DNA of 64,000 nucleotides, taken from NCBI RefSeq assembly GCF_003284725.1, contig NZ_PGTO01000001.1, positions 310,001 to 374,000 of the forward strand, given 5' to 3'. The notes under the pieces were generated by a model. That model was not told the DNA's origin. It made no database searches and was given only the letters and a program-made list of their open reading frames with translations. Below, piece by piece: positions 1 to 64,000 of the stretch (within the stretch, counting starts at the first letter, position 1; each line of letters opens with the position of its first letter). This DNA comes from Paramagnetospirillum kuznetsovii. GTDB lineage: Bacteria > Pseudomonadota > Alphaproteobacteria > Rhodospirillales > Magnetospirillaceae. Both the position numbers and the translations under genes were made by a program.

Positions 1-2
1 TA

Positions 3-884
3 GTGCGCGGCCGCATTTCCTCCATCCGGGGCGTCAGGGTGGGCGAGGCCAGGATCGCCCCCGAGGCGGAATGGGCGGCGAGGGGCGACCGCGGCCTGTC
101 GTCCGCCGCAGCCCCGCCGCCGGGCTCCAAGCTGGTGGAGGGGCAATGGTGGCCCGAGGATTACCGGGGGCCGCCGCTGGTTTCGGTGGATGCCGCCGTG
201 GCCAGGGGGTTCGGCCTCAGGCCCGGCGACCGGCTGGGGCTCAACGTGTTGGGCCGCGAGATCGAGGTGAGCGTCGCCAATCTGCGCCAGATCGACTGGT
301 CCAGCCTGTCCATGAATTTCGCCTTCCTGCTGTCGCCGGGCGCCCTGGACGGCGCGCCTTATACGGTGATCGCCACGGTGCGGGCCGAGCCCCGCTTCGA
401 CGCCGCCCTGGAAAAGGCGGTCACCGACCGGCTGCCCAATGTGTCCTCCATCCGGGTCAAGGAGGCGCTGGAATCCGTGCGTGCCATCATCGCGCAGGCC
501 GATCTGGCGGTGCGTCTGGCCGGTATGGTGACCCTGGCGGCGGGGGCGATGGTCCTGGCCGGAGCGGTCATGGCGGGGCATCGCCGCCGGGTATGGGAGG
601 CGGTGGTTCTCAAGGTGCTGGGCGCGGTGCGCGGCCAATTGTGGCGGGCCTATCTGGCCGAGTTCGCGGTAATCGGCCTTGTGACGGGCTTTGCCGCCGC
701 CGGGGTCGGCTCGCTGGCGGCCCGCGCCATCCTGCTTTACGTCATGAAAGCGGAGTGGGTGTTTCTCCCCGGAATCACCGCCGCCACCCTGGCCGCCTGC
801 GTGGGGGCCAGTTTGGCCGCCGGTTTCGCCGGGACATGGCGGGCGCTGGGTGTCAAATCGGCGCCGTTATTGCGCGGCGAATAA
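3..884 (+). CDS. FtsX-family ABC transporter permease, C-terminal part (5' end outside window)
   Basis: The reading frame is open from the window edge, so this is the last 293 or so residues of a longer protein. After a soluble periplasmic-type region (about residues 1-165) come three hydrophobic segments near residues 168-192, 213-238 and 255-280. This is the usual C-terminal FtsX/MacB_PCD arrangement of large permeases of the YbbP type, which work with an ATPase partner to move lipophilic material or release factors at the inner membrane. The conserved segment between the first two membrane helices (RRRVWEAVVLKVLGAVRGQL) is characteristic. The ATPase partner is not in the window. The GTG at position 3 is only where the window opens and is not proposed as the true start. 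Confidence 0.75.
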   Translation: MRGRISSIRGVRVGEARIAPEAEWAARGDRGLSSAAAPPPGSKLVEGQWWPEDYRGPPLVSVDAAVARGFGLRPGDRLGLNVLGREIEVSVANLRQIDWSSLSMNFAFLLSPGALDGAPYTVIATVRAEPRFDAALEKAVTDRLPNVSSIRVKEALESVRAIIAQADLAVRLAGMVTLAAGAMVLAGAVMAGHRRRVWEAVVLKVLGAVRGQLWRAYLAEFAVIGLVTGFAAAGVGSLAARAILLYVMKAEWVFLPGITAATLAACVGASLAAGFAGTWRALGVKSAPLLRGE

Positions 885-971
885 CCACGCCTAAAATACG
901 GTAACTTGATTCCTTCCAGGACTGCTCCATATTGATGTCAGTCTTCCCCTTACCGAGTCAGAGGAACCATC

Positions 972-1694
972 ATGGCTTTCGGATCAGACCCCAGATACAT
1001 GACCGCCGCCCAGGCCGAAGCGGCTCATATCGACGTGGGCCTGCGGCAGTACATGCTCAGCGTCTACAATTACATGGCCTCGGCCCTGGCGCTGACCGGC
1101 ATCGTCGCCTGGGTCATCGCCAGCGTTCCGGCCTTGACCGCCATCGCCGTCTATTCCCCGCTGAAATGGGTGTTCATGCTGGCTCCGCTGGGACTGGTGT
1201 TCTTCATGGGCGCCAAGATCGACAGCATGCGGGCCTCGACCGCCTCGACCCTGTTCTGGGTCTATGCCGGTCTGATGGGCGCTTCGTTGGCCTCGGTCTT
1301 CCTGGTGTTCACCGGCGCTTCGGTCGCCCGGGTGTTCTTCATCACGGCGGCGGCTTTCGCGGGCCTCAGCCTCTACGGCTACACCACCAAGAAGGATCTG
1401 TCGGGCTTCGGCAGCTTCCTGATCATGGGCGTGTGGGGCCTGATCATAGCGGGCATCGTCAACATCTTCCTCGCCAGCCCCATGCTGCATTTCGTGATGT
1501 CGGCGGCCGGCGTGCTGATCTTCGCCGGCCTGACCGCCTATGACACCCAGTCCATCAAGCAAATGTACTGGGAAGGCGACGACAGCGAAGTCGCCGCCAA
1601 GAAGGCGGTGTTCGGCGCTCTTCAGCTCTACATGGACTTCATCAACCTGTTCATGTTCCTGCTGCAGTTCATGGGCGTGCGCCGCGACGACTAA
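972..1694 (+). CDS. Bax inhibitor-1 / YccA-family membrane protein
   Basis: A 240-residue protein with a short hydrophilic N-terminus and seven closely spaced hydrophobic helices, ending in the acidic/basic tail typical of bacterial BI-1 (TMBIM) proteins. The segment around residues 185-200 (LTAYDTQSIKQMYW) is the conserved family signature that carries the pH- and calcium-sensing Asp in homologues. These proteins are calcium-leak channels or FtsH-interacting membrane proteins; a precise role cannot be read here. The ATG has an AGAGGAAC ribosome site 5-6 bases upstream. The gene stands alone and is followed by a clear terminator. Confidence 0.88.
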   Translation: MAFGSDPRYMTAAQAEAAHIDVGLRQYMLSVYNYMASALALTGIVAWVIASVPALTAIAVYSPLKWVFMLAPLGLVFFMGAKIDSMRASTASTLFWVYAGLMGASLASVFLVFTGASVARVFFITAAAFAGLSLYGYTTKKDLSGFGSFLIMGVWGLIIAGIVNIFLASPMLHFVMSAAGVLIFAGLTAYDTQSIKQMYWEGDDSEVAAKKAVFGALQLYMDFINLFMFLLQFMGVRRDD

Positions 1695-1710
1695 GCGGCT
1701 GTTGAAACGA

Positions 1711-1745
1711 AGAAGATCCCCTCGCGAGAGGGGGTCTTTTTGTTT
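1711..1745 (+). terminator. Rho-independent terminator after the BI-1 gene
   Basis: AGATCCCCTC and GAGGGGGTCT pair around a GCGA loop (one bulged G) and are followed by TTTTTGTTTG. It lies 17 bases after the stop codon. Confidence 0.85.
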
Positions 1746-1774
1746 GTAATACGGTGATTAATTAAGCATAGAGA

Positions 1775-2722
1775 CTATTTTAATTTCTTAGGCGGGCTTG
1801 TTATGCCTGACTTAAGGCGCCGCCCCACTTTTGCAATGTCCTCGGCCGGAGGTAAATTCTCTGGCATTGTTCCGCCCAGTTCGGCAATTGCTTTTCTTAC
1901 AGTACGTCCGACATCATAGTGGGTGGTGTTGGCGGCAATCTTTCCTTTCACGTTATCCCGGCGTAATTTTTCCTCTGTCTGAGTGGCTCGGAAAAGGTTT
2001 GCAGCAAGCTCGGTGCTTCCCATGTGGTCGAGAATAGGCTGTTGTGCATTCAATCCTTTCTTTCGCTGAATTCCCGCACGGTCAAGGCCACCATACAGTC
2101 CCTTATAGCCATGAGTTTGAAAGATAGCATAGTCACGAGGCTCGATGACTCCTGCACCTTTGGCGGCACTGGCAAGGTTCTTGTTGTGCTCTTTGATCTC
2201 TTCCCGCAAGAGGACGCGCTTTTGATCTTCGGAGAGAGGAACATACTGGGACGATTCATCGTCGATTATCTCTTGACGACGCGTTTGGATTGCAAAGTAT
2301 GTTTGTGCGAATGCAACAGATTTCTTCCGGGGATCTCCATTTTGTGCAGTAAGATAGCACGCATAACGTGTCAGGCGTATGTCGTCGACTTCGCGCTCGG
2401 CCCCTTTGCCAATTTCGATCATATCGGTGACGTCAACGAAATGATCGGGCACCTCCTGACCGCTATTGGTGCAGGCGCTTTTCGCCTTCTCGACAATGTT
2501 TGAGAAGTTTCTATAGTCTGAATACTCCAATAGTCGAGCAAGATCTCTGGCGCTCCAGAACGGCGTCCCATTTTCATCGGATCGTCCTGCATCCTCAAAT
2601 GCGGCAACCAATTGCTCAATGGCTCCATCTTGCACGGATAAGTTAGGGGGCGCGGCCTGTGCGAGAGCCTTCTTAAAAGCCATTTCTGCTAATTTTGAAG
2701 AATTGCTCGGTTTATCGTTCAT
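1775..2722 (-). CDS. dinD: DinD-like DNA-damage-inducible protein (BRO-N type)
   Basis: 315 residues. The region FWSARDLARLLEYSDYRNF (about residues 52-70) and the following EVPDHFVDVTDMIEIG and DIRLTRYACYLTAQNGDPRKK stretches match the BRO-N/DinD family. E. coli DinD (RCDB) inhibits RecA-mediated strand exchange and is SOS-controlled. The ATG at 2722 is preferred over one 19 codons upstream because AAAGG sits 7-11 bases before it. The gene and its surroundings are clearly less GC-rich than its neighbours, which suggests recent acquisition. I found no GTTC-N7-GTTC or GAAC-N7-GAAC LexA box upstream, so SOS control is not supported by the sequence. Confidence 0.8.
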   Translation of the reverse strand: MNDKPSNSSKLAEMAFKKALAQAAPPNLSVQDGAIEQLVAAFEDAGRSDENGTPFWSARDLARLLEYSDYRNFSNIVEKAKSACTNSGQEVPDHFVDVTDMIEIGKGAEREVDDIRLTRYACYLTAQNGDPRKKSVAFAQTYFAIQTRRQEIIDDESSQYVPLSEDQKRVLLREEIKEHNKNLASAAKGAGVIEPRDYAIFQTHGYKGLYGGLDRAGIQRKKGLNAQQPILDHMGSTELAANLFRATQTEEKLRRDNVKGKIAANTTHYDVGRTVRKAIAELGGTMPENLPPAEDIAKVGRRLKSGITSPPKKLK

Positions 2723-2907
2723 GTGCTTGGTACCTTTGAATATATCGGTTGGCCCCGGTCTCATATTGAAGAGAGCCATTCATACGCCGATCAAGGCATC
2801 CCATTGGCCGAGTATAGTTGAAAATTAACTTGCTTGGGTCGCATTTTATGGCGACACGCTTTCTCAAGAATCATATCAATTCATTAACCGATCAACGGTG
2901 TGTTCCC

Positions 2908-3675
2908 CTACAGCAGATCGCGCAGGAACTGCATGGCCTGATTGAGCTGGCTCATGCGTTCATGGTCGCCGTGATTGCTGTCGGGATGGTGGATGGTGGC
3001 CAGCATGCGGAACTTTGCCCGCAGCGTGCGGGCGTCGGGGAACTCGCCCGGCGCGAAGCCGAGGACATGAAGCGCGTCGGCGCGGGTCTGGATACCTTCG
3101 GGCAGCGGCTCGAAGGCCAGCACGCTGATGATGGCCCGCAGCCGGTCGATTTCCTCGCTGACCGCTTGAAGCTTCTGGTTCTGCTCACGGGTGCCGCGAC
3201 GGCGTTCCACCTTGGGAAAGGCCTCTGCGGCCGGTGGTGGTGGTGGCGGCGGCGGTGGCTGGGGCGGCGGCGGCGGTTGCGGTTGCGGAGGTGGGGCCGA
3301 GGGGTCTTCCAGTCGGACCCGGATGGCGCCTCGGTCCAGGGATAGCGCCAGCCCCAGCGCCCGGCGGATGCTGTCCACCTCGTAGCCTGGCGCCATGCGC
3401 ACCTGCAGCCGGGGCTTGCGCCGCCACGGTCGCCCCTGGGCCGGTCCCGACTTCAAGATGACGGTCTCGCGGTCGTCCGGGGCGGGCTCGCCGGGATCGG
3501 GGTAGGCGGAAATGGTGTCGCCCGGTACCACCAGCAGCACCGAACGGGCGATATCGCCCACATTGACCTTGCGGCGTTCGGCCAGCCGCTCGACCGCGTC
3601 GCGGAAGACGCTGGAGCAGGGCACCGTATAGGAGTGCTTGATGGTGGTGGTGCCGGATTCGGCGGTGTCTCTCAT
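2908..3675 (-). CDS. C-terminal J-domain protein with proline-rich linker
   Basis: 255 residues. The last 55 or so residues form a J domain with the diagnostic HPD tripeptide at about 230-232 (in TIHHPDSN), the contact that stimulates Hsp70 (DnaK) ATPase. Residues 127-148 are almost pure proline. The N-terminal 120 residues are unassigned; they contain a stretch suggestive of a small DNA- or protein-binding fold (FRDAVERLAERRKVNVGDIA). It lacks the Gly/Phe and zinc-finger regions of DnaJ, so it is a type III J protein that may deliver a specific client to DnaK. The partner is unknown. Confidence 0.75.
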   Translation of the reverse strand: MRDTAESGTTTIKHSYTVPCSSVFRDAVERLAERRKVNVGDIARSVLLVVPGDTISAYPDPGEPAPDDRETVILKSGPAQGRPWRRKPRLQVRMAPGYEVDSIRRALGLALSLDRGAIRVRLEDPSAPPPQPQPPPPPQPPPPPPPPPAAEAFPKVERRRGTREQNQKLQAVSEEIDRLRAIISVLAFEPLPEGIQTRADALHVLGFAPGEFPDARTLRAKFRMLATIHHPDSNHGDHERMSQLNQAMQFLRDLL

Positions 3676-3830
3676 GGGGCGCGGCCAAGCTGTCCGGGTT
3701 TCGAAATGGGCGAACCGCCCATGCTTTCAAAACGAATAAGCCCAACCGCCGGATTCAGTCAACTGCCAATGTTGGCCGTTGAGAAGAAACATCAATAACC
3801 AGGATCGAACGCATTGAAATAACGACGAAA

Positions 3831-6446
3831 CTATGACGGGGTCGCCATCATCCAATTGGGTGTCAAAGGCTTCAGATCCATGCGGCGGCGTTCGCTCAGC
3901 ATCTGTCCCATGGCCTCGGCCGGCAATGGACGCGAGAAGAAATAGCCCTGGATCTGATCGCAGCCCAGGGTGCGCAGGAAGTCGAGATGTTCCTGATTCT
4001 CGACGCCCTCGGCCACCACCTTCAGCTTCAGCGCCTTGGCCATGGCGACGATGGCGTCGACGATGGCGGCGTCGTTGGGGTCGGTGGTGATGTCCATGAC
4101 GAAGGAACGGTCGATCTTCAGCTTCTGAATGGGGAAGCGCTTGAGCACGGACAGCGAGGAATAGCCGGTGCCGAAATCGTCGATGGAACAGCCGATGCCC
4201 ATTTCCTTGAGCTGATTGACCACGGCAATGGCGTTGTCGGCGTCGCGCATGGCCGAGCTTTCGGTCAATTCCAGTTCCAGCCAGTGGCTGTCCAGATCGG
4301 TGACGGACAAGATGCGTTCGCAGGCCGACAGCAAGCGCCGGGCATATTGGAATTGGCGGCCCGAGACGTTGACAGCCACCGGAATGGTCATCAGCCCCTG
4401 CTTCTGCCACTCCTTGTTCTGGGTGGCGCAAACGTCGAGCATGAATTCGCAGATGCCGTCGATCAGGCCGGATTCCTCGGCGACAGGGATGAAGTCGGCT
4501 GGCGAGACCATGCCCAGATCGGGGCTGTTCCAGCGGACCAGCGCTTCCATGCCGATGATTTCGCCGCTGCCCAGGTCCACCTGGGGCTGATAGTGGGCGG
4601 AGAGCTCGCCGTGGTCGATGGCCCGACGCAGCCGGTTTTGCAGCGACAGGGTCTTGGCGGCCCGGGTGCTCATTTCCTTGTTGAACATCTGAAGGGTGGC
4701 CGGTCCCTGCGCCTTGGCCCGCTGCAAGGCGGCGTCGGCGTTCTTGATCAGGGTTTCGGCGTCCTCGCCGTCGCGGGGGAAGATGGAGACGCCGACGGCG
4801 GCCGAGATGTCGAATTCCTGGCCATCGACGCTGACGGTGGATTGGGCGCTCTGATGCAGGCGGTCCAGCGCGTCCTGAAGATCCTTCTTGGCCTCGAAGC
4901 CGGTCAGCAGCAGCAGGAAGCGGTCGCCCGAGGCCCGCGCCATGACGTCGGCGGCGCCGATGGCGGCGCGCACCAGATCGGCGGCGGCCATCAGCACCTG
5001 ATCGCCGATGGCGTGGCCCATGGTGGCGTTGATCATGCCCAGACGGTCGATGCCCATGCTGACCACCGCCAGCAGGGTGGCGCGGCTTCTCGCCCCCTCG
5101 GCGGCGAAGGCAAAGCGTTCCAGGAAGGCGACCCGATTGGGCAGGCGCGTCAGCGGGTCGTGGAAGGCCAGGAAGGACAGGCGCTGTTCGGCGGTCTTGC
5201 GCTCGGTGACGTCCAGCATGACGCCGTCCCACACCACCACGCCCTCGGCGCGCAAGGTCGGGCGGGACTGGCCGCGCAGCCAGCGCCGACGGCCGTCGGG
5301 GCCGGGCACCGACATTTCCTCGTCGAACGGCTCCATGGTGCGGGCCGAGCGTCCCAGGGCGGCCAGGAAGTCGCGGCGCTCCGTGGGCGGCAGCATGGCG
5401 AGAAAACGGTCGGAATCGGCCATCAATTCCTGTGGCCCGATCCCCATGATGGTGCGGCAGCCTTCGCTGACATAGGCGAATTCCAAGGTGCCGTCGGGAC
5501 GCAGCACCCGCTGGAACACCATGCCCGGCATGTTGGCGGCGATGGCGCGCAGCCGTTGCTCGGTCTCGCGGAGCGCCGTCTCGGTCTGGCGCCTGCGCGT
5601 GATGTCGCGGCCGATGCCGACGAACAGGCGCTGGCCTTCCAGCCGGACCTCGCTGGTGGAGAGTTCCAGATCGAAGGTGGTGCCGTCCTTGCGCAGGCCG
5701 GTCAATTCGCGGGGGCCACCGCCCACCAGCGAGCGCGCCGAGCTTTCCGGCGCGTCGAGCAGATCGTCGTGACGCAGCTCGGCGGGCAGCAGGATGGCGA
5801 AGGGCTGGCCGATCATCTCGGCGGCGGCGCGGCCGAACAGATGCTCGGCGGCGACGTTGACGGTGTCGATACGGCCCATGGCGTCCAGCACCACGATGGA
5901 ATCGTCGGCATGGTCCATCAGCATGTCCAGCCGCAGCTCGGCGCGGCGGCCCTCGCTGACATCGACGATGACGCCGTCCCAGATGACCGTACCGTCGGCA
6001 AGGCGACGCGGGCGCGACGCCCCGCGCAGCCACCGCACCTCGCCGCTGGCGGTAATGGCGCGGAATTCGTCGCGACAGGTGTCCAGCGCCTTGGCGGAGC
6101 GCAGCACTTCCTCCATATGGGTGTCGCGGTCGGCCCAGTGGATGACGTGCAGGCAGCCCTTGGCGTTGACCTCCATGGCCGAGGCGGAAAAGCCCAGCAG
6201 GACGGTGACGCTGTCGCTGATCCAGGGATAGGCGATGACGCCGTCGGGGGTCATGCTTCTTTGAAAGATGAAGCCGGGCAGATTGGCCGATAAGCCGTTC
6301 AGGCGCGCTTCGGCCTCGATCAGCCGCGGCAGCACGTCATCAGGCGCGCAGGGCACATGCGTCGCCGCCCCTTTGGTCGGCAACGGCCCGGTGCCGTGTT
6401 CTGAGGAAAGGGTATCGTTTGTCACACTCTGAATTTCCGACCTCAC
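3831..6446 (-). CDS. Three-PAS sensor with degenerate GGDEF and intact EAL domains
   Basis: 871 residues, with three PAS-like segments (about 50-175, 180-300 and 305-430), then GGDEF and EAL domains. The GGDEF signature is degenerate (RASGDRF in place of RxGGDEF), so diguanylate cyclase activity is unlikely. The EAL domain keeps EALVRW, the DDFGTGYSSL loop, KIDRSFV and VVAEGVEN, all expected of an active cyclic-di-GMP phosphodiesterase. No membrane segment is visible, so it is probably a cytosolic sensor responding to a ligand or redox state. The GTG at 6446 was chosen because GGGGGGAGG lies 5 bases upstream; a GTG at 6425 is an alternative. It is divergent from terC. Confidence 0.88.
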   Translation of the reverse strand: MRSEIQSVTNDTLSSEHGTGPLPTKGAATHVPCAPDDVLPRLIEAEARLNGLSANLPGFIFQRSMTPDGVIAYPWISDSVTVLLGFSASAMEVNAKGCLHVIHWADRDTHMEEVLRSAKALDTCRDEFRAITASGEVRWLRGASRPRRLADGTVIWDGVIVDVSEGRRAELRLDMLMDHADDSIVVLDAMGRIDTVNVAAEHLFGRAAAEMIGQPFAILLPAELRHDDLLDAPESSARSLVGGGPRELTGLRKDGTTFDLELSTSEVRLEGQRLFVGIGRDITRRRQTETALRETEQRLRAIAANMPGMVFQRVLRPDGTLEFAYVSEGCRTIMGIGPQELMADSDRFLAMLPPTERRDFLAALGRSARTMEPFDEEMSVPGPDGRRRWLRGQSRPTLRAEGVVVWDGVMLDVTERKTAEQRLSFLAFHDPLTRLPNRVAFLERFAFAAEGARSRATLLAVVSMGIDRLGMINATMGHAIGDQVLMAAADLVRAAIGAADVMARASGDRFLLLLTGFEAKKDLQDALDRLHQSAQSTVSVDGQEFDISAAVGVSIFPRDGEDAETLIKNADAALQRAKAQGPATLQMFNKEMSTRAAKTLSLQNRLRRAIDHGELSAHYQPQVDLGSGEIIGMEALVRWNSPDLGMVSPADFIPVAEESGLIDGICEFMLDVCATQNKEWQKQGLMTIPVAVNVSGRQFQYARRLLSACERILSVTDLDSHWLELELTESSAMRDADNAIAVVNQLKEMGIGCSIDDFGTGYSSLSVLKRFPIQKLKIDRSFVMDITTDPNDAAIVDAIVAMAKALKLKVVAEGVENQEHLDFLRTLGCDQIQGYFFSRPLPAEAMGQMLSERRRMDLKPLTPNWMMATPS

Positions 6447-6620
6447 GCAGGCCTCCCCCCGGGTGCCTATGCACGTCGATAGTATCGGCAACACCCATCC
6501 GAGGCAACCGCTCGCGGCTTCGCGGCCACAAGAAATCACAAGCGAGACGTCGGACTGGAATATGGCGGAAATTGCCTTACATTCGTTGCCGCCGTCACCA
6601 CCTAGCCGAGGTTCTTCGCC

Positions 6621-7382
6621 ATGGAATGGCTTTCCAATCCCGATATCTGGCTCAGCCTCGCGACATTGTCGGTGCTGGAAATCGTTCTCGGCGTCGATAA
6701 TCTGGTCTATCTGGCCATCGTTTCCAACCGCCTGCCCGAGGCCATGCGGCCGCTGGGGCGGCGACTTGGCCTGGCCTTCGCCCTGGTCACCCGCATCGCC
6801 CTGTTGGGGTCCATTAGTTGGGTCGCCGGTCTGGTGGATCCGGTTTTGGTGGTGTGGGATCACCCGGTCAGCTGGCGCGATATGATCATGATCGGCGGCG
6901 GCGTCTTCCTGGTGGCCAAGGCCACCCACGAAATCCACGCCAGTCTGGAAGGCGAGGGCGCCGACATGTCGGCGGACGCCAGCGCCCCGGCGGCTCCGAC
7001 GGTCCAGGCGACGCTGGGCGCCGTCATCGCCCAGATCGCCGTGCTCGATATCGTGTTCTCGTTGGATTCGGTCATCACGGCCGTGGGCATGGCCAGCAAT
7101 CTGTGGGTCATGATCGCGGCGGTCATCCTGGCCTCGGGCGTCATGGTGGTCGCGGCCGATCCCCTGTCCGCCCTGATCGAGCGTCACCCCACCATCAAGA
7201 TGCTGGCGCTATCCTTCCTGCTGCTGGTGGGCATGACCCTGGTGGCGGACGGCACCGGCTTCCACGTTCCCAAGGGCTATCTGTATTTCGCCATGGGATT
7301 TTCGCTGGGCATCGAGGTGCTCAACCTGCTGGCGCGGCGTTCGCGCCGCGCTCCGGTGAAGCTGCGCAGCCCGGCGCCATGA
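6621..7382 (+). CDS. TerC-family integral membrane protein
   Basis: 253 residues with seven or so hydrophobic segments and the two acidic family motifs, EIVLGVDNLVYLAIVSNRLP near the N-terminus and DIVFSLDSVITAVGMA near residue 150. The Asp/Glu residues in these motifs sit in membrane helices and are thought to bind metal in TerC/YkoY/Alx proteins, which export Mn2+ or help metalate secreted enzymes. The ATG at 6621 precedes MEWLSNPDIW, the common start of this subfamily. Whether it moves manganese, calcium or another ion cannot be told from sequence alone. Confidence 0.88.
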   Translation: MEWLSNPDIWLSLATLSVLEIVLGVDNLVYLAIVSNRLPEAMRPLGRRLGLAFALVTRIALLGSISWVAGLVDPVLVVWDHPVSWRDMIMIGGGVFLVAKATHEIHASLEGEGADMSADASAPAAPTVQATLGAVIAQIAVLDIVFSLDSVITAVGMASNLWVMIAAVILASGVMVVAADPLSALIERHPTIKMLALSFLLLVGMTLVADGTGFHVPKGYLYFAMGFSLGIEVLNLLARRSRRAPVKLRSPAP

Positions 7383-7495
7383 AATTGGCGAGGGAATATC
7401 CCTTTTGGGACTAGGGTTGAGCCCGCACCGGGGCTGTGGTATCGCTTCGGCCGGAATTCCGCCCAGGCGGTTGTAAAAGGATACTGGAGAGAGGC

Positions 7496-7825
7496 ATGGC
7501 CTACGTCGTCACCGAGAACTGCATCAAGTGCAAATACCAGGATTGCGTCGAAGTTTGCCCGGTGGACTGCTTCTACGAGGGTGAAAACTTCCTGGTGATC
7601 AATCCCGACGAATGCATCGATTGCGGCGTCTGCGAGCCCGAATGCCCGGCCGAGGCGATTTTCCCGGATTCCGACCCCAAGGCCGCCGACTGGGCCGACG
7701 CCAACCGCAAATACGCCGCCGACTGGCCCAACATCACCCGCAAGGGCGACGCTCCGGCCGATGCCGACGCGTGGAAGGGCAAGCCCGGCAAGAAGGATCT
7801 GCTGTCGTCCAAGCCCGGCCGCTGA
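7496..7825 (+). CDS. fdxA: 7Fe (3Fe-4S/4Fe-4S) ferredoxin
   Basis: 109 residues, the standard length of FdxA. Cysteines 9, 12, 17, 21 and 25 and then 40, 43, 46 and 50 give the two cluster motifs ([14 protein letters not shown] and [12 protein letters not shown]). The long charged C-terminal tail is typical of alphaproteobacterial FdxA. It is a small soluble electron carrier for low-potential reactions. The ATG at 7496 follows a GGAGAG site; an upstream in-frame start at 7436 would add a 20-residue extension absent from the family. It is monocistronic, with a terminator directly downstream. Confidence 0.95.
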
Positions 7826-7835
7826 TCCCGGTTTC

Positions 7836-7876
7836 CCCACCCACGCTGCATTGCGGCATGGGTGGGATTTTCTCTG
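7836..7876 (+). terminator. Terminator after fdxA
   Basis: CCCACCCA (7838-7845) pairs with TGGGTGGG (7861-7868), followed by ATTTTCT. It begins about 10 bases after the fdxA stop codon. Confidence 0.75.
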
Positions 7877-8103
7877 TTCTTCACGGAAGCTCCTGTGCTA
7901 TACAGGGCACGTCCGTCGAACTGTGCCGACGGGCGGCTTTTTGGCAAAAGGCCATTCCGGGCGGGGTTCGCCCACCAAGACAAGCAGTCGAAATTAGCCG
8001 GCCCACGTGAGAGCGTGGCTGGTGGAAATTTTGCGCTCGCCAGGGAACGCAACGGGCAACACCGTCGGCGCCGTCGATACTCAGTCGTAGGGAATTCGAA
8101 AAG

Positions 8104-8598
8104 ATGACGATCGTTTCATTCACCCAGGGCGATTATGTGGTCTATCCCACCCACGGAGTCGGCCAGGTTGTTGCCGTCGAGACCCAGGAAATCGGCGGAA
8201 TGAAGCTTCAGCTGTTCGTCATCACCTTCGATCGCGACCGTATGACGCTGCGCGTTCCCGTCACCAAGGCGCAGAAGTCCGGCCTTCGCAAGTTGTCGCC
8301 CCGCTCCGTCATGGACACGGCGCTGTCAACGCTGAAGGGGCGCGCCAAGGTCAAGCGCACCATGTGGAGCCGCCGCGCCCAGGAATACGAGGCCAAGATC
8401 AATTCCGGCGACCCGGTGTCCATCGCCGAGGTGGTGCGCGACCTGCATCGCAACGCCAACCAGCCCGACCAGTCCTATAGCGAGCGCCAGATCTACGAGG
8501 CGGCGCTGGAGCGTCTGGCGTCGGAACTGGCGGCGGTGGAACGCATCGACACCCAGGCGGCGACTGAAAAGCTGCAAGGATTGTTGGAAGCGGCCTGA
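8104..8598 (+). CDS. carD: CarD/CdnL-family RNA-polymerase-binding regulator
   Basis: 164 residues. The N-terminal Tudor-like RNAP-interaction domain is recognised from DYVVYPTHGVGQVVAVE (about 10-26) and the conserved MTLRVPVTKAQKSGLRKL. The C-terminal half is helical and contains the conserved MWSRRAQEYEAKINSGD segment. CarD proteins bind the RNA polymerase beta subunit and stabilise open complexes, notably at rRNA promoters; in Alphaproteobacteria they are essential or growth-rate related. The position next to fdxA is common in the group. It is apparently transcribed alone, with a 278-base upstream region whose first 50 bases hold the fdxA terminator. Confidence 0.93.
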   Translation: MTIVSFTQGDYVVYPTHGVGQVVAVETQEIGGMKLQLFVITFDRDRMTLRVPVTKAQKSGLRKLSPRSVMDTALSTLKGRAKVKRTMWSRRAQEYEAKINSGDPVSIAEVVRDLHRNANQPDQSYSERQIYEAALERLASELAAVERIDTQAATEKLQGLLEAA

Positions 8599-8668
8599 TC
8601 ATCCTGTTATTGACGTTCCCCCCCACGGCTGCAACCATGTGCGCCCGGCGGGAAACCCGAGCAGCAAG

Positions 8669-9502
8669 ATGAACGCGGAAGCCGACAGGCCGTCCACCAG
8701 CCAAACCGAACCCAATATCTTCGCCACCCTGCGCGGCGGCGGACGCATCTGGGCGGTCGCCGCCATTCGCGGCGAGCATGGCCGCCTGCATGCCCTGCAC
8801 GGCCGTCTGGCCGCCGAGTGCAAGCCCGGCGATCAACTGGTCTATCTGGGTGATTATCTCGGCTATGGCTCGGCGGTGCTGGAAACCGTCGATGAACTGC
8901 TGAGCTTTCGCCGTCGCTTCATTGCCATGCCCGGGGTCGAACTGGACGACGTGGTCTATCTGCGCGGCGCTCAGGAAGAGATGTGGCAAAAGCTGCTGCA
9001 ACTGCAATTCGCCCCCAATCCGGCCGAGGTGCTGCGGTGGATGGTCGATCACGGCATCGGCTCCACCATCGCCGCCTATGGCGGCAATGTGGACGAAGCG
9101 CTGATCTGCGTGAAGGAAGGCATCCTGGCGCTGACCCGCTGGACCGGGCAATTGCGCCAGAACATGCGCGCCTATGATGGTCACACCACCTTGATGAGCG
9201 TGCTCAAGCATGCCGCCTTCACCGACGACAGCCAGTTGTTGTTCACCCATGCCGGGCTGGACCCGACCCGGCCGCTGTCGGCGCAGATGGACGCGTTCTG
9301 GTGGGGATCCTCGGACTTCGCCGACATGGCGGAGCCTTACCCCGGCTACAAGCTGGTGGTGCGCGGCTCGGACCGCCGCCATCGCGGCGTCGTGCTCGGT
9401 CCCCATATCGCCACCCTGGATTCCGGGTCGGGCCAAGGGGGCGCGCTGACCGCCGCCTGTTTCGGCTCCGACGGCAATATCCTCCAACTGCTCGAGGCTT
9501 GA
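8669..9502 (+). CDS. Metallophosphoesterase-like protein with altered catalytic motifs
   Basis: 277 residues related to calcineurin-like serine/threonine phosphatases of the PrpA/ApaH type. Motif II (YLGDYLGYGSA) and the HAG motif (LLFTHAGLDP) are intact. Motif I, normally GDIHG, reads RGEHG, and motif III, normally GNHE, reads RGAQE. Both changes remove metal ligands, so hydrolytic activity may be lost or altered. ATG 8669 is preferred over GTG 8639, which has no ribosome site and would give an atypical N-terminus. It stops 2 bases before the next start, so the two are probably cotranscribed. Confidence 0.7.
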   Translation: MNAEADRPSTSQTEPNIFATLRGGGRIWAVAAIRGEHGRLHALHGRLAAECKPGDQLVYLGDYLGYGSAVLETVDELLSFRRRFIAMPGVELDDVVYLRGAQEEMWQKLLQLQFAPNPAEVLRWMVDHGIGSTIAAYGGNVDEALICVKEGILALTRWTGQLRQNMRAYDGHTTLMSVLKHAAFTDDSQLLFTHAGLDPTRPLSAQMDAFWWGSSDFADMAEPYPGYKLVVRGSDRRHRGVVLGPHIATLDSGSGQGGALTAACFGSDGNILQLLEA

Positions 9503-9504
9503 TC

Positions 9505-10296
9505 ATGTCCCATGCCGTGAAAGCCGTCGCCATTGCCGCGACGATGATGCTGGCCGCCCCCATTTTCGCCCCCTCCGTTCAGGCTCAGGGCGGGCTGATG
9601 GATCTGGGCAAGGGCATGCTCAAGGACCAGATGGAGCAACGGGCGGGCGGCGGCGGTTCGGCCGGGTCGCTGGGTGCCGGCCTGTCCACCTCGGAGATCG
9701 GTTCCGGTCTCAAGGAGGCGCTGCGCACCGCCGCCGAGAAGGTCACCGGCCAATTGGGCCGCGCCGACGGCTTCAACGCCGATTCCTTGGTGCATATTCC
9801 GCTGCCCGACAAGCTGCAGACGGTGAAGAAGGGCCTTGCCATGGCGGGCCAGTCGGGTCTGGTGGACGATCTTGAGCTGAAGCTCAACCGCGCCGCCGAG
9901 GCGGCCACCCCCCAGGCCAAGCAGATCTTCTTCGACGCGGTCGGCAAGATGACGCTGGACGACGCCAAGGGCATCCTCAATGGCCCCAACGATGCCGCCA
10001 CCCAGTATTTCAAGAAGACCATGACGCCCGATCTTAAGACCGCCATGCGGCCGGTGGTGGATCAGACCGTCTCCCAGTCCGGCGCGGTGCAGTCCTACAA
10101 CGCCATGGCGGGGGCGGCGAAGACCCTTCCCATGATCGGCGGCGCCCTGCAATCGGGACCAGGCATGCTGACCGACCATGTTCTGGAAAAGGCGCTGGGC
10201 GGCATTTTCAGCTATCTGGGTCGGGAAGAAGCCGATATCCGGACCAACCCGGCAAGCCGGTCCACCGATCTCCTGAAGAAGGTGTTCGGGAAGTAA
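9505..10296 (+). CDS. DUF4197 family exported protein
   Basis: 263 residues beginning with a signal peptide (hydrophobic core AIAATMMLAAPIFA, likely cleavage after VQAQ near residue 28). The mature part matches DUF4197: a glycine-rich start, GLKEALRTAAEKV, then a helical domain with GLVDDLELKLNRAAEAATP. Function is unknown; the family is predicted periplasmic. It follows the phosphoesterase gene by 2 bases, so translational coupling is likely. Confidence 0.82.
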   Translation: MSHAVKAVAIAATMMLAAPIFAPSVQAQGGLMDLGKGMLKDQMEQRAGGGGSAGSLGAGLSTSEIGSGLKEALRTAAEKVTGQLGRADGFNADSLVHIPLPDKLQTVKKGLAMAGQSGLVDDLELKLNRAAEAATPQAKQIFFDAVGKMTLDDAKGILNGPNDAATQYFKKTMTPDLKTAMRPVVDQTVSQSGAVQSYNAMAGAAKTLPMIGGALQSGPGMLTDHVLEKALGGIFSYLGREEADIRTNPASRSTDLLKKVFGK

Positions 10297-10302
10297 TAAA
10301 GC

Positions 10303-10318
10303 CCATAAAATTTTATGG
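10303..10318. repeat. 16-bp perfect palindrome after the DUF4197 gene
   Basis: CCATAAAATTTTATGG is perfectly self-complementary and lies 6 bases after the stop codon in an AT-rich stretch. The central A/T run and following AAATACAATT make it a weak terminator or protein-binding site; neither is certain. Confidence 0.5.
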
Positions 10319-10415
10319 AAATACAATTAAAACAAATATAATTAGGCCGTTGGTCTAGTTGTGTGACGTTGTTCATTGTGTCTTCATTGCTGGGACGACC
10401 TCAGGATGATATGCC

Positions 10416-10880
10416 ATGATGTACAGCGAGATCAGGGCGCTTGTTATCGACGACAAGCCATTTTCGCGGACGATGACCGTCAGGGTGTTGCGGGCCATGG
10501 GAATCCGCAAGATCGCCGAAGCGGTCGACGGCGCCGCCGGGCTGGAATCCTATGCCTCCCTTTGGCCCCATGTGGTGATCTGCGAACCGGAGATGCGGCC
10601 GGTGGACGGCATGGTGTTTCTTCAGACCCTCAACGCCGAAAGAAAACATCTGGTGCGTGTCGCTCCGGTGATCTTCCTGTCCGCCGAAGCCAACGAGAGC
10701 CTTGTCGCCCAGGCGAGTCAACTGGGCGCGGCGGGCTTTTTGCGCAAGCCCATCTCGGCGTCGTCCCTGCAACGGCATGTGGACAAGGCGCTGACGCAGC
10801 ACGGCGATATTTACGGTCAGACCATGCAGCCCACCGACATGGCGGCGCAGGCCATGACCTCCGCCCAGCCCCACCGCTGA
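10416..10880 (+). CDS. Single-domain receiver protein with Glu at the phosphoacceptor site
   Basis: 154 residues forming one CheY-like receiver domain plus a 30-residue tail. The acid pocket D12/D13 (VIDDK), the S89 switch position and K111 (LRKP) are conserved. The phosphorylated Asp is replaced by Glu57 (VVICEPEMRPVDG aligns with the usual LDxxMPxMDG). Asp-to-Glu substitutions can mimic phosphorylation, so the protein may be constitutively active or act as a phosphate-independent adaptor. There is no output domain and no adjacent kinase. Confidence 0.85.
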   Translation: MMYSEIRALVIDDKPFSRTMTVRVLRAMGIRKIAEAVDGAAGLESYASLWPHVVICEPEMRPVDGMVFLQTLNAERKHLVRVAPVIFLSAEANESLVAQASQLGAAGFLRKPISASSLQRHVDKALTQHGDIYGQTMQPTDMAAQAMTSAQPHR

Positions 10881-10936
10881 TCCGGTTTATGTTTGTCCCT
10901 CGGCCGAGAGAGCCGCGCGTCATACGTGACGCATGT

Positions 10937-12361
10937 CTAGGAAAATAGATAGGGCACGAAGCTGCGGTTGTTCTCGTCGACGCTGATATGGCTGCCGATG
11001 GGGGGAAAGGCGCGCTGGCGGCAATTGTCGCGCTCGCAGATGCGGCAATTGACCCCAATGGGCACGGCGGCCTGTTCGTGGGCGAGGTCCAGGCCGGCGG
11101 AATAGACCACCTCGTTGGCATAGGCGATCTCGCAACCCAGGCCGACGGCGAACTGGCGGTCGGGCTTCAGGTAGGATCCGCCCCGCTTTGACGCGGTGCG
11201 CGCGATGCAGATATAGGAAATGGCGTCGGGCATGCGGGCCAACTGCACCAGGATCTTGCCGGGCTGGGCGAAGGCCTCGTGGACGTTCCACAGCGGGCAG
11301 GCGCCGCCGAATCGGGTGAAGTGGAAGCGGGTGGCCGAGTGGCGCTTGGTGATGTTGCCCGCCATGTCGACCCGGACGAAATAGAACGGCACGCCGCGGG
11401 CACCGGGGCGTTGCAGGGTGGACAGCCGGTGGCAGACCTGCTCGAAGCTGGCGCCGAAGCGGCTTTGCAACTGTTCGATATCGTGGCGCAAGGCCCGGGC
11501 CTGTCCGGCGAAGGCCATATAGGGCATCACCAGGGCACCGGCGAAATAATTGGCCAGACCGACCCGGCAGATGGAGCGCGCGTCGTCGGAGGCCAGCTTG
11601 GCGCCGGTCACCACCTCCTCGATGGCATCCTGATAGGCCAGCAAGGCCACCTGATGGGCCAGATGGAAGGTGCGCGACGGCACCGACAACAGCGCCGACA
11701 GCGACAGCGAGCCGCTGACGGGGTCGAAGGTGCGCATGCCGGTGCCTTCATCCTCGGCATTGACCCGGACCCGGACACCGTGGCGGCTTTCCAGATAGGC
11801 CACCAGATCGTTGTGCATCTGGCCGAGGCGGAAGCCTTCCTTCTCCACCAGCTGCTCCGCCGCTTCGTCCAGACCGCCGAAATAGTTGTTGCAGTAGTAG
11901 AAGAAGTCGCGGACCTCCTCGTAGGGGAAATGGGGATTGCTGCCCCGCTCCTCGCCGGTGGCCGCCGACAGGTTCTCGGTCAGCGACTGCAGGCGCTCGT
12001 CCAACTGGCGGAAGGCCTGATACAGGGTCAGCACCCTTTTCGCCAGTTCCGGCGAGGCCGAGGCGGCATTGCGCAATTCCGACAGGCCGATATTGCCGCT
12101 GCCGAACACCGGATCATTCATGGCTTCCCGCAGATCGGCCACCAGACGGGATTCCTCGTCCTCCACCAAGGTGGCGAGATCCACGTCCAGCACCTTGGCG
12201 ATGCGCAGCAAGACCGGCACCGTCAGCGGCCGCTGGTTGTTCTCGATCTGATTGAGATAGCTGGGAGAGACCTCCAGCAAAACCGCAAGGGCCGCCTGCG
12301 AAAGCTTCTTTTGCTCCCGCAGGCGGCGCAGCTTATAACCGAGAAACAGCTTCTTGCTCAT
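10937..12361 (-). CDS. pccR: Short-chain acyl-CoA-responsive regulator (PccR/ScfR type)
   Basis: 474 residues: an XRE helix-turn-helix at about 8-62 (LSQAALAVLLEVSPSYLNQIE), an IrrE-like middle domain, and the C-terminal DUF2083 domain with clustered cysteines (CRICERDNCRQRAFPP). Regulators of this architecture (RamB, MccR, PccR) sense propionyl-CoA or related thioesters. In Rhodobacter, PccR activates propionyl-CoA carboxylase genes. Here the gene is divergent from pccB, which fits the same job. The 177-base gap between them holds repeated TTCGCAA half-sites, likely its operators. Confidence 0.9.
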   Translation of the reverse strand: MSKKLFLGYKLRRLREQKKLSQAALAVLLEVSPSYLNQIENNQRPLTVPVLLRIAKVLDVDLATLVEDEESRLVADLREAMNDPVFGSGNIGLSELRNAASASPELAKRVLTLYQAFRQLDERLQSLTENLSAATGEERGSNPHFPYEEVRDFFYYCNNYFGGLDEAAEQLVEKEGFRLGQMHNDLVAYLESRHGVRVRVNAEDEGTGMRTFDPVSGSLSLSALLSVPSRTFHLAHQVALLAYQDAIEEVVTGAKLASDDARSICRVGLANYFAGALVMPYMAFAGQARALRHDIEQLQSRFGASFEQVCHRLSTLQRPGARGVPFYFVRVDMAGNITKRHSATRFHFTRFGGACPLWNVHEAFAQPGKILVQLARMPDAISYICIARTASKRGGSYLKPDRQFAVGLGCEIAYANEVVYSAGLDLAHEQAAVPIGVNCRICERDNCRQRAFPPIGSHISVDENNRSFVPYLFS

Positions 12362-12392
12362 GGCCTTAGGCTTATACAGCCCCCCGGCCCCC

Positions 12393-12491
12393 TTCGCAAG
12401 ATTCGCAAATTCACAATGCGACGTTGCGAATCCGTTCGCATCACCGCCCTTTTCCAGCGGCTTGTTGTTGCTTCCCAGGGGGCTTTGCGAA
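12393..12491. promoter_or_regulatory. Cluster of TTCGCAA half-sites between pccR and pccB
   Basis: TTCGCAA occurs at 12393-12399 and 12402-12408. TTGCGAA (its complement) occurs at 12424-12430 and 12485-12491, and TTCGCA at 12435-12440. The pair at 12424-12440 forms an inverted repeat with a 4-base gap. Five copies in 100 bases between the regulator and its presumed target operon strongly suggest PccR binding sites, similar in character to the TTTGC-type operators of related regulators. Binding itself is inferred. Confidence 0.65.
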
Positions 12492-12538
12492 TATGACAGC
12501 ATCGACCTGTTAGTCGTCCCAATCGGAGGTATGCTGAA

Positions 12539-14071
<1,533 letters not shown>

Positions 14072-14080
14072 TGGGATTTA

Positions 14081-14130
14081 TCCACGAATGAACACGAATA
14101 GATAAGACATCATCTGTGTTCATTCGTGGA
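14081..14130. repeat. 15-bp perfect inverted repeat between pccB and pccA
   Basis: TCCACGAATGAACAC (14081-14095) is exactly complementary to GTGTTCATTCGTGGA (14116-14130), separated by 20 bases. There is no T-tract, so it is not an ordinary terminator. The CACGAATGAACACGAAT-like sequence resembles a dispersed motif seen in unrelated bacterial genomes (from memory). In the operon it could act as an mRNA stabiliser or attenuator. Confidence 0.8.
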
Positions 14131-14183
14131 CTTAAAATAAACTCTTCGCGCCGGGCGCGGCTCTCCAATGAGGGGATAGACTG

Positions 14184-16175
14184 ATGTTCAAGAAGATTCT
14201 GATCGCCAATCGCGGCGAAATCGCCTGCCGGGTCATCAAGACCGCCCAGAAGATGGGCATCAAGACGGTGGCGGTCTATTCCGATGCCGATAAGGACGCG
14301 CTGCATGTGTCCATGGCCGACGAAGCGGTGCATATCGGTCCGGCCGCTTCGGCGCAAAGCTATCTGGTGATCGAGAAGATCGTCGCCGCCTGCGTCGCCA
14401 CAGGGGCCGAGGCGGTTCATCCCGGCTATGGCTTCTTGTCCGAGAAGCGCGACTTCCAGGAAGCCCTGGCCAAGGCGGGCGTCAAGTTCATCGGCCCCGA
14501 CGCCCATGCCATCTTCGCCATGGGCGACAAGATCGAATCCAAGAAGCTGGCCCGCGAGGCGGGCGTCAACACGGTTCCCGGCTATCTGGGCGTCATCAAG
14601 GACGCCGACGAGGCGGTCAAGATCGCCAAGGAGATCGGCTATCCGGTGATGCTGAAGGCATCGGCGGGCGGCGGCGGCAAGGGCATGCGTCTGGCCTGGA
14701 ACGACGCCGAGGCCCATGAGGGCTTCACCAGCGCCACCAACGAGGCCAAGACCAGCTTCGGCGACGACCGGGTCTTCGTGGAAAAGTTCATCGAACAGCC
14801 GCGCCATATCGAGATCCAGGTGCTGGCCGACGGCCAGGGCACCACCTTGTATCTGGGCGAGCGCGAATGCTCGATCCAGCGCCGCCACCAGAAGGTCATC
14901 GAGGAGGCGCCCTCGCCCTTCCTCACCCCCGAAACCCGCAAGGCCATGGGCGAGCAGGCCTGCGCCCTGGCCAAGATCGTGAACTACAAGTCGGCGGGCA
15001 CGGTGGAATTCATCGTCGGCGGCGCCACCGGCGAGTTCTACTTCCTGGAAATGAATACCCGCCTGCAGGTGGAGCACCCGGTCACCGAAAAGATCACCGG
15101 TCTCGATCTGGTGGAACAGATGATCCGCGTCGCCTATGGCGAGAAGCTGTCCATCACCCAGAACGACGTCAAGCTGACCGGCTGGTCCATGGAAGCCCGC
15201 GTCTATGCGGAAGACCCCTTCCGCGGCTTCCTGCCCAGCACCGGCCGCCTGACCCGCTATCAGCCCCCCACCGAAACCAACCATGTGCGGGTGGATACCG
15301 GCGTCTATGAAGGCGGCGAGATCAGCATGTTCTACGACCCCATGATCGCCAAGCTGATCACCTACGGACCCACCCGCGAGGCCGCCATCGCCCATATGCG
15401 CCAGGCGCTGGACGAGTATTACATCCGCGGCGTCACCCACAATATCCCGTTCCTGGCCTCGCTGTTCGCCAAGGACCGCTTCGTCAAGGGGGCGCTGACC
15501 ACCAATTTCATCGCCGAGGAATATGCCAACGGCTTCTCGTCGGATGATCTGCCGTCGGACGATCCCACCACCTTGATCGCGGTGGCCGCCGCCATGAAGC
15601 GGCGCATCGTCGAGCGCAACCACAAGATCTCCGGCCAGTTCCCTGGCCACGAGATGAAGCCGAGGGTGCACTGGACGGTGCTGCTGGGCGGCGTCTATCA
15701 CGACGTCGACATCCATCCGGCCCCGGGCGGCTATGCCGTGGTGGTCGGCGGCGAGGCCATCGAGGTCAAGACCGACTGGCAGATCGGCGATCCGCTGATC
15801 CGCGCCAATGTGGATGGCCGCATGGTCTGCGTCCAGGTGGACCGTACCGGCGTTTCCTTCCGCCTGTCCCATTCGGGCGTCCAGGCCGAGGTGTGGGTGC
15901 TGACCCGCCGGACCGCCGAGCTGCACCGCCTGATGCCCTTCAAGGCGCCGCCGGATATGAGCAAGTATCTGCTCTCGCCCATGCCCGGCCTGCTGGTCAA
16001 GCTGCTGGTCGAGGAGGGCCAGGAGGTCAAGGCCGGTGAATCCATCGCCGTCATCGAGGCCATGAAGATGGAAAACATCCTCAAGGCGGAACGGGATTCC
16101 AAGGTCGCCAAGATCCACGCCGCCGCCGGTGATTCCCTGGCCGTCGATCAGAAGATCGTCGAGTTCGCCGGATGA
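14184..16175 (+). CDS. pccA: Propionyl-CoA carboxylase alpha subunit (biotin carboxylase + biotin carrier)
   Basis: 663 residues. The biotin carboxylase part (1-450) has the ATP-grasp glycine loop ASAGGGGKGMR at about 158-168, HRRHQKVIEEAPSP-type conserved residues and the EMNTRLQVEHPVTE active-site segment. A BT/linker domain follows. The C-terminal carrier domain has the biotinylation motif EAMKM with the target lysine near residue 628. It carboxylates biotin with bicarbonate and ATP. The downstream carbonic anhydrase start overlaps the stop codon (ATGA). Confidence 0.97.
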   Translation: MFKKILIANRGEIACRVIKTAQKMGIKTVAVYSDADKDALHVSMADEAVHIGPAASAQSYLVIEKIVAACVATGAEAVHPGYGFLSEKRDFQEALAKAGVKFIGPDAHAIFAMGDKIESKKLAREAGVNTVPGYLGVIKDADEAVKIAKEIGYPVMLKASAGGGGKGMRLAWNDAEAHEGFTSATNEAKTSFGDDRVFVEKFIEQPRHIEIQVLADGQGTTLYLGERECSIQRRHQKVIEEAPSPFLTPETRKAMGEQACALAKIVNYKSAGTVEFIVGGATGEFYFLEMNTRLQVEHPVTEKITGLDLVEQMIRVAYGEKLSITQNDVKLTGWSMEARVYAEDPFRGFLPSTGRLTRYQPPTETNHVRVDTGVYEGGEISMFYDPMIAKLITYGPTREAAIAHMRQALDEYYIRGVTHNIPFLASLFAKDRFVKGALTTNFIAEEYANGFSSDDLPSDDPTTLIAVAAAMKRRIVERNHKISGQFPGHEMKPRVHWTVLLGGVYHDVDIHPAPGGYAVVVGGEAIEVKTDWQIGDPLIRANVDGRMVCVQVDRTGVSFRLSHSGVQAEVWVLTRRTAELHRLMPFKAPPDMSKYLLSPMPGLLVKLLVEEGQEVKAGESIAVIEAMKMENILKAERDSKVAKIHAAAGDSLAVDQKIVEFAG

Positions 16176-16828
16176 CCAAGGTCTTCGGGGTCGATCGTCT
16201 GCTGGCCAATAACCGTGCCTGGGCCGAAGAGGTCGAGCGCACCAAGCCGGGCTTTTTCGCCCATTTGGCCCAGCAGCAGACCCCGGGATATCTTTGGATC
16301 GGCTGCGCCGATTCCCGCGTTCCCGCCAACGAGATCGTGGGATTGGAACCGGGCGAGCTGTTCGTTCATCGCAATGTGGCCAATCTGGTCCAGCATGGCG
16401 ATTTGAACGGGTTGTCGGTGTTGCAATTCGCCGTGGACGTTCTGAAGGTGAAGCATATCATCGTTTGCGGCCATTACGGCTGTTCCGGCGTGCGGGCCGC
16501 TCTTCAGGACATGCGTCTGGGGGTGGCCGAGCACTGGATCAGGCCGGTGCGCGATGTCTGCGAGCGTCATCGTCATGAACTGGACATCCTGCCCACGGAA
16601 TCGGCGCGGGTGGACCGGCTGTGCGAGTTGAACGTCATGCAGCAGGTGCGCAATCTGTGCCGGACGCCTATCCTCCAGGACGCCTGGCGGCGGGGCCAGA
16701 AGTTGGCGGTGCATTCATGGGTCTACGGCCTGGAAGACGGGCTGGTGCGGCCGCTGGGACCGGTGGTGGCCGGGTTGAAGTCGTTGGATGAGCTGGGCGC
16801 GTCCTATCTGATGCGCGGCGCGTTTTAG
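16172..16828 (+). CDS. Beta-class carbonic anhydrase
   Basis: 218 residues. The zinc ligands Cys45, His101 and Cys104 and the Asp47-Arg49 dyad (CADSRVPANEIVG, HYGCSGV) are present. It interconverts CO2 and bicarbonate in the cytosol. Its ATG overlaps the pccA stop, so the two are translationally coupled. The context says the enzyme supplies bicarbonate to propionyl-CoA carboxylase. Confidence 0.95.
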   Translation: MTKVFGVDRLLANNRAWAEEVERTKPGFFAHLAQQQTPGYLWIGCADSRVPANEIVGLEPGELFVHRNVANLVQHGDLNGLSVLQFAVDVLKVKHIIVCGHYGCSGVRAALQDMRLGVAEHWIRPVRDVCERHRHELDILPTESARVDRLCELNVMQQVRNLCRTPILQDAWRRGQKLAVHSWVYGLEDGLVRPLGPVVAGLKSLDELGASYLMRGAF

Positions 16829-16890
16829 CGCTCCAGCGGTTGATGGTATGTGGAATTGGAGCGCCGCGACTGGGCCATTGAGGCCCCGCG

Positions 16891-16946
16891 AGCGCGTGCG
16901 AGCGAGAGCCAAGCCGCCGGAGGCGGCGCCCGGCGATTGAGGGCAA
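16891..16946. repeat. Dispersed GC-rich repeat, copy A (upstream of methylmalonyl-CoA mutase)
   Basis: Core AAGCCGCCGGAGGCGGCG followed by CCCGGCGATTGAGGGCA. GCCGCC-GGA-GGCGGC forms a short hairpin. The same core recurs at 19211-19260, 48494-48531 and, inverted, 52468-52530. It lies between the carbonic anhydrase stop and the mutase ribosome site. Confidence 0.8.
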
Positions 16947-16960
16947 TAAAGGAGATAAAG

Positions 16961-19111
16961 ATGAGCGAGTTTCCCAAGAAGACCCTTGCCGACTGGGACG
17001 CGCTGGCCTCCAAGGATCTCAAGGGCGCCTCGCCCGAGACGCTGAGTTGGGAGACGCCGGAAGGCATCAAGGTCAAGCCGCTCTACACCGCCGCCGATCT
17101 GGAAGGCCTCGACCATCTGGGCAGCCTGCCCGGCTTCCCGCCCTTCACGCGCGGGCCGCGCGCCACCATGTATTCCTTCCGGCCCTGGACCATCCGTCAG
17201 TATGCGGGCTTCTCCACCGCGGAAGAGTCCAACAAGTTCTACCGCGCCAATCTGGCGGCCGGGGGACAGGGCCTGTCGGTGGCCTTCGATCTGGCCACTC
17301 ATCGCGGCTATGACAGCGACCATCCCCGCGTGGTCGGCGACGTGGGCAAGGCCGGTGTCGCCATCGATTCGGTGGAAGACATGAAGATCCTGTTCGACGG
17401 CATTCCGCTGGACAAGATGAGCGTGTCCATGACCATGAACGGCGCCGTGCTCCCCGTGCTGGCCGGTTATATCGTCGCCGCCGAGGAACAGGGCGTGTCC
17501 CAGGATAAGCTGTCGGGCACCATCCAGAACGACATCCTGAAGGAGTTCATGGTCCGCAACACCTATATCTATCCGCCCGCGCCCAGCATGCGGATCGTGT
17601 CGGACATCATCTCCTACACCTCGAAGAACATGCCCAAGTTCAATTCCATCTCCATCTCCGGCTACCACATGCAGGAAGCCGGGGCGACGGCGGTCCAGGA
17701 ACTGGCCTTCACCCTGGCCGACGGTCTGGAATATGTCCGCACCGCCCTGGCCAGCGGGTTGAAGATCGACGATTTCGCCGGGCGGCTGTCGTTCTTCTGG
17801 GCCATCGGCATGAACTTCTTCATGGAAGTGGCCAAGCTGCGCGCCGGGCGCCTGCTGTGGGCGCGCATGCTCAAGCAGTTCAATCCGACCAATCCGGCCT
17901 CCATGGCGCTGCGCACCCATTGCCAGACCTCGGGCGTCTCCTTGACCGAGAAGGATGCCTATAACAACGTCATCCGCACCACCATCGAGGCCATGGCGGC
18001 GGTGCTCGGCGGCACCCAGAGCCTGCACACCAACGCGCTGGACGAAGCCATCGCCCTGCCGACCCCGTTCTCGGCCCGCATCGCGCGCAACACCCAGTTG
18101 GTCATCCAGGAAGAGACCGGCATCACCCATGTGGTCGATCCGCTGGCCGGATCCTATTACGTGGAAAGCCTCACCGCCAGCCTGGCCGAGGAAGCCTGGA
18201 AGCTGATCTGCGAGGTCGAGGAACTGGGCGGCATGACCAAGGCGGTGGAATCCGGCATGCCCAAGATGCGCATCGAGGAAGCCGCCGCCCGCCGCCAGGC
18301 CCGTATCGATCGCGGCGACGAGGTGGTGGTCGGCGTCAACAAGTACCAACCCAAGGAAGAGACCGCCATCGAGATCCTGGACGTGGATAACGCCATGGTC
18401 CGCGAGGCCCAGATTGCCCGTCTCAACCAGATCAAGTCCTCGCGCGATGCCGCCAAGGTGACGGCGGCGCTCGCGGCGCTGTCCGACGCCGCCGCCTCTG
18501 GCACCGGCAATCTGCTGGAACTGGCGGTCAATGCCACCCGGGCGCGGGCCACGGTCGGCGAGATTTCCGACGCGCTGGAAACCAGCTTCACCCGTCACCG
18601 CGCCGTCAACCGTACCATTTCCGGCGTCTATGGCGGCGTTTATCAGGGCGACGAGGGCTTCGCCAAGCTGAAGGCCGATATCGACGCCTTCGCCAAAACC
18701 GAGGGCCGCCGCCCCCGCATCCTGGTGTGCAAGATGGGCCAGGACGGCCATGATCGCGGCGCCAAGGTGATCGCCACCGCCTTCGCCGATCTCGGCTTCG
18801 ACGTGGATATCGGACCGCTGTTCCAGACCCCGGAGGAAGCCGCCCGCCAGGCGGTGGAAAACGACGTCCATATCGTGGCGGCGTCGTCGCTGGCGGCCGG
18901 CCACAAGACCCTGATCCCCGCCCTGATCGCCGATCTCAAGGCGCAGGGCGCCGGTGACATCCTGGTGGTGGCGGGCGGCGTCATTCCGCCCCAGGATTAC
19001 GACTTCCTCTACAAGGCGGGGGTGGCGGCGGTCTATGGCCCCGGCACCAATATCCCGACGGCGGCGGCCGAGATCCTGGAACTGTTGAAGAAGCGCGGCA
19101 AGGCCGCCTGA
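16961..19111 (+). CDS. scpA: Methylmalonyl-CoA mutase, large subunit (B12-dependent)
   Basis: 716 residues, normal for the catalytic chain. The N-terminal TIM-barrel substrate domain is recognised from the [28 protein letters not shown] segment region (about 65-92) and [10 protein letters not shown]. The C-terminal cobalamin domain carries DGHDRGAKV (near 595), whose His is the lower axial cobalt ligand, and [15 protein letters not shown]. It converts (R)-methylmalonyl-CoA to succinyl-CoA, completing propionate assimilation from the upstream operon. GGAG precedes the ATG at 16961. A methylmalonyl-CoA epimerase gene is not in the window. Confidence 0.97.
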
Positions 19112-19115
19112 TCCG

Positions 19116-19262
19116 AGCGCGGAAGCGAGGCGGCGCCCGGCGTTTGAGGGACATGAAACCGACGAGCCCATGGGCTCGGAGTTGCGGGCAAAGCCCGGCG
19201 CGCCCCATGGCGCGAAAGCCAAGCCGCCGGAGGCGGCGCCCGGCGTTTGAGGGACATGAATA
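19116..19262. repeat. Dispersed GC-rich repeat, composite copy B
   Basis: Two copies of the ending GGCGGCGCCCGGCGTTTGAG plus GGACATGAA lie at about 19129-19156 and 19231-19260. Between them are inverted pairs CGAGCCCATGGGCTCG and GCGCCCCATGGCGC-type palindromes. The second copy contains the full AAGCCGCCGGAGGCGGCGCC core. It fills the space between the mutase stop and the operon terminator. Confidence 0.8.
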
Positions 19263-19271
19263 ACTCAACTC

Positions 19272-19302
19272 AATCCCCCGGAGTTCTCTCCGGGGGATTT
19301 TC
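19272..19302 (+). terminator. Terminator closing the propionate operon
   Basis: AATCCCCCGGA pairs with TCCGGGGGATT around a short loop and is followed by TTCTCATT. It marks the junction between the chromosomal operon and the phage module that begins at 19303 on the other strand. Confidence 0.85.
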
Positions 19303-19746
19303 TCATTCACCACCGCCGTAGAAGCTTTGGAACACGCTGAGACCGTTGTTGAGCATATTGGGGTCGAGCAGGTTGGACGAACCACGCGCGCTCGATCCGC
19401 CCAGGGAATTGCGATCCATCCGGAACTGGGCCAATTGGTTACCGGCGTTGATGGAATCGGCGGCGTTCTGGGCCATGCCCTGCAAGATGGCGTCGGATGA
19501 TCCGCCGTCGCCGCCAACGCCCCAGGCGCCCATCTGGGCCCGCGCCGTGGCCTGCTGCTGGTCCAGCAGATCGCGTTGCTGCTTTTCCTGCTGTTCCTGC
19601 TGGGCGGCGATCATCTGATTGCGCCGCTCGACCGCCTGATCCTGGGCATCGGCGGCGTCGGAGGCGGCATTGTCCTTTTGAACGGAACTGGCGATAGAGC
19701 TGGCGGCAGCCACCGCCATGGGAATAAACGCTGCAAATCCACCCAT
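19303..19746 (-). CDS. T7 gp14-like internal virion protein (putative)
   Basis: 147 residues. A hydrophobic segment at about 3-20 (FAAFIPMAVAAASSIASS) is followed by a glutamine/alanine-rich coiled coil (about 35-65) and a Gly/Ser/Asn-rich tail. This layout is that of small internal virion proteins ejected ahead of DNA in T7-like phages. No sequence motif proves it. The ATG at 19746 has GGAGAATATC just upstream. It is the last gene of the phage cluster. Confidence 0.55.
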   Translation of the reverse strand: MGGFAAFIPMAVAAASSIASSVQKDNAASDAADAQDQAVERRNQMIAAQQEQQEKQQRDLLDQQQATARAQMGAWGVGGDGGSSDAILQGMAQNAADSINAGNQLAQFRMDRNSLGGSSARGSSNLLDPNMLNNGLSVFQSFYGGGE

Positions 19747-19772
19747 GATATTCTCCTGTGGTTGGGGGCCGC

Positions 19773-21383
19773 TCACAGCAGCCCGAGATTGGAGCCGAGG
19801 CTCCGGGTAAAGTCGGTGGGGTCGGTGGTGTCCATGACCTGGGCGAAGGACTCGGTGGTCTTGGGGCCGATCCAATTGTCTTCCGTCAGGGGCGGCCCAC
19901 CGTTGCCGCCCAGCTTGTTCAGCGTCGCCTGCAACACCCCGTTGGGGGCGTCGGAGCCGTTGTAGAGCGGTCCGAAGACATCCTTGGTGGCCTGATCCAG
20001 ACCGTCGGCGGAGCCCTTGGCCTTGGCCTCCTTGGCGAAGATATCGAAGCGCCCCAGCGCCATTGCGTCATCGGCCTTGGCGGCGCCATGGCGGGACAGC
20101 ACGTCCTTGAGGGCGAAATCGGTCTTGGGGCCGTAATCGCCGTCCTCGGCCAGGGGCGGCTGTTTGGTGTAGTCGCCCCAGGCGGGCGAGCGTTCCGGCA
20201 ACGGATTGGCGTCGTTGAGCAGGTTGAGGCCGCGCTGCAGCCCCTTGACCGCCTTGCCGTAGCCATCACGCTCGGCGGCCTTGGCCAGTGTGTCGCCCAT
20301 GCGGGCGGAGGCCTGCCACAGATCCTCGCCCTGGGGCGTGACGGGGGCGAAGGACTCGTCGGGAATGGGGCGGATCGCCCGCGGTTCCACCGGCTTGCCG
20401 CCGTCATATTGCTGCTCGCCATCGCCGTAATGGGTGGTGTGCCAGTCCTGGACCCGCTCGTACAGATGGGCCTTCAGCGGATCGCCCGACTTCCAGCCGG
20501 TGAAATCCTCCCCGGCGGAGCGCAGCACGTCCTTCATCTCGCCCTCGGTCCAATTCTCCACCGGCTTCAGCAACACTGAGCGGGCAGGGTCAAGGATGGG
20601 CGCGGCGGCCCGCTCGCGCAGGGCGGCGATGCGGGGGTCGGCGCTGGCCGTTTGTTCCGCTTCGTTGGCGAGGCCGCCGATGGATGGGTTCTGGTCCATA
20701 TCCGAGGCATCGGAGGTTTTGTCGGATGGTTTGTAGCCGGGACGCAGATTGCCGTTTTTCAGATCGGCATCCACCGAACGCTTGGCGTCCGCTTCGGAAA
20801 TGCCCTGGGCCTCGGCGCGGTTACGGGCGAGGCGCTTCGTGTTGTAAGTCCACCGCTCCTGATCATCCTTGCTGTGAAAATCGACGTTCTTGCCGATCAC
20901 CTCGGCATTGCCGTCCTTGATGGCCTGTTTCAGCTTGGGAAACTCCGCCAGGCTGCCATTGGCGTAATGCACGTCGAGCACGGCGGTCTTCTGGCCATCG
21001 GACAGACGCTCCCAATTGGCGGCGCCGACCTCGGTCTTGATCTTCGCCTCGCGGGCGGCGATCTCCGAGGCCAGTTTGCTATCCATGTCGGATTTGGTCA
21101 GGATGAAGGCTTTGCCATCCTTAACCTCACCATCCAGTTGTTTCTGGGGAAGTGAGTTGATGCGGTCAAATTCGGCCCGTTTCTCATCCTCGGTGGCGGG
21201 CCGCATCTCGCCGCTTTGGCCGTCCCGGACCTGGAAGGGCAGTTTGGCGAAGGTGTCGGCATTATCGACCTTGAATCCGTAACCGGCGGTGAGCAGTCCG
21301 GCGCTATCGCGATAGGAGGCGGGACTCGTGCCTTCGTTTAAGATGATGTGCTGACGCATGCGCTGAAAGAGATTGGCATCCAT
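19773..21383 (-). CDS. Phage lysozyme-domain virion protein
   Basis: 536 residues. The N-terminal 170 residues look like a GH24/pesticin-type lysozyme: catalytic Glu in ILNEG, then YRDSAGLLTAGYGF supplying the Asp/Thr positions of the E-D-T triad, and the conserved LSDGQKTAVLDVHYANG region. The middle and C-terminus (about 235-430) are shared almost exactly with the protein encoded at 31480-32589 and include a segment like a peptidoglycan-binding domain (EDGDYGPKTDFALKDVL). It probably opens the cell wall during DNA entry or lysis. The second of two in-frame ATGs was chosen because GGAG lies 8 bases before it. Confidence 0.75.
   Translation of the reverse strand: MDANLFQRMRQHIILNEGTSPASYRDSAGLLTAGYGFKVDNADTFAKLPFQVRDGQSGEMRPATEDEKRAEFDRINSLPQKQLDGEVKDGKAFILTKSDMDSKLASEIAAREAKIKTEVGAANWERLSDGQKTAVLDVHYANGSLAEFPKLKQAIKDGNAEVIGKNVDFHSKDDQERWTYNTKRLARNRAEAQGISEADAKRSVDADLKNGNLRPGYKPSDKTSDASDMDQNPSIGGLANEAEQTASADPRIAALRERAAAPILDPARSVLLKPVENWTEGEMKDVLRSAGEDFTGWKSGDPLKAHLYERVQDWHTTHYGDGEQQYDGGKPVEPRAIRPIPDESFAPVTPQGEDLWQASARMGDTLAKAAERDGYGKAVKGLQRGLNLLNDANPLPERSPAWGDYTKQPPLAEDGDYGPKTDFALKDVLSRHGAAKADDAMALGRFDIFAKEAKAKGSADGLDQATKDVFGPLYNGSDAPNGVLQATLNKLGGNGGPPLTEDNWIGPKTTESFAQVMDTTDPTDFTRSLGSNLGLL
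20105..20681. repeat. Long duplicated segment, copy 1 (pairs with 31613-32191)
   Basis: About 580 bases inside this lysozyme gene are nearly identical to a segment of the paralogous gene at 31480-32589, while both flanks differ. Long exact runs are visible, for example around 20133-20200 against 31643-31710. The pattern indicates recent duplication or gene conversion between the two phage genes. Confidence 0.85.
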
Positions 21384-21422
21384 GATATTCTCCATTGGTT
21401 GATCTGATGGGGAGACAAGCCA

Positions 21423-22001
21423 ATGCGATGGCTCGTGGTGTTGGTGGCAATCCTGGTGATCGCCGCCAGTCCTGCCTGGACGGCGGAGTGGGATAAGCCG
21501 GGTAGTTCCGATTGGCCGCCTATTCCCGGCAATGTCGGCATGACAGGCTTCCTGGGGGAGTGGGACCCCCAGTGCAATAATGGGGCGTATCTAGAGAATG
21601 GGCGGATGACCGTGCATGCCGATGGGCGGATCGGCTACGCCCTGAAAAATCCCTATCTTCCCACGCAATACCGGCTGATCGAGGAAACGGCGTATTATGT
21701 GCTCTTGATGGTGCGGTCGCCGCCTGTGGGCAAATATGGGGAAAGCTTCGGCTTCGCCATATTCCGTCCGGAAGGGAAGTTTGGCGATCCCATCCCGCTC
21801 CGGCTTCATACATGTTGGCCAGAACAGAAGGAGCTGAGCGGCTTTTCCTGGAATGATGGCGACCAGGGCGCCCGTCGGGTTTGGCAGGGGTCCAAGTCCT
21901 GCAATCCCGCACTCAGGAAACTGACCGAGCGTGAACCGTTTTTCGGTGAGGGCGTGCGCGGCTGGGACCAGCCCTGTAATTATGATCGGCCGATCCGATA
22001 A
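21423..22001 (+). CDS. Secreted protein of unknown function, tandem copy 1
   Basis: 192 residues with a clear signal peptide (MRWLVVLVAILVIAASPAWTA, cleavage after about residue 21). The mature domain contains GSSDWPPIPGNVG, GFLGEWDPQCN and four conserved cysteines that could form two disulfides (DPQCN, HTCWPE, KSCNP, QPCNY). I do not recognise the family. It is transcribed opposite to the surrounding phage genes and starts 40 bases from the divergent lysozyme gene. This is the arrangement of a moron carried by the phage. Confidence 0.7.
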   Translation: MRWLVVLVAILVIAASPAWTAEWDKPGSSDWPPIPGNVGMTGFLGEWDPQCNNGAYLENGRMTVHADGRIGYALKNPYLPTQYRLIEETAYYVLLMVRSPPVGKYGESFGFAIFRPEGKFGDPIPLRLHTCWPEQKELSGFSWNDGDQGARRVWQGSKSCNPALRKLTEREPFFGEGVRGWDQPCNYDRPIR

Positions 22002-22013
22002 CCCATCCGCTGG

Positions 22014-22030
22014 AAGAGATTAGCATCCAT
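22014..22030 (-). pseudogene. Fragment of the lysozyme gene 5' end left by tandem duplication
   Basis: On the minus strand, positions from 22030 leftward read ATGGATGCTAATCTCTTCCA and then GCG, encoding MDANLFQR. This copies the first codons of the lysozyme gene at 21383, after which the match ends. It lies immediately before the second secreted-protein gene, just as the real lysozyme start lies before the first. The duplicated unit therefore included the lysozyme start region. Confidence 0.75.
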
Positions 22031-22070
22031 GATACTATCCTTTGATTGTCGTGGCGGTGGAGGCAAGCCA

Positions 22071-22667
22071 ATGCGATGGCTCGCGGTGTTGACGGTGGTT
22101 TTGGTGCTCGCCGCAGGGCCTGCCTGGACGGCGGAGTGGAATAAGCCGGGCAGTTCCGATTGGCCGCCTATTCCCGGCAATGTCGGCATGAAAGGCTTCC
22201 TGGGGGAGTGGGATCCCCAGTGCAATGATGGTCTGTATATTGAGGAAGGGCGGATGACCGTGCATGCCAATGGCCGGATCAGCTATGCCCAAAAGAATCC
22301 CTATCTCCCCACCTTCTATCGTGTGGTCGAGGAAACGGCATTTTACGTACTGCTGATGACGCGAGCCGCGCCCAGGACAATAGACGGCCACCGCTATGAC
22401 GAAGACTTCCATTTCGTCTTGTTGCACCCCGAAGGGGGCTTTAGCGATAGAGATCTATCGGCGTTCCGGCTTCACAAATGCTCGCCTGACAAGAAGGACG
22501 TTGCAGGCTTCTCCTGGGATGACGACGACCAGACCGCCCGACAAATTTGGCGAAATTCCAAATCATGTAATCCCACATTCAGGACATTGACCGAGCTTTC
22601 GCCATTTTTCGGCGAGGGTAGTCGCTTTTGGAGTCAGCCATGCAACTATTGGCGGCCGATCCAATGA
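22071..22667 (+). CDS. Secreted protein of unknown function, tandem copy 2
   Basis: 198 residues, paralogous along its whole length to the protein at 21423-22001. It has the same signal peptide type (MRWLAVLTVVLVLAAGPAWTA), GSSDWPPIPGNVG, GFLGEWDPQCN and the same cysteine positions. It differs mainly in the middle, where about 6 residues are inserted (APRTIDGHRYDED). The divergence is concentrated in the central region, which suggests selection for different ligands, though this is inference. The ATG at 22071 matches the start of copy 1; GGAGG lies 9-13 bases upstream. Confidence 0.7.
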   Translation: MRWLAVLTVVLVLAAGPAWTAEWNKPGSSDWPPIPGNVGMKGFLGEWDPQCNDGLYIEEGRMTVHANGRISYAQKNPYLPTFYRVVEETAFYVLLMTRAAPRTIDGHRYDEDFHFVLLHPEGGFSDRDLSAFRLHKCSPDKKDVAGFSWDDDDQTARQIWRNSKSCNPTFRTLTELSPFFGEGSRFWSQPCNYWRPIQ

Positions 22668-22740
22668 TGTGACCGCCCCCTCACGCCACCCAATCCGGGG
22701 CGACCTTCTCCGTTTCCGTCAGGACCCTCCGCCAACCGAG

Positions 22741-24225
22741 TTACAGATCGAACTCCGCCGGGGCGACGACACCGCCGGTTCCGGGGCGCCAGTCGGCCTC
22801 GCGGGTCTGCCTGGCCAGCGGCCGCGACAACCGCACCGGCTGGGACAGCAGACAACCGGCGACGGCATCCAGACCATCGTCGCGGCATTTGTTCCCCGGC
22901 CGCCATTCGCGCATTTCGGCGATGAAGGGGGTGGTCCAGACGCTGCGGTGGGCGTGCAGCGCTCCGGCCGCCAGCACCGCGTCGAAGGCGTCGACGATGC
23001 GCTGGTCCTTGGCCCGTTTCGATGTGATCTCGATCACAGCGCAGCTCACCGCCGCCGCCGCCAGTTCGCGCCGCAGCAGGCCGGGCAGGAAGCGGCCCAG
23101 GCCATTGGTTTCCAACTGCACCGCGGGCAGATGCAGCTCGGCGGCGAATTGGGCGACCTGACGGCACAGCTGGGTGGCCTCGTCGGTATCGGTGCGCGCC
23201 GGGTCGTGTTCCAGATAGCGGATTCGGTGCAGCCAGTAGAAGCCCTCGGCATCGGTGAACAGGGCGGCCACCACCGAGGAATCGCCCTTGCCCGGCGCGC
23301 CATAGGCGGGATCCCACCAGCAAGAGACCGAGACCATGCGGCGCTCGCCCAGGCTCAGCAGCGGCACGCCATTGCCCTCGGCATAGGCCAGCTCGGTCTC
23401 GTAGAAGCGCAGCCGGTCGGGGTCCAGGCGGCCATCGGCGATATTGACCGGGCGCAGCATCATCTGGCTGTCGAACTTGTTGGGGCCGGACCGCTTGCGA
23501 ATGGCGCCGATGCGTTCAAGGGGAAACCTCTCGGGCCAGGCCGAACGACCCTTGCCGTCGATCAGCGGCAGTTCAAGGCGGGAAAAACCGTCGAGGAAAG
23601 GACGGGTCTCGCCGCTTTCCAGCCGGGGGCGGTCGGCATAGATGGTGTAGAAGGAATGCGGCGTGCCCACGTAAAGCTGGGTGCCACCCGGCACCATCAC
23701 ATAGTCGATCTCGCCCAGCCTTTCGCGCAGATCGGCGCGCTTTGGCGCCGAATCGCAGGTATTGGGAACCTCGACGTCGTCGCAGATGACGATTTCGGCC
23801 CGCGAGCCGGTGATATTGGCGCCGATGCCCTTGGCCACCATGGACGGGTCGCGCAACTCGCCCGGCCGGTTGACGGTGAACTGGTCGGCGGCCCATTGGT
23901 CGCGCCGCTTGGGCTTGAGGCCGGGAGTCAGGGGGTGGCGCTCGATGATGCGCTTGACGTTGCGCACCATCTTCTTGGCCAGGGCCAGATCGGCGGCCAG
24001 CACCATGATGCGCAGATCAGGATCGCAGGCCAGCACCCAGGCGCAGAACAGGCCGACGATGGTGGACTTGCCGGAAGCGCGGAACGCCATCAGCAGCAGT
24101 TCACGCTCGCGGCCGTGCCAGCGGGCCGCCAGCCAGCGCGCCATGCGCAACTGATGGTGCGGCGTGCCGAGGCCTTGGCGCTGGTTCCACACCCAGACGA
24201 ATTCGGGAAAATTGGCGGTCTTCAT
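22741..24225 (-). CDS. Phage terminase large subunit (T7 gp19-like)
   Basis: 494 residues. The packaging ATPase domain has a Walker A-like FRASGKST (about 48-55), a Walker B-type VICDDVEVPN near residue 140 and the coupling region VYVGTPHS-like LYVGTPHSFY. The C-terminal nuclease part has WDPAYG and a terminal acidic DDGLDAVAG, typical of RNase H-fold terminase nucleases. It cuts and pumps DNA into proheads. Its ATG overlaps the stop of the small-subunit gene (ATGA). Confidence 0.92.
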   Translation of the reverse strand: MKTANFPEFVWVWNQRQGLGTPHHQLRMARWLAARWHGRERELLLMAFRASGKSTIVGLFCAWVLACDPDLRIMVLAADLALAKKMVRNVKRIIERHPLTPGLKPKRRDQWAADQFTVNRPGELRDPSMVAKGIGANITGSRAEIVICDDVEVPNTCDSAPKRADLRERLGEIDYVMVPGGTQLYVGTPHSFYTIYADRPRLESGETRPFLDGFSRLELPLIDGKGRSAWPERFPLERIGAIRKRSGPNKFDSQMMLRPVNIADGRLDPDRLRFYETELAYAEGNGVPLLSLGERRMVSVSCWWDPAYGAPGKGDSSVVAALFTDAEGFYWLHRIRYLEHDPARTDTDEATQLCRQVAQFAAELHLPAVQLETNGLGRFLPGLLRRELAAAAVSCAVIEITSKRAKDQRIVDAFDAVLAAGALHAHRSVWTTPFIAEMREWRPGNKCRDDGLDAVAGCLLSQPVRLSRPLARQTREADWRPGTGGVVAPAEFDL

Positions 24226-24530
24226 GTCTGCTCCTCCGGCTCGTCGTCGTCCAGGGCGTCCAAAGCGGCGCGGGCCTGGGACAGCAGGCGCTCGACCCCG
24301 TCGCCGTCCTCGGCGGAGTCGGACGATCCTTCCGCCCAGCGCGCCAGCTTGACCAGCAGATCCACATGGGCCAGCGCCGCCTTGGCGGCGGCATGCCAGG
24401 CGGCGAAACCCTTGGCGTCGCTGGGCGGCTCGGCGCCGGTGAACTCCTCGTAGCCCGCCAGGGCGGCGGCGATGCGGCCGGGCAGGCTGGCGGCCAGCCG
24501 GTGGCGCAGACCGGCGAGATCCTCGGCCAT
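24222..24530 (-). CDS. Putative terminase small subunit
   Basis: 102 residues, mostly helical, with an acidic C-terminus (DDDEPEEQT). It has no recognised motif. It is assigned from its size, charge and translational overlap with the large terminase gene, the position of gp18 in T7. It would recognise phage DNA ends for packaging. Confidence 0.6.
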   Translation of the reverse strand: MAEDLAGLRHRLAASLPGRIAAALAGYEEFTGAEPPSDAKGFAAWHAAAKAALAHVDLLVKLARWAEGSSDSAEDGDGVERLLSQARAALDALDDDEPEEQT

Positions 24531-24555
24531 GCTTGGTCTCCTGTGATGAGGGGGG

Positions 24556-24594
24556 CAAAAAAACCCCCGCCGGTCGGGATGACCGGCGGGGGGA
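24556..24594 (-). terminator. Terminator between tail fibre 1 and terminase
   Basis: On the minus strand CCCCCGCCGGTC and GACCGGCGGGGG pair around ATCCC, followed by TTTTTTT. It sits just 25 bases before the small terminase start. Confidence 0.9.
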
Positions 24595-24602
24595 AGGGGT
24601 GG

Positions 24603-26540
24603 TTAGCGGGCAATCTTGTAGACGGACACTGAGCCACCGGCCATGGTGGTGCCATCCAGATAGAAGCGGAGTCCCGTGACGGCAGAGGCGCTGTTGTAGA
24701 AAAAGCGGCCACTTCTCGTGTCGAAATACGACCCACCATAATACTGAGCTGAGTCGTAATACCCGGTCGCATAGCCGACTGCCGGATTGGTGATGCGGAA
24801 CCGACCGCTGACGCCATTCTGAGCAGAGAAATAGACCGGCTGCCCAATCTGGATATAGGTGTTCGGGCTTCCGTCCACGGTTCGATTTTGCATCATGCTG
24901 TGGCCGGAATAGTCAGTGATATACAGGGCGTCGTAGGTGTACCCGGATGTGACCCAGGTCGATCCGCCGGTTTGCAGCCGGATCGCGACATAACCCTGGG
25001 TGCTCGACGCATAGACGTGATCGAACACCAACTCGTAGTCATAACCGGCGACAAGGCCCGTCACGTCGAAGGACGATCCGGAAACCGTGCCGCTGCTGAT
25101 CAGCGTCATGGCGCCGGTGCTGGCCACCACCGAAATGCCGGAGGCTCTCTGATAGCTGGTGCAGACCCAATTGCCCGAGCCCAGGGAAACGAACTCGGCG
25201 ATGTCACCGGCAGCCGCGACAATGTTGGCCGAACCGGGCAGGATCAGGCTGGTGGCGTTGTGGGTCAGAGTCGGCGTTCCGGTGAACTGGACGATGCGCC
25301 GGGTGCCCGATTGAACCGTGCCCAGGCCGGTGATGGTGGTGGTGCCGGTGACCTTGACGAAATTGCCGGTGGCCGCCCCGATATCGGTGGTGGTCGCGGC
25401 GGCGATATCACTGCCCTGGGCTTCGTTGAGGGCGCCGCTCAGGGCGCCGCCGGTCCTGGCCAAGGCATAGGCCTTGACCGCCTTCTGGCTGGCGATCTTG
25501 GAGTCGCTGTTGGCGGCCAGGGTGGTGTCGGTATCCACATCCAGCGCGGCGGCGGTGCCCAGCATGGGCTTGCCCGACAGATCGGCATAATTGCCGCTGG
25601 TGGCGACGGCGGCCAGACCGGTGACATCCGAAGCCGACGGCTGGGCCGCCACCGGGATGCCGTCGGTGCCGATGCCGGTGAGGAACTTATGGGTCTGCGG
25701 CGCGAAGGATTCGACGCCACCCAACGAACTGGCGCTCGGATTGGGCAGACGGGCGGGGCTGATGGTGCCGCTGGTGATCTTGGCGGCATCCAGATTGGGA
25801 ATCTGCGAGGCCTGAAGATTGATCAGCTGCGAGGCATCCACGGCGGGCAGCTTCGCACTGCCGTCCAGTTCCACCACCTGATTGGCGCCGGTGCCCACAT
25901 CCAGGGCGGCGGCGGTGCCCAGCGTGGGCTTGCCCGACAGATCGGCATAGTTGCCCGAACCGGCGACGGCGGCCAGGCCCAGATTGGTCCGCGCCTGAGC
26001 CTTGTCGGCGAGGTCGGCCAGATTCTGCGACTTCAGCAACACGTTCGACGTATCCACCTGGGCGATATTGACCAAAGCGTCGGCGGACCCGTTCCAGCCC
26101 AGCAGTTTGCCGGCTTCCGGGTTGGGCAGGTCGAGAGCGACGGCATGCGCCAGATCGGCCGACAGTGGCCGCTTGATGGCGCGGTTGATATCCTCCGCCA
26201 GTTCCTGGATGGCGGCGACGGTCTGATCGACGGCGTCATTCAGTTCATGGGGGGTGGGGGCGCGTTCGTCGACAAAGCCGTCGTCGCGGGCATAGACCTG
26301 CTTGCGGCGCAGGGTGACGCGCGCACCGCCGCCGGGGGCGGTGGCGAACACCACGGCGCCGCCCTTGGTAGAGCCCGCGCCGAACACGGTAAAGCCGCTC
26401 ATCATGGCGGTGGAGCCGACCAGCACCTCCACATCGCTGTCGCGGAAGATGGGGAAGGGAAAGGCGAAAACCTTCTGGCCGGTCTCGGCGGTGACCTGGA
26501 TCACCGGGCTGATAGCGGGAATACGGGGGTGGGAAATCAT
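24603..26540 (-). CDS. Phage tail fibre 1
   Basis: 645 residues. The N-terminal 130 residues resemble the virion-attachment domain of T7-like gp17 fibres (QKVFAFPFPIFRDSDVEVLV, TLRRKQVYARDDGFVDE, LNDAVDQTVAAIQELAEDI). The shaft contains two copies of the repeat SGNYADLSGKP(M/T)LGTAAALDV separated by about 120 residues. The C-terminal 150 residues are Ser/Gly/Tyr/Thr-rich and beta-type, presumably the receptor-binding tip. AAGGAA precedes the ATG at 26540. It shares the N-terminus and shaft repeat, but not the tip, with the fibre encoded at 26629-28806. Confidence 0.85.
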   Translation of the reverse strand: MISHPRIPAISPVIQVTAETGQKVFAFPFPIFRDSDVEVLVGSTAMMSGFTVFGAGSTKGGAVVFATAPGGGARVTLRRKQVYARDDGFVDERAPTPHELNDAVDQTVAAIQELAEDINRAIKRPLSADLAHAVALDLPNPEAGKLLGWNGSADALVNIAQVDTSNVLLKSQNLADLADKAQARTNLGLAAVAGSGNYADLSGKPTLGTAAALDVGTGANQVVELDGSAKLPAVDASQLINLQASQIPNLDAAKITSGTISPARLPNPSASSLGGVESFAPQTHKFLTGIGTDGIPVAAQPSASDVTGLAAVATSGNYADLSGKPMLGTAAALDVDTDTTLAANSDSKIASQKAVKAYALARTGGALSGALNEAQGSDIAAATTTDIGAATGNFVKVTGTTTITGLGTVQSGTRRIVQFTGTPTLTHNATSLILPGSANIVAAAGDIAEFVSLGSGNWVCTSYQRASGISVVASTGAMTLISSGTVSGSSFDVTGLVAGYDYELVFDHVYASSTQGYVAIRLQTGGSTWVTSGYTYDALYITDYSGHSMMQNRTVDGSPNTYIQIGQPVYFSAQNGVSGRFRITNPAVGYATGYYDSAQYYGGSYFDTRSGRFFYNSASAVTGLRFYLDGTTMAGGSVSVYKIAR

Positions 26541-26561
26541 GATGCTGTTCCTTTTCAGGCA

Positions 26562-26595
26562 TGAAAAAACCCGCCGGTCGGAATGACTGGCGGGT
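26562..26595 (-). terminator. Terminator between the two tail fibre genes
   Basis: On the minus strand CCCGCCAGTCATTCCGAC and CGGCGGG form a hairpin (CCCGCC/GGCGGG stem), followed by TTTTTT. It is the same type as the terminator at 24556-24594. Confidence 0.85.
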
Positions 26596-26628
26596 CGGGG
26601 TTTCCCTTTGGGGGAATGGGTTGCGGGC

Positions 26629-28806
26629 TTACTTCCACTGCATCCAAAGGCCGTGGACGCGCTGTTCCTTGGTGTTGAAGGTCTTGATCCTCCATTTGAG
26701 GCTGGTGCCCGACGGCTGACCCGCCGCCGAGGCGGAGCCCTTGAGGACGCGGGCGCCGGAAATGGGGCTGGGACCGAAGTCGGTCATGGTGACGGCGGTC
26801 CAGGTGGTGCCGTTGTCGCGGCTGACCTCGAAGGTGATGTCGGTGTTGATCACCGCCGTTCCGCTGATGTCCTGGTATTCCGCCACCAGCGAAAGGGTGG
26901 AGGGAGCGGACTGGGCGGTATAGGCGTTGGATGCCACCGTCATATTCGGCGGGTTCGCGACTTCATAGAATCGCGCTTCGGCACACCGGATCTCGGATCC
27001 CGAGACGGTTGGTACCACGTAGAGCCTGACATAGCTGTAGGCCGTTGCCGTATCGCCGCTGGTCACGGTTACGCTGGTCGGGTAAGTCACCGCGCCGTCG
27101 GCGCTGCCCAAAGTCGTCCAGCTTGATCCGTCGTTTGAACCCTGAAGATAGACCGTTGATGCGGTCGGGCCAGCAACCATGTTGCCGTCAGCTGGAACGT
27201 AGTAGATGCCCGAAGCGATACGATGCCCGGTACCCAGGTTTTTACCAATATAGGAATTGGTGGCGCTGCTCTTGGTGGCACTGGCCGTGACAGACTGGCT
27301 TGTCACGCCATCGAAAGCCCCCGCCAATCCTCCGCCTCCCGTCATGTCCCCAATGGCGGTGCCGGTGGCCTGCGCGATCATGGAGGTGCTACCCGGATTG
27401 CTCAGATACCCACTCGATACCGTGCCACCGCCCAGGCTGGCGATACCCGACGCCGCATCGAATTCGTCGGCCACTTGGGTGCCGCCCACATTGGGGCTGG
27501 TGGGGGTGTCGAGACGGGCCACCGCCAGATAGAGCTGACCCACATCGGGGGTCAGATCGGGGCCGGAATTGGCCGCCACATAGGCCTTCACCGCCTTCTG
27601 GCTGGCCAACCTGGAGTCGCTGTTGGCGGCCAGGGTGGTGTCGGTATCCACATCCAGCGGCGATGCCGTTCCCAGGTTGGGCCTGCCCGACAGATCGGTA
27701 TAGGCGCCGCTGGCCGCCACGGTGGCGAGGCCGGTCACCGAAATGCGCAAACTCTCATCGGCGCCGGGATTGAGCACCGTGAGCGCGATGTTGCTGCCCG
27801 CCGTCAGGGTATTGGACAGATAGGCCGAGGTCGTGTCGCTTCCCGAGACCTTGACGGCGCCGCCCGAAGCGGCGGCCGAGGCGACGGCGGCACTGGCGGC
27901 GGCGGCCACTTCGCTGGCATGGGCGGTGGTCGCCGAACCGGCGGCGGCGGCGGCACTGGCGGCGGCGGCGGCGGTGTTGGTGGCCACGGTGGCTTTGTCT
28001 GCGGCCACGGCGGCGCGGTCGGCGGCGGTGGCGGCGGCATCGGCGTCGCAGGCGGTTCTGGCCGTGGCGGCGGCGGCGGCGCTGCTCGCGGTGGCGAGCT
28101 TGTCGCTGGCCACCGTGGCTTGGTCGGCCGCGACGATCGCCTTGTCCAATACGACGGCGGCGCGGTCGGATGCGGTGGCGATGGCATCGGCATCGCAGGC
28201 GATCTTATAGCCGAACGCCTGGGTGGCGCTGGCCTGGGCGGTCGCCGCCTGGGTCGAAGCGGTCGCGGCGCTGGCGGCGGCCTGGGCGGCCTGGGCGGTC
28301 ACGGTGGCGGTGCAGGCGGCGAATTCGGCGGGATCATTGGTCAGCCCGCTGCCGTCGGCATTCCAGCCGATGGCTTTGCCCGGTTCCGGCTCGGGCAGGG
28401 TGAGGTCGGCGGAACTGGCGCTGAGGAAGGAGCGCTTGGCGGCGCGTCCGACATCCTCGGCCACCTGCTGCAGGGCGGCGGTCTGGTAATCCAACTCGTC
28501 GTTCAGCACCTTGGCGCGGATGATGCCGTCTTCCTGGTAATCGGACGTCCGGGCGATGGAAAGGCGGCGGCGAAGGGTTACCAATGCCCCCGGCACCGGC
28601 GGCGCGGCGAAGAGCACGGTGCCGCCGCTGGAGATTCCCACACCCGAAATGGAATAGGCGGGCGTGGTCTGGCGAGTCTGGTCCAGCCAGACCTCCAGAT
28701 CGGCGGCGGTGAAGACGGGAAACGGAAAGGTGAAGGCGGTCTGGCTGCCGCTGGCCGCGTATTGGATGCGCGGCGCCGCGTCGCCGACCTGGATATGGTC
28801 GGTCAT
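26629..28806 (-). CDS. Phage tail fibre 2 with long alanine-rich shaft
   Basis: 725 residues. The N-terminal domain (about 1-130) is paralogous to that of tail fibre 1 (FTFPFPVFTAADLEVWLD, TLRRRLSIARTSDYQEDG, LNDELDYQTAALQQVAEDV). Residues of about 150-305 are very Ala-rich with an A-A-x-x-A-T/D pattern, likely a trimeric coiled-coil shaft. One copy of the SGAYTDLSGRPNLGTASPLDV repeat follows. The C-terminal 250 residues contain a discoidin/F5-F8-like stretch (STVYLQGSNDGSSWTTLGSA), suggesting carbohydrate binding. Confidence 0.83.
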   Translation of the reverse strand: MTDHIQVGDAAPRIQYAASGSQTAFTFPFPVFTAADLEVWLDQTRQTTPAYSISGVGISSGGTVLFAAPPVPGALVTLRRRLSIARTSDYQEDGIIRAKVLNDELDYQTAALQQVAEDVGRAAKRSFLSASSADLTLPEPEPGKAIGWNADGSGLTNDPAEFAACTATVTAQAAQAAASAATASTQAATAQASATQAFGYKIACDADAIATASDRAAVVLDKAIVAADQATVASDKLATASSAAAAATARTACDADAAATAADRAAVAADKATVATNTAAAAASAAAAAGSATTAHASEVAAAASAAVASAAASGGAVKVSGSDTTSAYLSNTLTAGSNIALTVLNPGADESLRISVTGLATVAASGAYTDLSGRPNLGTASPLDVDTDTTLAANSDSRLASQKAVKAYVAANSGPDLTPDVGQLYLAVARLDTPTSPNVGGTQVADEFDAASGIASLGGGTVSSGYLSNPGSTSMIAQATGTAIGDMTGGGGLAGAFDGVTSQSVTASATKSSATNSYIGKNLGTGHRIASGIYYVPADGNMVAGPTASTVYLQGSNDGSSWTTLGSADGAVTYPTSVTVTSGDTATAYSYVRLYVVPTVSGSEIRCAEARFYEVANPPNMTVASNAYTAQSAPSTLSLVAEYQDISGTAVINTDITFEVSRDNGTTWTAVTMTDFGPSPISGARVLKGSASAAGQPSGTSLKWRIKTFNTKEQRVHGLWMQWK

Positions 28807-28846
28807 GATGGGAACTCCTGGGATTGAGAGACGGTTGGGACGGATT

Positions 28847-28952
28847 TGTCATCCCGAGCGGTTGCGAGGGATCTCCGTCTGGAACGTTGGTGTCCGTTCT
28901 GAAAAGCCGCGTCAGGACGAGATCCCTCCGTCCGATGGACGTCGGGATGACA
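28847..28952. repeat. Palindromic dispersed element with TGTCATCCCGA ends
   Basis: TGTCATCCCGA at 28847 pairs with TCGGGATGACA ending at 28952, and inner GAGGGATCTC pairs with GAGATCCCTC. The centre differs. About 106 bases, lying between the nozzle and fibre-2 genes. CATCCCGAGCG...GAGGGATCT is a widely seen bacterial intergenic repeat (from memory). Confidence 0.8.
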
Positions 28953-28960
28953 GGTCGGTT

Positions 28961-30853
28961 CTATTCGGCGGTCTTGATCTGGGCCGAGACCGACAGGATG
29001 GTGCAGGGCATGGGCACGTCCTGGCTGATACGCCACAATGGCCGCATGGGGTCTCGGCTCCAGCCGATGGCGCGCACGCGGACATCGCCGGAAAAGCTGG
29101 GAGGCTCGGCGCCGAACCGGTCGGAGCCGAAGCGGCGGAACGGAATGGGGATGGCCCCGCGTCCGGTATCGATGTGCAAGGCCTTGGTGTCGAGCACCCG
29201 AAACGTCGCCTGGACCAGCCGAATCAGTTGGCCTGGACCGGATTGGCCGCCCAGCGGCGGCAGCGGCTCGATGACATGGACATAGGGCAGTCCCACCTGG
29301 ATGGTCTTGGCCGGTTGGGCCAAGGTGACGTGGCCGTCCGCGACCGAATGGTCGGCGACGGCGCCGCCATCGGCCAGAACGCGGACCGTGCGTCCGTCCA
29401 GATGATCGAGTCCGTTCCAATTGGCCGAGGCGGTCTCCTTCGCGCCGGTCAGGGCGCAATCCAGGTTCAGCGAGTCGTCGAAGCGCTCGATGAACACTTG
29501 GCCGTCGCGCTCCACCAGGACGAAGACCTCGCCCTCCATGGCGGCCACCGCCAGGAAGCGTCCGGCGGTCTCGATGACGCTCCAGGCGGTGACCTTTTCC
29601 GAGCGGTAAATGGTCAAGGTCGCCAGCGACCCGTCCTCCATGACCACGTGAAACAGCCGGTGGACCGAGTCGTAGTCCTGATCCACCGGCCCTGTCATGA
29701 CATGCTTGGCGATCATGGCCAGATCGGCGGCCTGATAGGCCTGCTCCACGTCGGCATAGAGGAATTCACGCAGGTCGCGGAGATTTCGCGAGATGAAATG
29801 GGTGGCGCCGTCCACGTCGCGGGGCGGGATCATGCGGAGGGTGGGCGAGCCGATGCGGGTCTGGCGGGTGACCTGGATCTTGGTCGGCGTCAGCGGCGTG
29901 CCGGTGACCATGTATTCGGCGCCCGAGGTGAAGACCTGGAGATGACGGCCGGAAAACACGGCGCGGACGGCGTTGACCTGATCGGACAGCATGGAAAACT
30001 CGATGGCCTCGTCGTCGAGCCCGGTGCCCAGATCGAAATCGAACAAGTCCATGCTCTTGGACAGCCACAGCCGGTTGGGCAGGTCGCGACTACCGCCGAT
30101 CACCAGGCGGCCCTGGTGAAAGCAGACCGAAACCGGCCAGCCGCGCAGGACGGAGAAGCTTTGCTCCTCCCAATCACTGGTGGCCTCGGTGCCGGTCAGG
30201 GTCTCCTTGACCTCGGCGCTGGCCGAACTGGCGGAGGCCACGGCGGTGATCAGCACCTGCTTGGCGGCCAGGCGGAAGCGCAATCCCACATGACCGGCCT
30301 GGAACACGGCGGCCGAGGCGGTCAGCGTGATGGTGCCCGATGTGCCGCTGGCGGTCAGGGTGACCTCGTCGGCGGCGAATTTGTGGTGGGGCAGATAGAG
30401 GATGCCATCCTCCTCGTGGAAGCTCCACTCGGCCATGCTCCAGCCGTCGCCCGTGCGGGTGATCTTGCGTGGAGGAACGTCGGGATGGACCACCAAAAGC
30501 GTGTCGGCGCTCTGGGTCCAGGCCAGTTGCGGGATTTGGTCGGCGGTCCACGGCGTGTCCAGATGGGCGACAGGACTATCGTCGGCATAGATGTCGAGAT
30601 GAAGATGGCTCACCACCATCAGATAGGTCTGTTCGGTGTTGAACTCGAAGGCGATCAGGCGGCCGGGACCACGGGCCTTGTCCACATAGCGCAATCCGGC
30701 CCGGCGGCCGACGCCGCCGGTCGGCGCCACGATGACGTTGCGCAGGCGCCGCGCTCCGTTGGCGAAGGCGCCGAGATCGCCGCGCCCCAGCATGGCGGTG
30801 TCCAGCTCGCCCGCGGTGAAGCTGGTCTTGGTGATGGTGACGAGGCCGCTCAT
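28961..30853 (-). CDS. Tail tubular protein B (T7 gp12-like nozzle)
   Basis: 630 residues. The start TKTSFTAGELDTAMLGRGDLGAFANGARRLRN is typical of gp12-like nozzle proteins of podoviruses, as is the following VGRRAGLRYV. A beta-rich body contains VCFHQGRLVIGGSRDLPNRLW and FTSGAEYMVTGTPLTPTKI, both conserved in this family. It forms the tail tube below the gatekeeper. The ATG overlaps the stop of the upstream gene for the A protein. Confidence 0.88.
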   Translation of the reverse strand: MSGLVTITKTSFTAGELDTAMLGRGDLGAFANGARRLRNVIVAPTGGVGRRAGLRYVDKARGPGRLIAFEFNTEQTYLMVVSHLHLDIYADDSPVAHLDTPWTADQIPQLAWTQSADTLLVVHPDVPPRKITRTGDGWSMAEWSFHEEDGILYLPHHKFAADEVTLTASGTSGTITLTASAAVFQAGHVGLRFRLAAKQVLITAVASASSASAEVKETLTGTEATSDWEEQSFSVLRGWPVSVCFHQGRLVIGGSRDLPNRLWLSKSMDLFDFDLGTGLDDEAIEFSMLSDQVNAVRAVFSGRHLQVFTSGAEYMVTGTPLTPTKIQVTRQTRIGSPTLRMIPPRDVDGATHFISRNLRDLREFLYADVEQAYQAADLAMIAKHVMTGPVDQDYDSVHRLFHVVMEDGSLATLTIYRSEKVTAWSVIETAGRFLAVAAMEGEVFVLVERDGQVFIERFDDSLNLDCALTGAKETASANWNGLDHLDGRTVRVLADGGAVADHSVADGHVTLAQPAKTIQVGLPYVHVIEPLPPLGGQSGPGQLIRLVQATFRVLDTKALHIDTGRGAIPIPFRRFGSDRFGAEPPSFSGDVRVRAIGWSRDPMRPLWRISQDVPMPCTILSVSAQIKTAE

Positions 30854-31419
30854 GACCGCACCTCCACCAGGGGGAAATCGGAAATGGCCGGCGGCGTGTG
30901 CTGCTGGCCGTCGATCAGCTTGGCGCGGCGGAATTCGTCTTCCGCCAGGCGAAACAGGAACTGCGCCCGCGTGGTGCTCTCGGTGATGGGAATGCAGAAC
31001 TCGGCGGTGAGCCGCGCGATCAGCATCTGGTCGAAGAACGGCGGGAAGCCGCTCTCGTCCGGGCGGAAGACATAGGTCAGCACCACCTCGTCGGCGTCGC
31101 ACAGCAGGCGGTTCTCGGCGATGCGATAGGTCAGGCCGTGGCCGCGACCGCTGGGGCCGGCCGACAGCACGCGCAGGAAATCGGCGGGCAGCTGATAGGC
31201 ATGGCCGTAATCGGCCAGGGGCTCGCCCGCCAGCCGGGGCAGGGTTGCCTGCGCGGTGGCGAAGCTCCACGGATGCGAGCTCAGCACCGCGTCGCGCAGC
31301 GGCGGATACAGATTGGCGGCCACTTCCGATTCGGCGGTGCCGTCGTCGAAACTGGCGATGGTGGTGGCTCCGACACGCAGCAAGGCACGCGAACAGAGCG
31401 CGATGGCGGACAAGGCCAT
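30850..31419 (-). CDS. Tail tubular protein A (T7 gp11-like gatekeeper)
   Basis: 189 residues, matching the gp11-like adaptor in size and pattern: ALCSRALLRVGATTIASFDDGT near the N-terminus, RDAVLSSHPWSFATAQATL, then YQLPADFLRV and an ITEST-type C-terminal helix. It connects the portal to the tail nozzle. Start codon at 31419, with GGAGTAACCGTC upstream. Confidence 0.88.
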   Translation of the reverse strand: MALSAIALCSRALLRVGATTIASFDDGTAESEVAANLYPPLRDAVLSSHPWSFATAQATLPRLAGEPLADYGHAYQLPADFLRVLSAGPSGRGHGLTYRIAENRLLCDADEVVLTYVFRPDESGFPPFFDQMLIARLTAEFCIPITESTTRAQFLFRLAEDEFRRAKLIDGQQHTPPAISDFPLVEVRS

Positions 31420-31479
31420 GACGGTTACTCCTGATGGGGTGGGGGTGTGAAAAGACGGACTGATAAGGAGGGGCGAGGG

Positions 31480-32589
31480 CTACAGCAGCCCCATCTCCGC
31501 GCCGAAGTCTTGGCTGAACGCGTCGGGGTCGGCCGCCTCGCGGGTGAAGATGTTGAAGCGCCCCAAGGACAAGGCCTTGTCCACGTCCTCGGTTCCGTGC
31601 CGGGTCAACGCGGCTTTCAGGGCGAAGTCGGTCTTGGGGCCGTAATCGCCGTCCTCGGCCAGGGGCGGCTGTTTGGTGTAGTCGCCCCAGGCGGACGAGC
31701 GTTCCGGCAACGGATTGGCATCATTGAACAGGTTGAGGCCGCGTTGCAGCCCCTTGACGGCGGTGCCGTAGCCATCACTCTCGGCGGCCTTGGCGATCTT
31801 GTCGCCCATGCGGGCAGAGGCCTGCCACAGATCCTCGCCCTGGGGTGTCACATGGGGCGAGGCCTGTTCGGGAATGGCGCGGATGGGACGGGGCTCCACC
31901 GGCTTGCCGCCGTCGTATTGCTGCTCGCCATCGCCGTAATGGGTGGTGTGCCAGTCCTGGACCCGCTCATACAGATGGGCCTTCAGCGGATCGCCCGACC
32001 TCCAGCCGGTGAAATCCTCCCCGGCGGACCGCAGCACGTCCTTCATCTCGCCCTCGGTCCAATTCTCCACCTGCTTCAGCAACACTGAGCGGACCGGATC
32101 CTCGATGGGCGCGGCGGCCCGCTCGCGCAGGGCGGCGATGCGGGGGTCGGTGTTGGCTGTTTGTTCCGCCCCGTTGGCGAGGCCGCCGATGTCGTGGTCG
32201 CCATCGGGACTATCCCGGGATGCGGAAGCAGGCTCATCACGTGGATCCGCGCTGGTGGCAGCGACGATATCCGGGGCCGTCATGATCAAATTTTGGATCT
32301 CACCCTTGAGTGTTTCGAGATGTTGCGACAGGTCGTTATAATTTTGGATCTCTCTGTCCTTGGCTGGGCCTTCCGGCATATTCTCTATGCGACCCTTCAT
32401 CTTACTCAATTGGCGTTGAATTTGATCGCGGACTTGGCTGAAGTTGCGAATTTGACCATGTATCTGATCGACGCTATTTCGATCCAAGCCTTTCCTGCTT
32501 GGAAATATCCCGATATCCCCTGGCGATGGAACCGGGCGGATAATCTCGGAATCGACCGTCCAAGTGTCGCTCTTTTTGGAATTTGGCAT
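31480..32589 (-). CDS. Internal-virion-like paralogue with coiled-coil N-terminus
   Basis: 369 residues. Residues from about 135 to 335 are nearly identical to the middle of the lysozyme-domain protein at 19773-21383 (GEDLWQASARMGD, GDYGPKTDFALK). The lysozyme domain is absent. The N-terminal 110 residues are different and form a predicted coiled coil (RDQIQRQLSKMKGRIENM, QHLETLKGEIQNLI). It is a domain-swapped version. Its place between capsid and tubular genes suggests a virion component, but this is inference. Confidence 0.65.
   Translation of the reverse strand: MPNSKKSDTWTVDSEIIRPVPSPGDIGIFPSRKGLDRNSVDQIHGQIRNFSQVRDQIQRQLSKMKGRIENMPEGPAKDREIQNYNDLSQHLETLKGEIQNLIMTAPDIVAATSADPRDEPASASRDSPDGDHDIGGLANGAEQTANTDPRIAALRERAAAPIEDPVRSVLLKQVENWTEGEMKDVLRSAGEDFTGWRSGDPLKAHLYERVQDWHTTHYGDGEQQYDGGKPVEPRPIRAIPEQASPHVTPQGEDLWQASARMGDKIAKAAESDGYGTAVKGLQRGLNLFNDANPLPERSSAWGDYTKQPPLAEDGDYGPKTDFALKAALTRHGTEDVDKALSLGRFNIFTREAADPDAFSQDFGAEMGLL
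31613..32191. repeat. Long duplicated segment, copy 2 (pairs with 20105-20681)
   Basis: This is the partner of the near-identical segment in the lysozyme gene. Identity ends sharply on the N-terminal side near the shared IGGLAN codons. Confidence 0.85.
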
Positions 32590-32639
32590 GACAGGACTCT
32601 TTCGTGTTTGAGTTCATTTCCGACTTATTGAGGTGAGAC

Positions 32640-33242
32640 ATGCGGTTTGCATGGTCTGTGGCGGTGGTTTTATTGGTGTCCTGGTTCGCTTCACCCAGTA
32701 CGGGCGCGGCCGCGGATCCCTGGTCGCGGATGGAATCCAATCCGGATATCCTCGCCTTGGAAAAGAAGGCGTGGAGCGGTGATTATCTCGCACTTCGCGA
32801 TCTCGGCTTGGTCTACCGCAACGGGTTAGGTGTCGAGCGCAGGCCGGATGTGGCGAACGTCTTCTTCGACATGACGGAGCGTCGCTATCTCGAAATCGCC
32901 GAGCGCGTTGGGGAGAAAGAGGACGAAGCTGAATTCGCTATTGGCCAGCTTTTCTACTCTTTGGAGAATGCGCGGGGTGAGAATGCCCGCGCCGCCCACT
33001 GGTTTGCCCTGGCGGCTGAAAAGGGCAACGTCAATGCCCAGTATTACCTCGGAGGTTTGTATGCCTCCGGTGATGGTATTGCTGCCAACCCCGACCTAGC
33101 GGCTCGATGGATACTGGCAGCGTTGAGGCAAGGAGAAAGGAACGCCCACGAACTTTACTGCCGTTGGATAGGGCAAGGTAAGGTAACGCGCGATGAGGCA
33201 GAGGCGTCACGCTGGTGTTCGCCGTCGCCCAATAAGCCGTGA
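32640..33242 (+). CDS. Secreted Sel1-repeat protein
   Basis: 200 residues with a signal peptide (MRFAWSVAVVLLVSWFAS, cleavage near residue 24, ATGAAA). Sel1/TPR-like repeats follow, including YLALRDLGLVYRNGLGVERRP and the clear ARAAHWFALAAEKGNVNAQ and LGGLYASGDGI segments. Sel1 proteins are protein-interaction scaffolds in the periplasm or at the surface. The gene runs opposite to the phage genes and diverges from a lysozyme paralogue, the same arrangement as the secreted-protein pair at 21.4-22.7 kb. Confidence 0.78.
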   Translation: MRFAWSVAVVLLVSWFASPSTGAAADPWSRMESNPDILALEKKAWSGDYLALRDLGLVYRNGLGVERRPDVANVFFDMTERRYLEIAERVGEKEDEAEFAIGQLFYSLENARGENARAAHWFALAAEKGNVNAQYYLGGLYASGDGIAANPDLAARWILAALRQGERNAHELYCRWIGQGKVTRDEAEASRWCSPSPNKP

Positions 33243-33359
33243 AACGGGTCGTTCAACACGGAAATGAATTCAAAGACGGTATCTCCCACAGCCCCCCAAC
33301 GATGAAATCGGGCCAGTATTCAATTTATTCTGGTTCTGGTTGCTGGAGATTATCCATTC

Positions 33360-33398
33360 CCCGCCCCCGCCATGGAAGGGGACATGGCGGAGGCGGGG
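33360..33398. repeat. Imperfect hairpin in intergenic repeat region
   Basis: CCCGCCCCCGCCATG (33360-33374) pairs, with one mismatch, with CATGGCGGAGGCGGG (33383-33397) around GAAGGGGA. It belongs to a 390-base gene-free stretch (33243-33633) that otherwise holds only the element at 33511-33615. Confidence 0.75.
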
Positions 33399-33510
33399 CG
33401 GCGGCCAGCGCTCGAGGGCGAGGCGAGGGGGAAACTCGCCCAAGCGCCGGGGCCGAAGGGGAAACGGAATCAATGAAAATGGGATGGGGCGGAAGCGCGT
33501 CCCCTCTCTC

Positions 33511-33615
33511 TCGTCACCCCCGCGAAAGCGGGGGTCCATGGCGAGGCCAAGGCCTTGCATCCCGCGTGGAGCGGGAACGCGGATGCATGGAGTCCCGCTT
33601 TCGCGGGACTGACGA
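33511..33615. repeat. Nested palindromic element with TCGTCA/TGACGA ends
   Basis: TCGTCA and TGACGA bound a 105-base element. Inside, CCCCCGCGAAAGCGGGGG and GTCCCGCTTTCGCGGGAC are each self-complementary and also pair with each other, and TGCAT and ATGCA flank a GC-rich centre. The CCCGCGAAAGCGGG unit is a common intergenic repeat in Alphaproteobacteria (from memory). Confidence 0.85.
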
Positions 33616-33633
33616 GACAGACGGAGAACGGCG

Positions 33634-33903
33634 TTAGCGCGTATCGGCGGACCCGATCTGGGTCATGTCGTTGACATCGACCACGCCGCCGGAATTGGCG
33701 GAGACCAGGAACATTCCGCCTTTCAGGGCGCCTGCCGTATCGACGTTGGCGACGATGATGTCGCCCAAGCGCAGCATGGTGGACGCGGCGTTGAAATAGC
33801 CGCTGGTGTCCACCGTGGCGGCCACATCGGCGGTGGTGTAGTGCCACAGCGTGAAGCCGTTGGCATAGGCCAACACGCTGAGATCCTTGGACTGATAAGC
33901 CAT
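33634..33903 (-). CDS. Small phage structural protein next to capsid
   Basis: 89 residues of mostly beta pattern (FTLWHYTTADVAATVDTSGYF, IIVANVDTAGALKGGMFLV). Directly downstream of the capsid gene, as are small decoration or stabilisation proteins in several podovirus-like prophages. The sequence does not prove the function. The ATG at 33903 follows AGGAGGCCCCC. Confidence 0.6.
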   Translation of the reverse strand: MAYQSKDLSVLAYANGFTLWHYTTADVAATVDTSGYFNAASTMLRLGDIIVANVDTAGALKGGMFLVSANSGGVVDVNDMTQIGSADTR

Positions 33904-33913
33904 GGGGGCCTCC

Positions 33914-34732
33914 TTAGGATTCGAGGCAGCGCATGGAGACGATGCCGGCGGCATCGACCAGTACACTGCCCTGGGACATGAAGTTGTTGATGAACCAGGC
34001 GGCGCGATCGCCCTGATAGGTGATCTCGGTCTTGACCTCGGCGCCGCAGGCGTGGCCGATGGCGGTCTTGTGGTACCAGTAGCAGTAACGGACGCTGCTG
34101 CTCTTGGTCAGGCCCGAATGGGGCATCCACAGGGTGCCCAGCCACTTCTTGGCCTGGGTGCCCTTCCACGGCAATTCGTCCGGGCCGACATAGTCGGCAT
34201 GGGCGAATTCGGTGATGTTCATCAGGTCGGACCACTGCTTCCAGCCGACCACGGCATAGCGCTCGCCGTCATCGGGGACATCGGCGTCGCCCAGCATCTC
34301 GAAGGCGTCCAGCACCTTGGCCTTGGTCAGGCCGGTGGTGCCGTCCAGCGCATAGTTGGTGGACTTGTCCAACTCGGCGATGATCAGCTCATCGGTCTTG
34401 CGGCCCAGCGCATAGGCCCCGGCATTGGTGAGAACGGCGCGTTCGTTGTGCTCGATCTTGAGGTCGTCCAGCTTGTCGAGCCAGTCGCCCGCATAATAGT
34501 CGAACAACTGGCATTCCACCGCCGCGTGATCGACGTTCATCACCGGCACCTTGCCGTGGCGGGCCTTGGTGCTGGCGGTGCCCTTGCCGACCTTCTGGAA
34601 CACCGCGATGGCGCCCTTGACGTCGTTGCGCACCCGCACGGTGTTGCGCAGCTTGGTGCCCATGCGCTGATAGGCGTCATGGACCTCGTGGCCATACTGC
34701 TTCGAGTAGGCGTTGATGACACTTGTGGACAT
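33914..34732 (-). CDS. Major capsid protein (putative)
   Basis: 272 residues. The segments YGHEVHDAYQRMGTKLRNTVRVRNDVKGA, VQVMNVDHA-like VPVMNVDHAAVEC and ERYAVVGWKQWSDLMNITEFAHADYVG resemble HK97-fold capsid proteins of T7-like prophages. The genomic position (after scaffold, before tail tubular genes) supports this. AAAAGGAAC lies just before the ATG. A likely promoter with the conserved CACCCACACCACAGT motif lies upstream. Confidence 0.82.
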   Translation of the reverse strand: MSTSVINAYSKQYGHEVHDAYQRMGTKLRNTVRVRNDVKGAIAVFQKVGKGTASTKARHGKVPVMNVDHAAVECQLFDYYAGDWLDKLDDLKIEHNERAVLTNAGAYALGRKTDELIIAELDKSTNYALDGTTGLTKAKVLDAFEMLGDADVPDDGERYAVVGWKQWSDLMNITEFAHADYVGPDELPWKGTQAKKWLGTLWMPHSGLTKSSSVRYCYWYHKTAIGHACGAEVKTEITYQGDRAAWFINNFMSQGSVLVDAAGIVSMRCLES

Positions 34733-34878
34733 GATTTGTTCCTTTTGTGGTGATGGGTCTGGAGGGAATGGCGCCCGCCATCGCGGTTATGATCGGGTCA
34801 TCGGCTTGGATGCCCATCGCCGGACGAAGCAGGCGCAAGCCCTTGGGCCGGATTTTGACCGGTTGTCCTTCGGGCATG

Positions 34879-34928
34879 ACTGTGGTGTGGGTGATAAGAA
34901 ACTAACCCTATTATAGGAATAACGTCAA
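34879..34928 (-). promoter_or_regulatory. Candidate phage promoter B upstream of the capsid gene
   Basis: On the minus strand TTGACG (34928-34923) is followed 29 bases later by CACCCACACCACAGT (34893-34879). The same pair with 30-base spacing lies at 42221-42171 before the portal genes. TTGACG is a good -35; the conserved 15-mer would lie at or just after the transcription start. Between 34733 and 35117 I see no gene. Confidence 0.55.
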
Positions 34929-35117
34929 GATAAAAATTGAGGGTGGCTTTTAATATCCCAACTCAGGGCGGCGAAGGCCGGGTGGCTTCTTGACCCGAGG
35001 CTATCCGCGCCGCCATGCCGAATATGGGATGCGAAATTCACGCTGTCAGAGGATTGGAAAGTCGCTATCATCTGGCCGTTTCCAGTTCCGCGCGCTGATT
35101 TCGGGGGTGTCTTGTCC

Positions 35118-35846
35118 ATGAATCTGGTGTCGACTTCGGGGCGCGCCCAGACCTTGCGCACCGACCGCATCGAAGCCCGCGCCAATGGTCTGCTCGGTGA
35201 TTGCCGCCGGGCCTTTCACGCCTTCGGCGACTTGGACGAACTGGCCGAGAACCTGCGGATTCTATCTTTGAACGCTGAACTGGCGGCCGGGCGGGCCGGT
35301 GATAAGGGGCGCGCGGTGCGGGCGCTGACCCAATACACCCGCGAACTGGTCAACCGCCTGGCCCAGATTCAGGGCGAGATGAATACCCTTCGCGGCCACA
35401 CCTTCGCGCTGTCATCGACCATCCTGCGCGGCATGAGCCAGTTGGCCCTGTTCGAGCGCGCCTGCGAATTGATCAATGACGGCCAGCACGATTCGCGCGC
35501 CTGTTCCATGGCCGATCGCGCTTTCAACGACATCATGCGGATGCTGGTCGACACGCTGGATTCCATGGCTGGCGCCGTCAAGGATCTGGCGCGGCGCACC
35601 CATGGGGTGGAAGAGGTGGTCAGTCAGTCCGATTCCATCGCCACCAACATCGCCATCGAAGCCGCCGCCGCCGGTGTCCACGAAAAGGAATTCCGCACGG
35701 TGTCCGATACCATGCGCCGTTATGTGGACGATCTGCGCACCATGATCGACGAGGCCTCGGATGCCGTTCGGCGGGCATCGGAAAAGGGCGATGCCCTGCG
35801 CAGGCTCGGACTCGACAGTCTCGACGACAGCGAATTCAACGGCTAG
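35118..35846 (+). CDS. Soluble MCP-like sensory protein
   Basis: 242 residues with no signal peptide or membrane helix. Two stretches resemble the conserved signalling region of methyl-accepting chemotaxis proteins: LRILSLNAELAAGRAGDKGR (about 53-72) and SIATNIAIEAAAAGVHEKEF (about 174-193), each followed by a heptad helix. The tip residues that bind CheA/CheW are poorly conserved, so it may not contact the chemotaxis kinase. The next gene, 10 bases on, encodes an ODP-like diiron protein. The ATG at 35118 is preferred over TTG 35112. Both genes sit on the plus strand inside the phage module. Confidence 0.72.
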   Translation: MNLVSTSGRAQTLRTDRIEARANGLLGDCRRAFHAFGDLDELAENLRILSLNAELAAGRAGDKGRAVRALTQYTRELVNRLAQIQGEMNTLRGHTFALSSTILRGMSQLALFERACELINDGQHDSRACSMADRAFNDIMRMLVDTLDSMAGAVKDLARRTHGVEEVVSQSDSIATNIAIEAAAAGVHEKEFRTVSDTMRRYVDDLRTMIDEASDAVRRASEKGDALRRLGLDSLDDSEFNG

Positions 35847-35856
35847 AGAGCGACCC

Positions 35857-36615
35857 ATGAAGTGCGTCACCCTATTCCGCGACAATGATCATTGCTGGCA
35901 GGCCTTTGGCCAGGATCCGGACAAGCCGGCCAATGTGATCGACACCAACCAGTACATGATCCGCTCCGGCGATTCGGCCATCCTGCTGGACCCCGGCGGC
36001 ATGGAGGTGTTTCCCGCCATGCTGTCGGCGCTCAGCCGCGAGATTTCCGTCGACGACATCAAGATGCTGTTCCTGTCCCATCAGGATCCGGATATCGGCT
36101 CGTCGCTGCCGCTGTGGCGGCGGGTATGCCGGTCGGATGTGAAGATCTATCTGTCCTGGCTTTGGGCCGGTTTCACCGCTCATTTCGACCGCGACGCCGC
36201 CTTCACCACCATTCCCGACGAGGGCATGGAGATCGCGCTTTCCCATGACGTGAGGCTGCGCTTCGTTCCCGCCCATTACCTGCACTCCTCTGGCAATTTC
36301 AATGTCTATGACCCCAAGGCGCGGATCTTGTTTTCCGGCGACATGGGCGCTTCGCTGGTGCCGCCCGACAAGACCAACGGTTCCATGTTCGTCAGCGATT
36401 TCGCTGGCCACATCCAATACATGGACCTGTTCCATCGCCGCTGGCTGGCCTCGACCCGGGCGCGCGACGCCTGGGTGGCGCAGGTCTCCAAGCTGGATAT
36501 CGATATTCTGGCGCCACAGCACGGCTTGATCTTCAAGGGCGACGACGTCAAGCGCTTCCTCGACTGGATCGCCGGTCTGGAGATCGGCACCGGCGTCAAC
36601 GCCATGAACCGCTGA
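35857..36615 (+). CDS. ODP-like diiron metallo-beta-lactamase-fold protein
   Basis: 252 residues of the MBL fold related to the diiron domain of flavodiiron proteins, but with no flavodoxin domain. Metal-site candidates are His75, Asp77 and Asp79 (SHQDPDIG), His140 or His143, Asp162 (FSGDMG) and His222 (PQHG). The canonical HxExDH is changed to HxDxDI. Stand-alone proteins of this type (ODP) bind oxygen and iron and have been described as sensors coupled to chemotaxis receptors in Treponema. Adjacency to the MCP-like gene supports a two-protein oxygen or iron sensor. Enzymatic NO or O2 reduction is the alternative. Confidence 0.8.
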   Translation: MKCVTLFRDNDHCWQAFGQDPDKPANVIDTNQYMIRSGDSAILLDPGGMEVFPAMLSALSREISVDDIKMLFLSHQDPDIGSSLPLWRRVCRSDVKIYLSWLWAGFTAHFDRDAAFTTIPDEGMEIALSHDVRLRFVPAHYLHSSGNFNVYDPKARILFSGDMGASLVPPDKTNGSMFVSDFAGHIQYMDLFHRRWLASTRARDAWVAQVSKLDIDILAPQHGLIFKGDDVKRFLDWIAGLEIGTGVNAMNR

Positions 36616-36646
36616 TCAAGACGGCTTCTCGAACGCCTCCGGCGGC

Positions 36647-37582
36647 TCATGCCGCCCGATCCGAGCGATCTTCCTTGGTGTCTTCTGGAATAGCCGGGCG
36701 AGCGGAGGCACCGCCGGGGGGTGGATCGAGATCGGGTTCGGCGCAGGGATCCGTGGGAACAACGCCGGGCACCGCGCGGCGATAGGCGGCCATGGCGTCG
36801 GCCTTGTTGGCCAGCAGGCGCTGCAGCGCCGCCTGATCCGCCGAATTCCAGATGCTGGGATGACCGCAGGCAAGTCGGGCTTCGGCCAACCGCCGCCAGG
36901 CGATGCCGGGACGGGCGGCGCCATTGCTGGGCGGATTGGTGTTGCAGGCGATTTCGAACCACAAGGTGGCGCGCTCGCCGCTCACCAGGGCGCGGCTGGC
37001 CTTGGGCGTGGGGCGGCCGATTCCGATGTTGAAGCGTACCGAGGCCAGTCCCACCTCCTGGGCGGAATGGACGTAACCGGCCGCGATACGCTTGGCCTCG
37101 TCCAGGCCATAGCCCTGCGCCGTGGCCTCGGCCAGGATGTCGCCGAGCACGGCGCGGCGGGCGGGCTCCCATTTGGTCAAGGCCATGGCCCGCATGCGGG
37201 AATCGTCCAAGGTGAAGCCGAAGCGGTTGCGATCAGGGGTTTCCCGGCGGGAATCGAAGGGCGGGATCAGCGCCTGGGCACCCGGCACGTCGCCTTGGCC
37301 GAGGGCGCGCAGGCATTGAAGCAGGCGCTGGCGCTCCTCCAGGGTGAAGACATAAGGCTGGGCGGAATCGCCGCTGATCTCCGCGCCAATCTCGCCCCAG
37401 GGGCGCAGGCGCCAGCCGGCGGGACCGCTGACCGCCAGGGCGATGCCGGTGCCCATGGTGGGGACACCCTTGCAATCGGTATAGATGCGGCCGATCACGC
37501 CTTCGAACCGCTTCAGGTGCTCCCAGACCAGCCGGTCATGGCGATCGGCGGCGATGGGGATGGGGGGCAGGGGGCTGGACAT
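36647..37582 (-). CDS. Putative phage endolysin with lysozyme-like N-terminus
   Basis: 311 residues. Near the N-terminus LKRFEGVIGRIYTDCKGVPT and then MGTGIAL show the Glu, Asp and Thr spacing of T4-type/pesticin lysozymes (E-x7-Y-x-D-x3-G-x2-T-x-G-x-G). The remaining 230 residues contain a region (RFNIGIGRPTPKASRALVSG, ARPGIAWRRLAEARLA) similar to other phage muramidases. Function would be murein hydrolysis at lysis. GGGAG precedes the ATG at 37582. Neighbouring holin-like genes at 38306-39235 agree with a lysis role. Confidence 0.72.
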   Translation of the reverse strand: MSSPLPPIPIAADRHDRLVWEHLKRFEGVIGRIYTDCKGVPTMGTGIALAVSGPAGWRLRPWGEIGAEISGDSAQPYVFTLEERQRLLQCLRALGQGDVPGAQALIPPFDSRRETPDRNRFGFTLDDSRMRAMALTKWEPARRAVLGDILAEATAQGYGLDEAKRIAAGYVHSAQEVGLASVRFNIGIGRPTPKASRALVSGERATLWFEIACNTNPPSNGAARPGIAWRRLAEARLACGHPSIWNSADQAALQRLLANKADAMAAYRRAVPGVVPTDPCAEPDLDPPPGGASARPAIPEDTKEDRSDRAA

Positions 37583-37596
37583 GTGGGATCTCCCAT

Positions 37597-37628
37597 GAAA
37601 AAGCCCGCTCCCTCGCGGGACGCGGGCG
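37597..37628 (-). terminator. Hairpin with T-tract ahead of the endolysin gene
   Basis: On the minus strand GCCCGC-G-TCCC-GCGA-GGGA-GCGGGC is followed by TTTTT. It precedes the endolysin start by 15 bases, the same placement as the other phage-module terminators. Confidence 0.75.
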
Positions 37629-37707
37629 TGGTGATCGTAAGCAAACTGCAGCGACGGCTTGCCACCCGGCGCGGATGGGGTAACAATACAGCCGGATCGG
37701 CATGCCC

Positions 37708-37733
37708 TAATTCGGTACTCCAATACCGAATTA
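37708..37733. promoter_or_regulatory. Perfect 10-bp inverted repeat upstream of the ferritin-like gene
   Basis: TAATTCGGTA, CTCCAA, TACCGAATTA: ten-base arms with a six-base gap, 69 bases before the ferritin-like start. Symmetry and AT-rich edges look like a dimeric repressor site. The TTCGGTAnnnnnnTACCGAA form recalls Rrf2-type operators, but the regulator is unknown. Confidence 0.7.
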
Positions 37734-37802
37734 AATCTTGACGTGCCGGTCCCCCGCCGATACCCTTTCGACCCACTCCGATGAAGCATTCAAGAGGCGC
37801 AG

Positions 37803-38303
37803 ATGGGCTATTCCCTGGCAGAATTCCTGGCACATGCGATCGCACTCGAGCAGGAGGCCGCCGAGCGCTATCTCGAACTGGCCGACATGATGGAAGCGCA
37901 CAACAATCTGGAAACCGCCGAGGTCTTCCGGGACATGGCGCGGTTCTCCACCATGCATGGCGACGAGATCAAGAGCCGCGCCCGGGCGATGGAACTGCCC
38001 AAGCTGCTGTCGTGGCAGTACCGCTGGAAGACGCCGCCGGAAGTGGGCGGCGACGACGAGGTCCACTACCTGATGACCCCCTATCACGCGCTGCGCTATG
38101 CCCGCGACAACGAGGTCCGGGGCATGGAGTATTACCGCGAGGCGGCCGCCAACAGCGCGGACAACGAGGTCAAGCGCCTGGGCAAGGATTTCGCCGACGA
38201 AGAGGCCGAGCATGTGGTGGCGCTGGACAAGTGGATCGAAAAGACTCCACGTCCCTCCATCACCTGGGCCGAGGACGCCGACGAGGCCCAGAGCGTCGAT
38301 TAA
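37803..38303 (+). CDS. Ferritin-like (rubrerythrin-family) protein
   Basis: 166 residues forming a four-helix ferritin-like domain. Metal-site candidates are Glu18 and Glu21 region (LEQEAAERY), His52/Glu55 (HGDE), Glu104 and Glu109 (NEVRGMEYY) and Glu134-x2-His137 (DEEAEH). There is no rubredoxin CxxC domain. Such proteins store iron or detoxify peroxide in the cytosol. It is on the plus strand between phage lysis genes and has its own likely operator at 37708-37733. It is flanked by phage genes, so it appears to be cargo. Confidence 0.82.
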   Translation: MGYSLAEFLAHAIALEQEAAERYLELADMMEAHNNLETAEVFRDMARFSTMHGDEIKSRARAMELPKLLSWQYRWKTPPEVGGDDEVHYLMTPYHALRYARDNEVRGMEYYREAAANSADNEVKRLGKDFADEEAEHVVALDKWIEKTPRPSITWAEDADEAQSVD

Positions 38304-38305
38304 GT

Positions 38306-38878
38306 TTAAGGTTTGATGCCTGACTTCAGCATGGCCAGCGGTCCCTCCGAAAGGGGGGCGCCGCTGGCCAAAGCTTTGTCATGGCTGCGCTTGACCACCG
38401 ACACGCCCAGCACGGCCAGGGCGATGCCCCAGATGGGCGAGGTGTTGACCAGGGCGGCGATGATGGAGGGTGCCTGGGCGGGCTGTGCGACGATGGCCCA
38501 GGACACCGACGCCATGGTGGCGGTCCAGGTGATGGCCATGGCATAGCCGAAGGTGGGTCGCCAGCGGCGCACATAGGCATCCTCGGCCAGGGCTTCCACC
38601 CGCATGGTGGCGTTGATCTCGGCCAGTTGACGCGATTCCTCTTGAACCAGGGCCAGTTCGTGGCCCATCCAGGCCTGTTGCAGTTGAAGCGCCAGGGCCG
38701 GGTCGGCCTTGACGGCGGCCAGGGCGTCGGCGCCGGTCTGGGTGCCGGTCACCGCCTTGGCGAGGCCGACCACCTGATCGGCCACTTTCGCCGCCTTGGC
38801 GTCGTCGTCGCCGGAAATCCAGCGGATCAGGCCGGGCACCACTTGGGCGAGACCGAGGGCGATGGTGATGGGGTCCAT
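38306..38878 (-). CDS. Holin of the GTA_holin_3TM type (putative)
   Basis: 190 residues. The N-terminal half is helical (LGLAQVVPGLIRWISGDDDAKAA, AWMGHELALVQEESRQLAEIN). The C-terminal half has two or three hydrophobic helices (about 108-130 and 136-160) preceded by RRWRPTFGYA, the signature of the 3TM holin family first noted in gene transfer agent release. It ends 3 bases from the convergent ferritin-like gene. Its role would be to permeabilise the inner membrane. Confidence 0.82.
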   Translation of the reverse strand: MDPITIALGLAQVVPGLIRWISGDDDAKAAKVADQVVGLAKAVTGTQTGADALAAVKADPALALQLQQAWMGHELALVQEESRQLAEINATMRVEALAEDAYVRRWRPTFGYAMAITWTATMASVSWAIVAQPAQAPSIIAALVNTSPIWGIALAVLGVSVVKRSHDKALASGAPLSEGPLAMLKSGIKP

Positions 38879-38903
38879 GATGGGCTTCTCCTAAGATTCC
38901 GTC

Positions 38904-38933
38904 CGAGGCACGCGCCCGGCGATTGGGGGCATG
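38904..38933. repeat. Partial copy of the dispersed GC-rich repeat
   Basis: GAGGCACGCGCCCGGCGATT and GGGGGCATGA match the right end of copies A and B (GGCGCCCGGCGATTGAGGGCA). The GCCGCCGGAGGCGGC core is absent. Confidence 0.5.
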
Positions 38934-38935
38934 AT

Positions 38936-39235
38936 TTATTTTACGCAGCCCTGGCAGCCGTCCAACTTGGCTTCGATGCGGACCAGGTGCTCGGTCAGGC
39001 GGTGCTCCACATCCTTGAGATAGCCGGTGGTGGCGTAGCTCTTGGCCACTTCCAGCTTATAGGCCGACAGGGCGTCGCGGGCCTGGCCGAGGCCGATTTC
39101 CAGCCGGTGCTCCAATTCATCGACGCGGTGATCGGTCTCCTGGCGGGTGCGCCACAACAGCATGGCGAGGCCGCCGAGAACCGGCAATTCCACGGCGGTC
39201 GTCCACCAGCCGGGATCGAAGACGGTATGGTCCAT
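38936..39235 (-). CDS. Small membrane-anchored coiled-coil lysis-associated protein
   Basis: 99 residues: one membrane helix at about 11-28 (TAVELPVLGGLAMLLW) and then a long heptad helix (VDELEHRLEIGLGQARDALSAYKLEV). It ends in a CQGCVK tail. Layout is like XhlA or short spanin/holin accessory proteins. Position directly before the holin gene supports a lysis role. Exact function unknown. Confidence 0.55.
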   Translation of the reverse strand: MDHTVFDPGWWTTAVELPVLGGLAMLLWRTRQETDHRVDELEHRLEIGLGQARDALSAYKLEVAKSYATTGYLKDVEHRLTEHLVRIEAKLDGCQGCVK

Positions 39236-39329
39236 GTCAGGTCTCCTGATGGGGCGCTTTCAGTCGCCCGAGATTGGAGCCGAATCGACGGCGGTTCGGG
39301 GTGGCCGCCTTGGCCACCCCGTTCCCAAT

Positions 39330-40034
39330 TCAGCCCTCGCCGTAGAGACGGGCGAAACCGGCGGTCACCTTGGTCATGAAGGCGGGGTCGCGGGTCTTCC
39401 AGTAGCGGGGATCCTGGATCATCTTCTTCAGACTCTCCTCGGTGGGGGCCTCGTCGGCGGCGCCGGTGGCGGGGCCGAGATTGGGCTCGCCGCCGGCCAT
39501 CAGGCGGTGCAGCGCCTTGACGCCATCGGCGGACGAGGCCAAGGCCTTATAGGCGTCCGGAGGCAGGTTCTTCTTGCCCCAGGCGGCCAGTTGCGGAGCG
39601 ATCACCCGCCAGCGGGATTCGCCGCCGAAATGCTGGCACAACTGATCCATATGGGCCTTCTGGTCGGACTGTCCGGCCAGATCCTGCAACAGCGGCAGCA
39701 GGCATTCATGGGCCAGGTCGTAGACCAACTGGGCCTGATCCTGGCTGAATCCGGCCGCGTGCAGGCGCTGGTTCACCACCGGGCTGCCGACCAGCATGGG
39801 ATGACTGTGGTCGATCCGGTAGAGTTCGGGCGAGGCGGGAATATCGGACGGCTTGGCGGGCACGAAGGCGCGGCGTTCCAGATCGCGATAGGCGCGCAAC
39901 AACGCCTCGACCCGGATTTCGCCCTTGGTGGGATCCCAGAATTTCTCGGGGACATTGGTGGGACGCGGGGCTGACACGGGGGCGGCGGGCGCACCCAAAT
40001 CGGCGCCGGTATCCTTGGAATCTTCGTAATGCAT
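39330..40034 (-). CDS. Capsid scaffold-like protein (T7 gp9-like)
   Basis: 234 residues, acidic and helical. It contains PEKFWDPTKGEIRVEALLRAYRDLERR, a pattern repeatedly found in scaffold or capsid-assembly proteins of podoviruses ahead of the coat gene, and a C-terminal EESLKKMIQDPRYWKTRDPAF segment. Scaffold proteins guide procapsid assembly and then exit. The order portal, scaffold, capsid is that of T7 although holin, lysis and cargo genes intervene here. Confidence 0.75.
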   Translation of the reverse strand: MHYEDSKDTGADLGAPAAPVSAPRPTNVPEKFWDPTKGEIRVEALLRAYRDLERRAFVPAKPSDIPASPELYRIDHSHPMLVGSPVVNQRLHAAGFSQDQAQLVYDLAHECLLPLLQDLAGQSDQKAHMDQLCQHFGGESRWRVIAPQLAAWGKKNLPPDAYKALASSADGVKALHRLMAGGEPNLGPATGAADEAPTEESLKKMIQDPRYWKTRDPAFMTKVTAGFARLYGEG

Positions 40035-40063
40035 GGTGGTCTCCTTTAGGGATGATAGGCGGG

Positions 40064-40330
40064 CTAGATTCCAGTCCGGCCGCGGGCGACCAGGGTCTGG
40101 AGGTGGAGGACGAGGTGGCGCTGGCCTTCCAGATGGCGCAGCGCGGCGTCGCCGCTGTCGGGGCCAAGGCAGCGGTCCAGCGTCATCTCGCGGAGATGGG
40201 CCAGAACCGCCTCGCCGTCGGCGGTGGCGAACAGCCGCGCCGTCTGGCGGGCCAGGGTGAGGCCGGATTCGTCCTCGGTCGGCCGGGCGGCGGGGTCGAA
40301 CCAGGTCCAGCCGGTTTCAAGGCGTGGCAT
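40064..40330 (-). CDS. Bbp19-like small phage protein
   Basis: 88 residues. The core ARLFATADGEAVLAHLREMTLDRCLGP and ALRHLEGQRHLV match the Bbp19 structural family (named after Bordetella phage BPP-1) which lies next to portal genes. Its start overlaps the portal gene end by 14 bases. Role in the virion is not established. Confidence 0.75.
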   Translation of the reverse strand: MPRLETGWTWFDPAARPTEDESGLTLARQTARLFATADGEAVLAHLREMTLDRCLGPDSGDAALRHLEGQRHLVLHLQTLVARGRTGI

Positions 40331-41870
40331 GTTCGGTCTCCGTCGCGGCGGGTTGGGGGTGTTCCGGCCGCATGATCTCGGCGGGAACGTTGAAGGTGCG
40401 CCCCAGCCAGCGGGCGCAAGCGACGAGGTCGATGGCCTCGGTCGCGGCGGGGCCTAGCTGGTTCAGCGAGCCCAGCCAGGTCAGCACGTTGCGGGCGTCG
40501 CGCTGGGCCTGGTTCTGGGCCAGCGGCGAGCGGTACTGGAGATCGACGGTATGGCCGTCCACCACCAGATCGGGAAGCTCGCCGCGACGGCGCAGGATAT
40601 GGACGGCGCGCATGACCAGCGGCGTCAGCAGCTCGCTTTGCAGCCGACCATAGGTCGCGCCCAGCAGCCGCGCCATCTGGGCGGAGCGTTCCAGCACCTC
40701 GGTGGCCGTCATCTTCGGCGTGTCCACCTGCGCCAATCGGTCGGCCATCAGGGCATGGCGGATGCGGCCGCGCAGATCGTCGAGCACCAGTTGCGAGGTG
40801 TCGAAGCGGCCCGGCGCGGAAAGCGGCTGTAAACCGGCCGAGCCCACCGCCTTGGGGATGATGGTTCCGGGCACCAGCTTGATATTGGCGGGATTCAGCA
40901 CGCCGTCGTCATCGGCCTGCCAGATGCCGGTCACCGCGATGGTGGCGTTCTTCAACACCAATTCCACCACCTTGTTGGCGGTTTTGATATCGGGCAAGGC
41001 CTTCATGACCGGCGAACGGCCATAGACTTCGCCCGGCGCCTTCAACCACCGGAAATTGATGAAGGGCGACATCTCGAAGCGGCCCGAGGCCAGCACGGTG
41101 CCGTCGCAATCGGCATCGAATTCCAGCACGGCGGCATAGGAATAGCCGTGCTCCAGCGGCGTCACCGCCTCGATCACGCCAAGGCGCAGATCAGGATCCT
41201 CGGCGGCCGCCTTGACGAGCTCTTCCGGCGGCAGGGCGGCGGGAAAGCGCGATCGCAAGGCCGCCCAAGTCACCTCGGAGCGGCGAAAGGTCACGTCGGG
41301 GCGGCCTTGCGGCCCTTCCTCCAGCACCACCTGGCCCAACGGTACGGCGGTGAAGCGGAAGGCGGAGGCCTCGCCCGGCGGCGCTTCCTCGAACAGCAGC
41401 GAGGCGGTGCCGCCGGTCACCACGTCCAGATAGCACTGATGCATCTCGACGGCGAAGTTGGAGCGGTCGAAATGGGACTGGACCACGGCGCCGAACCGCT
41501 CCAGCGCCGGGGCGGCCCGCTCGCGCTCGTCCTGGGGCAGATGGTCGCTGGCGGTCAGGCCGAACCATTGCGCCCAGGGCGGCGTCAGTTCCGACAGCAG
41601 GCTGGCGGCAAGCTGATCCACCGCGTCGGGGGCGGTGCCGTCGAACAGGCGGTCGGCCTTCTTTTCTCCCGGCGTGCCCTGGCCCAGGATGCCGTCGCGC
41701 AGCGGCAGGGCATAGTCGTAGCATTCCTGCCAGTGGGATTCCCACACGGCACGGCGTTCCTTGGCCTTGCGGTAGCGCTTGACCAGGGTGGCGGGATCGT
41801 CGTTGGCGGGGCCGAGCGGCTGTTCGCCTCGGGCCGCCGCGTCGGCGTCCTCAATGGGGGGGGATGGCAT
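40317..41870 (-). CDS. Portal (head-tail connector) protein
   Basis: 517 residues, matching T7 gp8-type connectors. Recognisable segments: RRAVWESHWQECYDYALPLRDG near the N-terminus, LFDGTAPDAVDQLAASLLSELTPPWAQWF (about 80-108), INFRWLKAPGEVYGRSPVMKALPDIKTANKV (about 275-305) and TATEVLERSAQMARLLGATYGRLQSELL. It forms the dodecameric ring for DNA passage. It starts 2 bases after the stop of the small upstream gene. Confidence 0.92.
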   Translation of the reverse strand: MPSPPIEDADAAARGEQPLGPANDDPATLVKRYRKAKERRAVWESHWQECYDYALPLRDGILGQGTPGEKKADRLFDGTAPDAVDQLAASLLSELTPPWAQWFGLTASDHLPQDERERAAPALERFGAVVQSHFDRSNFAVEMHQCYLDVVTGGTASLLFEEAPPGEASAFRFTAVPLGQVVLEEGPQGRPDVTFRRSEVTWAALRSRFPAALPPEELVKAAAEDPDLRLGVIEAVTPLEHGYSYAAVLEFDADCDGTVLASGRFEMSPFINFRWLKAPGEVYGRSPVMKALPDIKTANKVVELVLKNATIAVTGIWQADDDGVLNPANIKLVPGTIIPKAVGSAGLQPLSAPGRFDTSQLVLDDLRGRIRHALMADRLAQVDTPKMTATEVLERSAQMARLLGATYGRLQSELLTPLVMRAVHILRRRGELPDLVVDGHTVDLQYRSPLAQNQAQRDARNVLTWLGSLNQLGPAATEAIDLVACARWLGRTFNVPAEIMRPEHPQPAATETEHATP

Positions 41871-41872
41871 GC

Positions 41873-42109
41873 TCAGTCTCCCAGCAAGGTTTTTCCGGTC
41901 GAGGTGGCGGGCTGCAAGACCCCCGCCTCGGAGGTGGCGATGGTGCCGTATAGGCCGCGACGGTTACGCTCGATGGTTTCCAGGCGTTGCTGGGCGGCAT
42001 CGGCTTGGGTGTCGATCACCGGGGCCGGGGGCGGCGATGGTGGCGGGCTCGGCGGGTCGGGGGCGAAAAATCCACCCATGGGGCTCTCCTGTGCTTGAGG
42101 GTTGGTCAT
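41873..42109 (-). CDS. Small proline-rich phage protein upstream of portal
   Basis: 78 residues. A proline-rich stretch is followed by a conserved tail, RNRRGLYGTIATSEAGVL, and TGKTLLGD. Proteins with an RGxxGTIxTSxxGVL and KTLLG end are common beside podovirus portal genes, but their role is unknown. An upstream GTG at 42130 is an alternative start. Confidence 0.6.
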   Translation of the reverse strand: MTNPQAQESPMGGFFAPDPPSPPPSPPPAPVIDTQADAAQQRLETIERNRRGLYGTIATSEAGVLQPATSTGKTLLGD

Positions 42110-42131
42110 GTTTTGTTCTTGTGGTGTCACG

Positions 42132-42160
42132 CAAAAATCCGCCGGTTGGAAGCGGCGGGA
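42132..42160 (-). terminator. Hairpin with T-tract upstream of the portal operon
   Basis: On the minus strand CCGCCG and CGGCGG pair around CTTCCAAC and are followed by ATTTTTG. It lies between the candidate promoter at 42171-42221 and the first portal-operon gene, so it may be an attenuator or need antitermination. Confidence 0.65.
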
Positions 42161-42170
42161 TGCAGGCGCA

Positions 42171-42221
42171 ACTGTGGTGTGGGTGAACGTGACCCTACGC
42201 GACCAAGCCGGGCGGCGTCAA
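42171..42221 (-). promoter_or_regulatory. Candidate phage promoter A upstream of the portal operon
   Basis: On the minus strand TTGACG (42221-42216) and, 30 bases on, CACCCACACCACAGT (42185-42171), the same arrangement as at 34928-34879 before the capsid gene. Confidence 0.55.
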
Positions 42222-42224
42222 GGA

Positions 42225-42620
42225 TTATTTTCTGCATTGCCGCAAAAACCGGTATAATTGCCAGGGAGTGAGGATGGTACGGGCTGTGATTCCTAAAAGA
42301 CGTTTGACCTCCTCGACGCAGGTATAGGGTCGCCAGCCCAGCGGCCGTCGAGGTGGCTCCACCGGCTTGGTCGCCACCGTGATCAACCCTTGGCTGTGAT
42401 ACCAACCGGCCAGATCGAACTCGGCCGTAATGGGCAGGACCGAGACTTCGGTGCGATGAGCCATGGGATTGACGCAGATCCAGCCGCCATCGCCGCCCAG
42501 CGCCACGAAGCAATGGCGGAATCCGGGGCGCAGCAGACGAAGCCAGCCGAGATCGGTGGCGCCGGAAAAGACCACCAGGGCACGCTGCCATGTGGCTGTG
42601 TCGACACCGGCCGGGCTCAT
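42225..42620 (-). CDS. Conserved hypothetical protein, papain-like or phage-associated
   Basis: 131 residues with no family I can name firmly. It contains LVVFSGATDLGWLRLLRPGFRHCFVAL, with a Cys-His-like sequence (HCF), and YTCVEEVKRLLGI, with further Cys. The spacing Cys ... His is suggestive but not sufficient for a protease call. The ATG overlaps the stop of the gene upstream (ATGA), so both are cotranscribed. Confidence 0.6.
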   Translation of the reverse strand: MSPAGVDTATWQRALVVFSGATDLGWLRLLRPGFRHCFVALGGDGGWICVNPMAHRTEVSVLPITAEFDLAGWYHSQGLITVATKPVEPPRRPLGWRPYTCVEEVKRLLGITARTILTPWQLYRFLRQCRK

Positions 42621-42982
42621 CCGACGATTCCCTTGTTGCGCAAGGGGGTCGTCAGCCGGTCCAGCGCCTCGTCCCACAGGATCGCCTCGCCTTGGCCATC
42701 GCCGCCATGGGGGTTGGGGGGCGTCAGCTGACGGCCGAATCGGCCGAGAACCGTAAGATGGGACCGGCGCAACACGCGGACCCGGTATAATCGCTGGACC
42801 TCGCGGACGATGTCGTCCGGTTCGCACGGCCGGGCGACATCGCCCCTGCCCAAATGGAAGCGGACGCCGTCGTCACGGGCGATCTGACAGCGGGCATACC
42901 ACAGCCATGCCTCCTCGGCGGTTGTAAACGGTTCGGTGTCGCCGACGGTGGAAATTCGGCTGGTATATTTAATGCGGGCCAT
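42617..42982 (-). CDS. Conserved hypothetical protein
   Basis: 121 residues, basic. Start MARIKYTSRISTVGDTEPFT and the segments EEAWLWYARCQIARDDGVRF and RPCEPDDIVREVQRLYR recall a protein found with phage-like loci in Alphaproteobacteria (from memory). Function unknown. It is divergent from the S24-type regulator gene, with 120 bases between. The ATG at 42982 has GGAGAACAAAC upstream. Confidence 0.6.
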   Translation of the reverse strand: MARIKYTSRISTVGDTEPFTTAEEAWLWYARCQIARDDGVRFHLGRGDVARPCEPDDIVREVQRLYRVRVLRRSHLTVLGRFGRQLTPPNPHGGDGQGEAILWDEALDRLTTPLRNKGIVG

Positions 42983-43102
42983 GTTTGTTCTCCATAAATA
43001 GGAACGAACGCAGCACAGCTTTGCCGAATTGCGGAACAAATGTCAATGGTTGCGGCTTATTTTCCTGCTGCGGCGAGGCGCGAATTGCGAGACAATCTTC
43101 CC

Positions 43103-43735
43103 ATGCTGAAGCATGCCGACATCTGGGCCGCTATTGACGCGCTTGCCCGAGACAATGGGTTGACGGCCTCGGCGCTTGCCCGCAAGGCCGGGCTTGACCC
43201 CACCACATTCAACAAAAGCAAGCGCATTACCCGCGAGGGCAAGGCGCGTTGGCCATCCACCGAAAGCGTGGCCAAGGTCTTGGAGGCCACCGGTGCCACC
43301 ATGACCGCCTTCGTCGGCTATATCGAAGGCGTCGCCGGCGGCCTGCCGGTGTCGACCATCCCGTTGATCGGGTTCGCCCAGGCGGGGGATCGGGGATTCT
43401 TCGATGACGCGGGCTATCCCGCCGGGGCCGGCTGGGATGAAATCCCCTTCCCCGAGGTCGGCGATCCCCACGCCTATGCCCTGGAAGTCAGCGGCGATTC
43501 CATGGAGCCGCTCTATCGCGACGGCGACATCGTCATCGTGTCGCCCACCGCCAATGTGCGCCGGGGCGACCGGGTGGTGGTGCGCACCACCGAGGGCGAG
43601 GTGATGGTCAAGCAGCTGGTCAGGCTGTCGGCGCGCCGCATCGAATTGGCCTCGGTCAATCCGGCCCATTCCGGCCGGTCTTTGGCCTCGGAAGAGGTGG
43701 GTTGGATGGCGCGCATCCTATGGGCCAGCCAGTAG
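43103..43735 (+). CDS. XRE helix-turn-helix regulator with S24 peptidase domain
   Basis: 210 residues. The N-terminal helix-turn-helix (about 5-70, LTASALARKAGLDPTTFNKSKR) is followed by a LexA/CI-type S24 domain with the Ser nucleophile in SGDSMEP (about 134) and Lys in VMVKQLV (about 173). Such regulators can self-cleave when RecA is activated. A similar protein is common in Rhodospirillales and Rhizobiales chromosomes outside prophages, so it need not be the repressor of the adjacent module. ATG 43103 begins the typical MLKHADIW. Confidence 0.85.
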   Translation: MLKHADIWAAIDALARDNGLTASALARKAGLDPTTFNKSKRITREGKARWPSTESVAKVLEATGATMTAFVGYIEGVAGGLPVSTIPLIGFAQAGDRGFFDDAGYPAGAGWDEIPFPEVGDPHAYALEVSGDSMEPLYRDGDIVIVSPTANVRRGDRVVVRTTEGEVMVKQLVRLSARRIELASVNPAHSGRSLASEEVGWMARILWASQ

Positions 43736-43794
43736 CGGAATAAATTCCTTGACGAAGTGTTCCTGTCATGTTCCTCTGGCGCGAGGAGGATGCC

Positions 43795-44076
43795 ATGCAG
43801 CCGTCATGGGCCGGTGTCGGCCGGGACAATGATGAACGCCGCTTCGACGGACCCATCGCCAACGACGATCCGGCCGCCCGGCCCTTGGGTCTTGCCCAGG
43901 GGCGGGCCCGGTTGTTCCAGCGGCTGGCGCAGGCGCTACGCCACGACCTGGCCGTGGTCCGCCGCGGCATGACCTGGGGGCAGGCCATGGCCGACCGCAG
44001 GCTGACGCGTTGGCAGCGCGGTCTTGTCTTTTATCGTGATCACGGAGTTTGGTGGTGGAAGGAGCGGCGGAATTGA
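43795..44076 (+). CDS. Small hypothetical protein
   Basis: 93 residues, rich in Arg and Trp. The C-terminal half (RRGMTWGQAMADRRLTRWQRGLVFYRDHG) is conserved-looking but not a family I recognise. The ATG at 43795 has AGGAGG 6 bases upstream, better than the ATG at 43768. Confidence 0.55.
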   Translation: MQPSWAGVGRDNDERRFDGPIANDDPAARPLGLAQGRARLFQRLAQALRHDLAVVRRGMTWGQAMADRRLTRWQRGLVFYRDHGVWWWKERRN

Positions 44077-44087
44077 CCCGCCGCTCC
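44061..44087. terminator. Convergent hairpin between hypothetical gene and fabI
   Basis: GGAGCGGCGG (44061-44070) and CCGCCGCTCC (44078-44087) are perfectly complementary. The stop codon of the plus-strand gene lies in the loop. There is no T-tract, so termination is only likely. Confidence 0.55.
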
Positions 44088-44096
44088 CTCGAACCC

Positions 44097-44903
44097 TCAG
44101 CCCACGATGTGGGCGCCGCCGTCGATGAATAAGGTGGTGCCGGTCACCGACTTGGCGAGATCGCTGACCAGATAGGCGGCGAAGGAACCGCAGTCGTTGA
44201 TGTCGGCCAGCTGGTGGGTGGGGGCCTTGGAGGCCGCTTCTTCCATCAGCTCGTCGAAGCGGTCGATGCCCGACGCGGCGCGGGTCTTCAACGGACCGGG
44301 CGACAGCGCCAGCACGCGGATGCCCTTGGGGCCCAGTTCATGGGCGAGATATTTGGTGGTGCTTTCCAGCGCCGCCTTGACCGGTCCCATGACGTTGTAG
44401 TGCTCGACCACCTTGCGGCCGCCATAGAACGAGACCGTCATCAAGGTGCCGCCATTGGTCATCAGCGGCTCGGCCAGCTTGGCGCAACGCACGAAGGAGA
44501 AGCAGGAAACATCCATGGCGAGCGAGAAGCCGTCGCGCGAGCAATCGACCACCCGGCCGTGCAGATCCTCGCGATTGGCGAAGGCGATGGAATGGATGAC
44601 GAAATCCAGGCGGCCCCACTTTTCCTTGATGGCGTCGAACACCGCCTCCAGCTCACCCTCGTTGCGAACGTCGCAGGGCATCACGATGGGGGCATGCATG
44701 CCCTCGGCCAGCGGGCGGACGTATTTCTCGCCCTTCTCGTTGAGATAGGTGATGGCCAACTCGGCGCCGTAGGCATCGCAGTGCCGGGCGATGCCATAGG
44801 CGATGCTCTGCTCATTGGCGATGCCGATGATCAGGCCCTTCTTGCCGCGCAGGTCGAGAAGCTGCAGGGGGGCCTTGGTGGGGGCATTGACGGTCTGGTC
44901 CAT
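44097..44903 (-). CDS. fabI: Enoyl-[acyl-carrier-protein] reductase (NADH)
   Basis: 268 residues of the SDR fold. The N-terminal NAD site is GLIIGIANEQSIAYGIA (about 24-40), and the catalytic Tyr-x6-Lys type motif lies in EHYNVMGPVKAAL. The C-terminal FIDGGAHIVG is typical of FabI. It reduces trans-2-enoyl-ACP in the last step of fatty-acid elongation. An SFYGGRKVV sequence replaces the usual YLGGERVVP just ahead of the active site, a modest deviation. Monocistronic. Confidence 0.93.
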   Translation of the reverse strand: MDQTVNAPTKAPLQLLDLRGKKGLIIGIANEQSIAYGIARHCDAYGAELAITYLNEKGEKYVRPLAEGMHAPIVMPCDVRNEGELEAVFDAIKEKWGRLDFVIHSIAFANREDLHGRVVDCSRDGFSLAMDVSCFSFVRCAKLAEPLMTNGGTLMTVSFYGGRKVVEHYNVMGPVKAALESTTKYLAHELGPKGIRVLALSPGPLKTRAASGIDRFDELMEEAASKAPTHQLADINDCGSFAAYLVSDLAKSVTGTTLFIDGGAHIVG

Positions 44904-45047
44904 GAGTCACGACTCCGAAGAAAATATTGCGCTGCAGCATAGACCATATTTTTCTGGAGTCTCAAGCGGTATGACCAATAAACATGCCGATTTCGTATTT
45001 CGGTCACATTCCAAATTTAGCATGTGCGAGGCCGGATCGGATCGGTC

Positions 45048-45076
45048 TTGACGCTCGGCGCGGCGGGGCGCTATGA
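45048..45076 (+). promoter_or_regulatory. Predicted promoter for metZ
   Basis: TTGACG (45048-45053), 17-base spacer, CTATGA (45071-45076). It is placed a few bases before the SAM-II aptamer. Confidence 0.65.
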
Positions 45077-45080
45077 ATTT

Positions 45081-45138
45081 TGCGTGGTGATTTGTCCGAC
45101 CGGATTGCGGCCACGTTAAACAACCCGCTAAAGAGGTT
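45081..45138 (+). ncRNA. SAM-II riboswitch upstream of metZ
   Basis: The sequence has GCGTGGTGATTTG, then CCG...CGG-like pairing and GCGGCCACGTTAAACAA, then CCGCTAAAGAGG. CGTGG pairs with CCACG as P1, and the downstream CGCTAAAG forms the pseudoknot with the GATTTG loop. These are the conserved parts of SAM-II, which turns off methionine genes in Alphaproteobacteria when SAM binds. Confidence 0.93.
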
Positions 45139-45155
45139 CGCGCTCGACCCCTCCG

Positions 45156-45195
45156 AGCCCCGGCCCCTGTTGCGAGGTTGGGGCTTTTGTGTTTT
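45156..45195 (+). terminator. Attenuator-like hairpin between SAM-II and metZ
   Basis: AGCCCCGGCCCCT and GAGGTTGGGGCT (45156-45185) pair, followed by TTTGTGTTTT. It lies between the SAM-II aptamer and the metZ ribosome site, so SAM binding may act through transcription attenuation. Confidence 0.65.
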
Positions 45196-45208
45196 CAGGA
45201 GACGAGAG

Positions 45209-46450
45209 ATGGGCAGCGACGATTCCAAGACGACCCGGCCCAACGCCGCCCAGCCCAAGATGGCGGGCCAATGGCGGCCCCGCACCCGGGCGGTGCGCGC
45301 AGGCCTTGCGCGCACCGGCTTCAGCGAGACCTCGGAAGCCCTGTTCCTGACCTCGGGCTATGTCTATGGCAGCGCCGCCGAGGCGGAGGAAAGCTTCGAC
45401 GGCACCCGCGACCGCATGGTCTATTCCCGCTTCAAGAATCCCACCATCGCCACGTTCGAGCAGCGTCTCGCCCAGTTGGAGGCCGCTCCCGCCGGTTTCG
45501 ACGTTGGCTGCCGCGCCACCGCCTCTGGCATGGCGGCGGTGCATGCCGCCCTGCTGTGTCAGTTGAAGGCGGGCGATCGGGTCGTCGCCTCGCGCGCCCT
45601 GTTCGGGTCGTGCCAGTGGATCATCAACGAACTGCTGCCCCGATTCGGTATCGAGCGGGTCTTCGTGGACGGCCCCGATCTGGAGGCCTGGGCCAAGGCC
45701 TTGTCCAAGCCCACTGCCTGCGTCTTCCTGGAGACCCCGGCCAATCCGACCCTGGAAATCATCGACATCGCCGCCGTGGCGGACCTCGCCCACAAGGCGG
45801 GGGCCAAGCTGGTGGTGGACAACGTCTTCGCCACTCCCATCCTGCAAAGCCCGCTCATGCTGGGCGCCGATATCGTGGTCTATTCCGCCACCAAGCATAT
45901 GGACGGCCAGGGCCGCTGCCTGGGCGGCGCGGTTGTCGCCGATCAGGCCTTCTGCCAGGACGTGCTGGGGCCGTATCTGCGCAATACCGGCCCGACGCTC
46001 AGCCCCTTCAACGCCTGGGTGCTGCTCAAGGGATTGGAGACGCTGGATCTGCGGGTGGAGCGCCACTGCGCCAACGCCCTGAAGGTGGCCCGCTTCCTGG
46101 AATCCCACCCCAAGGTCGCCCGCGTCCTCTATCCCGGCCTGGAAAGCCATCCCCAGCACGCCCTGGCGGCGCGGCAGATGTCGGGCTGGGGCTCCATCCT
46201 CGCGGTGGAGCTGAAGGGCGGCAAGCCGACCGCCTACAGCTTGTTGGACCATCTGGAGCTGATCGACATTTCCAACAATCTGGGCGACGCCAAAAGCCTG
46301 ATCACCCATCCCTGGACCACCACCCACCAGCGGCTATCGCCCGAGGACAAGCTGGCCATGGGTATTTCCGAGGGAATGCTGCGCCTGTCGGTGGGCATCG
46401 AGGACGGCGACGATCTGGTGGAGGATCTGGACCGGGCGCTGGGCGGCTAA
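45209..46450 (+). CDS. metZ: O-succinylhomoserine sulfhydrylase
   Basis: 413 residues of the Cys/Met-metabolism PLP family. The PLP lysine is in VVYSATKHMDGQGR (about 224-237). The RATASGMAAVHAALL and FLETPANPTLEIIDI segments are typical. It makes homocysteine directly from O-succinyl- or O-acetylhomoserine and sulfide. It lies behind a SAM-II riboswitch, so high SAM should lower its expression. The ATG at 45209 follows AGGAGACG. Confidence 0.93.
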   Translation: MGSDDSKTTRPNAAQPKMAGQWRPRTRAVRAGLARTGFSETSEALFLTSGYVYGSAAEAEESFDGTRDRMVYSRFKNPTIATFEQRLAQLEAAPAGFDVGCRATASGMAAVHAALLCQLKAGDRVVASRALFGSCQWIINELLPRFGIERVFVDGPDLEAWAKALSKPTACVFLETPANPTLEIIDIAAVADLAHKAGAKLVVDNVFATPILQSPLMLGADIVVYSATKHMDGQGRCLGGAVVADQAFCQDVLGPYLRNTGPTLSPFNAWVLLKGLETLDLRVERHCANALKVARFLESHPKVARVLYPGLESHPQHALAARQMSGWGSILAVELKGGKPTAYSLLDHLELIDISNNLGDAKSLITHPWTTTHQRLSPEDKLAMGISEGMLRLSVGIEDGDDLVEDLDRALGG

Positions 46451-46526
46451 ATTTTGGAATCCTTTTAATTCCGCCGTCGCCATCCTAAGATGATGGCCGC
46501 AGAAACGAGGTTTCGAGGTCTGTCGC

Positions 46527-46919
46527 ATGTATAGCCAAACCACCCGCGACATCGTGGTCACGGTCAAGCCGTTCTATCTGGACGACCAATCGTCGCCGAC
46601 CGACAACCATTATGTCTGGGCCTATCGGGTCAGGATCGAGAATCGGGGCGGCCGCACGGTGCAGCTGATGAATCGGCACTGGATCATCACCGACGGCATC
46701 GGCCGTGTCCAAGAGGTCAAGGGGCCCGGCGTGGTGGGGGAACAGCCGGTGCTGCGCCCCGGCGACGGCTATGAATACACCAGCGGCACGCCGCTGCCGA
46801 CACCGTCCGGCATCATGCACGGCACCTATGAGATGGCCGACGAGGACGGGTCCACCTTCGACATCGTCATCCCCGCCTTCTCCCTCGACAGCCCCCACGA
46901 CCGCCCCAGGCTGAACTGA
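46527..46919 (+). CDS. apaG: ApaG-domain protein
   Basis: 130 residues. The conserved [25 protein letters not shown] and [19 protein letters not shown] segments identify ApaG, a fibronectin-III-like beta sandwich. Its role is not settled; it is linked to ApaH and cobalt resistance in enterics. Start ATG 46527. Confidence 0.93.
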
Positions 46920-46927
46920 TTCCCTTG

Positions 46928-46953
46928 CATTTGGTGCGATGCGGCGCCAAATG
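46928..46953. promoter_or_regulatory. Inverted repeat between apaG and folE
   Basis: CATTTGGTGC and GGCGCCAAATG pair (one G-T step) around GATGC. There is no T-tract. It lies 31 bases before the folE start and could be an operator or weak terminator. Confidence 0.4.
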
Positions 46954-46983
46954 GCGTAGGGTTGATCAGAGTGAGGTGACGCC

Positions 46984-47643
46984 GTGACCACCAAGGACGC
47001 CAGCATGACCCTGCCCAAGGAACTGGTCCCCGACGAGCTTTCAGCCCGCGTTCGCCCCTCGCGCTCGGAGGCCGAGGCCGCCGTTCGGACCCTGCTGCGT
47101 TGGGCGGGCGACGATCCCGACCGCGAGGGACTGATCGGCACGCCCGACCGGGTGGTGCGGGCCTATGAGGAATTCTTCGCCGGTTACGACCAAGACCCCA
47201 CCGAGATCCTGCACCGCACCTTCGAGGAAACCGACGGCTACGACGAGATGGTGCTGTTGCGCGATATCCGGCTGGAAAGCCATTGCGAGCACCATGTGGT
47301 TCCCATCATCGGCAAGGCCCATGTGGCCTATCTGCCCGACCGCCGGGTGGTGGGCATCTCCAAGCTGGCCCGGGTGGTCGAGATCTATTCCCGCCGCTTG
47401 CAGATCCAAGAGAAGCTGACCGCCCAGATCGCCAATACCATCAACGACGTGCTGCAGCCCAAGGGCGTGGCGGTGGTGATCGAGGCGGCCCATCAGTGCA
47501 TGACCACGCGCGGCATCCACAAGCCCGGCGTCACCATGGTGACCAGCCGCATGCTGGGCGATTTCCGCGACAATCCGGCGACGCGGCGCGAATTCATGGC
47601 CCTGATCCACAACCAGCACAGCGGCGGCTTGTCCAACGTGTGA
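46984..47643 (+). CDS. folE: GTP cyclohydrolase I (type IA)
   Basis: 219 residues. The zinc site is in [20 protein letters not shown] (Cys and His, about 100-118) and the later [16 protein letters not shown]. It converts GTP to dihydroneopterin triphosphate for folate synthesis. The GTG at 46984 is preceded by GAGGTGA; an internal ATG at 47005 is an alternative. Confidence 0.95.
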
Positions 47644-47687
47644 GGCAGGCCCTGTAAATTGACGGGTCTTCCGCTATTTCCCCTCCC

Positions 47688-48257
47688 TCACCCCATCATG
47701 GTGTCGGCGCCCAGCAGCTTGTCCGACAGCAGGGGATAGCGGTCGCGGGCCAGCGGCAGTTGGTAGTGCCACCATTCATGTCGGTTGTACTCCCATCCGG
47801 CGGCGGTCATGAGTCCCAGCAGGACGAGCCGGTTGCGCTGGGCCTCCGGCGACACATCCGTCCGGGCGTGATGGGAGCGGGGCGTGAATTCGTCGAAGCC
47901 GGTGCCCATGTCCAGCACCGCGCCGCCCGCCATCTCCATCAGGTCGAGATCCACCGCCACGCCGCGCGAATGGGCCGACCCCGATCTTGGATCGGCGAGG
48001 AATTCGGGATCGGGCGTATGGGCCCACAGCGCCCATTGCGCCTCGGTCGGGCGATAGGCATCCAGCAGCCGCAGCCGAAGGCCCAGCGGATGGGCAAGCT
48101 CCACCGCCCGCGTCAGCGCCCGGGCCGCGTCGCCGTGCAGCCAGCAGGCGGCATCGGGGCGATAGACCGGTCGTGTGGTGAAATTATCGGCACTGGCGTA
48201 GGCCAGGGCGACCTCGACGCCGAAGGCCTCGGCTTGTATTCGGACCAGCGGGAACAT
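47688..48257 (-). CDS. ddpX: D-alanyl-D-alanine dipeptidase (VanX/DdpX family)
   Basis: 189 residues. The zinc motif SAHSRGVAVDLDL (SxHxxGxAxD) and the C-terminal EWWHYQL supply His, Asp, Glu and His ligands of M15 dipeptidases. It hydrolyses D-Ala-D-Ala. No signal peptide is seen, so it is cytosolic, as in DdpX. The ATG at 48257 follows AAGGAAAG. It is divergent from tsaB. Confidence 0.9.
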   Translation of the reverse strand: MFPLVRIQAEAFGVEVALAYASADNFTTRPVYRPDAACWLHGDAARALTRAVELAHPLGLRLRLLDAYRPTEAQWALWAHTPDPEFLADPRSGSAHSRGVAVDLDLMEMAGGAVLDMGTGFDEFTPRSHHARTDVSPEAQRNRLVLLGLMTAAGWEYNRHEWWHYQLPLARDRYPLLSDKLLGADTMMG

Positions 48258-48300
48258 CTTCTTACTTTCCTTTATGGAACCCTCGCAGTATAGCGGCCCC

Positions 48301-49014
48301 ATGATCGTTCTCGCCATGGACACCTCGACCTCTGCCTGCTCCGTCGCCTTATGGCGGGACGGAACCGTTGTCGCGCACCGGCTGCGCCGGATGGCGCGCG
48401 GCCAAAGCGAGGCCTTGATGCCCATGGTGGCCGAGGTGATGGCGGAAAGCGGCCTTGAATTCGCCGGTGCGATCAGCGGCCATTGCGGCCGCGGCCAAGC
48501 CGCCGGAGGCGGTGCCCGGCGAGGGGCAAGGATAAGCCTGGACCTGCTGGCGGTGACGGTGGGGCCGGGGGCCTTCACCGGATTGCGCATCGGACTGGCC
48601 GCCGCCCGTGGGCTGGCGCTGGCCTCGGGCCTGCCGCTGGCGGGCGTCTCGACGCCGCTGGCGGTGGCGGCCGCCGTGCCGGGGGAAGAGCGACGGGGGC
48701 GCACCGTGCTGGCGGTCATCGATTCGCGGCGTGACGAACTTTGGGTCCAGGCCTTCGCCGAGGATCTGACTCCACTGGGCGAGGTGGCGGCGCTGCTGCC
48801 CGCCCAGGCGGCCCGATTGGCGGACGGCCCGGTGGTGGTGGCGGGCGACGCGGCTTCCGCCGTCTTGGACCATTGCGCCGACGGGGTCGCCTCCTTGTCA
48901 CCCGGTTGGCCGGACGCCGCCGTGGTGGCCGCCTTGGCGGCGGAACAATGGGCGAAGGGGACTTCGCTGGCGGCCGAACCGCTTTATCTGCGCCCGCCGG
49001 ATGTCACGCTGTGA
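48301..49014 (+). CDS. tsaB: tRNA threonylcarbamoyladenosine biosynthesis protein TsaB (with repeat-derived insert)
   Basis: 237 residues, ASKHA fold, with MDTSTSACSVALW at the N-terminus and TVGPGAFTGLRIGLAAARGLA. It partners TsaD and TsaE in making t6A on tRNA. Between LEFAG and SLDLLAVTVGPG there are about 22 extra residues ([19 protein letters not shown]) not expected in TsaB. They are encoded by a copy of the dispersed GC-rich repeat, and the frame stays open. Downstream rimI overlaps the stop (GTGA). Confidence 0.9.
   Translation: MIVLAMDTSTSACSVALWRDGTVVAHRLRRMARGQSEALMPMVAEVMAESGLEFAGAISGHCGRGQAAGGGARRGARISLDLLAVTVGPGAFTGLRIGLAAARGLALASGLPLAGVSTPLAVAAAVPGEERRGRTVLAVIDSRRDELWVQAFAEDLTPLGEVAALLPAQAARLADGPVVVAGDAASAVLDHCADGVASLSPGWPDAAVVAALAAEQWAKGTSLAAEPLYLRPPDVTL
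48494..48531. repeat. Dispersed GC-rich repeat, copy C, inside tsaB coding sequence
   Basis: GCCAAGCCGCCGGAGGCGGT and GCCCGGCGAGGGGCAAGG match the core and right end of copies A and B. It is inserted in frame within tsaB. Confidence 0.75.
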
Positions 49015-49484
49015 GCGGCATAGAACTGCTGCCCGCCGGCTTGGTGCATGCCGAGCTGCTGGCCGGAATGCATGCCGTCTGTTTTGCCGAACCGTGGAGT
49101 GCTGCGTCCATGGCCGATGTCTTGGCCATGACCGGCGCCCAGGGATTGATCGCGGTCGGTGACGGCGACGGCCCGCCCGGTCCGGCCGGGCTGGTTCTGT
49201 GGCGGGCGGTCCTCGACGAATCGGAGATCCTCACCATCGCGGTTCTGCCGCCTTGGCGCCGCCGGGGGCTTGGCGAACGGCTGCTGGGGGCGGCCATGAT
49301 TGCTGCCGCCGAAGCCGGGGCATCGTCCATATTCCTCGAGGCCGCCGCCGACAACGGCCCCGCCCTCGCGCTGTACGGGCGCTGTCAATTCCAGCAGATA
49401 GGCCTGCGTAAGGGATATTACGGAGGTATCGACGCCGTCGTCATGCGCCGAGGACTTGACGCCACGGCAATTCCCACCGCGTGA
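49011..49484 (+). CDS. rimI: Ribosomal-protein-alanine N-acetyltransferase RimI-like
   Basis: 157 residues of the GNAT fold. The acetyl-CoA loop is in ILTIAVLPPWRRRGLGERLL and the NGPALALYGRCQF motif follows. It acetylates the N-terminal alanine of ribosomal protein S18 in E. coli. Its GTG start overlaps the tsaB TGA, and a tsaB-rimI pair is widespread. Confidence 0.9.
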   Translation: MSGIELLPAGLVHAELLAGMHAVCFAEPWSAASMADVLAMTGAQGLIAVGDGDGPPGPAGLVLWRAVLDESEILTIAVLPPWRRRGLGERLLGAAMIAAAEAGASSIFLEAAADNGPALALYGRCQFQQIGLRKGYYGGIDAVVMRRGLDATAIPTA

Positions 49485-49513
49485 CAAGAAATATCCACGG
49501 TCCGGGAAAGACC

Positions 49514-49762
49514 CTATTTCTTGCGAACCAGGAGACGATGGATGCCGTCGGCTCCTTCGCCGTCCTCGCGGACGGTCGAGATGATTTGGTGCCCCAGTTC
49601 GGCCAAGGATCTGGGAACATTGGCGAGCGGTTCGGCGCCTTTGAGTCGGACTTCAACCATCTCTCCAGACGGCATACGTTCCACTAGTAACTTTGTCTTG
49701 ACGAAGGTCATTGGGCAGACCTCCCCAGTGATGTCAAGGCTGTAGTTTGGCTTCTCAGTCAT
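49514..49762 (-). CDS. tusA: TusA/SirA-family sulfur carrier protein
   Basis: 82 residues. The motif CPMTFVKTK with active Cys16 (CPxP region) and the hydrophobic alpha/beta pattern identify the TusA family. It relays persulfide sulfur to tRNA or molybdenum-cofactor pathways. It ends near the convergent rimI gene. Confidence 0.88.
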   Translation of the reverse strand: MTEKPNYSLDITGEVCPMTFVKTKLLVERMPSGEMVEVRLKGAEPLANVPRSLAELGHQIISTVREDGEGADGIHRLLVRKK

Positions 49763-49859
49763 GCGATTTTTGTCACTTTCAGTCTAACTAATGGTTATTG
49801 CCACGGGGGATTGAAAGTTTTATATAGGGCCATCCGTTGAATAGGGAGGCATGCTCTAA

Positions 49860-50279
49860 ATGTCGGAGCGCTCGAGCACCAGCGACCTGCTTTCGCTTAC
49901 CACTGAAATCGTGGCTGCGCACGTCGCCAATAACAGCGTGGCGGTCAGTGACCTCCCCCATCTGATTCAGGAGGTCTATCGGACCTTGTCGTCCGTTGGC
50001 AATGTGCCGGTCGCCCCCGAGCGCCCGCAGCCCGCCATCGCGGTGAAGAAGTCGGTGACCCCCGATTACATCATCTGCCTTGAAGACGGCAAGAAGCTGA
50101 AGATGCTGAAGCGTCACCTCAAGACCGCCTACAATATGAGCCCGGAAGAGTACCGCGACCGCTGGGGTCTGCCGGCCGATTATCCCATGGTGGCCCCCAA
50201 CTACGCGCAGCATCGCTCGACCCTGGCCAAGAAGATCGGTCTGGGCACCAAGCCGCGCAAGCGCAAGCGGACCGTCTGA
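49860..50279 (+). CDS. mucR: MucR/Ros-family transcriptional regulator
   Basis: 139 residues. The zinc-finger region YIICLEDGKKLKMLKRHLKTAY (only the first Cys, then Asp and His residues as in Ros/Ml proteins) and MSPEEYRDRWGLPADYPMVAPNYA are diagnostic. MucR is an H-NS-like DNA-binding oligomer repressing exopolysaccharide, motility or virulence genes in Alphaproteobacteria. It is preceded by a 97-base promoter region, and followed by a hairpin at 50294-50342. Confidence 0.95.
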   Translation: MSERSSTSDLLSLTTEIVAAHVANNSVAVSDLPHLIQEVYRTLSSVGNVPVAPERPQPAIAVKKSVTPDYIICLEDGKKLKMLKRHLKTAYNMSPEEYRDRWGLPADYPMVAPNYAQHRSTLAKKIGLGTKPRKRKRTV

Positions 50280-50293
50280 GTGTATTTAATGCT

Positions 50294-50342
50294 CGGGTCG
50301 GCGTCTTGCGGGGCCTTCGGGTCGCGTGACTCCGCCGACCCG
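50294..50342. terminator. Hairpin between mucR and fur
   Basis: CGGGTCGGCG (50294-50303) pairs perfectly with CGCCGACCCG (50333-50342); an inner GGCCTTCGGG loop adds structure. There is no T-tract. Confidence 0.5.
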
Positions 50343-50380
50343 GAAATCCCGTTCTCTCCTCGTCCGCTGATGGATTGACC

Positions 50381-50812
50381 ATGGTTTCCCGCATCGAGCA
50401 GCGTTGCATCGACAAGGGTATGAAGATGACGGACCAGCGCCGGGTGATCGCCCGCGTGCTGTCGGAATCGGTCGACCATCCCGATGTGGAAGAGGTCTAT
50501 CGTCGCGCCGCCGCCATCGATCCCCATATCAGCATCGCCACCGTCTATCGCACCGTTCGCCTGTTCGAAGAGGCCAACATCCTGGAGCGTCACGACTTCG
50601 GCGACGGCCGCGCCCGCTACGAGGAAGCGGCGGGGGATCATCACGACCATTTGATCGACATGCATTCCGGCAAGGTCATCGAGTTCAGCAGCACCGAGAT
50701 CGAAGCCTTGCAGCGTGAAATTGCTCGGCGCTATGGCTTCCGGCTGGTGGGACATCGGCTTGAACTGTATGGAGTCCCGTTGACTTCCGGTGATAAACCG
50801 GAAGACAAATAG
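50381..50812 (+). CDS. fur: Fur-family iron/manganese-responsive regulator
   Basis: 143 residues. Winged helix MTDQRRVIARVL...HPDVEEVYRRA and the metal region GDHHDHLIDMHSGKVIEF. The second CxxC pair of E. coli Fur is absent, as in alphaproteobacterial Fur/Mur proteins that respond to manganese. It would repress metal uptake when loaded. ATG 50381. The olsBA genes follow 47 bases on. Confidence 0.9.
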   Translation: MVSRIEQRCIDKGMKMTDQRRVIARVLSESVDHPDVEEVYRRAAAIDPHISIATVYRTVRLFEEANILERHDFGDGRARYEEAAGDHHDHLIDMHSGKVIEFSSTEIEALQREIARRYGFRLVGHRLELYGVPLTSGDKPEDK

Positions 50813-50859
50813 GCTTGGCGGCCCGCCTGACGGGCTGGTGTTACGGAACCAAGGGAACC

Positions 50860-51678
50860 ATGCAACCCGCTCCCCTGACCGGCGAGGGTTCGGACGGCCT
50901 GGAAGTCAGGCTGGCGGAGTCCGCCCAAGAAGTCGCGGCAGCCCAGGCGCTGCGCTATCGGGTATTCTATGACGAAATGGGGGCCAAGCCGTGCGAGGCC
51001 ATGCGGGCGCGGACCTCCGATTTCGATGAATTCGACGAAATCAGCGACCATCTGCTGGTGATCGACCGCGCCAAGGGCAAGGGTGCCGCCGGGGTTGTCG
51101 GCACCTATCGCCTGATCCGCCGTTCGGTGGGGGAAGCCTTCGGGCGGTTCTATACGGCTGGCGAATACGACATTTCCAATATTCTCGCCAATGGCGGCAA
51201 TTTCATGGAACTGGGTCGGTCCTGCGTCGATGCCGATCACCGCACCGGCGCCACCATGAAGAAGCTGTGGGACGGTATCGCCGTCTATGTCTTCGATCAC
51301 GGCATCGAACTGATGTTCGGCTGCGCCAGCCTGCCGGGAATCGATCCGGCACAACTTTCGCCCCATCTCAGCTATCTTCACCACAATCATTTGGCGCCAA
51401 TGGAATTGCGGCCCCGGGCCTTGCCCGAGCTTTATGTCACCATGGACCGGGCGCCCAAGGACAGCCAGAACCCCAGACGGGCCTTGGCGGAATTGCCGCC
51501 GCTGATCAAGGGTTATCTCCGCCTCGGCGGTTTCGTCGGCGACGGCGCGGTCATCGACCACCAGTTCAATACCACCGATATCTGCGTCATGGTCAAGACC
51601 GACCTGATCACCGCCAAGTATCGCGCCCATTACGACCGCGCGGCGCGCGACCCTTCCGCCGAGGACCAGTCCGCCTGA
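50860..51678 (+). CDS. olsB: Ornithine N-acyltransferase (OlsB-type GNAT)
   Basis: 272 residues. ALRYRVFYDEMGAKP, ELGRSCVDADHRTG and LFGCASLPG identify the OlsB/hemolysin-like acyltransferase family, which adds 3-hydroxyacyl from ACP to ornithine. AAGGGAACC precedes the ATG at 50860. Its stop overlaps the olsA start (TGATG). Confidence 0.88.
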   Translation: MQPAPLTGEGSDGLEVRLAESAQEVAAAQALRYRVFYDEMGAKPCEAMRARTSDFDEFDEISDHLLVIDRAKGKGAAGVVGTYRLIRRSVGEAFGRFYTAGEYDISNILANGGNFMELGRSCVDADHRTGATMKKLWDGIAVYVFDHGIELMFGCASLPGIDPAQLSPHLSYLHHNHLAPMELRPRALPELYVTMDRAPKDSQNPRRALAELPPLIKGYLRLGGFVGDGAVIDHQFNTTDICVMVKTDLITAKYRAHYDRAARDPSAEDQSA

Positions 51679-52463
51679 TGATCATGATTTCCCCCGCTCT
51701 CGGCATGGCGCGTTTTGCCGGATTCGTTGTCTGGACCTTGCTGGCGCTGCTGCCATTCTTGGCGCTGCGGGTGATCCGCGACGATCTGTCCTCGGCCTAT
51801 ACCCGAGGATACTGGGCGGTGGTGATGCGCCTCATCGGCTATTCGGTGCGGGTGCGTGGCGTCCCCCTGGAAGGCCAGGGACCGGTGTTGTTCCTGCCCA
51901 ATCACGCCAGTTATCTGGATATCATCGTGCTGGGAAGCCTGCTGCGGGCCTTTTTCGTGGCCAAGGGCGAGGTGGCTGGCTGGCCGGGTTTCGGATTTCT
52001 GGCGCGCATCTCGCGGACGGTGTTCATCGACCGCCGTCCCGGCGCCTCGGCGCGCGAGCGCAATCATGTGCGCGAGCGGCTCGATGCCGGGGATTCGCTG
52101 GTGCTGTTCGCCGAGGGCACCAGCAACGACGGCAATCGCGTCCTGCCGTTCAAGAGCGCCTTGCTGGCGGTGGCCGAAGGCGAGGTTGGCGGTCGGCCGC
52201 TGCCGGTGCAGCCGGTCACCATCGCCTATAGCAAGCTGGACGGCTTTCCCATGGGCCGGGCGCTCAGGCCGTTCTTCGCGTGGTATGGCGACATGACCCT
52301 GGCCGGGCATCTGATCGCCGCCCTGGGGATCGGACGCGTCACCGTCGAGGTGGAATTCCATCCGCCGGTGACCCTGGCCGAATGCGGCTCGCGCAAGGAG
52401 CTGGCCATTCACTGCAACCGCGCGTCGGCCAACGGCCTGACCCGCATTCTGGCGGGGCGGTAG
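51678..52463 (+). CDS. olsA: Lyso-ornithine lipid O-acyltransferase / acylglycerophosphate acyltransferase
   Basis: 261 residues. A hydrophobic N-terminus is followed by the PlsC motifs NHASYLD (HxxxxD) and FAEGTSNDG. It acylates lyso-ornithine lipid made by the upstream gene to give phosphorus-free ornithine lipids at the inner membrane. These often replace phospholipids in phosphate starvation, and pst/pit genes lie 4-6 kb away. Confidence 0.88.
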   Translation: MIMISPALGMARFAGFVVWTLLALLPFLALRVIRDDLSSAYTRGYWAVVMRLIGYSVRVRGVPLEGQGPVLFLPNHASYLDIIVLGSLLRAFFVAKGEVAGWPGFGFLARISRTVFIDRRPGASARERNHVRERLDAGDSLVLFAEGTSNDGNRVLPFKSALLAVAEGEVGGRPLPVQPVTIAYSKLDGFPMGRALRPFFAWYGDMTLAGHLIAALGIGRVTVEVEFHPPVTLAECGSRKELAIHCNRASANGLTRILAGR

Positions 52464-52467
52464 AATC

Positions 52468-52581
52468 TTTCATGTCCCTCAGGCGCCGGGCGCCGCCTCC
52501 AGCGGCTTGGCTTTCGCGCCACGAGGCGCGCCGGCCGTCGGCCGCCACTCCTCGCTTCGCTCGTCGGCTTCGTCGCTCGGG
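52468..52581. repeat. Dispersed GC-rich repeat, inverted copy D (between olsA and glnD)
   Basis: In reverse orientation it reads GGCGCGAAAGCCAAGCCGCT, GGAGGCGGCGCCCGGCGCCT and GAGGGACATGAAAG, matching copy B2 closely including the GGACATGAA end. A further 60 bases (GACGAGCGAAGCGAGGAGTG and similar) extend it to the left. It fills the olsA-glnD convergent gap. Confidence 0.8.
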
Positions 52582-52583
52582 TT

Positions 52584-55352
52584 CTATTCCGCCGCCTTGA
52601 CCGCCGCCGCGACCGGCGGCTCCAGCGCCTTCAGCAAGATGGCGCGAATCTGTTCCAGCTTGCGGTCATGCTCGACCTTATGGCCGAACACATCCTTCAC
52701 ATAGAACACGTCGACCACCCGCTCGCCATAGGTGGAGATATGGGCCGAGGAGATCTGTAGGCCCAGATTGGTCATGGCGTTGGTCAGATCATAGAGCAGG
52801 CCGGGGCGGTCGCGGCCATTGACCTCGATGACGGTGTGCGAGCGCGACGGCGTGTTGTCCACCAGGGCGCGCGGCGGCACCTTGAACACATGGGCGCGAC
52901 TGGGCAGCTTGCCCTTGCGGGCCGCCAGTTCACGGTCGAGGCGCATGCGGCCCGACAACACCTGCTCGATGCAGGCCGACAGCTTGGCCAGCTTGGCCGG
53001 GCTGTCGAAGGCGCCGCCTTCGGAATCCTGGATGCAGAAGGTGTCCAGCGCCATGCCGTTGGCCAGGGTGATGATCTTGGCATCGACGATATTGGCCCCC
53101 GAAACGGCCATGGCCCCGGCGATCTGCGAGAACAACCCCGGATGGTCGCCGGTATAGACGGTGATCTCGGTGACGGCGCGGTGGGTATCGACCCTGGGTT
53201 CCACCGTCAGGGGGGCGCGCACCGCCTCGGCCTCGCGCACCAGGCGGGCATGGCGCATCTGGATGGCGGTATCGTAGGTGGTCCAATAGCTGGGATAGCC
53301 GCGGGCCAGATGGGCCTCGATCTCCTCGGCGGGCCAGCCGTGCTTGGCCAGTTCGGCGCGCAGCTTGGCCTGGGACGCCTTGACGCGGGTGGAATGGGCC
53401 ACGCTGGACAGGCCGCCGGTCATGACGTCGAGCGCCCGCTGGTACAATTCGCGCAGCAATCCCGCCTTCCAGGCGTTCCACACCGTCGGCCCCACCGCCC
53501 GGATATCGGCCACCGTCAGGCACAGCATCAGCTTGAGGCGTTCCGGCGATTGGACCAGGGCGACGAAGTCCTGGATGGTCTTGGGATCGTCGATATCGCG
53601 CTTGAAGGCGATGCGGCTCATGGACAAATGCTCGCGCACCAGCCAGGCGCTGGACTCGGTTTCCTCGTCGGTCAGGCCCAGGCGGGGGCCCAGCTTCATG
53701 GCCACGTCGGCGCCCAGGGTGGAATGGTCGCCGCCGCGTCCCTTGGCGATGTCGTGCAGGAAGGTGGCGACGTAAAGCGCCCGGCGCGAGGCGACCTGAT
53801 GGATGATATCGCTGGAGGTGGGGGCCTCCTCGGTCAGCTTGCCCGCTTCCAGCGAATGCAGCACGCCCAGGGCCTGGACGGTGTGCTCGTCCACGGTGAA
53901 GACGTGATACATGTCGTACTGCATCTGCGCCACCACCCGCCCGAAATCGGGAATGAAGCGGCCCAGCACGCCCGCCTCGTTCATGTGGCGCAGCGCCACT
54001 TCCGGGTTCTTGCGCGACGTCAGCATCTCCATGAACAGGCGGTTGGCCTCGGGATTGTTGCGCAGGCCCGCGTCGATGCGCTTCAGCGAGCGATGCACCC
54101 GGTCCAGCGCCTTGGGGTGGATGTCCACCTCGTGGTGCAGCGCCGTGTGGAACAGCCGGATCATGGCGACCGGATCGGTCTCGAACTGGTCCTCGGTGGT
54201 GACGTCCAGACGGCCGCCGTCCAGGATGAAGCCCGCCACCGAGGTGGGGCGCGAGAACAGTCGGCTCAGATTCAGTCGGCGCGGCTTGCGCTTGTGCTGT
54301 TCCTCGGCCAGGGCACAGAACAGGCGGGTCAGATCGCCCACATCCTTGGCGATCAGGAAGTAATGCTTCATGAAGCGCTCGACGCCGCGCGCGCAGGGAC
54401 GGTCGGCATAGCGCATGCGCACCGCCATCTCGGGCTGCACGTCGAAGGTCAGGCGGTCCTCGGGCCGGTCGGTCAGGTAGTGGAGGTGACAGCGAACCGT
54501 CCACAGGAAGTTCTGCGCCTTGACGAAGCGCCGCGCCGCCTGGCGCGAGATGATCCCGGCAGCGGCCAATTCGCCGATATCGGTAATGCGATACATATAC
54601 TTGGCGATCCAGTACAGGGTGTGCAGATCGCGCAATCCACCCTTGCCTTCCTTGACATTGGGCTCCAGCACATAGCGGGAATCACCCATCTGGGAATGGC
54701 GCGAATCGCGCTCGGCCAGCTTGGATTCGACGAATTCCACCGCCGTGGTCGCCATGATCTCGTTGCGGTAGCGGTTGCGCAGATCGGCGAACAGCCCCTG
54801 ATCGCCCCACAGCCAGCGCGCCTCCAACAAGGCGGTGCGGATGGTCAGATCGCCCTTGGCGTTGCGGATGCACTCCTCGGCCGAGCGAGTGGAATGCCCG
54901 ACCTTGAGCCCCATATCCCACAGCATGTAGAGGATGTATTCCACCACCTGTTCGTGATACGGCACCCGCTTGTAGGGCAGCAGGAACAACAGGTCGATGT
55001 CGGAATGGGGTGACAACTCGCCGCGGCCATAGCCGCCCACCGCCACCAGACTCAAGGCCTCGCCCGAGGTACGCACACCTTGCTGGAACTCGTGATCGGC
55101 GGCGAAATCGTGGACGAGGCGCACCAACTGGTCGATCAGGAAACAATTTTCCCGCACCGCCTGGGCGCCATCGCCCTTTTCCTCGAAGCGGCGGCGGACC
55201 TCGGCGCGGCCCAGGGTCAGCAATTGCTTGAACAATTCCAGCACTTTGGACCGGCGCTTGTTCTTGGGCAGATCCTCCGCCGCCAGCTCGGCCAGCCGCG
55301 CGATGACCGCCCGGCGGTCGATGATGGCGCGTTGATTGGTGATTTTTGTCAT
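52584..55352 (-). CDS. glnD: Bifunctional PII uridylyltransferase/uridylyl-removing enzyme
   Basis: 922 residues. The nucleotidyltransferase site VAVGGYGRGELSPHSDIDLL (about 104-123) has the G-S/G and DxD pattern. Central HD domain HDIAKGRGGDHS carries the uridylyl-removing site. Two ACT domains at the C-terminus (ITVYTGDHPGLFSQI and IEVNGRDRPGLLYDL) bind glutamine. It controls PII and hence nitrogen metabolism. The ATG is taken at 55352. Confidence 0.96.
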   Translation of the reverse strand: MTKITNQRAIIDRRAVIARLAELAAEDLPKNKRRSKVLELFKQLLTLGRAEVRRRFEEKGDGAQAVRENCFLIDQLVRLVHDFAADHEFQQGVRTSGEALSLVAVGGYGRGELSPHSDIDLLFLLPYKRVPYHEQVVEYILYMLWDMGLKVGHSTRSAEECIRNAKGDLTIRTALLEARWLWGDQGLFADLRNRYRNEIMATTAVEFVESKLAERDSRHSQMGDSRYVLEPNVKEGKGGLRDLHTLYWIAKYMYRITDIGELAAAGIISRQAARRFVKAQNFLWTVRCHLHYLTDRPEDRLTFDVQPEMAVRMRYADRPCARGVERFMKHYFLIAKDVGDLTRLFCALAEEQHKRKPRRLNLSRLFSRPTSVAGFILDGGRLDVTTEDQFETDPVAMIRLFHTALHHEVDIHPKALDRVHRSLKRIDAGLRNNPEANRLFMEMLTSRKNPEVALRHMNEAGVLGRFIPDFGRVVAQMQYDMYHVFTVDEHTVQALGVLHSLEAGKLTEEAPTSSDIIHQVASRRALYVATFLHDIAKGRGGDHSTLGADVAMKLGPRLGLTDEETESSAWLVREHLSMSRIAFKRDIDDPKTIQDFVALVQSPERLKLMLCLTVADIRAVGPTVWNAWKAGLLRELYQRALDVMTGGLSSVAHSTRVKASQAKLRAELAKHGWPAEEIEAHLARGYPSYWTTYDTAIQMRHARLVREAEAVRAPLTVEPRVDTHRAVTEITVYTGDHPGLFSQIAGAMAVSGANIVDAKIITLANGMALDTFCIQDSEGGAFDSPAKLAKLSACIEQVLSGRMRLDRELAARKGKLPSRAHVFKVPPRALVDNTPSRSHTVIEVNGRDRPGLLYDLTNAMTNLGLQISSAHISTYGERVVDVFYVKDVFGHKVEHDRKLEQIRAILLKALEPPVAAAVKAAE

Positions 55353-55473
55353 GGCGGCGGGCACGCGATCAAAAGCGACGGGAGAAGGAGAGTATGGCGG
55401 CGGCGGCGGCGCATCGCCAGACCAATTCGATAAAGCTTTGGGCAGATCGGCGAGTTGCCCGATCCTTGCGCAT

Positions 55474-56079
55474 TCAGAACTCCACCCCCTTCTGGGCCTT
55501 GATGCCGTCGCGGAAGGGGTGTTTCAGCATGGTCATCTCGGTGACCAGATCGGCGGCCTCCACGATGGCGGGCAGGGCGTTGCGGCCGGTCAGCACCACA
55601 TGCTGGCCCTCGGGGCGGGCGCGGACGGCGGCCAGGACGGTCTCCACCGGCAGGTAGTCGTAGCGCAGCGCCACGTTGATCTCGTCCAGGATCACCATGG
55701 CATAGGCGGGATCGGCCAGCAGGGACGAGGCTAGCTCCCAGGCCTTGGCGGCGGCCTCCATGTCGCGGGCGCGGTCCTGGGTCTCCCAGGTGAAGCCCTC
55801 GCCCATGGCGCGAAAGGTGACCAGATCGCCGAAGCCTTCCATGACCCGCCGTTCGGCGGTATCCCAGGCGCCCTTGATGAACTGGATGATTCCCACCTTC
55901 ATGCCGTGGCCGACGCAGCGAATGGCCATGCCGAAGGCGGCGGTGGACTTTCCCTTGCCGGCGCCGGTATGGACCAGCATCAGCCCCTTGGCTCCGGTTT
56001 TCCTGGCCATCAGCTTATCGCGCGACGCCTTTTTCTTGGCCATTTTCTCCCGGTGGCGCAGGTCGGTCTCTTCGGTCAT
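55474..56079 (-). CDS. cobO: Cob(I)yrinic acid a,c-diamide adenosyltransferase
   Basis: 201 residues, P-loop [14 protein letters not shown] (about 38-51) and [13 protein letters not shown]. It adenosylates the corrinoid to make adenosylcobalamin, the cofactor of the methylmalonyl-CoA mutase encoded at 16961-19111. The ATG at 56079 is chosen; an upstream one adds an atypical extension. Confidence 0.93.
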
Positions 56080-56182
56080 GCTGTCTCTCTTCGCGGGCTT
56101 AGGGTGCTTGAGGGTAATATGGGAGGTGGCGAGGGAATTCGCCACGACACAAAAGCTTCATCCTTTTTAAATTGCGTATGCC

Positions 56183-56208
56183 CCGAGCCCGGATATAACC
56201 GGGCTCGG
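56183..56208. promoter_or_regulatory. Perfect 10-bp hairpin ahead of pstB
   Basis: CCGAGCCCGG, ATATAA, CCGGGCTCGG, 18 bases before the pstB start. It may sequester the ribosome site or serve as an operator or terminator remnant. Confidence 0.6.
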
Positions 56209-56226
56209 ACTCCCAGGGAATTCATC

Positions 56227-56991
56227 ATGCCAGACGCCAAGATGACCGCTCGTAGCCTCAGTGTCCGTTACGGCGACAAAGTGGGCTTGAACGAGGTCGA
56301 CCTCGACCTGCTGGCGGGGCAGGTAACCGCCTTGATCGGGCCATCCGGCTGCGGCAAGTCCACTTTCCTGCGCTGCCTTAACCGCATGAACGACACCATC
56401 GATGGCGCCAAGGTCAGTGGTCAGGTGGCCCTGGATGGTCAGGAGATCTATGGGGCGAGCGGCATCGATCCGGTCTTGCTGCGGGCCCGGGTCGGCATGG
56501 TGTTTCAGCGGCCCAATCCCTTCCCCAAATCCATTTACGACAATATCGCCTTCGGGCCGCGCCTGCATGGGCTGGTGGCCGAGGGCGCGGCCATGGACGA
56601 GGTTGTCACCAAGAGCCTGGAACGCGCGGGCTTATGGAAAGAGGTCAAGGATCGCCTGGGCGAGCGCGGCACCGGCCTGTCGGGCGGCCAGCAGCAGCGC
56701 CTGTGCATCGCCAGGGCCATCGCGGTCGAGCCGGAAGTGATCTTGATGGACGAGCCGTGTTCGGCGCTGGACCCCATCGCCACCGCCCGGATCGAGGAAC
56801 TGATCGACGAGCTGAGTCACAGCTTCACCATCGTCATCGTCACCCACTCCATGCAGCAGGCGGCGCGGGTCTCCAACTTCACCGCCTTCTTTCATCTTGG
56901 CCGCGTGGTCGAGGTGGGCGCCACCGAGCAGATCTTCACCGCGCCCAGTCATGAACTGACCCAGGGCTACATCACCGGCCGATTCGGCTAA
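56227..56991 (+). CDS. pstB: Phosphate ABC transporter ATPase PstB
   Basis: 254 residues. Walker [10 protein letters not shown] (about 39-47), signature LSGGQQQR, Walker [13 protein letters not shown] and switch His in VTHSM are all intact. It powers the PstSCA phosphate transporter, whose genes are not adjacent. phoU follows 19 bases on, and the pair also links to phosphate signalling. The start is ATG 56227 with CAGGGA upstream. Confidence 0.95.
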
Positions 56992-57010
56992 AGAGCGAGG
57001 AGCTGCCGTC

Positions 57011-57730
57011 ATGCCGCATATCGTCAAGTCATTCGACGTCGAACTGGGAAAGCTGGAAGAGGGTCTGGCCCGCATGGGCGGCATGGCCGAGTCCCAATTG
57101 ACCGGGGCCATCCAGGCCCTGGAGGGCCGCGACAGCGAACTGGCCGGTCGGATCATGGCCGATGACGACAAGGTGGACGGTTACGAAACCTTCATCAACG
57201 AGCAGGCCATCAAGCTGCTGGCGCTCCGGGCGCCGGTGGCCGATGATCTCCGCATGGTGCTGGCGGCGCTGAAGGTGGCGGGCGAGATCGAACGCATCGC
57301 CGATCTGGCCGCCAATGCCGCCAAGCGCTCCCTGGTCCTCAATCAGTTGCCATTGGTGGCGCCCATGCGCTCGCTGATCCGTCTGGGGCGGCTGGCGCAG
57401 ATCATGGTCAAGGATGTGCTCGACGCCCATCTCGGGCACGATGCCGAACGCGCCTTGGCGCTGCGTGACCGCGATCAGGAATTGGACGACGTCTATTCCG
57501 CCCTGTTCCGCGAGATTCTCACCTATATGATGGAGGATCCGCGCACCATCACGTCGTGCACCCATCTGATGTTCATCGCCAAGAATCTTGAGCGCATCGG
57601 CGACCACGCCACCAATATCGCCGAGCTGACCCATTACCGGGTGACCGGAAAGACCGTGCTGGAAGCGCGCACCAAGCGGGATGTGTCATCCTTCATCGGT
57701 GTCGGGGGCGATTTACCAGATCCAGGTTGA
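57011..57730 (+). CDS. phoU: Phosphate signalling protein PhoU
   Basis: 239 residues of two repeated three-helix bundles with the acidic metal-cluster motifs (ADDDKVDGYE, EIERIADLAANAAKR, NLERIGDHATNIAE). PhoU links PstB to the PhoR kinase and dampens phosphate uptake. Its last 18 bases overlap the convergent pit gene end. Confidence 0.95.
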   Translation: MPHIVKSFDVELGKLEEGLARMGGMAESQLTGAIQALEGRDSELAGRIMADDDKVDGYETFINEQAIKLLALRAPVADDLRMVLAALKVAGEIERIADLAANAAKRSLVLNQLPLVAPMRSLIRLGRLAQIMVKDVLDAHLGHDAERALALRDRDQELDDVYSALFREILTYMMEDPRTITSCTHLMFIAKNLERIGDHATNIAELTHYRVTGKTVLEARTKRDVSSFIGVGGDLPDPG

Positions 57731-58717
57731 GATGCCGTAGAACAGCGCCCCGATGGAGCCTGCCGCCGGGATGGTGATGACCCAGGCGATGACGATGTTG
57801 GCGGCGATATGCCAACGCACTCCGGACACCTTGCGCACCATCCCGACGCCGATGATGGAGCCGGTGATGGTATGGGTGGTCGAGACCGGTATGCCGAGAT
57901 AAGTGGCGCCGAACAGGGTGACGGCGCCCGAGGCATTGGCGCAGAATCCGTGGATCTGCTTCATATCGGTGATCTTCGAGCCCATGGTCTTGACGATGCG
58001 CCAGCCGCCGAACAGGGTGCCCAGGCCCATGGCAAGCTGGCACAGCACCGCCACCCACAAGGGCACGTGAAAGTCGCCTTCCATCAGTCCCTGGCTGTAA
58101 AGCAGGGCGACGATGATGCCCATGGTCTTCTGGGCGTCATTGCCGCCATGGCCCAGGGAATAGGCGGCGGCGGAGAAGATCTGCAGGAAGCGGAAGCGGC
58201 GATCGACGGCGAAGGGCGAGGTGCGCCGACACATCCAGGTGACCACGAAGATCAGAATCACGGCCAGCACAAGGCCGATCAAGGGCGACAGCACGATGGC
58301 CGAGCCGGTCTTGATGAAGCCGACGGGAACCAGCGCGGAAAAGCCCGCCTTGGCGATGCCGGCGCCCGCGATGCCGCCGATCAGCGCATGCGAGCTGGAC
58401 GACGGAATCCCCAAGGCCCAGGTGATGACGTTCCAGGCGATGGCGCCCATCAGGGCGCCGAAGATCACATGGGTATCCACCAGACCGGGCTCGACGATGC
58501 CGGTGCCGATGGTCTTGGCGACGCCGGTGGTGAAGAACACCAGGGCGATAGTGTTGAAGAACGCCGCCCAGGCCACCGCGTATTTGGGTGACAGCACACG
58601 GGTGGACACCACCGTGGCGATGGAATTGGCGGCATCGTGCAGGCCGTTCATGAAATCGAACACCAGCGCGACGACCACCAGGAAGATGATGATCGGCAGG
58701 GCGACGGAACCGTCCAT
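57713..58717 (-). CDS. pit: Low-affinity phosphate transporter Pit
   Basis: 334 residues with about ten membrane helices. The duplicated PHO-4 motifs are FDFMNGLHDAANSIATVVSTR near the N-terminus and SAAAYSLGHGGNDAQKTMG in the middle. It moves phosphate with protons, often as a metal-phosphate complex. The DUF47 gene lies upstream 11 bases away in the same operon. Confidence 0.93.
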   Translation of the reverse strand: MDGSVALPIIIFLVVVALVFDFMNGLHDAANSIATVVSTRVLSPKYAVAWAAFFNTIALVFFTTGVAKTIGTGIVEPGLVDTHVIFGALMGAIAWNVITWALGIPSSSSHALIGGIAGAGIAKAGFSALVPVGFIKTGSAIVLSPLIGLVLAVILIFVVTWMCRRTSPFAVDRRFRFLQIFSAAAYSLGHGGNDAQKTMGIIVALLYSQGLMEGDFHVPLWVAVLCQLAMGLGTLFGGWRIVKTMGSKITDMKQIHGFCANASGAVTLFGATYLGIPVSTTHTITGSIIGVGMVRKVSGVRWHIAANIVIAWVITIPAAGSIGALFYGISTWIW

Positions 58718-58728
58718 GGCCAGTGCCC

Positions 58729-59370
58729 CTAGACCTGTTCGATGACGATGGTCTCGATGACGTTGGCCACGTCGTCGAAGCGGTCCGAGACCTTCTCCAG
58801 CCGCTGATAGATCTCCTTGCGGGTGATCAGGGTGACGGGGTCTTTTTCACTGGCGAACAAGGTGCGCAGGCCTTCGTGCTGGCGCTTGTCGGCGGCGCTC
58901 TCCTGGCGGCCGATGGCGTCGCACAGCTCGTTGATGGCACCGGCATTGCGGCTGACTTCGCGCAGCAGCGGAATGGATTTGGTCAGCAGATGGGCGCATT
59001 CAACGATGCCGGTGGCCAGCGCCCGCATGTCGGGGGTGAAGGTCCGCACTCCGTACAGGTCGATGCGCTGGGCCGCTTCCTCGATGCTGTCCACCGTGTC
59101 GTCCATGGTGGTGATCAGGCGATGGATCTGGTCGCGATCGAATGGGGTGATGAAGCTGCGGTGCAGGGCTTGCAGGGTCTGGCGGGTGATCATGTCGGCC
59201 TCGCCCTCGAAGGCGCAGATGGCCTTGAAGTGCCGATCCATATCGGCGCCGTCGGCCATCAACAGCTCCAGTTCCTTGGCCGCCGCGTGAATCTTCACCG
59301 AGTGCTCGATGAAAAGTTCGACGAATTTCTCTTCCTTGGGCATCAAGGAACGGAAAAGGCGGAAAAACAT
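58729..59370 (-). CDS. DUF47-family Pit accessory protein
   Basis: 213 residues, all-helical and related to PhoU (ICAFEGEADMITRQTLQ, LITTMDDTVDSIEEAAQRIDLY, RLEKVSDRFDDVANVIETIV). DUF47 genes commonly pair with pit and modulate its activity. Start ATG 59370. Confidence 0.9.
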   Translation of the reverse strand: MFFRLFRSLMPKEEKFVELFIEHSVKIHAAAKELELLMADGADMDRHFKAICAFEGEADMITRQTLQALHRSFITPFDRDQIHRLITTMDDTVDSIEEAAQRIDLYGVRTFTPDMRALATGIVECAHLLTKSIPLLREVSRNAGAINELCDAIGRQESAADKRQHEGLRTLFASEKDPVTLITRKEIYQRLEKVSDRFDDVANVIETIVIEQV

Positions 59371-59433
59371 GAAGATGGCCCCCGGCAGTTTCGCTGCTGC
59401 CGTCCTGATACCATGGATGACAGTTTTGTTACA

Positions 59434-59476
59434 TGGGGAGTTTTATTGGGGGGGAGTTTTATTGGGGTGAGTTTTA
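59434..59476. repeat. Short tandem GGGGAGTTTTATTGGGG repeat
   Basis: GGGGAGTTTTATTGGGG occurs twice in tandem and a third partial copy (TGAGTTTTAG) runs into the trmB stop. On the minus strand it is CCCCAATAAAACTCCCC between trmB and the DUF47 gene. Confidence 0.8.
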
Positions 59477-60187
59477 GCGCGGCCGCCTGCGGAACAGGAA
59501 AAAGGTAGGGTGCTTGCTGGCGAGGCATTTCTGCTCGTAACGGGTGGCGGGCCAATCGGCTGGCAACAGCGAGCGGTCGGTGGTGGCCAGTACCCTTTCG
59601 AAGGCGGGATGGGCGTGCAGGTGGCGTCCGGCCCAGTCCACATAGACGGGATCGTCGCTGGCGACCCGCAATTGGCCGCCGTCGGACAGCAGCCGGGCCA
59701 GTTGGTCAAGGATGTCGGGGCCGATGAAGCGCCGCTCGGCATGCTTGGTCTTGGGCCAGGGATCGGGAAACAGCACGAAGACGCGGCCCAGCGACGCCTC
59801 GTCCAGGACAGGCAGCAGCAGGCGGATGTCTTCGGGGAAGATGCGGATATTGTCCAGGCCGCGGCCCTGGATGTGGGCCAAAAGGCTGGCGACGCCGTTG
59901 CGGAACACCTCGGCGCCGATCAGGCCGTGATGGGGATGGCTTTCGGCCAGTTCGGCCAGATGCTCGCCGCCGCCAAAGCCCACTTCCAGCCAGACCTCGC
60001 CGACGGGTCCGGAAAACATCAGCCGGGGGTCGACATGGTCGTTGGGTTCGGGAATGGCGATGGCGAGGCGGGGCAGCAGCCCGTCGATCAGGCCGAGCGC
60101 GTTGCGGCGCAGGGTCTTTCCCCGCCGTCGACCGAAAAAGCGCGGCCGCAATGCGGCCGCGCTCTCCGTATGGTCGTTCTTGCTCAT
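59474..60187 (-). CDS. trmB: tRNA (guanine-N7-)-methyltransferase
   Basis: 237 residues. SAM site EVGFGGGEHLAELAE (about 75-89) and the substrate motif FVLFPDPWPKTKHAERRFI are diagnostic. It methylates G46 of tRNAs. A basic N-terminal extension (RPRFFGRRRGKTLRRN) is usual in the group. It is directly downstream of metK, so supply and use of SAM are linked. Confidence 0.94.
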   Translation of the reverse strand: MSKNDHTESAAALRPRFFGRRRGKTLRRNALGLIDGLLPRLAIAIPEPNDHVDPRLMFSGPVGEVWLEVGFGGGEHLAELAESHPHHGLIGAEVFRNGVASLLAHIQGRGLDNIRIFPEDIRLLLPVLDEASLGRVFVLFPDPWPKTKHAERRFIGPDILDQLARLLSDGGQLRVASDDPVYVDWAGRHLHAHPAFERVLATTDRSLLPADWPATRYEQKCLASKHPTFFLFRRRPR

Positions 60188-60194
60188 GATGACC

Positions 60195-61367
60195 CTAGAA
60201 AGCCTTCTTGAGGCTTTCCACCAGATCGGTCTTCTCCCACGAGAAGCCGCCGTCCGCGTCGGGGCTGCGGCCGAAATGGCCGTAGGCGGCGGTGCGGGCG
60301 TAGATGGGCTTGTTGAGACCCAGATGGGTGCGGATTCCGCGGGGCGTCAGGTCCACCAGCTTTTGCAGCGCCAGCGACAGCTGATCCTCGTCCACCTTGC
60401 AGGTGCCCGAGGTATCCACATAGACCGACAGCGGCTTGGAGACGCCGATGGCATAGGCCAGCTGGATCACGCATTTGTCGGCCAGACCGGCGGCGACCAC
60501 GTTCTTGGCCAGATAGCGGGCGGCATAGGCGGCCGAGCGATCCACCTTGGTGGGATCCTTGCCGGAGAAGGCGCCGCCGCCATGGGGCGCCGCGCCACCA
60601 TAGGTGTCGACGATGATCTTGCGCCCGGTGAGGCCGGTGTCGCCGTCGGGGCCGCCGATGACGAAGCGGCCGGTGGGATTGACGTAGAACTGCTCTTCCG
60701 GCGGGAACCAGCCTTCGGGCAGCACGTTCTTCACATGCGGGCGGACGATTTCCTTGATCTCGGCCTGGGACAGGCCGTCCACATGCTGGTGCGAGACCAC
60801 CACCGAGGTGGCGCGAACCGGCTTGCCGTCGCGGTATTCCAGGGTGACCTGGCTCTTGGAATCGGGCAGCAGCTGCGGGGCGGCGCCGGAATGGCGGGCC
60901 TCGGCCAGGCTTTTCAGGATCTCGTGCGAATAGTAGATGGGGGCAGGCATCAGGGTCGGGGTCTCATTGACGGCATAGCCGAACATGATGCCCTGGTCGC
61001 CCGCGCCTTCGTCCTTCTCGGCCCCGGCGTCAACGCCCTGGGCGATGTCGGCGGACTGGGAATGAACATGGTTCAGCACGGTGGCGTTCTTCCAGTGGAA
61101 GCCGTCCTGCTCGTAGCCGATATCCTTGACGGCGTGGCGGGCGAGCTCTTCCATCAGCTCCTTGGTGACCGAAGCGGGGCCGCGCACTTCGCCGGCCATC
61201 ACGATCAGATTGGTGGTGACCAAGGTCTCGACGGCAACACGCGCATAGGGGTCCGCGCCAAGGAAGGCATCGACGACGGCATCGGAAATCCGATCCGCGA
61301 CCTTGTCGGGATGGCCTTCGGAAACCGATTCACTGGTGAACAGAAAATTCTTCTTGGACACGGGCAA
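60195..61367 (-). CDS. metK: S-adenosylmethionine synthetase
   Basis: 390 residues. [15 protein letters not shown] (ATP/metal), [13 protein letters not shown]-type [12 protein letters not shown] and [18 protein letters not shown] are the three signatures. It makes SAM from methionine and ATP. A SAM-II element lies 66 bases upstream, giving feedback. GGAGGGCTTGC precedes the ATG. Confidence 0.96.
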
Positions 61368-61433
61368 GCCCTCCTAGATCCAATCAAAGTGGGACCTGGG
61401 GCATCAGAAGCTCGAGAACGCCATCGTGATGCA

Positions 61434-61483
61434 CCCACTTAGCCGGTTTTACGTGGCGGCAAGCGGTCAAAATCTCCACGGGA
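61434..61483 (-). ncRNA. SAM-II riboswitch upstream of metK
   Basis: On the minus strand: CGTGGAGATTTTGACCGC, TTGCCGCCACGTAAAACC, GGCTAAGTGG. P1 CGTGG/CCACG is intact, the loop GATTTTG and the downstream GCTAAG give the pseudoknot. Compared with the metZ element it has one more T and lacks the second T in CACGTTAAA (CACGTAAAA), but the overall fit is strong. Confidence 0.88.
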
Positions 61484-61579
61484 ACCTGACTTCAGGCTCC
61501 GGGTCGTTCTTCTGACAGGGGGCGGGCGGACTCGTCAAGACTTATCGGGTGAATCCGGCAAAACACTTGATCTGTAGGG

Positions 61580-62080
61580 TTATTTCTTGGTTTCGCTGGT
61601 GGCCGCCAGGGCCTTGGCCAACTCGTAAACCCGCTTGCGGATTTGCGGGTCGGAGATGCTGTAATAGGCGCGAACCAGTTCCAGCGTCTCGCGCCGCGTC
61701 AGCGGGTCGACCTCGTATCCGGCGGGCTCCTCCGCCAGGCCGACCGAGCCATGGGCGATGGCCAGCGGGCTCATGCCCTTCACGTCCTCGGACATGTCGT
61801 CGTAGAAGAACGACACCGGCACGTCGAGCACCCGAGACAGATCGAACAGGCGCGAGGCGCCGACCCGGTTGGCGCCGCGCTCGTATTTCTGCACCTGTTG
61901 GAAGGTCAGGCCGATGGCCTCGCCCAGCTTTTCCTGGCTAAGCCCCATCAAGGTTCGCCGCAGCCGCACCCGTGCGCCCACATGGATATCCACCGGATTG
62001 GGTTGTCCCGACGGCAAACGGCCGCGACGTGACGAGCCGGAGGGCCTGTTTGGCTTAACGCGAGTTGGTTGCTTCGCCAT
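61580..62080 (-). CDS. XRE-family helix-turn-helix regulator
   Basis: 166 residues. Helix-turn-helix at about 32-86 (RRTLMGLSQEKLGEAIGLTFQQVQKYERG), a family found upstream of metK or lnt in many Alphaproteobacteria. The remaining part has no known domain. Start is the second ATG because AGGATATGCCC places AGGA 7 bases before it. Targets unknown. Confidence 0.85.
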   Translation of the reverse strand: MAKQPTRVKPNRPSGSSRRGRLPSGQPNPVDIHVGARVRLRRTLMGLSQEKLGEAIGLTFQQVQKYERGANRVGASRLFDLSRVLDVPVSFFYDDMSEDVKGMSPLAIAHGSVGLAEEPAGYEVDPLTRRETLELVRAYYSISDPQIRKRVYELAKALAATSETKK

Positions 62081-62188
62081 GGGCATATCCTAAAGGTGAG
62101 CCTTCATCGGCGAGCAATAACCGATGATTGAACCGCACCATAGCGCCAACTTTGTATACAAGTCAACACGTGATAAGGGTGTCGCGAA

Positions 62189-63751
62189 TTAGGTGGACTT
62201 GCGCCGCCCGCTGCCCAGATGCAGGCAGATCAGCATCAAGATGAAGGCGGTGGCATTGCCGTAGCGGCCATAGGGCGGCGGCTCGATGGGTTTCGGCAAG
62301 GGGGCGTCGACCACGCCCTTGACGCCGAGCGCCAGCCGGGCGACCTCGCGGCCATAGGGATCGAACACCGCCGAGATGCCGGTATTGGCGGCGCGCACCA
62401 AGGGCAGCCCTTCCTCGATGGCCCGCATGCGGGCGGCGGCCAGATGCTGATACGGTCCCGCCGACATGCCGAACCAGCCGTCATTGGTGATGGTCAACAG
62501 CCATTGCGGCCGCTCGGCGTCGGGATCGACCACGGCGGCGGGGAAGATGGCCTCATAGCAGATCAGCGGGCTGAAGGGCGGCAGGCCCGGCACGGTCAGG
62601 GTGCGTGGTCCCGGCCCGGCGGAGAAATCGGTGCCGCCATGGGTGATCTTGGCGATGGGCAGGATGGACTTGAACGGCACGTATTCGCCGAAAGGCACCA
62701 GATGGGCCTTGTCGTAGACCCCGACGATCTCGGCCCGCGCGGTGACCGCGAACAGGCTGTTCCAGATCTGAAGGGGTTCGACTCCCTTAGGCGTGATGCG
62801 CGGCGCCCCGGTCAGCAGATGACCGCCCACCGGCGCGGCGGCGGCCGCGATTTCCCGGTGCAAGGTATCCAGGTCGAGGAAATAAGGCGCGGCGGTCTCG
62901 GGCCACACCACGGTGGTGACGGAGTCGACGCCCGGCGAGCGCGACAGCGCCACATGCTCGCGCAGATTGGCCTCGCGCAGGTCGTCGCGCCACTTGTTGC
63001 CCTGGGCCATGACGGCTTGGACAAGGCGCAGCTTGACGCCGGGCACATAGGTTTCGGCGGCGGCCAGATCGGGCGCGCCGCTCAGACGGATAGTTCCGCC
63101 GATCCAACCCGCCACCGGCAGCCCCAGCACCATGGCAAGGATGATCGCCCGGCCCTTGCGGCCGGACTGCTCCGCCAGCAGGGCCGGAAGCATGACGACG
63201 ACGGCGCTCAGCAGGCCGAGACCCCAGATTCCGACCACCGCGCCCGCTTGCAGCACCGGCAGCGAGATGTCCCACACCGAGCCCAGGGGGTTCCATGGGA
63301 AGCCGGTCAGCACCCAGGACCGCAGCCAGTCGGCCAGGGTCCAGGCCACCGCCAGCAGGGCGATGCGGCCCGAGCCCTGAACACCGAGGGCGCGGACGGC
63401 GAGGGTGGCGGCGCCGAAAAAGGCGGCCACCAGACCGGACAGGCCGAAAATGGCGAAGGGGATCATCCAGCCGAACTTGGCCACATCGGTCAGCAGGGCG
63501 TTGCTGATCCAGTAGAAGCCGACGGAGAACCATCCCATGGCCCACCACCAGCCGGCGCCATAGGCGGCCTTCCGGCTCTGGGAGGCATCGAAGATCCACA
63601 CCAATGCGGGAAAGGCGATGAACACCGTGGGCAGGGCATGGACCGGCGGCAGCGCCAGGGCGGCGAGACAGCCCAGCAGGAACAGCGCGAGGCGGCGACG
63701 CCATCCGCTGAGTGCCTTGAGGCGGAGGGCGGCGGTGGAGATGAAGGACAT
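62189..63751 (-). CDS. lnt: Apolipoprotein N-acyltransferase
   Basis: 520 residues. About seven N-terminal membrane helices, then a nitrilase-like domain with the catalytic Glu (VVWPETAAPY), Lys (YDKAHLVPFGEYVP) and Cys (LICYEAIFP). It attaches the third acyl chain to lipoproteins at the outer face of the inner membrane. Confidence 0.95.
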   Translation of the reverse strand: MSFISTAALRLKALSGWRRRLALFLLGCLAALALPPVHALPTVFIAFPALVWIFDASQSRKAAYGAGWWWAMGWFSVGFYWISNALLTDVAKFGWMIPFAIFGLSGLVAAFFGAATLAVRALGVQGSGRIALLAVAWTLADWLRSWVLTGFPWNPLGSVWDISLPVLQAGAVVGIWGLGLLSAVVVMLPALLAEQSGRKGRAIILAMVLGLPVAGWIGGTIRLSGAPDLAAAETYVPGVKLRLVQAVMAQGNKWRDDLREANLREHVALSRSPGVDSVTTVVWPETAAPYFLDLDTLHREIAAAAAPVGGHLLTGAPRITPKGVEPLQIWNSLFAVTARAEIVGVYDKAHLVPFGEYVPFKSILPIAKITHGGTDFSAGPGPRTLTVPGLPPFSPLICYEAIFPAAVVDPDAERPQWLLTITNDGWFGMSAGPYQHLAAARMRAIEEGLPLVRAANTGISAVFDPYGREVARLALGVKGVVDAPLPKPIEPPPYGRYGNATAFILMLICLHLGSGRRKST

Positions 63752-63753
63752 GC

Positions 63754-64000
63754 TTATTCGCTTCCGTCTTCCTTGGGCGAGGCCATGCGCCGCACGCGGA
63801 CGCGTTTGACCCGGCGGGGGTCGGCGTCCAGCACCTCGAATTCCAGCCCGGCGGAATGGGTGATCAACTCGCCGCGCGACGGTACCCGACCGGCCACGAA
63901 GAAGACCAGACCGCCCAGGGTCTCGACCTCTTCCCGCTCTTCCTCGGTCAGCACATCGCCCATCTTTTCCTCGAAATCGGCGATAGGGGTTCGCGCATGG
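63754..64000 (-). CDS. CorC/HlyC-type CBS protein, C-terminal part (truncated by window)
   Basis: The frame stays open to the window end. The visible 81 residues form a CorC_HlyC domain (FEEKMGDVL, GGLVFFVAGRVPSRGELI, LEFEVLDADPRRVKRVRV). Proteins of this family (YbeX/CorC, TlyC) act with lnt and magnesium handling; linkage to lnt is widespread. The CBS pair would lie outside the window. Confidence 0.85.
   Translation of the reverse strand, partial: HARTPIADFEEKMGDVLTEEEREEVETLGGLVFFVAGRVPSRGELITHSAGLEFEVLDADPRRVKRVRVRRMASPKEDGSE

Follow-up and report, generated by a model that had tools for sequence, protein, structure and literature searches.

A predicted oxygen-sensor gene and a receptor-like gene in a slot of a domesticated-looking, T7-like gene set of Rhodospirillales

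The two genes and their products

The stretch of DNA considered here (the window, 64,000 nucleotides from Paramagnetospirillum kuznetsovii) carries two plus-strand genes, at 35118-35846 and 35857-36615, which lie 10 bases apart, exactly as the initial annotation had them. The first encodes a putative soluble MCP-like transducer of 242 residues (P0001) and is directly upstream of the second, which encodes a protein of 252 residues (P0002) belonging to the oxygen-binding diiron protein (ODP) family. P0002 matches the Pfam family PF19583 at 2.1e-72 (243.5 bits, against a curated cut-off of 27.2) and aligns with two solved oxygen-binding diiron proteins, 6qrq and 6qnm, at 3.8e-63 and 3.5e-60. Its motif residues are H75-D77-D79, H140, D162 and H222; the HxDxD, PAH, SGD and PQH motifs, which we take to be the metal ligands of the superfamily, agree with those of both solved proteins in the alignment and are invariant or almost so among 17 aligned homologues. 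The initial annotation had pointed to HxDxDI in place of HxExDH. The motif is indeed present (as HQDPDI), but HQDPDV stands at this place in both solved ODPs, and HxDxDI is therefore the motif of the family and not an anomaly. A domain search of the 252 residues found no flavodoxin or rubredoxin domain, and the ODP is a stand-alone one. Judged by its sequence, P0002 is an intact member of the ODP family.

Two stretches of P0001 match the Pfam model MCPsignal (PF00015; E 1.9e-8), barely over the threshold (34.8 bits, cut-off 34.6), and a profile built from 42 of its homologues picks up solved MCPs at 5e-10. An MCP from the same genome has one tip segment to which both the N-terminal and the C-terminal half align; this MCP comes from the one locus, of six candidates, whose ORF passed a motif filter. 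The AlphaFold2 model of P0001 is confident and all-helical. These results bear out the earlier description of a helical protein with two signalling-region repeats. It should be noted that no duplication emerged when one half was compared with the other by profile (probability 3.4%); the proposed tandem tip rests on the matching of both halves to the same MCP segment and on the model. According to DSSP, the second copy in the model consists of helices 126-184 and 186-241 with a break at the tip (residue 185; pLDDT >90), and the first copy, 39-119, is a single helix without a break at the tip. A turn in copy 1 may be supposed from the 194-198 residues that align to bundle proteins. Among the 50 matches listed in a fold comparison there was no MCP signalling-domain chain; they were bundles of many kinds, in which receptors were represented by the sensor domains of McpS and PilJ only.

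In the 42 aligned homologues of P0001, residues N52, R59 and E181 are invariant and N177 is nearly so. Of the glutamate and the arginine that are usual at the MCP tip and have known roles there, the former is missing from copy 1 of P0001 and the latter from copy 2; docking to CheA may consequently be altered. At 242 residues the chain has the appearance of being short for one that includes an MCP methylation region, and Pfam gave no credible DNA-binding domain in it. We infer from the model that P0001 could be a single-chain pseudo-dimer of two receptor hairpins; it looks like a one-chain mimic of a receptor dimer and, as such, would be useful for studies of receptor arrays.

The T7-like gene set and its descent

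On either side of the pair lie genes of phage origin, most of them on the minus strand. Next to the MCP-like gene, and divergent from it, is the gene for a T7-like major capsid protein (33914..34732; PF19821, 2.1e-84; phrog_3437, 3.2e-64), followed by the gene for a small protein, p110 (33634..33966; phrog_18004, 1.6e-19), which adjoins the capsid gene in many loci. Beyond these, also on the minus strand, are p369 (31480..32589), an ORF without a family match in Pfam or PHROGs that has a duplicated stretch (repeat D2) in common with p540; genes for proteins like tail tubular protein A (TTA; 30850..31419; phrog_394 tail protein, 3.6e-47) and tail tubular protein B (TTB; 28961..30973; phrog_376 tail protein, 1.4e-139), which we take to be the T7 names for these products; two tail-fibre-like genes (24603-26540 and 26629-28806; phrog_1640 tail protein); and the gene for the terminase large subunit (TerL; 22741..24558; phrog_38, 6.8e-82; a Terminase-T7 RNase H-like match, 0.00028, is below cut-off). 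At 19773..21395 (minus strand), p540 has a weak lysozyme-like match (PF00959, E 0.0032, below cut-off). On the other side of the pair, the minus strand carries a lysozyme-like gene (36647..37591), a holin gene (GTA_holin_3TM; 38306..38878; PF11351, 2e-18), a gene for a conserved small phage protein, p99 (38936..39235; phrog_29007, 1.2e-45), a scaffold or T7 capsid assembly gene (39330..40034; PF05396, 3.4e-14) and a portal or head-tail adaptor gene (40317..41870; phrog_332, 1.3e-104). Two genes of this part are on the plus strand, that for a rubrerythrin or ferritin-like protein beside the holin (37803..38303; PF02915, 4.9e-12) and, at the portal end of the module, that for an S24 or CI-like repressor (43040..43735; PF00717, 1.6e-24; phrog_4 repressor, 1.7e-26), in which helix-turn-helix matches are weak. 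Of the two neighbours given to the pair in the initial annotation, a capsid gene and a phage lysozyme gene, the capsid is certain but the lysozyme assignment is weak, at E 0.006 for PF00959 and below the cut-off.

The module is flanked by host genes, on one side those for propionyl-CoA carboxylase subunits, carbonic anhydrase and methylmalonyl-CoA mutase, and on the other those for an SDR, a Cys/Met PLP enzyme, ApaG and GTP cyclohydrolase. A tRNA search of the window was negative, and Pfam and PHROGs recognised no integrase or replication gene among the ORFs of this module that were compared with them, several of which have no match at all. Between 18800 and 44200 no pair of flanking repeats of the att type was convincing as the ends of the module; the direct repeats in this interval are mostly internal ones, namely those of the fibre genes and two 300-nt duplications (20026-20325 with 31535-31834, 85%; 21411-21710 with 22059-22358, 84%), and there are short imperfect pairs, for example 19740-19764 with 42073-42097 (80%). 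A Sel1-repeat gene (32640-33242, plus strand) lies between p369 and p110, and a Sel1-like gene is also present in the module of another locus (L092). The genes for p99, the holin and the rubrerythrin-like protein lie between scaffold and ODP in the window (36600-39300) and after the terminase gene in relatives such as L085 and L105; their position in the window is a local rearrangement. The rubrerythrin-like gene adjoins the holin gene in four loci (the window, L085, L105 and L204), and was not detected in the 0.8 to 2.5 kb examined beyond the holin in four others (L089, L090, L093 and L108).

The capsid gene is present in 33 of 55 genomes of the family, including 17/17 of the genus (exceptions to a full gene being G039, with a remnant of 73 residues, and G044, where the match is partial) and 13/13 of a second large genus (g15). 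It mostly occurs as one copy, with two in G022, G026, G030 and G032 and a second, short fragment in G048. The portal gene matches strongly in the 33 capsid-bearing genomes (as fragments in G026) and only weakly in four more of the 55. Sampling of the order at E 1e-20 gave a capsid in 150 of 297 genomes and 49 of 111 genera; TerL was tallied only in 11 genomes among the examined loci. The module is often split: the portal and capsid genes of G021, for instance, are 1.37 Mb apart on one contig. G039 is a case of natural loss of most capsid-side genes, in which the pair, scaffold and portal are kept elsewhere; its capsid remnant (locus L204) is next to the holin gene, at the holin end of the module.

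The genes of the module are under purifying selection. Median pairwise dN/dS values (Nei-Gojobori, pairs with dS of 0.1 to 1) are 0.23 for capsid, 0.27 for portal, 0.46 for scaffold, 0.25 for TTA, 0.32 for TTB, 0.19 for TerL and 0.41 for p110; the MCP-like gene, the ODP gene and the S24 gene give 0.26, 0.23 and 0.17, and the references are 0.14-0.23 for three host neighbours and 0.10 for RecA. Distances of the phage and pair genes correlate with those of RecA (r 0.65-0.90, p 0.0005 each over all taxa), less closely than those of the three host neighbours do (r 0.91-0.96, in 5 to 7 genomes). Of the 11-14 splits in FastTree gene trees, 4 to 8 recur in the RecA tree, compared with 0.2-0.3 for shuffled labels, and each gene tree has one to three supported conflicts with that of RecA. 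The correlation, the common splits and the few conflicts together indicate descent that is mainly vertical, with some exchange. An ordinary prophage was rejected as the first choice: within the genus the portal and capsid genes occur mostly as single copies, their distances follow those of RecA, and in many species they lie at separate places in the genome. Nor is there support for 'phage-carried cargo', in the usual sense of the words used initially: the module around the pair is mostly single-copy, mainly vertical in the genus and present in half of the sampled order, and is not a recent prophage.

Gene transfer agents (GTAs) are phage-derived structural genes kept in host genomes. The T7-like module looks domesticated in the manner of a gene transfer agent, although not one of the RcGTA type. 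An RcGTA-type element was rejected by way of one marker, GTA_TIM (PF13547), found in none of the 55 family genomes, with a positive control in Caulobacter; the GTA-named holin model PF11351 does match. In the available part of the GTA-Hunter study, the Rhodospirillales row of the table reads 24, 10, 0, 15, 0, 0 (PMC6821227); with the column headings assumed, we take its zeros to mean that there is no RcGTA-like cluster.

The slot, the pair elsewhere and exchange of the sensor

The MCP-like gene and the capsid gene are separated by a divergent intergenic region (34733..35117), and this arrangement is a general one. The two genes are divergently adjacent in 32/32 loci that have both, and in 22/22 loci that have all three, the MCP-like gene is flanked by scaffold and capsid and runs antiparallel to them, both counts including close kin. 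Throughout the genus (17 of 17 genomes) the pair is found beside capsid, scaffold or both, even when the module is split. Within the sample of the order, a capsid is found in 49 of 59 genomes with the MCP-like gene and in 101 of 238 without it, kinship being uncorrected; seen from the other side, the MCP-like gene is missing (at E 1e-15) from 101 of the 150 capsid genomes. Viral contigs found through their capsid gene include some with portal, scaffold and capsid and no MCP-like gene (e.g. L156, L158, L160 and L161).

An ODP match at E 0.001 occurs in 32 of the 55 family genomes, although some of these are matches to the generic metallo-beta-lactamase fold only. Locus analysis was confined to matches of at least 40% identity, 38 of the 49 listed, which gave 37 loci besides the window; the 11 left out have 28-32% identity. 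A clear MCP-like homologue adjoins the ODP gene in 34 of the 37 (that of L061 is truncated where the contig ends); in L074 and L075 its counterpart is diverged (about 3e-5), and only L076 has no MCP-like homologue there. The pairing is far beyond chance, and the situation that the initial annotation named as refuting, homologues of the two genes never being neighbours, did not arise. One of the 37 loci is a second pair in the genome of the window (L002 / L059, on contig 43), with 60% identity in the ODP and 40% in the MCP-like protein, and none of the phage genes searched for lies in the 20 kb examined there. It is followed by a gene whose product has, by eye, a helix-turn-helix-like end, which is also kept in L070 and L071.

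Scanning of genome contigs with the MCP alignment yielded 66 loci, mostly from Magnetospirillum, Paramagnetospirillum, Phaeospirillum and other Rhodospirillales; one from Cupriavidus (L142, E 3e-4) was dropped, leaving 65. The ODP gene is present in 42 of these and absent from 23, and phage structural genes are present in 36, these counts being limited by contig ends, with stretches of differing length and several short contigs. The phage markers were capsid, p110, TTA, TTB, TerL, scaffold and portal, each above 35 bits, with S24 uncounted. In 21 loci there is an MCP-like gene with an ODP gene and none of the seven markers in the examined stretch, so the pair is not bound to phage genes as had been implied; six of the 21 are pairs of the second-copy (MCP2-like) kind, an S24 gene is present in five, and the genome of one, L087, carries a capsid gene on a different contig. 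The MCP-like gene is in a phage module without ODP in 15 loci and alone in eight. Lone genes, with no ODP or searched phage genes nearby, were noted at L122, L123, L125, L126, L127 and L129, the hosts being Terasakiella, Novispirillum and MAGs labelled Methylocystaceae. Searched against phage records, the MCP-like protein gave no match at E 0.01 and the ODP at E 1e-5 matched only H21 and H22 (Acinetobacter phage MD-2021a; 37% identity), where the gene is annotated as metallo-beta-lactamase superfamily.

The best functional clue comes from three relatives in which the sensor of the slot is exchanged. The ODP of L119 runs on into a globin and a bacterial-type globin, and that of L117 into a bacterial globin; L121 yielded no ODP, and its MCP-like protein is itself fused to both globin types. 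All three are in the phage slot. This swapping of ODP for globin, as read from the sequences of these loci, argues that the sensor reads oxygen or another gas, and it favours the oxygen or gas role that went with the earlier recognition, among phage structural genes, of an ODP that has an MCP-type transducer as its partner, a pairing that stands. The ODP alignment also brought up four viral contigs (L143-L146), which have a different extension and in which no MCP-like gene was seen. Here the ODP extends into a further domain, with a weak DHHA1 match in L143 and L145 and a similar look by eye in L144 and L146; in L145, the one compared, this domain matches the solved protein PggH at 9e-128. PggH hydrolyses pGpG, a breakdown product of cyclic di-GMP, and a link of these fusions to cyclic di-GMP breakdown is possible. 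By eye, the ODP motif of L144-L146 looks partly degenerate.

A candidate sensory unit and its relation to known systems

We think it probable that the pair is one sensory unit, an ODP sensor with a soluble transducer to CheA/CheW, held in a fixed slot of a domesticated T7-like set. The ODP would bind oxygen and/or iron at its predicted diiron site; the MCP-like chain would fold as a helical bundle that imitates the tip of an MCP dimer and, through contact with the ODP, would act as its soluble transducer, most likely docking on the CheA/CheW arrays of the host and passing the signal there. The coupling to CheA is suggested by analogy. The unit would thus be placed in the divergently transcribed slot between scaffold and capsid, in a gene set inherited mainly vertically in Rhodospirillales.

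A more demanding proposal, tentative at best, is that the pair is a dedicated controller, in which the oxygen or iron state, read through the ODP or a globin, governs the timing of the divergent capsid operon and the lysis genes, possibly together with the S24 repressor. The fixed slot with its common divergent region (32/32), the retention of the pair beside capsid or scaffold throughout the genus (17/17) despite splitting of the module, and the co-occurrence of MCP-like gene and capsid (49/59 against 101/238, uncorrected for kinship) are all consistent with such a role. They have to be set against the 21 of 65 loci with MCP and ODP and no phage marker nearby, and the 101 of 150 capsid genomes that lack the MCP-like gene at E 1e-15; moreover, the MCP-like protein has no credible DNA-binding domain, and control would therefore need a relay. 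Of similarly doubtful standing is the wider idea that Rhodospirillales, magnetotactic bacteria among them, carry an undescribed class of T7-derived GTA in which an interchangeable oxygen or gas sensor cassette in the slot gates the production or release of particles. The variants of the cassette would then be MCP+ODP, MCP+ODP-globin, MCP-globin and the viral fusion of ODP with a PggH-like phosphoesterase.

The view of the pair as a moron, host cargo functionally unconnected with the ordinary temperate or decaying prophage in which it was caught, is unlikely. The orientation of the pair, on the strand opposite to the phage operon, its occurrence elsewhere without phage genes and its survival in G039, along with scaffold and portal, where only a remnant of the capsid is left, would all be natural for cargo, but a mostly single-copy module that is found in half of the sampled order, is under purifying selection and tracks RecA would not, and in the window no integrase or replication gene is recognised and the flanks are propionate-pathway and GTP cyclohydrolase genes. 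Very improbable is a structural or decoy helical protein, not an adaptor, beside an ODP that is an enzyme (an oxygen scavenger) and not a sensor, for which one could cite the diverged tips, the very short bundle, the nearby rubrerythrin-like gene and the missing ODP in 23 of 65 loci, but against which stand the conservation of N52, R59, E181 and N177 and the failure to find an electron-feeding flavodoxin or rubredoxin domain in the ODP.

The favoured reading, that of a sensory unit, brings together a known kind of pair, oxygen sensor with receptor, and a conserved set of phage-derived genes, in bacteria whose life depends on gradients of oxygen. Should the two be linked, the timing of virus-like particle production by bacteria would have the oxygen level as an input; should they not be, the T7-like set, which is widespread, is still a candidate for a gene transfer agent of a type other than RcGTA. 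With RcGTA and CcGTA of Alphaproteobacteria it has in common structural genes of phage origin passed on by descent, but it has T7-like parts in place of the RcGTA set. The nearest capsid homologues compared are full-length ones in the Pelagibacter phage EXVC031P Hodr (48% identity) and in MT838907, an unannotated phage record of 5 kb (55% identity); Hodr, however, has a phage genome of 34 kb, whereas the genes recognised in the module are confined to structure, packaging and lysis. Seven prophage regions were predicted in the streamlining of M. gryphiswaldense, and parts of some were deleted, according to the available part of that report (PMC7860042).

Among the matches listed in the open-access literature, at the level of titles and the beginnings of abstracts, there was no report of the element or of an alphaproteobacterial ODP pair, and the available portions of PMC10783043 and PMC13236601 contain nothing on the element. 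Within those matches, the two-tip chain, the sensor swaps and the location among domesticated T7-like genes are apparently new; the setting in phage-derived genes is new relative to the Treponema pair, as the initial annotation had expected. An oxygen-related bipartite receptor is known from the same bacterial family, the aerotaxis receptor CetA2/CetB2 of Magnetospirillum gryphiswaldense (PMC12442639, in the part available), but, going by the accessible part of a review (PMC13401364), it relies on FAD-dependent redox sensing and is unrelated to the ODP.

The pairing of an ODP with a soluble MCP homologue is itself already known. In Treponema denticola, as described in the accessible part of PMC7666581, a stand-alone ODP (TDE2498) is genetically coupled to the MCP homologue TDE2496, a soluble partner that modulates CheA, and loss of the ODP changes the order of CheA. 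TDE2496 is also without transmembrane and sensing modules, so that the missing membrane helix of P0001, at first regarded as a departure from Treponema, is not one (PMC7666581, same part). The differences lie elsewhere: P0001 has 242 residues and apparently two tips per chain, and its gene is directly upstream of that for the ODP, in the midst of phage-derived genes.
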